From Clostridiales bacterium (lineage in GTDB: Bacteria > Bacillota > Clostridia > Lachnospirales > Lachnospiraceae), in assembly GCA_012518885.1 (NCBI GenBank), contig JAAYRG010000170.1, positions 1 to 42,752 on the forward strand: 42,752 nucleotides of DNA. Reading direction: 5' to 3'. The notes under the pieces were generated by a model. It was given only the letters and a program-made list of their open reading frames with translations, did not search any database and was not told the origin of the DNA. This document shows positions 1-42,752 of this stretch, in pieces. Position 1 is the first letter of the stretch, and every line of letters starts with the position of its first letter. The position numbers were made by a program, and so were the translations under genes.

Positions 1-985
1 CAATACCATTTTGTCCACAATCATATATTGTGTTATTACGGATAATATGGGAACCAATATGTTCTTTAGACCAACCAATCTTGTAAGCACTAAAAACAGC
101 TTCTAATTGGTATTGGTAACCTGGTTTCCTGTGGGTTCTAGTACGAAGATTATGACCTGTGGATTCCTCTTTTCCAATACTAATTCCACTACACTTTGAG
201 TCATGGATTATGTTATCTTCTATTATCCAACCCTTACTCCAATTAACCCCTAGTAGTCCTGGTTGGTCAGCTGTAGGAGGTGCCCATGGTGTTGCTGCAT
301 GAGCCATTTCAAACCCCTTAACAGTAATGTAGTTTAGCCCTGTTTTAACAGGATAAAAACAACATTTTCTAACGTTGATTTCTGTTAGTTCCTTATTAGG
401 GTCTGCACCATTGAAGTTAGCATAAATCGTTGTTTTTTCATTATCTACACTTGCATACCACCTATAAATAGTATCTTCAGGGTTTAGTATTTTCTCTTTA
501 GTATGCTTCCAAGGTGGATTAAATCCTATTGTACGAACTGTAGGGTTCTTTACTTCATCTAAGTCTTTAGCTTCATAGAAGGACTTGCCATTAAGGTAAA
601 CTTCACCAGTATGTACCTTATAATCCTCAGGATATAAAAGCCAGTCGCCTTCAATAACTTCCTGGTATGGATTATAGTCCCCAAAGAATGAATTAGGCAG
701 TTCACACTTCCATACAGTTCCCTCAAGCTTCTCCCAATTTTGAATCCGTTCAGAACCTTTAATTACAACTTTTTCTCCCTCTGCTGCCTTGTAAACGATA
801 CGATTATAGTTACTAGTTCCTCCATTTTCTGGTTTTACCCATTCACGATATTCACCTTCATGGACAATAACTGTATCACCTGCTGTTGCAACTTTAGCTG
901 CCTTAGAAATTGTTCTAAATGGATTATTAATATCACCATTAGAAAAATCATTTCCAGTTACCGAAACATGATACACTCTTCCCAA
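1..985 (-). CDS. GH120-like beta-xylosidase (right-handed beta-helix), 3' end truncated by window edge
   Basis: Manual reverse-strand translation from a TTG at 985 with AAGGAGGG 7 nt upstream: LGRVYHVSVTGNDFSNGDINNPFRTISKAAKVATAGDTVIVHEGEYREWVKPENGGTSNYNRIVYKAAEGEKVVIKGSERIQNWEKLEGTVWKCELPNSFFGDYNPYQEV...FEMAHAATPWAPPTADQPGLLGVNWSKGWIIEDNIIHDSKCSGISIGKE...IIRNNTIYDCGQNGI; open to base 1. Resembles, from memory, Thermoanaerobacterium XylC-type GH120. Not in ORF track. Confidence 0.88.
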   Translation of the reverse strand, partial: MGRVYHVSVTGNDFSNGDINNPFRTISKAAKVATAGDTVIVHEGEYREWVKPENGGTSNYNRIVYKAAEGEKVVIKGSERIQNWEKLEGTVWKCELPNSFFGDYNPYQEVIEGDWLLYPEDYKVHTGEVYLNGKSFYEAKDLDEVKNPTVRTIGFNPPWKHTKEKILNPEDTIYRWYASVDNEKTTIYANFNGADPNKELTEINVRKCCFYPVKTGLNYITVKGFEMAHAATPWAPPTADQPGLLGVNWSKGWIIEDNIIHDSKCSGISIGKEESTGHNLRTRTHRKPGYQYQLEAVFSAYKIGWSKEHIGSHIIRNNTIYDCGQNGI

Positions 986-1174
986 TACATATCCCTCCTT
1001 CTAACAAAAAATAAATTAATGAGTAACAAAAATTCTAAAGCAGAATTTTAATGTGCAACTTGTATAGTTTTATTATATTATCCAGCAATTATTTATTGAA
1101 TATAATAAATTGGGTTTTTTCTATAAAAATATGTTATTTTATTAGTCACTTTTTTCTAGCTTACTTCTTAACAA

Positions 1175-1235
1175 AATAAAAAGACCTAGATAAATCTATT
1201 AAATTAAAGTTAATCTAACAAATTTATCTAGGTTC
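1175..1235 (-). terminator. Rho-independent terminator downstream of MFS gene 1272..2555
   Basis: Inverted repeat CCTAGATAAA (1185-1194) / TTTATCTAGG (1223-1232), followed on the minus strand by TCTTTTTATTTT. Confidence 0.75.
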
Positions 1236-1271
1236 CTAGAAACTAACAATATAGCACTATACATCCATAGA

Positions 1272-2555
1272 TTAAGAAAGTTCTAGCTCCTTAGCCTTCT
1301 TCTTGTCTTCCTGTAAATAGAATAGCCCTGTTACCCCTATTCCAATAACCAATAGGACCATTATAAGGATAAATGGCAGTATTCTTGACTTATCACTAAG
1401 TAAGCCACCAATATATCCAAAGGGAATACTTACAAACATTACTATTGTTTGAAGCAAGGCAAGTATTCCAGAACGCTCTATTGGGTCAACATGAATTGCA
1501 ACCAAGGATTCTCTTAAGGTATTTAATATAGAAACTCCTAAGGCTTCAAATAGTATTGATGCAAAAAGCATTATATAACCAAGGAGACTTGTAGCTCTTA
1601 TTGATATTAATAAGAGGCAACTTACTATATAACTTATTGAGCCTAAATATAGGGGCATTTTCAAATTAGACTGCCTTATTCTTGCTATAACAGTGAAAAA
1701 CAAAATAATAGATAAGACACTCTTGACCATTGGGAAGATTGGTAATAAGCTATCTGGTACTCCGATGTGTTTAGAAGCTAGTATCTGCCAGAATGTCATA
1801 CTTATCATTATAACAATTTCTACTATAATACTAATAGCAACTGCAAACATAGTCCCAGATGAAGTAACCATCTTCTTATATGCATTTTTATAGCCTGCTA
1901 GCATTTGGCCCCATGACTTGCCTCTAGACTCCTCCCTCTTAATTCTTCCAACCTCTGTTTCCGTAGAGAACTTATACAACAATATCAACTTAATAGTCAT
2001 GATTACAAAGGCATTAATATAGAGTATCCTAAGGGCAGGTACAAGGGTAAGCCTTGATACTAAAATTGATGATATTGGAGCAAATAAAGCTGAAAGATTA
2101 GAACAAATCATAACCAAAGAATATATCTTAGTTATCTTGTCTTTAGGTGCATCCTCAACTAGCAAGCAGTCCCAAGAGACAGTAGTTATCTTCATGGCAC
2201 CATTAAGAAGGGCCGCCACAACAAAGAACCAAAACCCTTGGCTTGATGCCCATATAAGACAAGGGATAGACCATGCTATTAAATCAAATAATGCAGTAGA
2301 GTTTTTACGTCCAAATTTATCTACTATTGCTCCTGATAAGAAGGCAAAGATCATTTGGGAAAATAAATATATAGAAGTTACTATACCTACCTCAATGTCA
2401 TTCATACCAAATGCAAGCATGTATACAGATGCATAAGGCAAGCACAAGTTCATTGATAACCCCCATAATGGCTCAGTATAAACAGCCGCCCTTGGGTTGC
2501 CACGAAGGGAGGTTAGGGTCCTAATTAGGGGGTGTTTTTGAATAAACTTTGTCAC
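1272..2555 (-). CDS. MFS transporter
   Basis: 427 aa, about 12 hydrophobic segments, MFS loop motif SGAIVDKFGRKN. Confidence 0.8.
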   Translation of the reverse strand: MTKFIQKHPLIRTLTSLRGNPRAAVYTEPLWGLSMNLCLPYASVYMLAFGMNDIEVGIVTSIYLFSQMIFAFLSGAIVDKFGRKNSTALFDLIAWSIPCLIWASSQGFWFFVVAALLNGAMKITTVSWDCLLVEDAPKDKITKIYSLVMICSNLSALFAPISSILVSRLTLVPALRILYINAFVIMTIKLILLYKFSTETEVGRIKREESRGKSWGQMLAGYKNAYKKMVTSSGTMFAVAISIIVEIVIMISMTFWQILASKHIGVPDSLLPIFPMVKSVLSIILFFTVIARIRQSNLKMPLYLGSISYIVSCLLLISIRATSLLGYIMLFASILFEALGVSILNTLRESLVAIHVDPIERSGILALLQTIVMFVSIPFGYIGGLLSDKSRILPFILIMVLLVIGIGVTGLFYLQEDKKKAKELELS

Positions 2556-2618
2556 TAGTCATTCTCCTTTGTGTTAGCATAATTCTAGTATTCTTCTTTG
2601 ACAATATGTTTAAACAGC

Positions 2619-3863
2619 CTACTTTTTCTTGCTGCCGTTAAATAGCAGTAAGGTTATAAACATAAACAAAGGAAAAACTATAGCTGTTAATATACCAGTC
2701 TTGAGTCTAGCTTGTTCTAACAAGACATCCTGGCCAAGTAAAATAGTTAGGGGCCTACTTACAGTCCTAACTCTATCTGAAACAAATCCAGCTATCCAAG
2801 GTCCAACCGATGCACCAAGGTCACCCATAACAGCTAATACACCAAACATTATGGTACCACCATAGGGTAGGCGTGCTGATGTAAGACTAATAGTTCCTGG
2901 CCACATAAGGGCAACTGAAACCCCTGTAAAGGCACAACCAAAGAGTGAAAATATTGGATTCCTAGAAAATACAGCTATGCTATAGCATATTACACAAAGG
3001 GCCGAACTTGCCATAAGGGCATACTTTAAATTGATTTTATCTCCTTTTAAGCCGTATAACATTCTAACAATTCCCATAAAACCTGCAAACAAACAAGGTC
3101 CAAGAATATCTCCAACTACCTTACTTACCTGTAAACCCTGCTGGGCAAATATTGATGACCACTGGGACATTGTAAGTTCAGAGGCTCCTGCACATGCCAT
3201 TAAAATTAGGGCAAGCACAAAGTTCTTATTCTTCATTAAGTCTTTAAAGGGCATAGCATTTTTGTCATCCTTTATTAAAGGAGCAATTGGAACCCTTGCA
3301 TACAAGAAGCAATTTATAAGGGGTACCATAGCCCAAAGAATAGGTAGCACATACCAATACCTATTACCAAAAGCAAATATAATAAGTGTAGAAATAAGGA
3401 CAACAGCCATTTGCCCCCAGCAGTAAAAAGAGTGTAAAAGACTCATAGAAGCAGCCTTCCTCTCACCAGGAATAGCTTCTACAATTGGACTAACTAGGAC
3501 TTCAATTGTTCCACCGCCAATAGCATAAAAAATAACTGCAATAGATATTCCAACATATGAATTAGGGAGAATATTGGGAAGAATACTAAATAAAATAAGC
3601 CCTAATGACGAAAAAACATGGGCTCCAACTATAGCAATACGATATCCAATTCTATCAGCGTACCTAGCTACAATAACATCAGTAACTAATTGAACTGCAA
3701 AGTTTAGAAAAACTATTCTTCCTAATTGTTCATAATTAAGGTCAAAATACTCTCTAAAGATTATAAAAAGTAAAGGGGCAAGGTTGTTTACTATTGCTTG
3801 TGTAACAAAACCTAAGTATGATGCATAAGTCGTGTGTTTGTACGTAAGCTTATGTCTATTCAT
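2619..3863 (-). CDS. MFS transporter (sugar-permease-like)
   Basis: 414 aa, about 12 hydrophobic segments, VARYADRIGYR loop motif. Confidence 0.8.
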   Translation of the reverse strand: MNRHKLTYKHTTYASYLGFVTQAIVNNLAPLLFIIFREYFDLNYEQLGRIVFLNFAVQLVTDVIVARYADRIGYRIAIVGAHVFSSLGLILFSILPNILPNSYVGISIAVIFYAIGGGTIEVLVSPIVEAIPGERKAASMSLLHSFYCWGQMAVVLISTLIIFAFGNRYWYVLPILWAMVPLINCFLYARVPIAPLIKDDKNAMPFKDLMKNKNFVLALILMACAGASELTMSQWSSIFAQQGLQVSKVVGDILGPCLFAGFMGIVRMLYGLKGDKINLKYALMASSALCVICYSIAVFSRNPIFSLFGCAFTGVSVALMWPGTISLTSARLPYGGTIMFGVLAVMGDLGASVGPWIAGFVSDRVRTVSRPLTILLGQDVLLEQARLKTGILTAIVFPLFMFITLLLFNGSKKK

Positions 3864-3904
3864 TATGTATTGTATTCCTTTCAGCTATATTGTAAGTGTG
3901 TTAC

Positions 3905-3951
3905 GAGGACGCACCTTTTAACATAACATATATGTTTAAAGTACGTCCCCG
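3905..3951. repeat. Imperfect inverted repeat / hairpin downstream of araB
   Basis: GAGGACGCACCTTTTAACATA pairs with TATGTTTAAAGTACGTCCCC (few mismatches, one bulge). Confidence 0.65.
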
Positions 3952-3958
3952 CAATAGA

Positions 3959-5584
3959 CTATCTAATTACTTTAACTGCCTCTTCCTCTACAGAAAGACC
4001 AGCCTTATATAAATCCATAAATCTTTCAAATCCTGCTACATCTTCCTCATTTGGTTTAATTTCAGTTCCAGAATTCTCAGCAAATACATGGTTCTTTAGG
4101 TAGTCAGCTAGACTTTCATCTTCTTGTTTGTTTAACATATAGTTAGCAAGAAGTGCAATTCCCCACGCTCCACCTTCACCAGCTGTTTCCATTACTGATA
4201 CAGGTGTCTTCATAGCTGCTGCTAGATAACTTTGGGCAACACCCTTAGTCTTAAAGATACCACCGTGTCCAAGAACACTGTTTATCTCAACATTTTCTTT
4301 ATATAGAATATCAAGTCCTATATTAAGGGCTGCAAAGGCTGAATATATATTAGCTCTCATAAAGTTTGCAAGATTAAACTTAGAATCTGGCTTTCTAACA
4401 AAGAGAGGTCTTCCTTCATCTAGCTTAGTGATTGGCTCACCTGAAAAATAATTGTATGACATTAAGTCTCCACAATCTTTGTCACCTTCTAGTGACTTGT
4501 TAAATAACTTAGTAAAGATTGCACCCTTATCAACTTCCATTCCCATAAGGTCTGCAAATTCAGCAAATAAAGATACCCATGCGTTAATATCTGATGTACA
4601 GTTATTAACGTGTACCATTGCAACAGGCTCTCCTGATGGAGTTGTTACCATATCTATCTCTTCATGCACATTGGCTAAGTCTTCCTCTAGTACAATCATA
4701 GCAAAAATTGATGTTCCTGCAGACACATTTGCAGTCTTTGGTGCCACACTATTAGTTGCTACCATTCCTGTTCCAGCATCACCTTCTGGTGGACAAAGTG
4801 GAACGCCTGCTACTAAGTCCCCCTCTGGGTCAAGAAGCTTAGCTCCTTCCTCAGTTAGGCTACCAGCATCTTCACCAGCTACAAGTACCTTTGGAAGAAT
4901 CTCTGTTAGCTTCCATGGGAAATTATAATCAGCTATAAGGTCATCAAACTGCTTAACCATCCTTTGGTTATAGTCATTTTTGCCGTAATCAATTGGGAAC
5001 ATCCCAGAAGCATCGCCAATACCAAGTACCTTTTTGCCTGTTAACTTCCAGTGCACATAAGCAGCTAGAGTAGCTATGTAATCAATATCACTTACATGTT
5101 CTTCTTTATTTAAAATAGCTTGATATAAATGAGCTATACTCCATCTTAAAGGAATGTTGTAATTAAACAAGTCCATTAATTCTTTTGATGCTTCACCAGT
5201 TGTTGTATTTCTCCACGTCCTAAATGGTACTAATAGTTCTCCATCCTTATTAAATGCCATATATCCGTGCATCATTGCACTAAATCCTATAGAACCAATA
5301 GTAGTTAAGGTTACTCCGTACTTTTCCTTAACGTCATTTTTCATGTCCTTATAACTACCTTGAAGGCCTGCCCAAATATCATCCAGTGAATAAGTCCAAT
5401 AATTATCAATATAATCATTTTCCCAAGCATATTCACCACTTGCAATTGGTTCATAGTTTTCATCAATTAAAACTGCCTTAATTCTAGTAGAACCTAGTTC
5501 AATACCTAAACTTGTTTTGCCATTAATAATTGATTCTTTCCTTTTATTTAAAATATCATTACTCACTTTATCCACCCCTCTCAA
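3959..5584 (-). CDS. araB: FGGY-family carbohydrate kinase, probable L-ribulokinase (or xylulokinase)
   Basis: 541 aa; [17 protein letters not shown] nucleotide-binding motif, [15 protein letters not shown]-terminal FGGY motif; adjacent to araD and araA. Confidence 0.8.
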
Positions 5585-5596
5585 ATATGAAAAAAC

Positions 5597-6292
5597 CTAG
5601 TTTTGTCCATAATACGCATCTTTCCCATGTTTTCTAAGGAAATGTTTGTCTAGTAACACCTGTGGTATACTTTCTATGTCAGGTGTTAGGGTAAGTGTTC
5701 TAAGTGCCATCTTTGCAACTTCTTCTAATACAACTGCGTTATGTACTGCTTCAGCTGCATCTTTACCCCAGGTAAATGGCCCATGGTTAGAGCATAGAAC
5801 TCCTGGCATAAATACTGGGTCTATGTCTTTTTCTTTAAAGGTTTCAATTATTACTAAACCTGTATTCTTTTCGTATTCACTCTCTATTTCTTCTTTAGTT
5901 AAACTTCTTGCACATGGAATCTCTCCATAAAAATAATCAGCATGAGTTGTGCCGTAGCAAGGAATTGATTTCTTAGCTTGAGCAAAAGATGTTGCCCATG
6001 GTGAATGTGTATGCACAATACCACCAATATCTTTAAATGCCTTGTATAGTTCAATATGGGTTGGGGTGTCAGATGAAGGCTTGTACTTTCCTTCTATTTG
6101 GTTGCCCTCTAGGTCCATAACCACCATATCTTCTGGTTTTAAAAGGTCATAGTCTACACCACTTGGTTTAATTACAAAATATCCTGTTTCTCTATCTATA
6201 CCACTAACATTACCCCAAGTATAAGTAACTAAGCCCCTTTTAGGTAATTCCATATTAGCTTCATACACTTGTTGCTTTAGTTTTTCTAACAT
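5597..6292 (-). CDS. araD: L-ribulose-5-phosphate 4-epimerase
   Basis: 231 aa; class II aldolase/epimerase pattern: [54 protein letters not shown]. Confidence 0.95.
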
Positions 6293-6359
6293 ATTATCAT
6301 CCCTTTTTAATTAAATGTATGCTTATAAAAAGTGCCATTAACTAATATTAATATTGCAA

Positions 6360-6387
6360 ATGTCATTTTCTCAAGGGAAAATGACAT
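6360..6387 (-). other. Intercistronic hairpin between araA and araD
   Basis: Perfect 11-bp stem ATGTCATTTTC / GAAAATGACAT with 6-nt loop TCAAGG; no T-run on the minus-strand 3' side. Confidence 0.7.
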
Positions 6388-6410
6388 CTACAATAATTGA
6401 ATATAGGTTA

Positions 6411-7892
6411 TTATCTATTTAACTTCCAAGCAATATCTTGTAAGAATAATAATTGCTTAAAATCGTCTACCTTAGTATCTTTATGAATATGAACAAATTC
6501 AATTCCCATCATTTCTGCAAAGTCTTGCATATGTCTTGCATTAAGTGCATATGAAAGCACTGTATGGTGAGCTCCACCTGCTAGTATCCAGCATTCTGCA
6601 CCTGTTAGTAAGTCTGGCTTTGCCTTCCACATAACACGAGCAACTGGAAGATTAGGCATTTCATAAATTGGGTCAACTGCTTCAATATCTTGTACGATAA
6701 GACGGAAACGGCCGCCCATATCTACTAGGGATACAACAATTGCATCTCCTGGATGTCCCTTAAATACTAGACGTGCTGGGTCTGCCTTGCCACCTATACC
6801 AAGTGGATGAACTTCAATTCTAGGCTTATCTCCTGCTAGAGATGGACAAACTTCAAGCATGTGAGCTCCAAGAGATAGTTCTCTACCCTTAGTTAAGTCA
6901 TATGTATAATCTTCCATGAAAGCTGTTCCACCTTCAAGCCCTTCAGCCATTTGCTTCATGATATGTGTCATAGCAGAAACTTTCCAGTCACCTTCTCCAC
7001 CGTAACCATATCCTGCTTCTGTTAATCTTTGTGTAGCAAGTCCTGGAAGTTGTTCCATACCATGTAAGTCTTCAAATGTATTAGTAAATGCACCGCAACC
7101 CTCAGCTTCAAGTAGTTTCTTCATAGCAATCTCTAGTTTTGCTTGATAACGAACAGCATCCATGTTATCTGTTGCTATAGTATACTTCTCTTTGTATTCT
7201 TCAATCAGGTCATCTACTTGTTTATCAGTAACTTCGTTAATAACTTGAACTAGGTCACCAACAGCAACTGTATTAACCTGCCAGCCAAGTTTAATTTGTG
7301 CTTCAACCTTGTCACCTTCAGTAACAGCTACTTGTCTCATGTTATCACCAAAACGCATAACTTTAAGATTCTTACTTACAGCAACACCAACTGCTGAACG
7401 CATCCAGTTACCGATTTTATCAATAACATCTTCATCTTCCCAGTAGCCAACTACAATTTTTCTTGGCATACGAAGTCTTGCTGCAATAAATCCGTGTTCC
7501 CTATCACCATGAGCTGATTGGTTTAAGTTCATAAAGTCCATATCAATTTCTTCATCAGGAATCTCGCGGTTAAATTGTGTATGGAAGTGGCAATATGGTT
7601 TTTCAAGTAATGTAAATCCATTAATCCACATCTTTGATGGTGAAAATGTATGCATCCAAGTGATAATTCCTGCACAGTTATCATCGTAGTTTGCTTCTTT
7701 TATTACTTTTGTAATTTGGTCCGGGGTTGTAACTATTGGTTTATAAACAACCTTACATGGAAGTAAACCTGAATTGTTTAATCCATCTACCATAATTTTA
7801 GAGTGTTCTTCTACTTGTCTAAGTGTTTCTTCTCCATATAGGTGTTGAGAACCTGTTAAAAACCAAAATTCATATCTTTTCATGTTTGACAT
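6411..7892 (-). CDS. araA: L-arabinose isomerase
   Basis: 493 aa; FWFLTGSQHLYGEETLRQV, WMHTFSPSKMWI, HFHTQFNREIP, GYGYGGEGDWK. Confidence 0.98.
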   Translation of the reverse strand: MSNMKRYEFWFLTGSQHLYGEETLRQVEEHSKIMVDGLNNSGLLPCKVVYKPIVTTPDQITKVIKEANYDDNCAGIITWMHTFSPSKMWINGFTLLEKPYCHFHTQFNREIPDEEIDMDFMNLNQSAHGDREHGFIAARLRMPRKIVVGYWEDEDVIDKIGNWMRSAVGVAVSKNLKVMRFGDNMRQVAVTEGDKVEAQIKLGWQVNTVAVGDLVQVINEVTDKQVDDLIEEYKEKYTIATDNMDAVRYQAKLEIAMKKLLEAEGCGAFTNTFEDLHGMEQLPGLATQRLTEAGYGYGGEGDWKVSAMTHIMKQMAEGLEGGTAFMEDYTYDLTKGRELSLGAHMLEVCPSLAGDKPRIEVHPLGIGGKADPARLVFKGHPGDAIVVSLVDMGGRFRLIVQDIEAVDPIYEMPNLPVARVMWKAKPDLLTGAECWILAGGAHHTVLSYALNARHMQDFAEMMGIEFVHIHKDTKVDDFKQLLFLQDIAWKLNR

Positions 7893-7931
7893 ATTAAACC
7901 CTCCTATTTGTTTAATTTATTAACTTACTAG

Positions 7932-7983
7932 ATTATAAGTGTTTCCTAAAATGTTAAAGTTGTGAACATCCATTAATGTACAC
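7932..7983 (-). promoter_or_regulatory. araA promoter candidate with adjacent imperfect inverted repeat
   Basis: Minus-strand TATAAT (7937-7932), weak -35; inverted repeat GTGaACAT-CCATTA-ATGTaCAC at 7962-7983 just upstream of the -35 position. Confidence 0.4.
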
Positions 7984-8188
7984 TTTAATAAATTATAAAT
8001 TGTAAACCATAATTCTTATATTTTATCAATAATTATGGCACATTAACCAAACCTTAACTTTATTATATACTTTAGTTTATTTTTAGCAATTCCCTATACC
8101 TATTGAGTTTTTAAAAAGTTTCCTATTCCGACCTAATTTTTCTTGATATTGATAATTATTTAGTATAAAATATATAAAAAAGGAAAGG

Positions 8189-9259
8189 GTGAAGGTTATG
8201 TTAAAAGACTTGTGTGAACAGATTACTTGCGATGCTCCTTATATCATCAAAGAAGACAATCCACTAGGGACTCGCATAATGCGTCCTGAATATTCTATAT
8301 ATGTAGAAGACAAGAAAACCTACCCCCTTTCTAAAGCAGAGCATCTATTCGCAATATGTTGGAACATTAAAGAAAACAAGAAACTTTATGGTACCTTAAA
8401 ACCTTCTGATGTATCGTTTTCCTACCAATATGAATTTAAGGAAAACACTAGGTCACAATTACATACTCATGAATATCTAGAACTTGCCTACATCGTATCA
8501 GGTACCTTTCATCAAAGAATAATTGATAAAGACATAGTTTTTAAAGAGGGAGACCTTTGTTTAGTAGATAAAAACTGCCTCCATCAAGACTACCTTGATT
8601 CAGAACCAGCAACTATATTATTTCTAGGCATCCCTAACACCATCCTAGAAACTATAATAGCTGATAATATAGTAACAGAACGAATTGTTTCCTTCCTTCA
8701 ATCAGCCTTATCAAAACAGCAAAACATTCAACAATACCTTCATTTCAAACCAAAGTCGGTGGACCTAAACAAGGAGATGAATCAATCCTTTTACCAGCTC
8801 CTACAAGAATTAATTCGTAATGACGAAGGTTCAGTTTATATTTGTCATGGCCTGCTTATGAGGATATTTCAATTACTAAACAACAACTATGAATTTTCTC
8901 TTTCAAAAGACTTACGCAAGAAAATGAACTGGATGATTTACGAAGAAATTACAGATTACATAAAAGATAACTATAGCGATATAACAATACAAAAGCTCAC
9001 AGAAAGATTTCACTTTCAAGAAGACTACTTTAACCGCTTGTTAAAGACTAATACGGGTATGACCTATATAGAATACGTTCAAGGTGTTCGCCTCTCCCAT
9101 GCAGAAAGGCTACTCCTTCAGACAGATACCAAGATAGACCAAATAGCAGCCATGGTCGGTTATCAGAATAAGGGCTACTTTTATAAAATCTTTAAAGAAC
9201 GTTATAAGGTGACACCTGGGACCTATAGGAAACTAAAAAAGATTGGCCAACTTGAATAG
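8189..9259 (+). CDS. AraC-family regulator with N-terminal cupin sensor; start GTG 8189 or ATG 8198
   Basis: Cupin-like HTHEYLELAYIVSGTFHQ...DLCLVDKNCLHQ; C-terminal double HTH ending IAAMVGYQNKGYFYKIFKERYKVTPGTYRK. Divergent from araA. Confidence 0.92.
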   Translation: MKVMLKDLCEQITCDAPYIIKEDNPLGTRIMRPEYSIYVEDKKTYPLSKAEHLFAICWNIKENKKLYGTLKPSDVSFSYQYEFKENTRSQLHTHEYLELAYIVSGTFHQRIIDKDIVFKEGDLCLVDKNCLHQDYLDSEPATILFLGIPNTILETIIADNIVTERIVSFLQSALSKQQNIQQYLHFKPKSVDLNKEMNQSFYQLLQELIRNDEGSVYICHGLLMRIFQLLNNNYEFSLSKDLRKKMNWMIYEEITDYIKDNYSDITIQKLTERFHFQEDYFNRLLKTNTGMTYIEYVQGVRLSHAERLLLQTDTKIDQIAAMVGYQNKGYFYKIFKERYKVTPGTYRKLKKIGQLE

Positions 9260-9299
9260 TGTGCCACTAGTACCTGTCTTTCACCCTATAAGCTTAAGA

Positions 9300-9368
9300 G
9301 AGGGAGTAATAGTATTTGAATTTTCATCGCGGCTAGGCCGAGACAAAATCCAATACAATAACTCCCTC
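9300..9368. terminator. Long bidirectional hairpin between convergent genes
   Basis: Arms GAGGGAGTAATAGTATTTGAATTTT (9300-9324) and AAAATCCAATACAATAACTCCCTC (9345-9368) with few mismatches; inner CGGC-TAG-GCCG mini-stem; ATTTTTA follows on plus strand. Confidence 0.7.
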
Positions 9369-9379
9369 ATTTTTACATA

Positions 9380-11320
9380 TTAACACTCCTTAATCCACAC
9401 CATCATTTCTCCACTACCACGATTTCCCCAGTTGCAGTAAGGAACTAGGGTAAGGTCTACATCTTTTAAGCCAACTGGCTCCCTAGAATAAAGGTCATCC
9501 CCCTTCCAATCACTTGCCTTTAGTCTTTTTCCTTTTGCCTTTATAGTACGTACTCCACCTAATATATCTTCCCTATATTCTTCAACTAGCGGCTTACTAG
9601 TATCTACATAAATATTAGATAAATTTTCTCCGTTATCTATACTTTCCAAGCAGTAAACTAATGGGCCCTTTACAATCGCTGTCTTTCCAACATTTTCTCT
9701 TACTTCTGGATTGGCATAGACAAAGTGGGCTGGCATATCAAAGGATAGGTTTATAACTTGGTCCTTAAAAGTTTCTTCAATAACTCCATAGCCCTTTTCT
9801 ATCTTAAGCTTAACATCCTTGCCACCTATTCTAAGAACTGGGTCTTTAGCATAACTTGGAATCCTAATGTATAACCTACCCTTTACACTTTCTCTTGCTG
9901 TTACCTTTATCTCTACATTAGAATCAAATGGGAACTTAGTCTTTACTTCTAACCTAGTAGGAATACCATTTATCTCACCTTCTATAGCTCCTGCTACAAA
10001 TAGGTTTAGCCATATACTGTCACTTGTCTTAAACCAGATATATTCTCCTAAGGAAGATAGGGTCCTGGCTATATTAGGAGGGCAACAGGCACATCCGAAC
10101 CACTTTTGGCGAACTGGTTTAACATGGGCCATTGATGTATGGTCTAGACAATTATTTGGCCAGACTTCTAGAGGATTCACATAAAAGAAACTCTTGCCGT
10201 CCATTGCTATTCCAGATAATACTGTATTAATTAGGGCCCTTTCCATTGTATCAATGTATTTAGCATCACCTGTTATTTGGGCCATTCTTCTTGTAAACAT
10301 TGCTAGTCCTATAGACGCACAAGTTTCTGCATAGTTCCTATCATTAGGCAAGTCATAATCTGTGGTAAATCTTTCATAGGCCCCAGAACTTCCAATCCCT
10401 CCAGTTATGTACATTCTTTTCTTAACAATATTGTTATATAAGGCCTCACAAGCATCCATTAGGCTCTTATCTTGATACTCATAGGCAATGTCTGCCATAG
10501 CTGAGTACAAATAAACTGCCCTAACTGCGTGACCTTCTGCAGTATCTTGTTCCCTAACTGGCTTGTGGCACTGGGAGTATAGTGGGTTAAATGGGTTTGG
10601 ATCTCGGAATATATCTACATAATCCTCCCTTTCATGTTCAGTAACTAGATAGTTTGGCTCAGTTCCCCGTCTATCAATAAACTCCTTTGCCATATCAAGA
10701 TAGGCTTTCTTCCCTGTTACTTCATACATCTTAACTAGGGCTAGTTCAATTTCTTCATGGCCTGGAACTGCGTTTTTATACCTAGGCCTATTAAATACTT
10801 CACAGATTAAGTCAGCGTTTTTCTCCATGATTTTAAGTAACTTATCTTTTCCTGTGACCTTATAATAGGCAACTGCAGCCTCCATAAAATGCCCTGAAGT
10901 ATAGAGTTCATGGCCTTCTTTTAAGTTACAAAACTTCTTGTCTGGCATTAGAATTGTAAAATGAGTATTTAAGTAGCCATCTTCTTCTTGAGCCATCCCT
11001 ATTAAATCAATTGCTTCATCTGCTAATTTTTCTAGTTCCTCATTTGGTTCATAAGATAAGGAGTAGGCTACCGCTTCTAACCATTTTGCAAGGTCAGAGT
11101 CTTGGAATACAAATCCGTGAAAAGTTCCTTCTTTAAGACCTGCAGCTACCTTGAAGTTTTCTATACAATGACTAGGTTCTGCATCTTCTACTCGGTCATT
11201 TAAAGCCTCCCATTGATATGGTATTATTTCTTTTGTAACTAACTTCGTGTATTTGGACCAAAAATCATCTTTAATAGTTACATTTCCTAGGGCTAGTAAT
11301 TGTAATTTTTCTTGACCCAT
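9380..11320 (-). CDS. GH127 (DUF1680) beta-L-arabinofuranosidase
   Basis: 646 aa; conserved GCACCPPNIARTLSSLGEYIW Cys cluster, YITGGIGSSGAYERFTTDYDLPNDRNYAETCASIG, MERALINTVLSGI. Confidence 0.93.
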   Translation of the reverse strand: MGQEKLQLLALGNVTIKDDFWSKYTKLVTKEIIPYQWEALNDRVEDAEPSHCIENFKVAAGLKEGTFHGFVFQDSDLAKWLEAVAYSLSYEPNEELEKLADEAIDLIGMAQEEDGYLNTHFTILMPDKKFCNLKEGHELYTSGHFMEAAVAYYKVTGKDKLLKIMEKNADLICEVFNRPRYKNAVPGHEEIELALVKMYEVTGKKAYLDMAKEFIDRRGTEPNYLVTEHEREDYVDIFRDPNPFNPLYSQCHKPVREQDTAEGHAVRAVYLYSAMADIAYEYQDKSLMDACEALYNNIVKKRMYITGGIGSSGAYERFTTDYDLPNDRNYAETCASIGLAMFTRRMAQITGDAKYIDTMERALINTVLSGIAMDGKSFFYVNPLEVWPNNCLDHTSMAHVKPVRQKWFGCACCPPNIARTLSSLGEYIWFKTSDSIWLNLFVAGAIEGEINGIPTRLEVKTKFPFDSNVEIKVTARESVKGRLYIRIPSYAKDPVLRIGGKDVKLKIEKGYGVIEETFKDQVINLSFDMPAHFVYANPEVRENVGKTAIVKGPLVYCLESIDNGENLSNIYVDTSKPLVEEYREDILGGVRTIKAKGKRLKASDWKGDDLYSREPVGLKDVDLTLVPYCNWGNRGSGEMMVWIKEC

Positions 11321-11521
11321 ATTTCCCTCCTTAAAATAAATAATTGATTTCCAGTAACTTTATTATAAATGAATTTCTTTATAAGTATTTTTATTTTATA
11401 TTTTCCTTAACTAGCTTGGACCCAAAAAATAATTTATTTTAGATAATGATATAATACCCTTATTAAAACCTATGATTTACCTGGCCAATTTTATATTTAT
11501 TTAAAATAATCAAAATTTCAA

Positions 11522-11581
11522 TTGACCTCATAATCTTTTTTTACTATAATACTAATATAAGCATAACACATTAATGTGTTA
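11522..11581 (+). promoter_or_regulatory. Promoter plus palindromic operator candidate for the 11607 regulator
   Basis: TTGACC (11522-11527), 17-nt spacer, TATAAT (11545-11550), then perfect palindrome TAACACATTAATGTGTTA (11564-11581). Confidence 0.7.
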
Positions 11582-11606
11582 AATAACTCAGGATGAAGGT
11601 GAAAAT

Positions 11607-12557
11607 ATGTTACACATTACGTCTCTTAATGAAGGTTTAGAAATCTTTAAAGCATTGGGTTCTGATATTAGAGTTCAGATACTTAATATATTGCTTGAAG
11701 ACAACAACAAAAGTATGCATGAACTAGCAAGGGAACTAAATATTACCAATGGTGCCCTAACTAACCATATTAAGAAACTAGAACAAAGTGGACTAATTAC
11801 TACATCTAAAGAGTCCAACAAGCATGGCAACCAAAAGATTTGCTCTGTCCATTTAGATAAGATACTTATTGACCTAGAACCTAAGGAAGACTTTGAGAAT
11901 GTTTATAATACTGAACTTAGGGTGGGCTATTTCTCTAATTATAAGATTAGCCCAACTTGTGGCCTTGCCTCAAGGGATAGCATAATTGGTGAGGTTGATG
12001 ACCCCCGTTACTTTGAACACCCTGATAGGTATAATGCGGATATATTATGGTTTACAAAGGGGTTTGTAGAATACACAATTCCTAATTTTATACCTAGTTC
12101 ACAAGAAATCACCCAAATATCTATTTCCTTAGAGATAAGTTCTGAAGCTCCTGGTGTTAATAATGTTTGGCCATCAGATATAAGCTTTTCCCTTAATGGT
12201 GTCCATGTAGGTACTTGGATATCACCTGGTGACTTTGGCGATGTTAGAGGTTTATTCACTCCTGATTGGTGGCCACAAAACTGGAACCAATATGGACTTC
12301 TTAAACTTCTGGTTGTTAACAAAAAGGGAACCTTTATAGATGGTCTAAAGATATCTAATGTTTCAATTCGTGACATTATTAAAGACGACCAAGAAAGTAT
12401 AAAACTTCGTATGGCAGTTAATGAAGATGCTGAACACGTAGGAGGCCTAACTATTTTTGGTAAGTCCTACGGTAATTACAGTCAAGATATTAATGTTAGC
12501 ATCCATTATACTCCTACTGAAGACGAATTAGAAGATGACCTTGAGTCAGCAGATTAA
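11607..12557 (+). CDS. ArsR-like winged-helix transcriptional regulator with uncharacterised C-terminal domain
   Basis: N-terminal FKALGSDIRVQILNILLEDNNKSMHELARELNITNGALTNHIKKLEQSGLI wHTH; about 200-aa C-terminal beta-rich region. Confidence 0.85.
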   Translation: MLHITSLNEGLEIFKALGSDIRVQILNILLEDNNKSMHELARELNITNGALTNHIKKLEQSGLITTSKESNKHGNQKICSVHLDKILIDLEPKEDFENVYNTELRVGYFSNYKISPTCGLASRDSIIGEVDDPRYFEHPDRYNADILWFTKGFVEYTIPNFIPSSQEITQISISLEISSEAPGVNNVWPSDISFSLNGVHVGTWISPGDFGDVRGLFTPDWWPQNWNQYGLLKLLVVNKKGTFIDGLKISNVSIRDIIKDDQESIKLRMAVNEDAEHVGGLTIFGKSYGNYSQDINVSIHYTPTEDELEDDLESAD

Positions 12558-12576
12558 TTTTATATCTTGATAGCAC

Positions 12577-12606
12577 AAATGGAAGGATTAATCCTTCCAT
12601 TTTTTG
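12577..12606. terminator. Bidirectional rho-independent terminator overlapping the DUF6171 3' end
   Basis: AAATGGAAGGATTAATCCTTCCATTTTTT; DUF6171 stop at 12588-12590 lies at the stem centre. Confidence 0.85.
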
Positions 12607-12833
12607 TGGGGACAACGTCCATTCTTGGCTACGGCCCTTAGTTCAACATAACATCCACAAGCATTGCAAGTCGCTACATTAAGATATTTGCAGGATTTAC
12701 ACACCGCTATTCTTGCTTCGTAGCGTTCTTGTTCTACTTGATGGTCTGTCTTTAGTGCATTCATATACTTTTCAATCATTTTCTGGTCTTCTTCTGCACT
12801 ATCGTAAATCAAACACTTCTTACAAATGTTCAT
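12588..12833 (-). CDS. DUF6171-like small zinc-ribbon protein
   Basis: 81 aa; CKKC, CKSCKY, CNACGCYVELRAVAKNGRCPHKKW cysteine pattern; 6 nt downstream of the GH51 gene. Confidence 0.75.
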   Translation of the reverse strand: MNICKKCLIYDSAEEDQKMIEKYMNALKTDHQVEQERYEARIAVCKSCKYLNVATCNACGCYVELRAVAKNGRCPHKKWKD

Positions 12834-12839
12834 TATTAT

Positions 12840-14348
12840 CTACTCTTTCGCAATCCTAACTTCAACAACACTACAAGGTGGCATTGAAATTACAAGATTA
12901 CCATTCTTATATTCATAAGCTGTAAAGTCAACCTCTTTTACATTATCAGGGTCTTCGAATGTATTATGGGCCTTCATATCTTCATGGCTTACAATCTTAG
13001 CTTCCACAACCTTATAACCATCTTCAACCAATAATACTTCTACATCTTCACTGTCTGTTGCTGATAGGTTATTAAGTGTAATTGTAATAACATCATCCTT
13101 GTCTATTGATACTGATTCTGTAATCTTTGGTACCTTCCACTCTCCTAGACCTACTTCTTCTACACCAGATAAGTCACTACTTAAAAGGTCAGCACCTTGG
13201 TGGTGACGGTACATATGCATTACATGGTAGGTAGGTGTCTTAATCATATCTGGACCTTCAGTTAGAATTACAGCCTGAAGAACATTAATCATTTGTGCAA
13301 GGTTAGCCATCTTTACACGGTCAGAATGTTTATTGAAGATATTTAGAGTAATACCAGCTACAAGGGCATCCCTTACTGTGTTTTGTTGATATAAGAAACC
13401 TGGATTAGTACCTGGTTCAGCAGTATACCATGTTCCCCACTCATCAACTATCATTCCTACCTTTTTATCTGGATCGTACTTATCCATAATCTTACCGTGA
13501 CGAGTAATTAAGGTATCCATATAAAGAGCCTTGTTTAGAGTCTTGTACCACACTTCTTCATTAAAGTCAGTTGCACTTCCCTTTATCTCCCATCCTTCTG
13601 GATGTACATAGTAATGAAGAGACAAGCCATCCATAAAACCATGGGCAAATTCCGCATAATTAAAGGTTGTTCTTAATACTTCTTCAGTCCAGCGGTAGTC
13701 ATCAACATTAGCACCACAAGCAATCTTCTTTATAGGGTGGTCAGGGTTATAACTTCTTACATAGGTTTGGTAACGGCGGTATTCATTTCCATAAAAGTCT
13801 GGATTCATATTACCACCACAGCCCCAGTTTTCGTTACCTACAGCAAAGTAATCTACAACCCAAGGTTTTTCTCTACCATTTTTCTTTCTTAGGTCTGCCA
13901 TAGGAGAAACACCATCAAAGGTCATGTACTCAACCCATTCTGACATTTCTTGTACAGTACCGCTTCCAAGGTTACCGTTGACATAGGTCTTACAACCAAT
14001 TTGCTCACATAATTCCATAAACTCATGGGTTCCAAAACTGTTGTCTTCAACAACCCCACCCCAGTGGGTATTAATCATCTTTTTTCTAGATTCTTTAGGA
14101 CCAATTCCGTCCTTCCAGTGATATTCATCTGCAAAACATCCACCTGGCCAGCGAAGCACTGGAACTTTAAGTTCCTTTAAGGCTTCAACAACATCTGTTC
14201 TCATTCCATTTACATTAGGAATATCTGAATCTTCTCCAACATAGATTCCTTCATATATTCCTCGGCCAAGATGTTCAGCAAAATGACCGTATACTTCTGG
14301 TTCAATCCTATCTTTTCTTAACTTCTCATTAATATGTAATTTTGCCAT
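12840..14348 (-). CDS. GH51 alpha-L-arabinofuranosidase (intracellular)
   Basis: 502 aa; [51 protein letters not shown] (acid/base), VDEWGTWY (nucleophile). Confidence 0.97.
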
Positions 14349-14390
14349 ATTATCAACCTCATTTTTATATTCTTATTCTAGCCAATCTAA

Positions 14391-15350
14391 CTAGTTATCA
14401 AAGCCAAACACTGGTCTCATATCTTTATCCCACTTTAACTTCATAAGCATTGCGTGACGATTAGGATTATACAAAGGATTTCCTACTATTTCTTTTTCAG
14501 TTCTTGCATGATAGACCATAATATCATTGCCTTCTTCATCTACTGTAAAAGAGTTATGGCCTGGACCATATATCTTTAAATCTTCGTCTGACCTAAGTAC
14601 AGGATAGCGTTCTTTAGTCCAACTTTTTGGGTCTAGAAGGTCTGAGTCTTCCTTGGCACTAAGCATACCAATACAGTAGTTTATGCCTGTATCACTTGCA
14701 GAATAGGTTAAATAAATGTTACCATCCTTCTTAATAACTGCTGCCCCTTCATTTACCCAAAAACCATGTCTTTCCCAATCATAATCAGGTGTTGTAAGTA
14801 GAACTTGGGCAGTAGATAGCTTGCATCCGTTTTCCATTTTAGCTATATAAAGATTTGATATTTGCTTGCCTACCCCAACCTTTTCTGCCCATATATAATA
14901 ATATTCTCCCTTACTTTCTAAAACAGTAGCATCAAGAGAAAATGCCCTAAAGGAAAATTCATCATGGTCTGCACACTGCATTTTGCCTCTTTCTATCCAT
15001 GGGTCATTAATGGGGTCGTCTCCTTGGCATTCAAGGACGTATGGACGTATATTCCAAACATCTTCCTTTTCACCACCAGCAAAATAAATGTACCACTTGC
15101 CGAATATGTAATGTATTTCAGGTGCCCAAATATGCTCACTCATAGGGCCACTTTCATGTTTTCTCCAAATAATGTGTTCTGTAGCAGTAGGAAGTTCACT
15201 AAGAGTTTTAGCACGTCTTATGGCTATATAGTCATATGTTGGAATAGAGGCAGTAAAATAATACCATCCATTGCTATGACGATATACATATGGGTCTGCC
15301 CTTTGTAAAATCCAAGGCTCATTATATTTTACTGTCGTTTTGTTATTCAT
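14391..15350 (-). CDS. GH43 family glycosidase (probable alpha-L-arabinofuranosidase), intracellular
   Basis: 319 aa; RADPYVYRHSNGWYYFTAS, HIWAPEIHYIFGKWYIYFA, SLDATVLE, EGAAVIKKDGNIYLTYSAS, GPGHNSF; no signal peptide. Confidence 0.92.
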   Translation of the reverse strand: MNNKTTVKYNEPWILQRADPYVYRHSNGWYYFTASIPTYDYIAIRRAKTLSELPTATEHIIWRKHESGPMSEHIWAPEIHYIFGKWYIYFAGGEKEDVWNIRPYVLECQGDDPINDPWIERGKMQCADHDEFSFRAFSLDATVLESKGEYYYIWAEKVGVGKQISNLYIAKMENGCKLSTAQVLLTTPDYDWERHGFWVNEGAAVIKKDGNIYLTYSASDTGINYCIGMLSAKEDSDLLDPKSWTKERYPVLRSDEDLKIYGPGHNSFTVDEEGNDIMVYHARTEKEIVGNPLYNPNRHAMLMKLKWDKDMRPVFGFDN

Positions 15351-15510
15351 AGCTTCTCTTACTCCTATCTAATTGTAATTATATAAATCTTTTTTCTAGT
15401 AGATTTTTTAGCTTGATTTTAATATCACGCTTCTAAAATCATACTATTATTATCTTATGTTTACCTATTCCTAAATTACTTTACTTTTTTCTTATTTGAT
15501 GGTTATAAAA

Positions 15511-15540
15511 ATGGAGCCATCAAAACTGACGGCTCCATCA
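15511..15540 (-). terminator. Rho-independent terminator of the 15559..17148 lipoprotein gene
   Basis: Minus strand ATGGAGCCGTC-AGTTTT-GATGGCTCCAT followed by TTTTTAT. Confidence 0.88.
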
Positions 15541-15558
15541 TTTATTTATATGCCGTGT

Positions 15559-17148
15559 CTATTCTACTGAAAGCAATTCTATATAACTTGCTTCACCTGT
15601 TATAAATACATACATTGGATCTGAAGCTGTAGCAGCAACTGGTGCTGTTACATCATAAGTATATTCTGTACCATCAGCTGCAACTATCGTTGCATTTAGA
15701 CTTACATTACTATCTTTTCTTGATATCTTTGCAGTTACTTCTGCATCCATCATAATCTCTACGAACTTATCCCAGTCCCAAGTATATGATGCTGCATCAG
15801 CAGGTAGGTCACCATTATCTGTTGCAAATCCCCAGCCAAATGCATCTGCTCTTAGAACACCGTATTCAGCATATCCTTCATAATTCTCTGCACTAGCTAC
15901 CTTGTCTGCTTTAACAGGAGTATTAGCAAATGCTAACACATAGTTATCCCAGTTGTTAATTCCTGATGAGTAGTTATTAAACTTCATAGTAATGCTCTTA
16001 CCATCTTTAAGTTCATAACCATCTGTATTAGATGTCCAGAATCCATTATCTGTAGTTGGCACACCAACTGTTGCTATTGCATTCTCATCGATAGTTGTTA
16101 CTGTTTGACGCTCTGGTTCAACTTCAGGTTCTTCGTCTGCACTACCTGCTACTTCTTCTGCTTTACTTGGGTCACCAAGTTGATATAGAGTAGCTACTTG
16201 ACCATCAGTTAAGGAATAATCAAATATGTGTAAATCATCTACATAGCCCTTATAGATTGAATCCCAGTAGTTAATTCCAAAAAATGCTTCAAAGTTGTCT
16301 GATGCATCCATAATTCCTGTTGCAAGTCCGCCATATGCATTGTCGGAAGCGTCAAAAGCTAATACACCGTTTAGGTAAAGTTTTGCACCATTTCTATCAA
16401 GTCCATCTTCAGCAAAAGTATAAATATTTCCAGTTGCAACTAATGTTATATGAACCCATTCTCTCTTACCATGGATTGAATCATCAGCTGCATAAACCCA
16501 TGGCCACGCACCAGTTTCTGAGTTTCTATTCCATACAACAGGGAATATCTTAGCTGAGTTAGTTCCCCAGTCAGATTGGGTAATGTTAATCCATTTTACT
16601 GTGTTATCAACATCATTCATACCCATATTAGAACCTAATTGAAGGGTAGGTCCGTATGTACTAAGTCTATCTGCATTCATCCAGAATGAGATTGAATATG
16701 TTTCTGTTTCAAGAGGTTCAATATCAAATTGTAAACCAAAGTTACCATCTATGTAAGCACTGTTTCCAACTGGTCCTGGTTGGTACTGTACCTTTGCAGG
16801 TACTTCGTTACCATCTTTATCTACATAGGTATCTGATTTTGCAATTCCCATGTTGGCACCATCATTAGGACCTACATCTTCTGTGTTAATAACTGTATGA
16901 ACACCTTCTTCTGGTCCATCAAATGTAAAATGATACTTAGCTTCCTTGGTAAGCTCTTCTGGTTCTGCCATTGTATATTCTACTGGTTCTTCTTCTTTAG
17001 TTTCTTCTGTTTCCTGGGGGACTTCCTTTGTTTCATCTACTACTTGTGTGTCCCCATCGCTTTCCTTTGGGTCATCTTTGCCACATCCCATTATAAGGAC
17101 AGATGTCATAACTAGTGTTAATAGAACTGCTAATAATTTCTTTTTCAC
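15559..17148 (-). CDS. Surface lipoprotein with LamG/ConA-like domain and a second C-terminal beta domain
   Basis: 529 aa; lipobox SVLIMGCGKDD; LamG-like YSISFWMNADRLSTYGPTLQLG...WVHITLVATGNIYTFAEDGLDRNGAKLYLNGVLA...YVDDLHIFDYSLTDGQVATLYQLG. Confidence 0.8.
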   Translation of the reverse strand: MKKKLLAVLLTLVMTSVLIMGCGKDDPKESDGDTQVVDETKEVPQETEETKEEEPVEYTMAEPEELTKEAKYHFTFDGPEEGVHTVINTEDVGPNDGANMGIAKSDTYVDKDGNEVPAKVQYQPGPVGNSAYIDGNFGLQFDIEPLETETYSISFWMNADRLSTYGPTLQLGSNMGMNDVDNTVKWINITQSDWGTNSAKIFPVVWNRNSETGAWPWVYAADDSIHGKREWVHITLVATGNIYTFAEDGLDRNGAKLYLNGVLAFDASDNAYGGLATGIMDASDNFEAFFGINYWDSIYKGYVDDLHIFDYSLTDGQVATLYQLGDPSKAEEVAGSADEEPEVEPERQTVTTIDENAIATVGVPTTDNGFWTSNTDGYELKDGKSITMKFNNYSSGINNWDNYVLAFANTPVKADKVASAENYEGYAEYGVLRADAFGWGFATDNGDLPADAASYTWDWDKFVEIMMDAEVTAKISRKDSNVSLNATIVAADGTEYTYDVTAPVAATASDPMYVFITGEASYIELLSVE

Positions 17149-17175
17149 ATTAATACCTCCCTGTTGTTAGTTTAT

Positions 17176-18747
17176 TTATTGATTATCTTCAACCATTTGC
17201 TCATACATAGCTACTTCTTCTTCAGATAAAATATCATATCCGTTAGGTCCAAAGTAATCTAACATAGCTGTTGCATGGTAGAAGTTAGCCTTCTCTGTTG
17301 CTTCTGTTGCATAGTCTGCTGCCTTTGCTTGACCACTATCTACTAAGTCATGGATACCAATCTTATTGAAGTATTCATCACAGAAGTTCCAGTAGCCTGC
17401 AATACTTGTCCAACCAAACGGAATTGGTTGCATACAACTTGCAAAGTATTCCTTCCAGTAACCCTTATGTTCTTCATCCATACCCTCAGTATACATATCA
17501 ATATAGCCATCCCAAACTTCTTCATTTAATGTTATAGGTGCTGGCATAACATCATACTTAAGAGCTAAACCTGATTGGTTAGTAATTGATTCGTCATTAT
17601 ATACTTCAATTCTTGTCTTCCAACCATCAACCCCAAAACTCATAAACTTAAGCAGTTCATATGCTTCACGTGGATATTCACAAGATGTAGTAATTCCACC
17701 AAAGTCAATAGTTGCTATACTATTATGACCTTCTGCCTTAGCATCCTCTTCCTGAACTGGTGGGATAACATAAGGTACAATATCTAGGTTATATTGTTCA
17801 AATGCTTCAGTAGCCCAAGTTCCTTGGTAGGTCCAGAAAGCTTCTGTAAACAGGGCTACGTGGCCTGAAGAACCTGCCCAACCTTCCCAGTCTCCATACC
17901 AGTCTTCCATCTCTTGAGTCTCTGGTACTGGGGCAATATAGCCACCTTGTTTTAGGTCTGCGAATTCTTGTTCACCAACAGCCCAAACTCCTAAGTCAAA
18001 TCCTTTACCGTCAAAGCCAAATTCCCCAATGATGTCTTGTCTAGCTGCAATACCGTAATAAGAGTCAAGCCTGTTGTAGTAACCCATACCGTAGTAAGCC
18101 ATTCCATCTCTTGAATCAAGAACAGTTGCGTCCTTAATAAGTTGGATCATCTCATTCCAAGTCCAGTCTCTACTTGGTGCAGGTATATTAAGTTCTTCTA
18201 AAACATTAAGATCAATATACATTATTCCAGGGAAGAACTTTACTGGTACGCCAAATCTTCCACTTGTTTGATAGGTTCCAAGACCAGCTGAATTAACTGT
18301 CTTAGCTAAGTTTTGTGTTTCTGGGTCAGAATCCCATAAGTTTGAAATATCTGATAATAAGAAGTTAGATAAGGCAAAGTCCGCATCTGAGTACATAATT
18401 ACATCTGGTGTTTCGTTGTTAGAAACTAATGTAAGTAATGTATCATTATACGTAGCTACATTCTCATAAACAGCATTAACTGTAATATTAGGATATAACT
18501 CCATAAATCTATCTGCCAAATACTTAACAGTCTCATCTTGATCAAAGTGGAAATATGTAAGGGTGATTTCTTCATCTGTCAAATCAGTCGCCTTCTTGTA
18601 TGTAATATCTCCAATTTGGACATCTTCTGTCTCTCCAGATACTGTATCACTTGAAGTACCCTTTGATTTTTCTTTTGAGCCCCCACATGCTGTTAAAGTA
18701 AGCACTAGCGTAAGTGCTAGAATTATCAGTGCCAACCTTTTTCTCAT
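17176..18747 (-). CDS. Extracellular solute-binding lipoprotein, sugar ABC transporter (SBP2)
   Basis: 523 aa; lipobox LTLTACGGSKEK; ITLTYFHFDQDETVKYLADRFMELYPNITVNAVYENVATYNDTLLTLVSNNETPDVI. Confidence 0.92.
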   Translation of the reverse strand: MRKRLALIILALTLVLTLTACGGSKEKSKGTSSDTVSGETEDVQIGDITYKKATDLTDEEITLTYFHFDQDETVKYLADRFMELYPNITVNAVYENVATYNDTLLTLVSNNETPDVIMYSDADFALSNFLLSDISNLWDSDPETQNLAKTVNSAGLGTYQTSGRFGVPVKFFPGIMYIDLNVLEELNIPAPSRDWTWNEMIQLIKDATVLDSRDGMAYYGMGYYNRLDSYYGIAARQDIIGEFGFDGKGFDLGVWAVGEQEFADLKQGGYIAPVPETQEMEDWYGDWEGWAGSSGHVALFTEAFWTYQGTWATEAFEQYNLDIVPYVIPPVQEEDAKAEGHNSIATIDFGGITTSCEYPREAYELLKFMSFGVDGWKTRIEVYNDESITNQSGLALKYDVMPAPITLNEEVWDGYIDMYTEGMDEEHKGYWKEYFASCMQPIPFGWTSIAGYWNFCDEYFNKIGIHDLVDSGQAKAADYATEATEKANFYHATAMLDYFGPNGYDILSEEEVAMYEQMVEDNQ

Positions 18748-18808
18748 AATTTACCTCCTAAATATATATTAGTTTAACTCTGGGATTATTTGACACCCCC
18801 ATGTGTAT

Positions 18809-18870
18809 ATTATAGCATGTATTTTGATAAAATCTACATTATTTTATGAATTATTTTAAATTATTTTAAA
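18809..18870 (-). promoter_or_regulatory. SBP2 promoter candidate with AT-rich direct repeats
   Basis: Extended -10 TGCTATAAT (TATAAT at 18814-18809) preceded upstream by TTTAAAATAATTTAAAATAATTCATAAAATAAT. Confidence 0.6.
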
Positions 18871-18970
18871 CAATATTGGAGCTTTTAAAAATATTATCCT
18901 AAAAATCCGACATCTTTATTGAATTTTTATATTTTTTTGATAGCTTTTATATAAAAAACTAATTTAATTT

Positions 18971-19993
18971 TTATTCTCCAGTAATACCACTTCGGTCAAC
19001 ACTTTCAACAAAGTATTTTTGGAACACCAAATATAAGACTAGGAGAGGCAATATACTAAGCACTGTTCCAGACATATTAATAGACTCATTTAAACTTGTA
19101 ATTGTAGTATTGGCTGTAACTGCATACTCAGAATAGTTAGAAGAAAAATTCTTTAACTGAACTACTAAGGTAGTCCACCCTGATTCTTGCAAAACTCCAG
19201 TTACATACATCTGGGTTAGGTATGAGTTATTCCAGTACCATACAAAAGAAAATAGTCCGACTGTTATAAAGGCTGGTACTGAAGACGGTATTGATACCCT
19301 AAGAAATGATTGGAAGTATCCTACACCATCAACTTGCGCCGCTTCTATTAATGCATTTGGTATCTGTTGAAAGAAGTAATAAAATATAAGTATGTAAATT
19401 TGGGCATTTATTCCCATTCCCAAAATTGCTGGTAATATAAAACCCCATATAGTCCCTAAAATTCCAATATTAGAGTAAAGAACATAAGTTGGAATCATAG
19501 TAATTTGGTCAGGTAGTATAAATGAGAAAATTATAATAGCAAGTATCACCTTCTTAAAAGGGAATTCAAATCTTGCTAGACCATAGCCTATTAGGGCACA
19601 GGAGAACATATTACATAGGGTAGGAAGCCCCGCTATAATTACACTTTGAAGAAAAGACTTCCAAAAATCCATACTCTTAGCTGCCTGCATATAATTCGAT
19701 AGGTTTAGGGAACTAGGAATCCAATTTATGGATGAATCTAGTAGGTCATCTAAGGTCATAAAACTTGTACTTACCATATGCAAGATTGGGTAGATATAGA
19801 TAAACCCAATAGATATAAGGAGTAAATATATAAGGGTCATTTTTAAAATGCCTTCTTTATCCTTGCTTCCTAGCATAAGCTTTCGAAACTTGTCTTTATT
19901 CATATTTCTCAAAGAACCCTTATTCGAAATCTTCATAGCTAGTGAACTTGCCTTTCTTTTCTGCTTTCTTGAACTTTCTAGCATTTCTAGCAT
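18971..19993 (-). CDS. Carbohydrate ABC transporter permease (MalG-type); real start probably near 19903 (MNKDKFRKLML)
   Basis: EAAQVDGVGYFQSFLRVSIPSSVPAF (EAA loop); six TM-like segments. The first 30 residues of the called ORF overlap the upstream gene. Confidence 0.92.
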   Translation of the reverse strand: MLEMLESSRKQKRKASSLAMKISNKGSLRNMNKDKFRKLMLGSKDKEGILKMTLIYLLLISIGFIYIYPILHMVSTSFMTLDDLLDSSINWIPSSLNLSNYMQAAKSMDFWKSFLQSVIIAGLPTLCNMFSCALIGYGLARFEFPFKKVILAIIIFSFILPDQITMIPTYVLYSNIGILGTIWGFILPAILGMGINAQIYILIFYYFFQQIPNALIEAAQVDGVGYFQSFLRVSIPSSVPAFITVGLFSFVWYWNNSYLTQMYVTGVLQESGWTTLVVQLKNFSSNYSEYAVTANTTITSLNESINMSGTVLSILPLLVLYLVFQKYFVESVDRSGITGE

Positions 19994-20993
19994 TTCTCCT
20001 TTCTATCTTTCTTGCCGTTCTTCTATCTTTCTTCATCTGCTTTCTAACCTTCTTAGCCTGACGCTCGTAAACATCCTTACGGCCCATGATTAGTCCAGCA
20101 AATAATAAAACTATAAGTACAACTACTAAAGAATATACCCATGCCATAGCCGATGCATATCCATAGCCCTTTTCCTTAGTACCTGAGAACATAGCCCTTT
20201 GAATTAGTACTATAATGGCATTAGATTCGTTTCCAGATATATAAACCACTGTATACACACAGTTAAGTAAGATTAGGGACTTAATATTAGGTAGGGTTAT
20301 TTTCCAGAAGCACTCCCACTGGGAACCTCCGTCTATCTTAGCCGCTTCATACATAGACTTGTCTATCTTTTGCAGACCTGAAAGGAAAATAAGTATTTGA
20401 ACACCAGAATACCAAAGTATCATAATCATATTTGTAAATATATCTGAGATAGGTTCAGCCAAATAGTAAGGCAAAAAGTTTGATATGGCCCCTGAAATTG
20501 CTTGGGCATTAAGGGCAGAAACAGATACTGCACCTTCAGCTGAGAGCATTCCCATAACTGGACCACTCACAATAATTACCGGTAGGAAAAATATTAGTCT
20601 AAAGGGACCCTTAAACTTTATCCTTTGGTTTAACATCATAGCTATCATTAATGCAAAAACATTAATTACTGGCACTGATATTAGAGTAGAAACAAGGTAG
20701 TCTACAATATGGGGTATAAACTCTGGATCAGATAATAGGATTTGAGTAAAGTTACCAGTCCCTACAAAGTTAAAGTTCTTCCCAATTGGTGTAATCCTAA
20801 TATTGTTAAGGGCGTACCAAAAGGATGTCACAAGAGGGTATATCAAAAACAATATAGCTCCGATAATCCAAGGAGATACAAATATTAGGCCTGTAATAGC
20901 TTTACGCCTTGATAATTGCCCGCGTTTAACTTTATTTTTTTCCTTTTTGACTTTTGCAGCCCTTTGGACTGTTATATCTTTCACTTGTATCAC
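19920..20993 (-). CDS. Sugar ABC transporter permease (MalF-type) with long basic C-terminal tail
   Basis: EAAKIDGGSQWECFWKITLPNIKSLI EAA loop; C-terminal RQAKKVRKQMKKDRRTARKIERRNARNARKFKKAEKKGKF. Confidence 0.92.
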   Translation of the reverse strand: MIQVKDITVQRAAKVKKEKNKVKRGQLSRRKAITGLIFVSPWIIGAILFLIYPLVTSFWYALNNIRITPIGKNFNFVGTGNFTQILLSDPEFIPHIVDYLVSTLISVPVINVFALMIAMMLNQRIKFKGPFRLIFFLPVIIVSGPVMGMLSAEGAVSVSALNAQAISGAISNFLPYYLAEPISDIFTNMIMILWYSGVQILIFLSGLQKIDKSMYEAAKIDGGSQWECFWKITLPNIKSLILLNCVYTVVYISGNESNAIIVLIQRAMFSGTKEKGYGYASAMAWVYSLVVVLIVLLFAGLIMGRKDVYERQAKKVRKQMKKDRRTARKIERRNARNARKFKKAEKKGKFTSYEDFE

Positions 20994-23305
20994 CTCGCAT
21001 CACCAATTTTGTATGACATTGCCGGTATTTTCATTCCATCCACACTAGCATCTGAATCTGCATAGTTTACATATATAGCAATTCCATTATCATAGGTAAC
21101 TCTTGTAACACCATCATCGCCTTTTTCATGGTCTACTATATAGGCGCCATCTAGCAAACTTGCTAGCTTGCGAAACTCTCTATCGTATTCAACAATTGTA
21201 TCCTTATAAGCCGAATACTCGCTAGAGTACAGGTCCGCAGAGTTGGTATAAACTAAGGCTGATGAGTTCTCATAAGTTATGTAGAAGGATGGATAAACTC
21301 CTGCCTCTACCATCCTTAAGAAGTATTCTTTTTGGTTTGCTTCAAAGTTTACGTATTCAGAATACATTGGAATAATACCCTTTAATACCATTGATAAAAA
21401 AGGAACTTCCTCATCTACAGTCATATAACTTGATGAACTAAGAGGCATATCTAGGAATCCATCAGTATAATTCCACAAGTATGAATAGGGTTGTTCTAAA
21501 AGCAAGTCAGTTTTTTCATACATACTAGATATCAAGCCTGTATAATCATCTCCGCTATCATATCTCGTATAGTAGTTACTTTGATAACTATAGGAAAATA
21601 GGTTGTTTGATATCCCTGCTATCGCTAAGTTATCCACACCCTCATCAGTGTAAGAACTTACAAAGTTTGATAATAGCTTATTAGTTCTTGCAGGTGTTAA
21701 AAACTCAAACTCCTTATACACTTCCTTGTAAACCTTTTCTATATAGGTACGTTTATTAACCCTTTTAACTACATTAAAAGTAGAGTTTGTTTCTGCAGGG
21801 TTTATTCTAAGGGCATCATTATAAAGGTAAAGATTATAGTCTTTTTCCTCGGCTTCTTTTATTAGGTCGGTTAGGTCTTTGGTTCCACCTATGGACTTGT
21901 CAGCCTTATACTTTTTAATTGGAAGGTCATATAAACCACCCTTTTGCCAGCCCTTGTAAACTGATATAAGACTTTCAATCCCCTCGTCTTCTAACTCAGA
22001 ATAGATTTCCTTAATATTATCTGTTGTAGTCATGGTTACGGCTTTTTTAAAGATTAACCACTCTTCCCTATCTGCACCTAAGAAGTCTACCCTAGTGTTG
22101 TATGATATATCTTTTAACTCAACTAAGTTGTTTTCTAGTAAATAATTTCTATATTCTACTGCAAGTCCTGCATAGTCTGCACTATCTCCATCAACTAAGA
22201 TATAACGAACCTGCATGTCCATATCTGTTCTATTTCTTTCAACACTAGTTACAGTTCCAGTGTTTGAGTTGTTTAAGGGTTGCACAAAAATATCACGAAT
22301 CATAAACTTTGCAAATATCCTGTTATAGTTTACTGTCGCCCCATTAGGGTGGGCTTCTATACTTGCCCTCTTGTCTCCCTCTTCTACAATACCAAGATAA
22401 CCAATTTCCTTGTTGCTATGAATCATCCCAAAAACAGGAGCTATTACATCATTTGGCTTCCTTACTGTATCATACATATCCCACAACAATCTTGTGATTC
22501 CTGAATCAACAAAGCCAATATCATTGCCGTAAATAGGTTGGGAAAAACCCGAGTTAAATCTCCCTTCCTTATCATCAAGATATATTAGGGCACCGTTACC
22601 ATCTGGAATAAGCATGTAACCATCTTCCTCGTCCATATATGTATAACCCATGAAAGGATATAGGCTTATTGTAGAGATATAGGTTCCTTCAGTGTTTTCT
22701 ACAATAGATTCACTTGGTACCCCTACCACTAGCTCATTACCTTCTAAGGCAACATTAACTGTTAAGCCAAAACCATAAGATGGGAAGTATACTTGGGCCG
22801 AAAATCCATTGTCTGTATAGGAAAGTTCAATTGTATTCTCTGTTGTAAGTAAGTCTACCTGGTATGTATTTGTGGTACCAATAATTGCATTAATAACAAG
22901 TCCTGACTTCATGTATCCATTCCAAGTCTTATTACTAGTCCCATCGTCCTTTTCATCGCTTAGGGTGGATTCTATTATTTCACCAGTTTCCTTGTTTTCT
23001 AATATTATCGATAACCTAGGACTATAAAGGTACATGCGGTAACTTTCACTTTCAGCAACTAGGTCATAGTCTTTAAGTGTTACCCACTGTGACTTATCAA
23101 CCTTACCAACTGCTTCATCGTCTTGGCTAGCCCCTTCCTCTTCTCTTTTAGTCTCTTCACTAGTTTCTTCACCGGTTGATGTTACCACGTCTTCTTTAGA
23201 ATCTTCGCTAGTAATACCTGCTGCCAAAATAACTTCTGACATAAAAGAAATAGTCAATACCACAAGAAGAGCAAGGCATATGATTTTTCTGACTTTATTC
23301 CACAA
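20990..23305 (-). CDS. DUF5696-like extracytoplasmic protein
   Basis: 771 aa; signal peptide KIICLALLVVLTISFMSEVILAAG; N-terminal beta-rich region, then barrel-like region VDFLGADREEWLIFKKAVTMTTTDNIKEIYSELEDEGIESLISVYKGWQKGGLYDLPIKKYKADKSIGGTKDLTDLIKEAEEKDYNLYLYNDALRINP. Confidence 0.7.
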   Translation of the reverse strand: MWNKVRKIICLALLVVLTISFMSEVILAAGITSEDSKEDVVTSTGEETSEETKREEEGASQDDEAVGKVDKSQWVTLKDYDLVAESESYRMYLYSPRLSIILENKETGEIIESTLSDEKDDGTSNKTWNGYMKSGLVINAIIGTTNTYQVDLLTTENTIELSYTDNGFSAQVYFPSYGFGLTVNVALEGNELVVGVPSESIVENTEGTYISTISLYPFMGYTYMDEEDGYMLIPDGNGALIYLDDKEGRFNSGFSQPIYGNDIGFVDSGITRLLWDMYDTVRKPNDVIAPVFGMIHSNKEIGYLGIVEEGDKRASIEAHPNGATVNYNRIFAKFMIRDIFVQPLNNSNTGTVTSVERNRTDMDMQVRYILVDGDSADYAGLAVEYRNYLLENNLVELKDISYNTRVDFLGADREEWLIFKKAVTMTTTDNIKEIYSELEDEGIESLISVYKGWQKGGLYDLPIKKYKADKSIGGTKDLTDLIKEAEEKDYNLYLYNDALRINPAETNSTFNVVKRVNKRTYIEKVYKEVYKEFEFLTPARTNKLLSNFVSSYTDEGVDNLAIAGISNNLFSYSYQSNYYTRYDSGDDYTGLISSMYEKTDLLLEQPYSYLWNYTDGFLDMPLSSSSYMTVDEEVPFLSMVLKGIIPMYSEYVNFEANQKEYFLRMVEAGVYPSFYITYENSSALVYTNSADLYSSEYSAYKDTIVEYDREFRKLASLLDGAYIVDHEKGDDGVTRVTYDNGIAIYVNYADSDASVDGMKIPAMSYKIGDAR

Positions 23306-25346
23306 TTCGGTACACCACCTCTCCTATAACTTCAGTAATAAACCCAAATACTTGAGCCCATAAAACATAAAGAACAAATAGTATTAAGGCCATAATTAAT
23401 ATTGTGAAAATGGTTAAACAAATAACCTTAAAAGTTTCTTTTGGAGTATAATTATTTACTTCTTTTATCCCAATAACTCCTATAACAATAACCCAGCCAA
23501 CCATTAAGAAGGTAATCATTGTTATTAGAAATTGTTCATTTAAGGTAAGTACATGGGTAAGAACAAACCTAATTGGGACAAATAAGATATAAGGCATTAA
23601 ACTATAAGCAAGGAAGGTATAGATTTTCTTAACTGTTCCTTCTCCTTCGTTAATAGTACAAACTAGGTAATGACATACTGTAATAGCAAATATTACAATT
23701 GCTATCATTCCTAAATCAGATAAGACTTCATACCTGCCCTCTGGCACAGTCTTTTGCAAAAATCCACGTAAATACTTATCAATAATAAACTCTATTGCAA
23801 AAATAACCACTATTATAGTAGGTGCTATATAAGATGCACGGTTTTGCCTTGCAATACCATAAGAACCATCTATTGGGTGATACATATAGTGTTTGGCATA
23901 TTTTAGGTTGGAAATAATCTCATTCTCACCTAGCTTAGCCTTTAACCTTCTATATCCAGAAAAGATATTTTTCTTATCATCTATAAGTTTTAAGGCCTTC
24001 TTAACTAACCAAATCCCAATAACTATACCCACTAGTTTTACTATATTCTCTTGCAACCAAAGGTTACGGATTTCCCAGAAGGCATCTGAGTAACCCTCTT
24101 CGTCATTAGCAAGCTTGGCATAACTTAGGGCTAGCTCATAGTTTTCTTCTTGAAAGTAAGCCCTTCCTATAGCTTGGTTTGCATAGTTAAACATACTATT
24201 CATTTTAAGTATCTCGGTTAAAGGCTCCTTACTCTCTGTATACCTACCATTAGAGTAAAGGTATAGGGCCTGGTGCAAAAGGTTTGTAAATTCAGTTGGT
24301 TCATAAACTTGAATCTGGGCCTTGTCTGTATCAAGAACATATATCCTATCTTCAAGGTCAACTTGTATGGCAGAAACTAAGGTAGAAAGACCAACCCTTT
24401 GGGTCCCATCATCAAGGCCACCAAATACATAAAGAAGGTCCCCTTCCCCGTTATATTCATATATGTAACCTTGCTGAGATGCCACATATATATTGTCATG
24501 GTTACCTGGTGCTACTGCTGCAGGTATCCTATCATACTCTGTTTTACCAAGGAGGTTAGTCCCTGCAATATTAAGTTTCTTTAGGGTGTTCTCCTTATCA
24601 CCACGAGTAACTGTATATATTAAGCCCTTGTCATCAATGGCTAAATTATCAGGTGTAGAAGGTACATTACTTACCATCTTTCCACGTTGTTCATCAGTTA
24701 GTATGGTTCGGTAGATAATTGTCATAAGATCTGCCGATGCAAAGTTAGTTCCAAAATACCCAAGAAAGCTACCCCCTTCTAAGGGAGATATTTCTACTAT
24801 ACCGTTAGTGTTAGACTCAGCTACAATAAACATAATTCCCGCATCATTAACTACAACCTTAAGCGGAAGGAAATCAAGTCTTTCACCATATAGTGGGTTG
24901 TTTGGTTTAGTATAGGTATTAAGTAATTCCCCTTCTGGGTCAAACTCATAAACAGCTCCTGCATCTCTATCGGCTACATATACATGTTTATCATCAGTTA
25001 CAAATACCCCTTTTGGAGTTATAAGGTCACCTTCTCCAATAGTCTTTATTAATTCCCCCTCAAGGTTACCAACCACTATTCTTGCATTTTCAGTATCAGC
25101 AATGTATATTTCCCCATCCTTAGTAACATGCATATCACTAGGTCCAGAAAAGCTCTCATCACCAAACTTAGTTATTGTCTTATGTGGTAGGTAGGACGTT
25201 TGAGTTTCATTTACATTGCCGTATCCATCTATGGTAAATGTTTTATAGGGCGTCTTGGCAGTTGCAACACTAGGGACTAGCGAACTTAATAAGACCGCTA
25301 AGAGGAAGATGGCAACTATTTTTATAGTCCATTTTCTTTGTTTCAT
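23295..25346 (-). CDS. NHL-repeat beta-propeller protein with C-terminal YIP1-like multi-TM domain
   Basis: 683 aa; signal peptide; NHL-type repeats (GPSDMHVTKDGEIYIADTENARIVV, TPKGVFVTDDKHVYVADRDAGAVYEF, IQVDLEDRIYVLDTDKAQIQVY); TPR-like EPLTEILKMNSMFNYANQAIGRAYFQEENYELAL; several C-terminal TM segments. Confidence 0.75.
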   Translation of the reverse strand: MKQRKWTIKIVAIFLLAVLLSSLVPSVATAKTPYKTFTIDGYGNVNETQTSYLPHKTITKFGDESFSGPSDMHVTKDGEIYIADTENARIVVGNLEGELIKTIGEGDLITPKGVFVTDDKHVYVADRDAGAVYEFDPEGELLNTYTKPNNPLYGERLDFLPLKVVVNDAGIMFIVAESNTNGIVEISPLEGGSFLGYFGTNFASADLMTIIYRTILTDEQRGKMVSNVPSTPDNLAIDDKGLIYTVTRGDKENTLKKLNIAGTNLLGKTEYDRIPAAVAPGNHDNIYVASQQGYIYEYNGEGDLLYVFGGLDDGTQRVGLSTLVSAIQVDLEDRIYVLDTDKAQIQVYEPTEFTNLLHQALYLYSNGRYTESKEPLTEILKMNSMFNYANQAIGRAYFQEENYELALSYAKLANDEEGYSDAFWEIRNLWLQENIVKLVGIVIGIWLVKKALKLIDDKKNIFSGYRRLKAKLGENEIISNLKYAKHYMYHPIDGSYGIARQNRASYIAPTIIVVIFAIEFIIDKYLRGFLQKTVPEGRYEVLSDLGMIAIVIFAITVCHYLVCTINEGEGTVKKIYTFLAYSLMPYILFVPIRFVLTHVLTLNEQFLITMITFLMVGWVIVIGVIGIKEVNNYTPKETFKVICLTIFTILIMALILFVLYVLWAQVFGFITEVIGEVVYRIVE

Positions 25347-25372
25347 TTTTGCTTCCTTTCTCTTGTCACTTT

Positions 25373-26242
25373 CTATTTAATACCTGAGTGTGCCATTGTA
25401 TTCATTACATTCTTTTGCAGAAGAATAAACAATACAAGGTTTGGTATAAACATAATCAGCGTCGCTGCTGCTGCTATTCCTTGACCTGCAACTGTATTAT
25501 TTGCATTTGTTAAGGAGTTCATATAGAAGGTAAGACTCTTCATACTATCGTCGTTAATATAAAAGTTTGACGTTTCCATATTGGTCCAAACTTGTTGGAA
25601 AACAAGGATTGCCGCAGTTGCAATTGCAGGCTTAATCATAGGGATAATTAACTTGCGATAGATATGAAAATCTGATGCCCCATCTATATAAGCCGCCTCA
25701 ATTAATACCTGTGGCACTTGGTCAACAAATTGCTTAACAAGAAAGAGTGCTACTGGTACCGACAAAAGAGGTAATATGTGGGCCAGGTATGAATCCACTA
25801 AGCCTAGTTTGGCAATTATTAAGTATCTAGGAATTGAAACAGCTGTAGCAACAAACATAATAGCTATTTGGTTTATTTGCATTAGCATATTTCTTCCCCT
25901 ATATTTAAGCTTGGACAAGGAAAAGGCTGCTAGGGTTGTAAACACTAGGGATAAGCCTATTGTCACCAGGGTAATAACAAAACTGTTGAAAATATATCTA
26001 CTTAATGGAATACCAGAATTCCTACTAACCTTTATTAGGTTTGTGAAGTTATCTAGGGTTGGTCTTCTCACAAAAAAGGTTGGTGGGAAGGCAAACAACT
26101 CGTCCATAGGTTTAAATGCATGATTGATTATGTATACAATTGGTAAGGCCATAAATATTACTAGGGGTAGTATAAGCAATAATATCTTAACCTGATCTTT
26201 CCCCATCTTCTTGGGGTCTATCTTACTTCCTCTATATGCCAC
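25373..26242 (-). CDS. Carbohydrate ABC transporter permease (MalG-type)
   Basis: 289 aa; EAAYIDGASDFHIYRKLIIPMIKPAIAT EAA loop. Confidence 0.94.
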   Translation of the reverse strand: MAYRGSKIDPKKMGKDQVKILLLILPLVIFMALPIVYIINHAFKPMDELFAFPPTFFVRRPTLDNFTNLIKVSRNSGIPLSRYIFNSFVITLVTIGLSLVFTTLAAFSLSKLKYRGRNMLMQINQIAIMFVATAVSIPRYLIIAKLGLVDSYLAHILPLLSVPVALFLVKQFVDQVPQVLIEAAYIDGASDFHIYRKLIIPMIKPAIATAAILVFQQVWTNMETSNFYINDDSMKSLTFYMNSLTNANNTVAGQGIAAAATLIMFIPNLVLFILLQKNVMNTMAHSGIK

Positions 26243-26269
26243 TTACTATTCCTCCTTTATTAGCATCAT

Positions 26270-27211
26270 TTATTCATCTTTTGAAGCAAACAACCTGTCA
26301 GCACCCTTTGAAAATAGTTGAACTAAGAGTAGAAGTACTACAGATACTGCTGCTGCATATCCCATTTCGTATCTTAAGAAACCATAGTCTTCAATATGGT
26401 TTACTATTAACTGGGCTGCATATCCAGGTGACGGATTTCCTGTAAGTAAGGTTGAAACTGCTCCGTTTTGAAAGGCATTAACAACTGACATTACTGCTGC
26501 AAAGTACATCTGTGGCTTCATACTTGGAATTGTTATGTATATAACTTCTTGAAACCTATTCTTTACACCATCAATAGCTGCTGCTTCATAAAGTTCTTGG
26601 TTAGTATTTAGGATACCAGCTATCATAGACAAGAAGCCAACCCCCATACTAGACCACAAGCCAATTATTATTACTATTGGAAGTAAGTACTCTTCACTTA
26701 TTAGCCAGATAATTGGCTCATTAATAATACCAAGACTCATTAACCAGCTATTTAATATTCCTGTTTGGTCTCCCGAGAAAATCACCCTCCATATTACTGT
26801 CATGGCTACACCTGAGGTCATACTAGGTGAATATATTATTAAGGAGCATATGGTTCTTGGTATCTTAGGAAGATTACTTAGGGCATATGCAAGTAAGAAG
26901 GCTAGTATAAACCCACCTATTCCTACAACAACTGAGTATACAACTGTATTAGGTAGTACAAACTGCATGAATACTTCATCTCTAGTAAGTAGGGTAATGT
27001 AATTTAGAAAATTAACCCATGATGGCCATTCTATAGCATTAAAGTTAGTAAAAGACAAGATAACTGCTAGAATAACTGGTATTAAAATAAATACCCCAAA
27101 CACTAATCCATAAGGCAATACAAAGAGGTAACCGTTTTTGTTGTTACGTTCTAGCCTTCCTACTTTACTCTTTCTTTTCAAAATCTTCTCACCTCTACTC
27201 TTCATTGTCAT
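26270..27211 (-). CDS. Sugar ABC transporter permease (MalF-type)
   Basis: 313 aa; EAAAIDGVKNRFQEVIYITIPSMKPQMYF EAA loop. Confidence 0.94.
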   Translation of the reverse strand: MTMKSRGEKILKRKSKVGRLERNNKNGYLFVLPYGLVFGVFILIPVILAVILSFTNFNAIEWPSWVNFLNYITLLTRDEVFMQFVLPNTVVYSVVVGIGGFILAFLLAYALSNLPKIPRTICSLIIYSPSMTSGVAMTVIWRVIFSGDQTGILNSWLMSLGIINEPIIWLISEEYLLPIVIIIGLWSSMGVGFLSMIAGILNTNQELYEAAAIDGVKNRFQEVIYITIPSMKPQMYFAAVMSVVNAFQNGAVSTLLTGNPSPGYAAQLIVNHIEDYGFLRYEMGYAAAVSVVLLLLVQLFSKGADRLFASKDE

Positions 27212-30188
27212 TACGTCCTAATATTTCTTTGACCTTGTCAATAGTAGGAATCTCGTATATTTCTAAAACATTTCCTTGGCTGTCAATATATCCAAACTCC
27301 TCTAGCTTTCTCTTAACTTCACGGTTTACCGTCTTTACAGCCTTGTCTATTCTTGTTTGGGCAATATCCCCATTAACAGTAATATCATTAAAGGCATTAC
27401 TCATTTCACGTTCAAGAAGATATGTACCTGGAATTCTAGCAACGTCTATAACATTCTTTGCTGCTTCCATAATGATATTCTTATCCCTTGTATCCCATGG
27501 TAATTGACTAAAGGCTTCAAGGTTAGCAGAGGCCCACATATATTCGTCACCATAGGTAATTTGAATAATCTGACCAAATTCTGATTGGACCTCTGTTGAG
27601 GACCACCACTTCATAAATTCCCAGGCCTTATCCCTTCTATTTTTATCTTCAATTTTAAACATTACCGTACTTTCTGCATTCCCACAGGTACTATTCATTA
27701 TAGTTCCATCCTCTTGTACAGTTCCTGGTGGAGGTGCAATACTCCATGTGTTTGCAAGTTCTGGTGCTGCATTCTTAAGCAGGTTATAAACTCCGTAATC
27801 AGCAACCCCTATCGGTAAGTCTCCATTTCTAAAGTGTTGATAGAAGTTATCTACGTTAACTGGCATACCATAAATGGTAAAGAGGTCTGTTAAGGCAGTA
27901 AATCCATCAACTGAGTTTTCACTACCAATTGCTGTTCCATCATGGGCATATTGGTAATACAAGGACCCACCATGCTGAATTAGTAGAGGGGTTGTACCAT
28001 GGAAGTTTCTCATGGTTATCATACCTGCTGTTGGATAATAATAGTTTAATCCCCTCATTTGCAATTCAGGAAGCATATTAATAACATCATCCATGGTTTC
28101 TGGTACTTCAAGACCTAGCTTTTCCATTATATCCTGCCTATAATATAGAACCCAAAAGTTCATAGTCTCTGGCAGGGCATATACCTTCTCGTTAATTGTA
28201 GAAGTTAGGAAGAAACCAGGTTCATAAGGGGATGCAACTTCCTTAAAGTCTTCAAACTGAGTTAAGTCTTCTAGAGCATTTCTAATTGCAAGCTCATAGG
28301 GAATTGTATAATTTATTCCAGTTGCTATATCAGGGGCATCTCCTGATGAATTGGCAAGGACTAGTTTATATTGGTCTGGCATAATACTTATATCTACTTC
28401 AATTCCTGTATTAGCAGTAAAAGATTCATCTATCATCTTTTGCATTATCTGCACATACTGGCTAGGCCTATTAACCCAAACCTGTAAATGTTCCGGATTG
28501 GTGTTACTTGTTGAATAGGCTTGGTCTGTAAATGATGTTACAAACCTCTTAAGGTTCATTACCAGTGATTTTATAAATCCTGGACTAGCTGGAAGCTTAG
28601 CATCTTCCTGATATATGTAGACCCTATCGATTGCAAGGTCATTAGCAATAAGTTTATCAATAGTATTAGCTAGATATTGATTTACTGAGTTTGCACTAGA
28701 TGATAATTCACTTATTCTATATGCAATCTCATCTGTATTATCAGCCAAACTAATTAGCTGCTTTGCAGCAATAAGCATTGATGACATTACTGCAACATTC
28801 TTATCACTGCTACTATAGATAACCATGCTTTGTTCAAGTTCATATAGACTATCTGCATAGGTTCTTAGTTTTTCTTCAAGGTCTGGTATGTATCTAGTAA
28901 TTCTCAGGTCCCTATACTTGTCTGCATTTGTTCCTGCAACCTTGGTAATCTCAAGTTCAATATCCTTAACTTCTGACATTATAAAATCTATCTCTTCTAA
29001 AACAGTTCGTATTGGGTCCATGCTTATTGTATAAGAAAGAGTGTGCTTACCTTCATCTAAGTAGACACTTAGTTTGTTTCCTTCCTTATCTTTTAGGCTA
29101 GCTGTAGTATACTGGGACCCATAAGCCATTGGATAGGCTTCAAATTCCTTATTAGGTATTTGACCATCAACCCTTACATCTACAAAGACAGGAAAGTCAG
29201 TCTTATCAGACTGCCTATAATTAGTAGCTATGTAATAGTAACCTGCCTTGTTAATTTCAAACTCATAAGTTATGGTTTGGCCTGCTGTATCATAAGAGGC
29301 TGAATCTATTGTATTAAGGACTGTATCACCAACTTCATAAGGTTCTATCCTTGTATCATATTCTGCAATTGCATGAATTGAACTATCATTAGTATAGGCA
29401 TAATCTTCACCTTGAATAGTAATTAGACCATCTCCCTCAGCCAACTTACTACCCTCATATTCCTTAGCTTCATATGGAGCAGATAATTTCAAACTACCGA
29501 GTAGGAAGTTTCCTTCACTTATACTTAGGCTAATAGTGTGTATTCCCTCTTCAAGTTCTAGGGCTAAAGGACGGCTATGTCTGTAGGATGAATCCATTAA
29601 GTACTTTTCTTCCCACTGCATTAGCTTGTTAGGCACTGTTACTATCTCATTACCATATCTGTCATATACCTTTTCTGAACTTGGTTTCCAAGTTGTCTCT
29701 AGAATTATGTTCCTAGCTTCATAAAAGGGAACCTCCCCATCTACTTCCATCATAAACTCTATTGGTAAAATAGACTCATCATATGAGTAGTAGGTAAAGC
29801 CAAGAAAATACTTGCCACTTTCTGGCACCTTGATATTAAGGTCAATTACATCTCCTATTCCAAGGTCAGCCACCTTATCAGATCCTTCAAATCCTTGTGT
29901 AGAGTCTGTAAGTAGGGCCTTACTTTCACCGCTTACAACTTCACCAACATAAAAATTAAGCTCTTCTCCCTCATAAGAAGGCAACTTATACTGACTACTT
30001 ACTTGTGTGTAGTTTCTTGTTAGACGTTCACTGATAAAGTCATTGTTTATAGCCTTTTTACTACTTGTCTCTTTATTCGCTTCTTTTGCTAAAGATACAC
30101 CTTTAGATTGAAGACTTAGACTTAGGGTAATGGCCATAACACATAATAATGCCATAGAGATAATCTTTTTAATTCTTCCTTGCCTCAT
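27195..30188 (-). CDS. Large solute-binding protein with N-terminal carbohydrate-binding-like domains (SBP1)
   Basis: 997 aa; Sec-type signal without lipobox Cys; two N-terminal beta-rich modules (YFLGFTYYSYDESILPIEFMMEVDGEVPF...; YYYIATNYRQSDKTDFPVFVDVRVDGQIP...); helical linker; C-terminal SBP type 1 region QVWVNRPSQYVQIMQKMIDESFTANTGIEVDISIMP...FMKWWSSTEVQSEFGQ. Confidence 0.85.
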   Translation of the reverse strand: MRQGRIKKIISMALLCVMAITLSLSLQSKGVSLAKEANKETSSKKAINNDFISERLTRNYTQVSSQYKLPSYEGEELNFYVGEVVSGESKALLTDSTQGFEGSDKVADLGIGDVIDLNIKVPESGKYFLGFTYYSYDESILPIEFMMEVDGEVPFYEARNIILETTWKPSSEKVYDRYGNEIVTVPNKLMQWEEKYLMDSSYRHSRPLALELEEGIHTISLSISEGNFLLGSLKLSAPYEAKEYEGSKLAEGDGLITIQGEDYAYTNDSSIHAIAEYDTRIEPYEVGDTVLNTIDSASYDTAGQTITYEFEINKAGYYYIATNYRQSDKTDFPVFVDVRVDGQIPNKEFEAYPMAYGSQYTTASLKDKEGNKLSVYLDEGKHTLSYTISMDPIRTVLEEIDFIMSEVKDIELEITKVAGTNADKYRDLRITRYIPDLEEKLRTYADSLYELEQSMVIYSSSDKNVAVMSSMLIAAKQLISLADNTDEIAYRISELSSSANSVNQYLANTIDKLIANDLAIDRVYIYQEDAKLPASPGFIKSLVMNLKRFVTSFTDQAYSTSNTNPEHLQVWVNRPSQYVQIMQKMIDESFTANTGIEVDISIMPDQYKLVLANSSGDAPDIATGINYTIPYELAIRNALEDLTQFEDFKEVASPYEPGFFLTSTINEKVYALPETMNFWVLYYRQDIMEKLGLEVPETMDDVINMLPELQMRGLNYYYPTAGMITMRNFHGTTPLLIQHGGSLYYQYAHDGTAIGSENSVDGFTALTDLFTIYGMPVNVDNFYQHFRNGDLPIGVADYGVYNLLKNAAPELANTWSIAPPPGTVQEDGTIMNSTCGNAESTVMFKIEDKNRRDKAWEFMKWWSSTEVQSEFGQIIQITYGDEYMWASANLEAFSQLPWDTRDKNIIMEAAKNVIDVARIPGTYLLEREMSNAFNDITVNGDIAQTRIDKAVKTVNREVKRKLEEFGYIDSQGNVLEIYEIPTIDKVKEILGRNDNEE

Positions 30189-30289
30189 ATTCTCCCCTCA
30201 CCTCTTTTTTTATTTTGTGGAAATTAGAAAGTGGTCTTATGGAATTATACACCTTTTTCTTAATTATTTTTATTTTTTTAGTTCTTTAA

Positions 30290-30347
30290 GTATTTTTTAA
30301 ATTATTTTATCTTATTGTATATTACTATCATTTTCAACAAATGTCAA
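30290..30347 (-). promoter_or_regulatory. SBP1 operon promoter with shared AT-rich motif
   Basis: Minus strand TTGACA (30347-30342), 17-nt spacer, TAATAT (30324-30319), then GATAAAATAATTTAAAAAATAC at 30311-30290. Confidence 0.72.
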
Positions 30348-30493
30348 TGCTTTACAAGCCTTTTTTTATATGATATTTTTATATATGCAACTAGATAATT
30401 ATATTTTTCCCAAAATTTTTTACTACTATCTGTTTTAATTATGCATTCTATTATGTATGATTTGCTTTTGCCAACCAATTTACAGGAGGACCT

Positions 30494-33193
30494 ATGTTAA
30501 ACAAAAATTCTAAAATAATTCTACTTTTATTACTTTTACCTATCATTTTTACTCTCACTGGCTGTAATAAAGATGATACTAGCCTAGCAGGACCCAAAGA
30601 CACCTCTAAGGAAGGCACTACTTCCTTAGCAGAAGATGAGGATGATATTCAAGTTATTAGAGCTAGCCATACTATTAATGGAGATACTAGATATCTTGAT
30701 GAGTCATCTAAAATATCTGATATTCTTTATGGGATCTTTATAGAAGATATTAATTTTGCAATTGATGGCGGCCTATATGCAGAGTTAATTAAAAACCGTT
30801 CTTTTGAATACGGCCCTAGTGCAGCCAACGTAAATAGACATGGATGGATTAATACTAATCCTGATGTGCTTGAGTTTGACATTGTTGATGGTTCGAGTGA
30901 TGAAACATACCTTAATGAAAACAACCCAACTTATGCCCGTCTAACTAACAGTTCTTCATCTTATGAAGGAATATCAAACCTTGGTTACCTAGACGGATTA
31001 GCAGTAAGGGAAGGTGAACCCTATAACTTTAGCATATATTTAAAAACATCTAGTAGTTATAAAGGGCCAGTAAAGGTGTCTCTAAGAAGTAAAGATGGCA
31101 CTATCTACGCAGAAGGCAACATTAATAATATAACAGATAGTTGGCAAAAATACGAAATTCTTCTAACCCCTAATGAGACTGTAAATAAAGACTTGTTATT
31201 GGTAGTAGAAATTACAAAGGGAAGCATTGACCTTGATATGGTCTCACTTATGCCAGCAGAAACCTTCCATGGACTTAATATAAGGAAGGATATAGGTCAG
31301 TATATTAAAGATTTAAATCCAAGTTTTATTAGGTTTCCTGGTGGATGCGTAGTAGAAGGTAGGGACCTAGAGAGTATATATGGTTGGAAAGACTCAATTG
31401 GAAATGGCCTAGAATTCATAATTAATGACAAGACAAGTGTAGGGGATGTGGCTGCTAGACCCCAGGGTAAGTCTATTTGGTCTGGTAATAAAACTGACCC
31501 CTATTATACTACATACGGAATAGGTTTTTATGAATACTTCTTACTATGTGAAGCGGTAGATGCTATCCCCATACCAGTTTTAAATGCTGGCATGACTTGT
31601 CCTATTCAAAGTTCAAGATATATTGTATACCCTATTAATAGTAAGGAGTTTAGGACCTATGTTCAGGATGCCCTTGACCTTGTGGAATTTTGCCTAGGTG
31701 GGGAAGACACCTATTGGGGTAGGGTTCGTATAGCAATGGGCCACGAGGAGGTCTTTGACCTTAAGTATATAGGGATAGGAAACGAACAATGGCAACCTGA
31801 GTATTTTGACCACTATGAGGCTTTTGTAGAGGCCTTTGAAGAAGCAGCTAGAGAAAGGCCAGACCTTTATGGCCATATAGAATTAATTATTGCTAATGGA
31901 CCTTCATCAGCTAGTAGAGAAGGCTGGCAATATATAGACCGTCATATAGATGATACTATGACAAGCTTAGTAGATGAACACTACTACGAACCACCTACTT
32001 GGTTTTTAACTAACACTACTAGGTATGATGCTTATGACAGGGACTTAAGCGCTGATGTTTTCCTAGGTGAGTATGCTGCTAAGGCTAATAATCTTGAGGC
32101 AGCCCTTGCAGAAGCGGCCTTTATGACTGGTATTGAAAGAAACAGCGACATAGTAAAACTTGCATGTTATGCCCCCCTCTTTGGCAATGGCAAACATAAC
32201 CAGTGGCTACCAGACCTAATGTTTTTCTCTAATGATTCCATATATGGGTCTATTAATTACTATGTTCAACAAATGTATGGAAATAATCTAGGAAGTCATA
32301 TTTTACCTTCTAATTTAAGTATAGAAAAGATAGGTGTGAGTGATGACTTATCAGGATATGTAGGACTAGGAACTTGGAGAACATCTGCTGCCTTTGATAA
32401 TATATCTGTTGTATCTAACGAAACAGGTAAGGTCTTGTATAGTAGTGAATTTGAAAATGACAACCTTTTAAAGGATGATAAGTGGGTCTACCACGAAGGG
32501 GATTGGGAGGTAAAAGACGGCAGCTTAATCCAAACCTACATAGGTGAACCAAATGACACTAATACAGGTGAAACTGTCTATATTGGAGACCCTAATTGGT
32601 CTAACTATACCCTAACTGTAGATGCTAAGATATTAAAGGGAGATGAGGGCTTTTTAATTCCTATTGCAGTACAGGATACAGGCAATAATATATTTTGGAA
32701 TATTGGTGGTTGGAACAATACAGTCTCTTGCTTACAAATAGTATCAGGTGCTAGTAAAAGCGACCAGATTGCTGGTACTGTTAAAAACCTTAGGCTAAAA
32801 CATAATCAAGTCTACCAGCTAAAGGTGGTTGTAGATGGCCTAAATATAAAGTGTTACATTGATGATGTCTTATATGTTGACTACACAAGAACTATGCCTG
32901 CACCCCTTTATGAGACAACTAGTATAGACAATAATGGAGACATTATTATTAAGTATGTTAATGTTACAGATAAAGATATTGACATTGATATAGTAACAGA
33001 CTGGCTAGACTTAAAAATGTATGAAGATAGGGCTATAGCTACTATACTTTCTGGAGATAACCTAGCAACTCTTAATTCCTTCGACGAAAGCACTAATATT
33101 AAGCCCGTAGAGAAGGAACTTGATATAGGAGATGACCTTAGCTATAGGGCACCAAGCTACTCAGTATCCATAATTAGACTTATAGCCAAGTAA
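30494..33193 (+). CDS. Extracellular lipoprotein GH51 alpha-L-arabinofuranosidase with inserted ConA/LamG-like domain
   Basis: 899 aa; lipobox FTLTGCNKDD; FIRFPGGCVVEG, YIGIGNEQWQPEYFDHYEAF acid/base, DVFLGEYAAKANNLEAALAEA nucleophile; ConA-like insert GKVLYSSEFENDN...YQLKVVVDGLNIKCYIDDVLYVDYT. Confidence 0.93.
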   Translation: MLNKNSKIILLLLLLPIIFTLTGCNKDDTSLAGPKDTSKEGTTSLAEDEDDIQVIRASHTINGDTRYLDESSKISDILYGIFIEDINFAIDGGLYAELIKNRSFEYGPSAANVNRHGWINTNPDVLEFDIVDGSSDETYLNENNPTYARLTNSSSSYEGISNLGYLDGLAVREGEPYNFSIYLKTSSSYKGPVKVSLRSKDGTIYAEGNINNITDSWQKYEILLTPNETVNKDLLLVVEITKGSIDLDMVSLMPAETFHGLNIRKDIGQYIKDLNPSFIRFPGGCVVEGRDLESIYGWKDSIGNGLEFIINDKTSVGDVAARPQGKSIWSGNKTDPYYTTYGIGFYEYFLLCEAVDAIPIPVLNAGMTCPIQSSRYIVYPINSKEFRTYVQDALDLVEFCLGGEDTYWGRVRIAMGHEEVFDLKYIGIGNEQWQPEYFDHYEAFVEAFEEAARERPDLYGHIELIIANGPSSASREGWQYIDRHIDDTMTSLVDEHYYEPPTWFLTNTTRYDAYDRDLSADVFLGEYAAKANNLEAALAEAAFMTGIERNSDIVKLACYAPLFGNGKHNQWLPDLMFFSNDSIYGSINYYVQQMYGNNLGSHILPSNLSIEKIGVSDDLSGYVGLGTWRTSAAFDNISVVSNETGKVLYSSEFENDNLLKDDKWVYHEGDWEVKDGSLIQTYIGEPNDTNTGETVYIGDPNWSNYTLTVDAKILKGDEGFLIPIAVQDTGNNIFWNIGGWNNTVSCLQIVSGASKSDQIAGTVKNLRLKHNQVYQLKVVVDGLNIKCYIDDVLYVDYTRTMPAPLYETTSIDNNGDIIIKYVNVTDKDIDIDIVTDWLDLKMYEDRAIATILSGDNLATLNSFDESTNIKPVEKELDIGDDLSYRAPSYSVSIIRLIAK

Positions 33194-33258
33194 TGATTTA
33201 GTTAGCTTTATAAGTTTTATATACAAAAGTAGAATTCGAATTATAAATACTAAAAAGT

Positions 33259-33304
33259 AAGAGCCATATTAGTAGTCAAGCAAACTCTAATATGGCTCTT
33301 TTAT
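33259..33304. terminator. Bidirectional rho-independent terminator between convergent GH51 and GH36 genes
   Basis: Perfect 14-bp stem AAGAGCCATATTAG (33259-33272) / CTAATATGGCTCTT (33287-33300), then TTATT. Confidence 0.88.
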
Positions 33305-35415
33305 TATCTTTTTAAAATAAGAGAAATTGCAGACATATTCTCTTTAGGCATGCAGACAAGCCTTGTCTTATCTATAAATACTCTTGCTCCTGTAACATCA
33401 TAAACCTCTTCAATCTCCCACTTGCTGCTGCCTGGTAAATCAATTATAAGTTCATCAGGCAAATGGCCATTAAAGACATGAATAACAAGGTAGGCCCTCC
33501 TACCATCTTGTCCAACCCTTAGAATCCCTTGCCATCCCTCTAAGACCCTGTAGCTCTTAATCTTTGGACCAAACCAATATGTGTGTCCATCTTTAATTAT
33601 AGGGGCTATTCTTTTATAAAGTCCAATCCCCTTATCTATAACATCCCACTGGTCCTTACTTAAATCAGTCACATCACCAGATAGGCACATTCTACCCAAA
33701 AAGGTACTAGCCATGGTATAGACTATACGTTTTAAGCTATCATTCCTTCTAATTACAGCCCATATTTGACTTTGCCTTGGCAGCATTACCCTGTGAAGGT
33801 TAGCCGCAATTACAGGGATTTCTTCACATTCATGGGCGTCTGAAAATGATGACATTGAAGTTGCACCAATCATTAAGGGTTCAAGTTTTGAACCACCAGA
33901 GGCGCAGTTTTCAACAACAATATCAGGAACTTCTTCCTTAATCATTTCTATGAATTTATAGGAAGATAGGGCGTTTTTCCTAAGGCCCTCTCCTAAAGAG
34001 TCAGGGTCATCACAACCAATACCCATTGTATCATTACAATCAATTTTCAAATAGGAAAATCCATATTCTTTTATCATACCTATTACTTTTTCATGTAGAT
34101 AGTCCCAAACCCAGGGGTCATTTAGATCCCAGAACCTACGCGTTGCAGTAGTTAAGGTAATCCCATCTCTTTTTAAGAGGTGGTCTACTAGGTAGTAGGC
34201 CCTTGAACCACCACCAACATTATCAATTTCAAACCAAATTCCTGGGGCTAGGCCTGCATCTTTAATGGCTTCTACAGTCTTTTTTAGTCCCTCTGGGAAT
34301 AATTCTTTTGAGATTTCATAATCTCCCATCATAATATCCCATGGTTTATCTCCTTCTTTAAACCAACCACAATCTATGACAAAATAGCCAAGGCCCTTGT
34401 CTTTAATTGCTTCAAGGATTTTTATGATGTTTTCATGGGATGGATTACCCCAGGTGCTACAATATTCATTAAAGACAATTGGCAGGTCTTGTTCCTTAAG
34501 AGGCCCTTCATTTACCTTGTCTATTTGACTAGATGCTAGCCTTTGAGAAAAGTCGTCAAGGCTTGTTCCTTGGCAAACAGATAGGATGGCCCTTGGGCTA
34601 GTAAATACCTCTCCTGGTTTAATAGTCTTCATCCAATGGCCAAATTCCCTATCAGCAAGGCCACCTGATATAGCTAGACCTTCATCCATACGATAGACCT
34701 CCATTTGCCATGAAGCATTATGGGCAAGTCTAGCACCCCAGAATATATTATTTTTAGTATCTTCTATAACCAAATAGGGAAAGAACTTATTAGTAGGCAT
34801 TGAACCAACTTGGCCAAACCTCTCACTTCTTGCTCCCCACTTAGCCCAGGAAGGTTCTAATTGTAAGTCTTCTATCCAGTTACTTTCTAATCTTCCTTCC
34901 ATACCCCATACACTTCGGATACGATGTACCTTTAGGCTTTCATGGCCACCACCCTCTATAAAGGGTGAAAGACCACCAAGAGAAAAACTAGATAGCATTT
35001 CTAAGGTTACTGGCCTTGGACTCTTGTTCCTGTATTCTACATATGATTCTATGGTTTTGCTTCCATGTTTCCATACCAAGTAGTTCTTGGCCTTATAGCC
35101 CCTTTTGTCAGTAAAGGTTACTATAATTGTCTTCCTATTATCCCTATCTATTTCTTTTATATCAGAGAACTCTAAAGAATATACAGATTCACTCTGCCTT
35201 AGAGATATTCCACCAGAATAGGCCCCTGGATAATTATCTCCTAGAAGCTTTACCTGGATCATGGAATCTATTCTTTGGTCCTTTAAGGACCATTCTGGAG
35301 TTTCCATTCCACTTGGTATAAGCATCATTTCCACTAGCCTAGTACTTGTATCAAGAAAAAACAGAGCCTTCATATCCCCAAGTTCACACACCCTTAGTAA
35401 GTCAGTAGCCATCAA
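33304..35415 (-). CDS. GH36 alpha-galactosidase
   Basis: 703 aa; VFNEYCSTWGNPSHENII, GYFVIDCGWFKEGD, LAPGIWFEIDNVG, YLKIDCNDTMGIG (nucleophile), VENCASGGSKLEPLM, SFSDAHE (acid/base). Confidence 0.92.
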   Translation of the reverse strand: MMATDLLRVCELGDMKALFFLDTSTRLVEMMLIPSGMETPEWSLKDQRIDSMIQVKLLGDNYPGAYSGGISLRQSESVYSLEFSDIKEIDRDNRKTIIVTFTDKRGYKAKNYLVWKHGSKTIESYVEYRNKSPRPVTLEMLSSFSLGGLSPFIEGGGHESLKVHRIRSVWGMEGRLESNWIEDLQLEPSWAKWGARSERFGQVGSMPTNKFFPYLVIEDTKNNIFWGARLAHNASWQMEVYRMDEGLAISGGLADREFGHWMKTIKPGEVFTSPRAILSVCQGTSLDDFSQRLASSQIDKVNEGPLKEQDLPIVFNEYCSTWGNPSHENIIKILEAIKDKGLGYFVIDCGWFKEGDKPWDIMMGDYEISKELFPEGLKKTVEAIKDAGLAPGIWFEIDNVGGGSRAYYLVDHLLKRDGITLTTATRRFWDLNDPWVWDYLHEKVIGMIKEYGFSYLKIDCNDTMGIGCDDPDSLGEGLRKNALSSYKFIEMIKEEVPDIVVENCASGGSKLEPLMIGATSMSSFSDAHECEEIPVIAANLHRVMLPRQSQIWAVIRRNDSLKRIVYTMASTFLGRMCLSGDVTDLSKDQWDVIDKGIGLYKRIAPIIKDGHTYWFGPKIKSYRVLEGWQGILRVGQDGRRAYLVIHVFNGHLPDELIIDLPGSSKWEIEEVYDVTGARVFIDKTRLVCMPKENMSAISLILKR

Positions 35416-35461
35416 ATACTCCTCCCCCTTTAATCTACACCAATCTTTATGTAGCTTATTA

Positions 35462-35767
35462 CTATTTCTTCGTCCATTTCTTTTTGCGAGCCCTTATGTA
35501 GAATATAGCCGAAATAATAGTTAGACCACCAGCCATAAACAAAAGCTCTACAAATAAAACCTTCCATACGTTAACTAGTATAATTGATAAAACCAAAAGG
35601 GTCCCTAACCAGTAGCCATATAATAAAACAAGGACCAGGGCAGTTGTAAGAATCTCTTTTATTAGGTCATATCTTTCATAGCTGTTAGAGGACTCCCCTC
35701 TTCCTTGTCCTAAGTCCCCTTTAAATTTTACATCTTTACTCATACTTAACTCCCCAAATACTTTCAT
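35462..35767 (-). CDS. Small uncharacterised membrane protein; start 35767 or 35743 (MSKDVKFKG)
   Basis: Up to 101 aa; two hydrophobic segments LTTALVLVLLYGYWLGTLLVLSIILVNVW and VLFVELLFMAGGLTIISAIFYI, basic C-terminus RARKKKWTKK; overlaps the upstream GH43 stop. Confidence 0.7.
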   Translation of the reverse strand: MKVFGELSMSKDVKFKGDLGQGRGESSNSYERYDLIKEILTTALVLVLLYGYWLGTLLVLSIILVNVWKVLFVELLFMAGGLTIISAIFYIRARKKKWTKK

Positions 35768-37298
35768 TAGAACCTACAGCTGAAAATGTCATTACAGGTG
35801 TACCAGCTTCATCTTCCATCTTGCAAAATACTCCACTGTATTCTTTTTCATTATAGGATATTTTCATAAAATAAGAATCATCCTTCATTTCCCATGTTCC
35901 TTCAACCCCATCACCATAAACCTTACCTCGTTTTGTAAGAACAAGTTTAAAGGGTTGTGCAATTTCTGAATCTATTCCCTTACCTTGATTTATAACATAG
36001 TATTCACCAATAACTTGACTCTTTTCATATCCATTATTACTAACTGTTTCCCCCCTAGTAGAGTATGGTAGCATGGTAGGCCAACCTTCCTCATTAATAA
36101 GTATTTGATGAACCCTAGGTTGGTGGTTCTCGCTTCCATTATTAAACCTTGTGTGGAAAACAACATAGGTCTTACCATCATTTTCATTAATGAAGGTTGA
36201 GTTATGTCCAGTTGCCATATAAGCCATCGAAAGACTCGGAAGATAATAGTTGCCTGATAGTTTTAATCCGTAATAGGCATGATTAGTTTCTGCTGTTGGA
36301 TACTTACCAGTCATATCTACATAATCACCATCTACAGTTTCAGACCTAAACACACGAATTTGATAACCTCCTTCACGAGCTAGGCCGCCATAAGATACAT
36401 ATAGGTAGTAATATCCACTAGCCTCATCATATAGAATGTATGGTCCTTCTATAGACTTATGGTCTCCACCTAGAAGCCTCTTACCAAAGTAGGGGTCGAC
36501 ATTATTATCTGGGTCCGCCTCTGGGTGAATTACTTGTCCAGTTGCTTCATCTATTTCAATTAAGAAAATTCCACCTGACCATGACCCATATACCATCCAC
36601 ATACGGCCATCTTCATCATAGAAAACTGTTGGGTCAATAGCGTTTGGAAATTCCCTAAAATTATACTCACTGCCCCTTATGTAGGTTTCTATTGCATAAT
36701 CTTCATCAACATAGTCAAGTACGTCAGTATGGTGGATATTCTTACTAGTAAAACCTGAATAAATAAGGGGGCCTTGGTATACATAAGGACCTTCAATATT
36801 CTTAGAGGTTGCATATGCGATATTAGAAGCATTCCATGTTGATGAGATACTTACATACATATAATACATATCATTAGCCTTGTTATAAACAACATCTGGA
36901 GCCCATACATGGTAGCCACCATCATCAGTTGGAATAATACTATCTCCAGCCCCAGCATAATCAAAAATCCCCAAACCATCTTTAAATATATTATCATATA
37001 CAGGGTTTTGAGCCCTATACCCATTACCAACCCATTCCCAGTTTCTAAGATCATTAGTCTTAGCAGTTGCCATATGGGAACCAAATATATAATATGTACC
37101 ATTATGCTGGATAACAGATGGGTCATGTACACTAACCCCTGCTGGATTATTAGCAGTTGCTATTCCATCATAACTTACACTAAAGTCACTCTCTACCTTG
37201 TCTGGTAATAACACCCCAAGCTTTACCAAAACCATAACAACTACAGTTACAAAAACCACTACAAGTACAACTAATATAATTTTCGTCTTTCTCCTCAT
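35736..37298 (-). CDS. Extracellular GH43 glycosidase (arabinan endo-1,5-alpha-L-arabinanase-like) with C-terminal beta domain
   Basis: 520 aa; N-terminal signal/anchor; SVHDPSVIQHNGTYYIFGSHMA, HVWAPDVVYNKANDMYYMYVS, NAIDPTVFYDEDGRMWMVYGSWSGGIFLIE, GHNSTFINENDGKTYVVFHTRF. Confidence 0.92.
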   Translation of the reverse strand: MRRKTKIILVVLVVVFVTVVVMVLVKLGVLLPDKVESDFSVSYDGIATANNPAGVSVHDPSVIQHNGTYYIFGSHMATAKTNDLRNWEWVGNGYRAQNPVYDNIFKDGLGIFDYAGAGDSIIPTDDGGYHVWAPDVVYNKANDMYYMYVSISSTWNASNIAYATSKNIEGPYVYQGPLIYSGFTSKNIHHTDVLDYVDEDYAIETYIRGSEYNFREFPNAIDPTVFYDEDGRMWMVYGSWSGGIFLIEIDEATGQVIHPEADPDNNVDPYFGKRLLGGDHKSIEGPYILYDEASGYYYLYVSYGGLAREGGYQIRVFRSETVDGDYVDMTGKYPTAETNHAYYGLKLSGNYYLPSLSMAYMATGHNSTFINENDGKTYVVFHTRFNNGSENHQPRVHQILINEEGWPTMLPYSTRGETVSNNGYEKSQVIGEYYVINQGKGIDSEIAQPFKLVLTKRGKVYGDGVEGTWEMKDDSYFMKISYNEKEYSGVFCKMEDEAGTPVMTFSAVGSNESIWGVKYE

Positions 37299-37324
37299 GA
37301 ATTTTGCTCCTTCTCATTATTGTA

Positions 37325-37428
37325 CAATTATTTTAAATTATTTTAGATTTTATTGTACTTTTTATACTATAGCAAAAAACCACAAGATAATCAATAGGTT
37401 CTTTACCCTTTCATGAATTATTTTAGAC
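37325..37428 (-). promoter_or_regulatory. GH43 promoter flanked by copies of the shared AT-rich motif
   Basis: Minus strand TTGATT (37394-37389), 17-nt spacer, TATAGT (37371-37366, extended TGC); CTAAAATAATTTAAAATAATTG downstream; GTCTAAAATAATTCATGAAA upstream. Confidence 0.7.
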
Positions 37429-37454
37429 TTTTATATATTTGGTTGATAAGACAA

Positions 37455-37546
37455 GAAGACACTGGGGACGGAGTATTTCTTATTTTATTCGTAGCGTTTC
37501 ACGCCGAATAAAATAAGACAAAATACTCCGTCCCCAGTGTCTTCTT
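37455..37546. repeat. Long hairpin element (REP/MITE-like) downstream of uxaC
   Basis: AGAAGACACTGGGGACGGAGTATTT-CTTATTTTATTCG pairs with CGAATAAAATAAGACAAAATACTCCGTCCCCAGTGTCTTCT (3-nt bulge); inner GCG-TTTCA-CGC tip. Confidence 0.9.
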
Positions 37547-37560
37547 ATCTTCTTCTTTAA

Positions 37561-38961
37561 TTAGAAGTTAAAGTATTCTTTAGCATTGTTGTAAGAAATA
37601 CCTTCAATGATTCTCTTTAATTCATCAGCATCGTTTGGATATTCACCATTTTCAACCCAAGTTCCTACTAATTCACAAAGTATTCTTCTAAAATACTCAT
37701 GACGTGCATATGATAGGAAGCTTCTTGAGTCTGTTAACATACCCACAAAGTTTGCTAATAAACCATAGTTTGATAAGGATGTCATTTGGTCAGCCATACC
37801 TTTTTTATGGTCATTTACCCACCAAGCTGAACCGTGTTGTAATTTACCTGCAACTGGTGCTTCTTGGAAGCAAGCGATTACAGTTTGGATTGTAGCATCA
37901 TCTAGTGGATTTAGTGAATATACAATAGTTTTTGGTAGTTCATCTTTAGAGCTTAGAGCGTTTAGGAATTGGCTCATCTCTAGGGATGAACAGTAGTTGT
38001 ATATTGCATCGAATCCTGTGTCTGGACCAAGTCTATCAAACATCTTGTGGTTGTTGTCTCTTTGTGCACCGTAGTGTAATTGCATAGCCCAGTCATACTT
38101 AGTGTATTCTTTAGCTACAAACATCATGAATGCAGTTTTGAACTTTAATTCATCTTCTCTAGATGGCATTTGACCACTTAGACGGTCTGCAAATATTTTC
38201 TCAATTTCTTCGCTAGATGCAGGTCTGTACATAATAAATTCAAGAGCATGGTCACTTATACGGCATCCATGATCGTTAAAGAATTTAATACGGTTAGCTA
38301 AAGCTTCTGTTAAAGCTTCAAATGATTCAATTTTTACACCACTAGCAGCTTCTAGCTTAGATAAGTAGTCTAGGTAGTCTACCTTTTCTAAATTCATAGC
38401 CTTGTCTGGACGGAATGTAGGGTATACATTTACGTCAAAAGTTTCATCTTCAGCTATCTTCTTATGCCATTCTAATGTATCTACTGGATCATCAGTTGTA
38501 CAAATATCTGTAACATTGGATTGTTTAATAATGTTACGTACAGTCATGGATGAGTCTTGTAGCTTTTTATTAGCTAGTTCCCATACTTCTTCTGCTGTAT
38601 CCTTATTTAATGGTTTGTCATATCCAAAATAACGTTGTAATTCTAAATGGCTAAAGTGGTATACAGGGTTACCAATTGCTTTTGGTAAAGTTTCAGCATA
38701 TTTAAAGAACTTTTCTTTGTCTGAAGCATCTCCTGTAATATATTTTTCATCAACTCCGTTAGCTCTCATTAGACGCCATTTGTAATGGTCTCCGCCAAGC
38801 CAAATTTGTGTAATGTTATCAAATGTCTTATTCTCCGCAATTTCTTTTGGATCTATATGACAGTGATAATCAATTATTGGCATTTTGCTAGCATAGTTAT
38901 GATATAAATTTTTTGCTGTTTCTGTTGAAAGTAAAAAATCTTTATCCATGAATTTCTTCAT
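37561..38961 (-). CDS. uxaC: Glucuronate isomerase
   Basis: 466 aa; MPIIDYHCHIDPKEIAENKTFDNITQIWLGGDHYKWRLMRANGV; CTTDDPVDTLEWH; MQLHYGAQRDNN. Confidence 0.97.
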   Translation of the reverse strand: MKKFMDKDFLLSTETAKNLYHNYASKMPIIDYHCHIDPKEIAENKTFDNITQIWLGGDHYKWRLMRANGVDEKYITGDASDKEKFFKYAETLPKAIGNPVYHFSHLELQRYFGYDKPLNKDTAEEVWELANKKLQDSSMTVRNIIKQSNVTDICTTDDPVDTLEWHKKIAEDETFDVNVYPTFRPDKAMNLEKVDYLDYLSKLEAASGVKIESFEALTEALANRIKFFNDHGCRISDHALEFIMYRPASSEEIEKIFADRLSGQMPSREDELKFKTAFMMFVAKEYTKYDWAMQLHYGAQRDNNHKMFDRLGPDTGFDAIYNYCSSLEMSQFLNALSSKDELPKTIVYSLNPLDDATIQTVIACFQEAPVAGKLQHGSAWWVNDHKKGMADQMTSLSNYGLLANFVGMLTDSRSFLSYARHEYFRRILCELVGTWVENGEYPNDADELKRIIEGISYNNAKEYFNF

Positions 38962-39142
38962 ATCTGTGGCCCTCCAATATTATTCTTATAACTAGTATTA
39001 TACACTTTTGTCAACTATATTTTAATCCATTATTGAGTTTAAGTCTATTATTCTTTGATATTTTATTATTATTTTATACTTTGGCCACAAAATATGCTAA
39101 TTTATTGGCTTTTTTGGATACTTATACCATCTTTTTGCTAGT

Positions 39143-40156
39143 TTATTTTGTTATAGTACCATCTAAGTCCCATAAGTCTCTCCAGTCCTTTGCACCTTCC
39201 CATAGGAAAACATGGCCCTTTATAAGTCTACAGTTTTTATCTGCCTTTCTTATCATTTCCATTTCTTCATCAGTAAGTGGGTCCTCAGTTATACAACGTA
39301 AATTGCTCATGTAATTCTTTTCTTTTACTGAGAAAGGAATTGGGATTTGTCCCCTTTGAACAGCCCATTTTAGGCATATTAGAGCTGGGTGTACATTATG
39401 GGCTTTTGCTATCTCAACTATTTCTGGCATTTCAATGTCTACTACATCATCACTAGTCCTATCACGCTCTGGCCTTGATGGAGACCCAATTGGAGAGTAT
39501 CCGATTGGCATAATGTTTCTTTCCATACAATAATCAAACAACTCTGGTTGTTGGAAGGATGGATGAAGTTCCATTTCAATTGCTGCAGGTTGTATTCTAC
39601 ATAATGGTAAAACAGCTTCTAATTTAGGAATTGTCATGTTTGACATACCTATATGTTTTGCTAGCCCCATATCAACAATTCTTTCACAAGCTCTCCAAGT
39701 TTCCATAAACTCATCCACATTAAATGGCCTAGAGTTAGGGTCTCTTGCATCCTTATCTACACCTGGTGCATGATAGTTTCTAAATGGCCAATGAACAAAA
39801 AATATATCTATGTAGTCTAGTTGTAAGTCTCTTAAACTCTTTGCTAGGGATAACAAGACATCTCTTTTTGCGTGCATGTCATTCCATACTTTTGTTGTAA
39901 TTGTAAGCTCTTCTCTTTTTACAATTCCCTTGTCAAAGGCATCTTTAAATACTAGTCCGATTTGTTCTTCGTTTTGATAGACAGATGCACAGTCAAATAG
40001 GCGGTATCCACCTCTTATTGCACCTGCTACTGCACTTGAAATCTCATCAGAAGTGTATTTATCGGAACCAAAGGTCCCCATTCCGATTGCTGGTATTTTT
40101 GTCCCATCATATAGGGTTCTTTGTGGTACTAAGCTAGGATCTACTGGATTTATCAT
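39143..40156 (-). CDS. Aldo/keto reductase
   Basis: 337 aa; IPAIGMGTFGSDKYTSDE, GYRLFDCASVYQNEEQIG, LQLDYIDIFFVHWPF, HIGMSNM, ALICLKWAVQRGQIPIPFSVKEKNYMSN. Confidence 0.93.
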   Translation of the reverse strand: MINPVDPSLVPQRTLYDGTKIPAIGMGTFGSDKYTSDEISSAVAGAIRGGYRLFDCASVYQNEEQIGLVFKDAFDKGIVKREELTITTKVWNDMHAKRDVLLSLAKSLRDLQLDYIDIFFVHWPFRNYHAPGVDKDARDPNSRPFNVDEFMETWRACERIVDMGLAKHIGMSNMTIPKLEAVLPLCRIQPAAIEMELHPSFQQPELFDYCMERNIMPIGYSPIGSPSRPERDRTSDDVVDIEMPEIVEIAKAHNVHPALICLKWAVQRGQIPIPFSVKEKNYMSNLRCITEDPLTDEEMEMIRKADKNCRLIKGHVFLWEGAKDWRDLWDLDGTITK

Positions 40157-40193
40157 GTTATTCCTCCTTTAAAATGTGATTATTACAATTATT

Positions 40194-41135
40194 CTATAGT
40201 TTTAATATTTCTACCTTATCATAAAGCTCTTCCATATCTTCTTTTTTGAAATATCCTGTTTCAGCTCGCATTGCACTAGCTGCTGATATAGCAGTAGCTA
40301 GCCTAATTGTATCAACTAGTTTAAGCCCCTTCTTAAGGCCTATAGCAAATCCTGCTGTCATTGTATCTCCACAACCTACAGTATTTACAGCCTCAATCTT
40401 TGGAGGTATAGCCCTATATATTCCTTCATCTGCTATAATCACAGAACCATCTTTTCCTAATGAAATAACAACAAACTCTATACCATTTGCCTGAATCTTT
40501 TTACCAATATCTATTAGGTCGTCTTGACCATTTATTCTTCTCCCTGCTAGCATTTGTATTTCATCGATATTTGGCTTTATAAGGGTTGGCTTAGCCTTAA
40601 TGCCATCTATTAGCCTTTGACCGCTTGTATCTAATATTACTTTCTTGCCATGTTTTTTTGCTATAGCTATAAGTTCACTATATATGTCATCACTTGTTCC
40701 AGCAGGAGCACTTCCAGAGATGGTAACAATATCATGGTCCCTTACTAGGGCTTCAAACTTCTCTAATAAGTCTAGTTCATGGTCTCTTGTTACTGTAACT
40801 CCTGGTTCTAGGAATTCTGTTTGGGTCTTATGCTTAGTATCAAATATATTGATACAGGAGCGGCTTTCTCCTGGGACCTTAATGAACTCACAATTTATAT
40901 CTCTTTTTCTTAATTCATTCTCTACATAGCCTCCTGCATATCCTGCAATAAACCCTGTTGCTGTAACACTTGCGCCTGCAAGTTTAGCAGCCTTAGATAC
41001 ATTAATACCCTTTCCCCCTGGTTGATAATCACATTCTAGTACTCGGTTTACTTCATTTACCTTAAAGTCATCTACTACATACCTTTTGTCAATTGCTACA
41101 TTTAGTGTAACTGTTAAAACCATTCTCCACCTCAC
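40194..41135 (-). CDS. PfkB-family kinase, 1-phosphofructokinase/tagatose-6-phosphate kinase-like; probable start 41123 (MVLTVTLN)
   Basis: 313 aa; LTVTLNVAIDKRYVVDDF, QPGGKGINVSKAAKLAGASVTATGFIAG, VNTVGCGDTMTAGFAIGL. Confidence 0.92.
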   Translation of the reverse strand: MRWRMVLTVTLNVAIDKRYVVDDFKVNEVNRVLECDYQPGGKGINVSKAAKLAGASVTATGFIAGYAGGYVENELRKRDINCEFIKVPGESRSCINIFDTKHKTQTEFLEPGVTVTRDHELDLLEKFEALVRDHDIVTISGSAPAGTSDDIYSELIAIAKKHGKKVILDTSGQRLIDGIKAKPTLIKPNIDEIQMLAGRRINGQDDLIDIGKKIQANGIEFVVISLGKDGSVIIADEGIYRAIPPKIEAVNTVGCGDTMTAGFAIGLKKGLKLVDTIRLATAISAASAMRAETGYFKKEDMEELYDKVEILKL

Positions 41136-42178
41136 TCATTCATTAAAAGAACCTTGCCCTTAACCTGGCTAGGGTCTTTGAAAAGTTCAAATGCCTTATC
41201 TACCTGACTTAAGGGGAATTTCTTAAAGATAAAGCCTGAGTCAAACTTTAACTGGCCTGTCTTAAAGTAATGAGCTGTTAGTTCCCATTCCTTGCCTGGG
41301 AAAGGTGCAGAATAAGACATCCATGAACCCGTAAGCTTAAATTCTTTTCTATTCATGAGCTCCCATAACTTTGGTGAAAATATTAGGTCCTTAGTTGGGG
41401 TACCAATGAAACATACATGGGCCTTATTGCTTGCTAACTCAAAAGCCATGTAGGATGTTGGCACAGAACCTGCTGTTTCAAATACATACTTGTATCCCCT
41501 GCCACCAGTTATATCCTTTGCCTTTTCCATATAATCTTCATCTAGAGTATTTATAACTTCATCTGCACCTAGTCTCTTGGCTAGGTCTAGCCTGTCGTTA
41601 TTTATATCAAATACAACAACCCTTTTAGAACCAAATATCTTAGCCCATTGCATGGTAAACATACCAATTGTTCCCCCACCAAGAACTGCAACATAGTCGC
41701 CACCCTTATAATCATTTAGCAGTAAGCCATGTAGGCCTACTGTTGATGGTTCAAACATAGCACCTTGTTCATAAGGAATGCTAGGGTCAAATTTTACTGC
41801 ATTTTGCTCAGGTACTACTAGATATTCTGCAAAGCTTCCTTGTTGCCTTGAACCTATGAAGCTATAGTTCTTACAAAGGGAAAAGTCCCCCTGCTGGCAA
41901 TCTTCACACTTCATACAAGGAAGAAGGGGCACTCCAGAAACTCGGTCTCCAACTTTTAAGGAAGTAACTCCTTCTCCTACTTCTACAACATCTCCAGCAA
42001 ACTCATGGCCTAGGACAATAGGATAAAAATGGGCTCCATGGTTTAGGACTCTTGGCACATCAGACCCACATATACCAGATGCTACAACCTTGATTTTAAC
42101 TGTTCCTGGCCTTGTTTCGGGGTCCTTATAATCATCATATCTGATATCACAATTTCCATATAAAACAGCTGCCTTCAT
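41132..42178 (-). CDS. Zinc-dependent medium-chain dehydrogenase (galactitol-1-phosphate 5-dehydrogenase-like)
   Basis: 348 aa; SGICGSDVPRV, LGHEFAGDVVEVGEGV, LPCMKCEDCQQGDFSLCKNYSFIGSRQQGSFAEY, AVLGGGTIGMFTMQWAKIFGSKRVVVFD. Confidence 0.92.
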   Translation of the reverse strand: MKAAVLYGNCDIRYDDYKDPETRPGTVKIKVVASGICGSDVPRVLNHGAHFYPIVLGHEFAGDVVEVGEGVTSLKVGDRVSGVPLLPCMKCEDCQQGDFSLCKNYSFIGSRQQGSFAEYLVVPEQNAVKFDPSIPYEQGAMFEPSTVGLHGLLLNDYKGGDYVAVLGGGTIGMFTMQWAKIFGSKRVVVFDINNDRLDLAKRLGADEVINTLDEDYMEKAKDITGGRGYKYVFETAGSVPTSYMAFELASNKAHVCFIGTPTKDLIFSPKLWELMNRKEFKLTGSWMSYSAPFPGKEWELTAHYFKTGQLKFDSGFIFKKFPLSQVDKAFELFKDPSQVKGKVLLMNE

Positions 42179-42752
42179 TTAGTTACCTCCATATTTCTTC
42201 ATAAGACCTTTAAGATTATTATATAGTTCTAAATATATTTCATAGTTTTTCATGTATATATCACAGTTTTCTATATTTGGACTATGATGCCTTTTTATCT
42301 TAACCAATCTATTTGCAGCATCCTCAAAGTCCTTATATAAACCAACCCCTACTCCTGCAAGAATTGCTGCCCCCATGGCAGTAGCCGTATCTGATGAGGG
42401 AACCTTAATCTCCTTACCTGTAACGTCTGCTTTAATCTGAGTCCACACATGTGAATTAGCTGCTCCACCCATGGCCCTTAGTTCATTTGCTTCTACACCA
42501 ACTTCCCTTGCTATGTCTAGGTTATGCTTAAGAGAAAAGGCTACCCCTTCCATGCTTGCCCTAACCATATGGCCCTTGGTCTTACTAAAGTCTAGGCCGT
42601 AGTAAACTCCTTTTGCATTAGGGTCCCATATAGGTGAGCGCTCACCCATCATATAGGGAAGGAATACAAGACCATCACTTCCAGGTGCTACCTCACTGGC
42701 TAGTTCATTAAGAAGGTCAAAGGATGACTTTCGTAAATATTTGGCCTGACTC
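42179..42752 (-). CDS. FGGY-family kinase (xylulokinase-like), 5' end truncated by window edge
   Basis: Reverse frame stays open to the edge (SQAKYLRKSSFDLLNELASEVAPGSDGLVFLPYMMGERSPIWDPNAKGVYYGL...); GGAANSHVWTQIKADVTGKEIKVPSSDTATAMGAAILAG. ORF track start at 42652 is an internal Met. Confidence 0.9.
   Translation of the reverse strand, partial: SQAKYLRKSSFDLLNELASEVAPGSDGLVFLPYMMGERSPIWDPNAKGVYYGLDFSKTKGHMVRASMEGVAFSLKHNLDIAREVGVEANELRAMGGAANSHVWTQIKADVTGKEIKVPSSDTATAMGAAILAGVGVGLYKDFEDAANRLVKIKRHHSPNIENCDIYMKNYEIYLELYNNLKGLMKKYGGN

Follow-up and report, generated by a model that had tools for sequence, protein, structure and literature searches.

A conserved set of minus-strand genes in the window (the whole 42,752-nucleotide stretch of DNA analyzed) probably encodes a carbohydrate uptake system of several components, with two different CUT1-type permease pairs, an NHL-YIP1 protein and a DUF5696 protein acting as one functional unit, a reading to which we assign a probability of about 0.55. 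At that same level, somewhat better than even, the set would constitute one coupled importer built from a constant module and exchangeable substrate heads, for which we infer physical assembly of the parts.

Organization and recurrence of the block

The initial annotation proposed nine genes, and domain search recovered all nine ORFs on the minus strand at the coordinates and with the domains it had given. The order begins with SBP1 (27195..30188, 997 aa; SBP_bac_1, 3.6e-20) and continues with the MalF-type permease Fa (26270..27211; BPD_transp_1), which overlaps SBP1, the MalG-type permease Ga (25373..26242; BPD_transp_1 with an EAA motif), the NHL-YIP1 protein (23295..25346, 683 aa; NHL and Yip1 domains) and the DUF5696 protein (20990..23305, 771 aa; PF18952, E = 7e-179), which is predicted to be exported. 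A second MalF-type permease, Fb (19920..20993; BPD_transp_1), overlaps the DUF5696 gene by 4 nt and is followed by the MalG-type permease Gb (18971..19993; BPD_transp_1), by SBP2 (17176..18747; SBP_bac_8/SBP_bac_1, lipobox LTAC), a conventional lipoprotein solute-binding protein, and by a LamG (Laminin_G_3) lipoprotein (15559..17148), a local accessory. The three overlaps reported earlier (27211/27195, 23305/23295 and 20993/20990) are correct, and a fourth joins Gb to Fb (19993/19920), where an AAAGGAG Shine-Dalgarno sequence supports the Gb start at ATG 19993. The description of the layout as mirrored holds for the outer binding proteins but not for the permease pairs, which run in direct order, F-G ... 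F-G. Likewise, the nine-gene block narrows to a conserved core of seven genes that starts with SBP1 and ends with Gb; SBP2 is variable, and the LamG lipoprotein, for which searches of the other loci returned no relative, falls outside the conserved unit. Because a 223-nt gap containing a TATAAT-like box (18799..18814, minus strand) precedes SBP2, SBP2 and LamG may have their own promoter; this possible internal promoter was recognized by sequence reading, from its resemblance to the consensus only. A putative intrinsic terminator lies after LamG (15511..15538, minus strand), with an 8-bp stem, ATGGAGCC/GGCTCCAT, followed by a T-run; its loop of 12 nt is outside the range of the terminator scan, and it was likewise found by sequence reading.

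Dozens of other loci share the SBP1-F-G-NHL/YIP1-DUF5696-F-G order, far more than chance would give. Whereas a single-protein scan of the genome contigs yielded one relative only, a wider genome search provided the broader sampling, with 57 DUF5696 loci from 38 genomes among 398 genomes of the phylum. All 55 loci that could be tested have the NHL/YIP1 gene immediately upstream of DUF5696, and 53 of the 55 have Fb-Gb immediately downstream, one exception being due to a contig end and the other to a masked ORF; in 40 of these 53 loci the DUF5696 gene overlaps that of Fb, with a median of −4 nt. SBP1 together with its own MalF/MalG pair adjoins NHL-YIP1/DUF5696 in 37 loci, and where SBP1-Fa-Ga is found away from DUF5696 it often forms a separate operon in the same genome. 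Counted by genome, DUF5696 is present in 38, NHL-YIP1 in 38, SBP1 in 40 and all three in 37, the latter spanning 15 families and 20 genera; in the five genomes with just one of the three, the gene sits on contigs of ≤8.5 kb. Full-length SBP1 relatives occur in 37 of the 38 DUF5696 genomes. Among 72,556 plasmids, DUF5696 and full-length SBP1 were found in the same two records, and these two independently annotated plasmids carry the same gene order. The evolutionary distances of the core proteins also correlate (Spearman 0.68–0.93). The idea that the genes form one functional unit thus gained support from the 37 genomes common to DUF5696 and NHL-YIP1, from their invariable adjacency and from the co-occurrence of SBP1 even when it is encoded elsewhere in the genome; the neighborhood search placed the central pair beside ABC permeases, whereas an occurrence mostly apart from them had been named in advance as speaking against the proposal. 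Co-inheritance of the block genes does not, however, prove that their products form one complex. DUF5696 appeared in no paper of the open-access literature searched, and searches on Yip1 and NHL within the same scope returned nothing on such a system.

Permease pairs, binding proteins and substrate context

In phylogenetic analysis, the Fa permeases of the blocks group in a single clade with an SH-aLRT of 100, one unrelated permease excepted; the Fb permeases likewise form a single clade (support 100), and Ga and Gb each have a clade of their own (support 100). Because other permeases of the same genome fall between the Fa and Fb clades and between the Ga and Gb clades, an origin by duplication of one importer was rejected; on this sequence evidence, the two pairs are ancient, separate clades. 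Almost every copy of each of the four permease types carries the EAA coupling motif, and the idea of a degenerate, non-transporting pair was rejected on that ground. The block resembles CUT1 importers of the MalFG/UgpAE kind, which share an MsmX-type ATPase, in its BPD_transp_1 permeases with EAA motifs, its extracellular solute-binding proteins SBP1 and SBP2, and an ATPase gene located outside the block: one orphan MsmX-type (OB_MalK-type) ATPase of 369 aa is encoded on another contig, and a UgpC gene adjoins one homologous operon in Paenibacillus. To our knowledge, described CUT1 systems have one permease pair, whereas the block has two unrelated pairs co-inherited with NHL-YIP1, DUF5696 and a giant CBM35-SBP. 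We infer that the two pairs form one system rather than two.

SBP1 consists of a signal peptide, two CBM35-like domains (residues ~60–410), a helical or coiled-coil region (~410–540) and an SBP_bac_1 domain (~560–960), and its N-terminal profile matches CBM35-type domains and coiled coils. The closest solved relative of its binding domain is Lin1841 (PDB 5ysb; E = 3.9e-30), which we take to be a β-1,2-glucooligosaccharide binder and to which SBP1 adds ~550 residues comprising the two CBM35-like domains and the helical stalk. Between loci, the SBP1 binding domain retains a mean identity of 47%, compared with 24% for SBP2, and Fa/Ga are more conserved than Fb/Gb, a split also seen between loci of one genome. 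In these comparisons, SBP1-Fa-Ga is the conserved part, while SBP2, DUF5696 and Fb-Gb vary, as do the neighboring enzymes. In most loci SBP1 is accompanied by a conventional SBP, and some blocks contain several binding-protein genes. The missing lipobox of SBP1 and DUF5696, considered as proof of their retention by a complex, was dropped as an unspecific sign because many SBP2 proteins of other clades also lack one. A complication for the coupled-importer reading is that in monoderms DUF5696 or SBP1, if not lipidated, could stay at the cell only by way of an uncleaved signal anchor or a partner. The NHL-YIP1 protein combines a six-bladed NHL propeller, TPR-like helices and a Yip1 membrane domain; its structure model (pLDDT 85.5) retrieved NHL propellers in Foldseek, and hydropathy and charges predict that the propeller faces outside.

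The block is neighbored by genes for AraA, AraD, an FGGY kinase, GH127, GH51 and GH43, and SBP2 matches an arabino-oligosaccharide-binding protein (PDB 6rjy; E = 1.4e-9). The arabinan setting suggested initially is thus supported by the gene neighbors and one SBP match. In its combination of an ABC importer, glycoside hydrolases, an AraC-type regulator and catabolic genes, the region resembles Gram-positive polysaccharide utilization loci, from which it differs by the double import part and the two uncharacterized proteins. The SBP2 match within an arabinan/arabinose gene set also resembles the AbnE-type importer, but AbnE systems work with a single permease pair and are not known to include the additional proteins of the block. 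At other loci, the neighboring enzymes are those for xylan, mannan, alginate and other glycans, and the locus in Butyrivibrio adjoins a two-component system.

Fold and catalytic positions of DUF5696

The DUF5696 protein matches PF18952 over its whole length (596.6 bits against a gathering score of 25.6). Its structure model (pLDDT 85.7, pTM 0.86) retrieved ZgGH129 (5opq, E = 2.7e-30) and NagBb (5wzn, E = 3.5e-25) in Foldseek, with a probability of 1.00 and TM scores of ≤0.73 by target, and shows the N-terminal sandwich, TIM barrel and C-terminal sheet of GH129. Homology to 5opq is also detectable at the sequence level (profile E = 2.7e-11). The model thus assigns DUF5696 a GH129/GH101 fold over its whole length, and the Trp of the β-1 GW motif is common to DUF5696 and NagBb. 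The differences from GH129/GH101 are the gene's position between ABC permease genes, the lack of any match of PF11308 (Glyco_hydro_129) to the protein at E ≤ 0.01 or in the genome at E ≤ 1e-20, and the variability of the catalytic positions. These positions were mapped by topology and spacing; a PDB search with the barrel alone gave an alignment that still stopped short of the nucleophile, and no GH129 sequences for a profile alignment were obtained in the phylum. The nucleophile position at the end of β-4 (D486 in ZgGH129) is Gly564 in the window and Asp in 22 of 58 relatives, whereas the acid/base position at the end of β-5 is Glu604 in the window, with Glu in 15 and Asp in 13 of the 58; both are acidic in just 14. 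As the two positions vary across the family, the extracytoplasmic processing proposed in the initial annotation is doubtful; this variability and the unmatched PF11308 also led to the rejection of an ordinary secreted GH129 enzyme as the default. Counting against the non-catalytic reading are D631, conserved in 50 of 58 relatives, and the Asp subset, and DUF5696 may be catalytic through another pair of residues; R581, N607 and N653 are, like D631, conserved near the predicted pocket.

A proposed coupled importer and its alternatives

In the model that we propose, extracellular enzymes, here GH51/GH43, would cleave arabinan, and the lipoprotein SBP2 together with DUF5696 would hand the oligosaccharide to Fb-Gb. 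DUF5696 would serve as a glycan-binding receptor or gate with a glycosidase fold rather than as an enzyme, and NHL-YIP1, seated in the membrane with its propeller facing outward and with a TPR-like arm, would tie it to the permeases. SBP1, with its two CBM35-like domains and helical stalk, and Fa-Ga would together form the constant partner, keeping hold of the glycan or finishing its uptake. A common MsmX-type ATPase would drive both pairs, and GH127, GH43, GH51, AraA/AraD and the FGGY kinase would complete sugar breakdown inside. The substrate would be set by SBP2, DUF5696 and Fb-Gb, with SBP1-Fa-Ga remaining constant. A more far-reaching version, in which SBP1-Fa-Ga is an ATP-driven engine or docking partner acting through NHL-YIP1 on a retired glycosidase, DUF5696, atop Fb-Gb, such that two coupled pumps of a single machine draw in long or branched glycans, is speculative, and we give it roughly one chance in four.

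The strongest competitor, which we consider a minority view, is that the operon encodes two independent ABC importers, SBP1-Fa-Ga and SBP2-Fb-Gb, for different oligosaccharides, with NHL-YIP1 and DUF5696 serving the second only. The old, separate permease clades, the conventional SBP alongside SBP1 in most loci and the stand-alone SBP1-Fa-Ga operons (loci L088, L091, L093 and L095) agree with it, and SBP1 with Fa-Ga may just serve to take up another sugar, one that is more common. However, genomes with just one module are practically absent, the modules occur together in most loci and on both plasmids, and the SBP1 domain is conserved while SBP2 and the neighboring enzymes change, which would be odd for an importer with a substrate of its own.

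Two further readings are less probable. DUF5696 might be a working enzyme outside the cell, a glycosidase or transglycosidase from a new family related to GH129, and trim oligosaccharides right at the permease in a cut-and-import unit, as its whole-length fold, the shared Trp and the conserved pocket residues would permit; the Gly at the nucleophile position in the window, the acid/base residue being Glu or Asp in 28 of 58 relatives, the few relatives with both positions acidic and the unmatched PF11308 make this improbable. Least probable of all, SBP1-Fa-Ga and NHL-YIP1 would have a mainly sensing or mechanical role, reporting glycan binding or moving DUF5696, with no transport route of their own. 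Such a role would suit the slowest evolution of SBP1 and Fa-Ga whatever the local enzymes, the additional CBM35-like domains and stalk, and the two-component system in Butyrivibrio, but the EAA motif is kept in all four permease types in nearly all loci, as in importers, and domain search revealed no signaling domain in the core proteins.

In Gram-positive bacteria of gut and soil, which have no outer-membrane SusCD system, glycan feeding is usually credited to simple one-pair ABC importers. The seven-gene set, present in at least 15 bacterial families, looks like an undescribed uptake machine for complex carbohydrates, which current annotation breaks up into seven entries with no stated relation, two of them lacking an assigned function. 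If the coupled-importer reading is true, this strictly co-inherited double importer, with a subunit of glycosidase fold and a scaffold of propeller and Yip1 domain, would serve as a general platform for uptake, accompanied by enzymes for arabinan, xylan, mannan, alginate and other glycans; DUF5696 and the bacterial NHL-YIP1 proteins would gain a testable role, and the diet of a strain would probably be best predicted from SBP2. Should the single two-pair machine also hold, it would represent a new class of ABC import assembly.

Layout and genomic setting of the block

The initial annotation had described a nine-gene double ABC-importer block built around NHL-YIP1 and DUF5696, and ORF and domain calls bore out the places and descriptions of all nine genes. 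On the minus strand, the block runs from the binding protein SBP1 (27195–30188) through the MalF and MalG permease genes Fa (26270–27211) and Ga (25373–26242), NHL-YIP1 (23295–25346), DUF5696 (20990–23305) and a second MalF/MalG pair, Fb (19920–20993) and Gb (18971–19993), to SBP2 (17176–18747) and a LamG lipoprotein (15559–17148). Each junction from SBP1 to Gb is an overlap or shorter than 30 nt; a 223-nt gap carrying a TATAAT box lies upstream of SBP2, and a hairpin with a T-run lies 3' of LamG.

SBP1 combines a pair of CBM35-like domains with a helical or coiled-coil region and a binding domain closest to Lin1841 (5ysb), and SBP2 is a lipoprotein matching the arabino-oligosaccharide-binding protein 6rjy. 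In the NHL-YIP1 model (pLDDT 85.5), an NHL propeller with Foldseek matches to TRIM/Brat NHL domains is accompanied by TPR-like helices and by a Yip1 domain with several membrane spans; from the protein's hydropathy, charge and signal peptide, the propeller is predicted to lie outside. The genomic setting is that of arabinan/arabinose use, with flanks encoding AraA, AraD, an FGGY kinase, GH127, UxaC, two regulators, two GH51-type arabinofuranosidases, two GH43 and one GH36-like protein. The latter, a GH36/melibiase-like protein of 703 aa, is encoded close to the arabinan genes (33304–35415), and two neighbouring MFS transporter genes following the FGGY kinase/AraD/AraA genes (1272–3863) are a possible second route of sugar entry.

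Conservation of the unit

Of 398 genomes drawn from across one phylum, 38 carry PF18952 (DUF5696), with one copy in the window's own genome; the only other sample was a plasmid collection. Gene orders were read in up to 20 kb around each of the 56 other PF18952 hits and one further named locus, L087 (Lachnoclostridium). An NHL/YIP1 gene stands immediately upstream of DUF5696 in all 55 testable loci, and Fb-Gb follows in 53 of 55, the two others being a contig end (L051) and a masked overlapping ORF with an Fb match present (L083). DUF5696 overlaps Fb in 40 of the 53 loci (median −4 nt). NHL and YIP1 are two adjoining genes in 16 loci and a single fused gene in the remainder, a pattern that points to joint action of the two parts. 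Of the 57 loci, 37 also contain SBP1-Fa-Ga within the stretch read, mostly upstream and in a few downstream of Gb; in genomes with DUF5696 loci that lack it, the trio often forms a separate operon elsewhere (L088, L091, L093, L094, L095). At one locus (L065, G152, 4584–5912) Ga is split by an IS110-family transposase gene, and this copy of the block is probably broken.

DUF5696, SBP1 and NHL-YIP1 (the last counted by strong matches) are common to 37 genomes from 15 families and 20 genera, counts that are fairer than Fisher p-values, which overstate independence because the genomes are related. The main rival explanation, two separate importers sharing one operon, has its weak point here, as genomes with only one module are nearly absent: single components occur in G356, G103, G154, G079 and G243, on contigs of 2.1, 3.8, 4.3, 3.1 and 8.5 kb, and in four of these five the component is cut at a contig end. 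The plasmid collection agrees independently, since among 72,556 records both DUF5696 and a full-length SBP1 relative were confined to Butyrivibrio fibrisolvens pNP243 and a Paenibacillus cellulosilyticus megaplasmid, both of which keep the gene order of the block in the NCBI annotation. Upstream of the block on pNP243 (L126, 1–3508), a divergent histidine kinase and response regulator are candidates for its regulation. An N-terminal NHL fragment near a contig end (L102, G243:C103, 7907–8497), lacking YIP1 and DUF5696, is either a degenerate copy or an assembly cut.

Across 30 complete loci, the distance matrices of the seven core proteins correlate with Spearman coefficients of 0.68 to 0.93, and none of 500 permutations reached such values. 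In trees with permeases of the window's own genome, Fb and Gb form one clade each (support 100), as do Ga and the blocks' Fa; recent duplication of one permease pair is ruled out by this separation of clades on long stems with other permeases in between. The EAA coupling motif is kept in almost all copies of all four types. The block contains no ATPase gene, and the window's genome encodes one OB_MalK-type ATPase, an orphan with no adjoining permease gene, as expected for a shared MsmX; in Bacillus, multitask MsmX ATPases are established (PMC7658222, PMC5730181). At the P. cellulosilyticus locus, a UgpC gene lies immediately upstream of SBP1.

A GH129-like fold in DUF5696

The model of the window's DUF5696 protein (pLDDT 85.7, pTM 0.86) matched, over its full length, ZgGH129 (5opq, E = 2.7e-30), NagBb GH129 (5wzn, 3.5e-25) and, after these, GH101, and the family profile matched 5opq by sequence in three collinear stretches (2.7e-11). 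In GH101 and GH129, the catalytic Asp (D486 in ZgGH129) and the clan's acid/base sit at the ends of strands β4 and β5, regions corresponding to residues 559–564 and 600–606 of the model. On this mapping, which is putative because it is based on topology and spacing, position 564 is Asp in 22 of 58 family members and Gly in the window, position 604 is Glu or Asp in 28, and acids occupy both in only 14. D486 is named as the catalytic Asp in PDB entry 8rzk. The Trp of the β1 GW motif is kept, the Asp preceding it in NagBb is not, and W453, R581, N607 (Tyr in the window), D631 and N653 are conserved near the predicted pocket. DUF5696 is interpreted here as a glycan-binding relative of GH129 that most likely does not act as an enzyme by the GH129 mechanism. 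No paper in the open-access literature searched mentions DUF5696.

Constant and variable modules

Between loci, mean identity is 47% for the SBP1 binding domain and 55/53% for Fa/Ga. SBP2 (24%), Fb (41%) and Gb (42%) diverge further, and in 274 of 276 pairs conservation is higher for the SBP1 domain than for SBP2. Species divergence is ruled out as the cause because the split persists between loci of one genome (e.g. 57% versus 30% in G357), where DUF5696, at 35–40%, is nearly as variable as SBP2. The enzymes near the blocks differ widely (GH2, 3, 5, 10, 26, 28, 30, 31, 35, 42, 43 and 95, alginate lyase, chondroitinase B and others), and a conventional SBP is close by in at least 45 of 57 loci. 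Two loci (L036, G102, 10525–17400; L041, G137, 13115–19901) have a run of five to six genes for conventional binding proteins behind a single block, as though many interchangeable heads shared one importer. At the P. cellulosilyticus locus (L127, NZ_CP054609.1, 3489–25112), luciferase-like monooxygenases take the place of glycosidases: the UgpC ATPase gene is followed by the block and then by genes for four LLM flavin-dependent oxidoreductases and a further two SBPs. None of the 19 genes shown codes for a glycosidase, and the cargo there may be something other than plant polysaccharide.

The sequences show that the block is a unit, how its proteins are built, which fold DUF5696 has and how conservation is distributed over the parts. 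Mechanistically, SBP2 and DUF5696 would hand an oligosaccharide, in the window an arabino-oligosaccharide, to Fb-Gb, NHL-YIP1 would hold the parts together, SBP1-Fa-Ga would serve as common partner, and MsmX would power both permease pairs. The simplest reading is that a constant module, SBP1-Fa-Ga, is coupled to a substrate-specific module of SBP2, DUF5696 and Fb-Gb.
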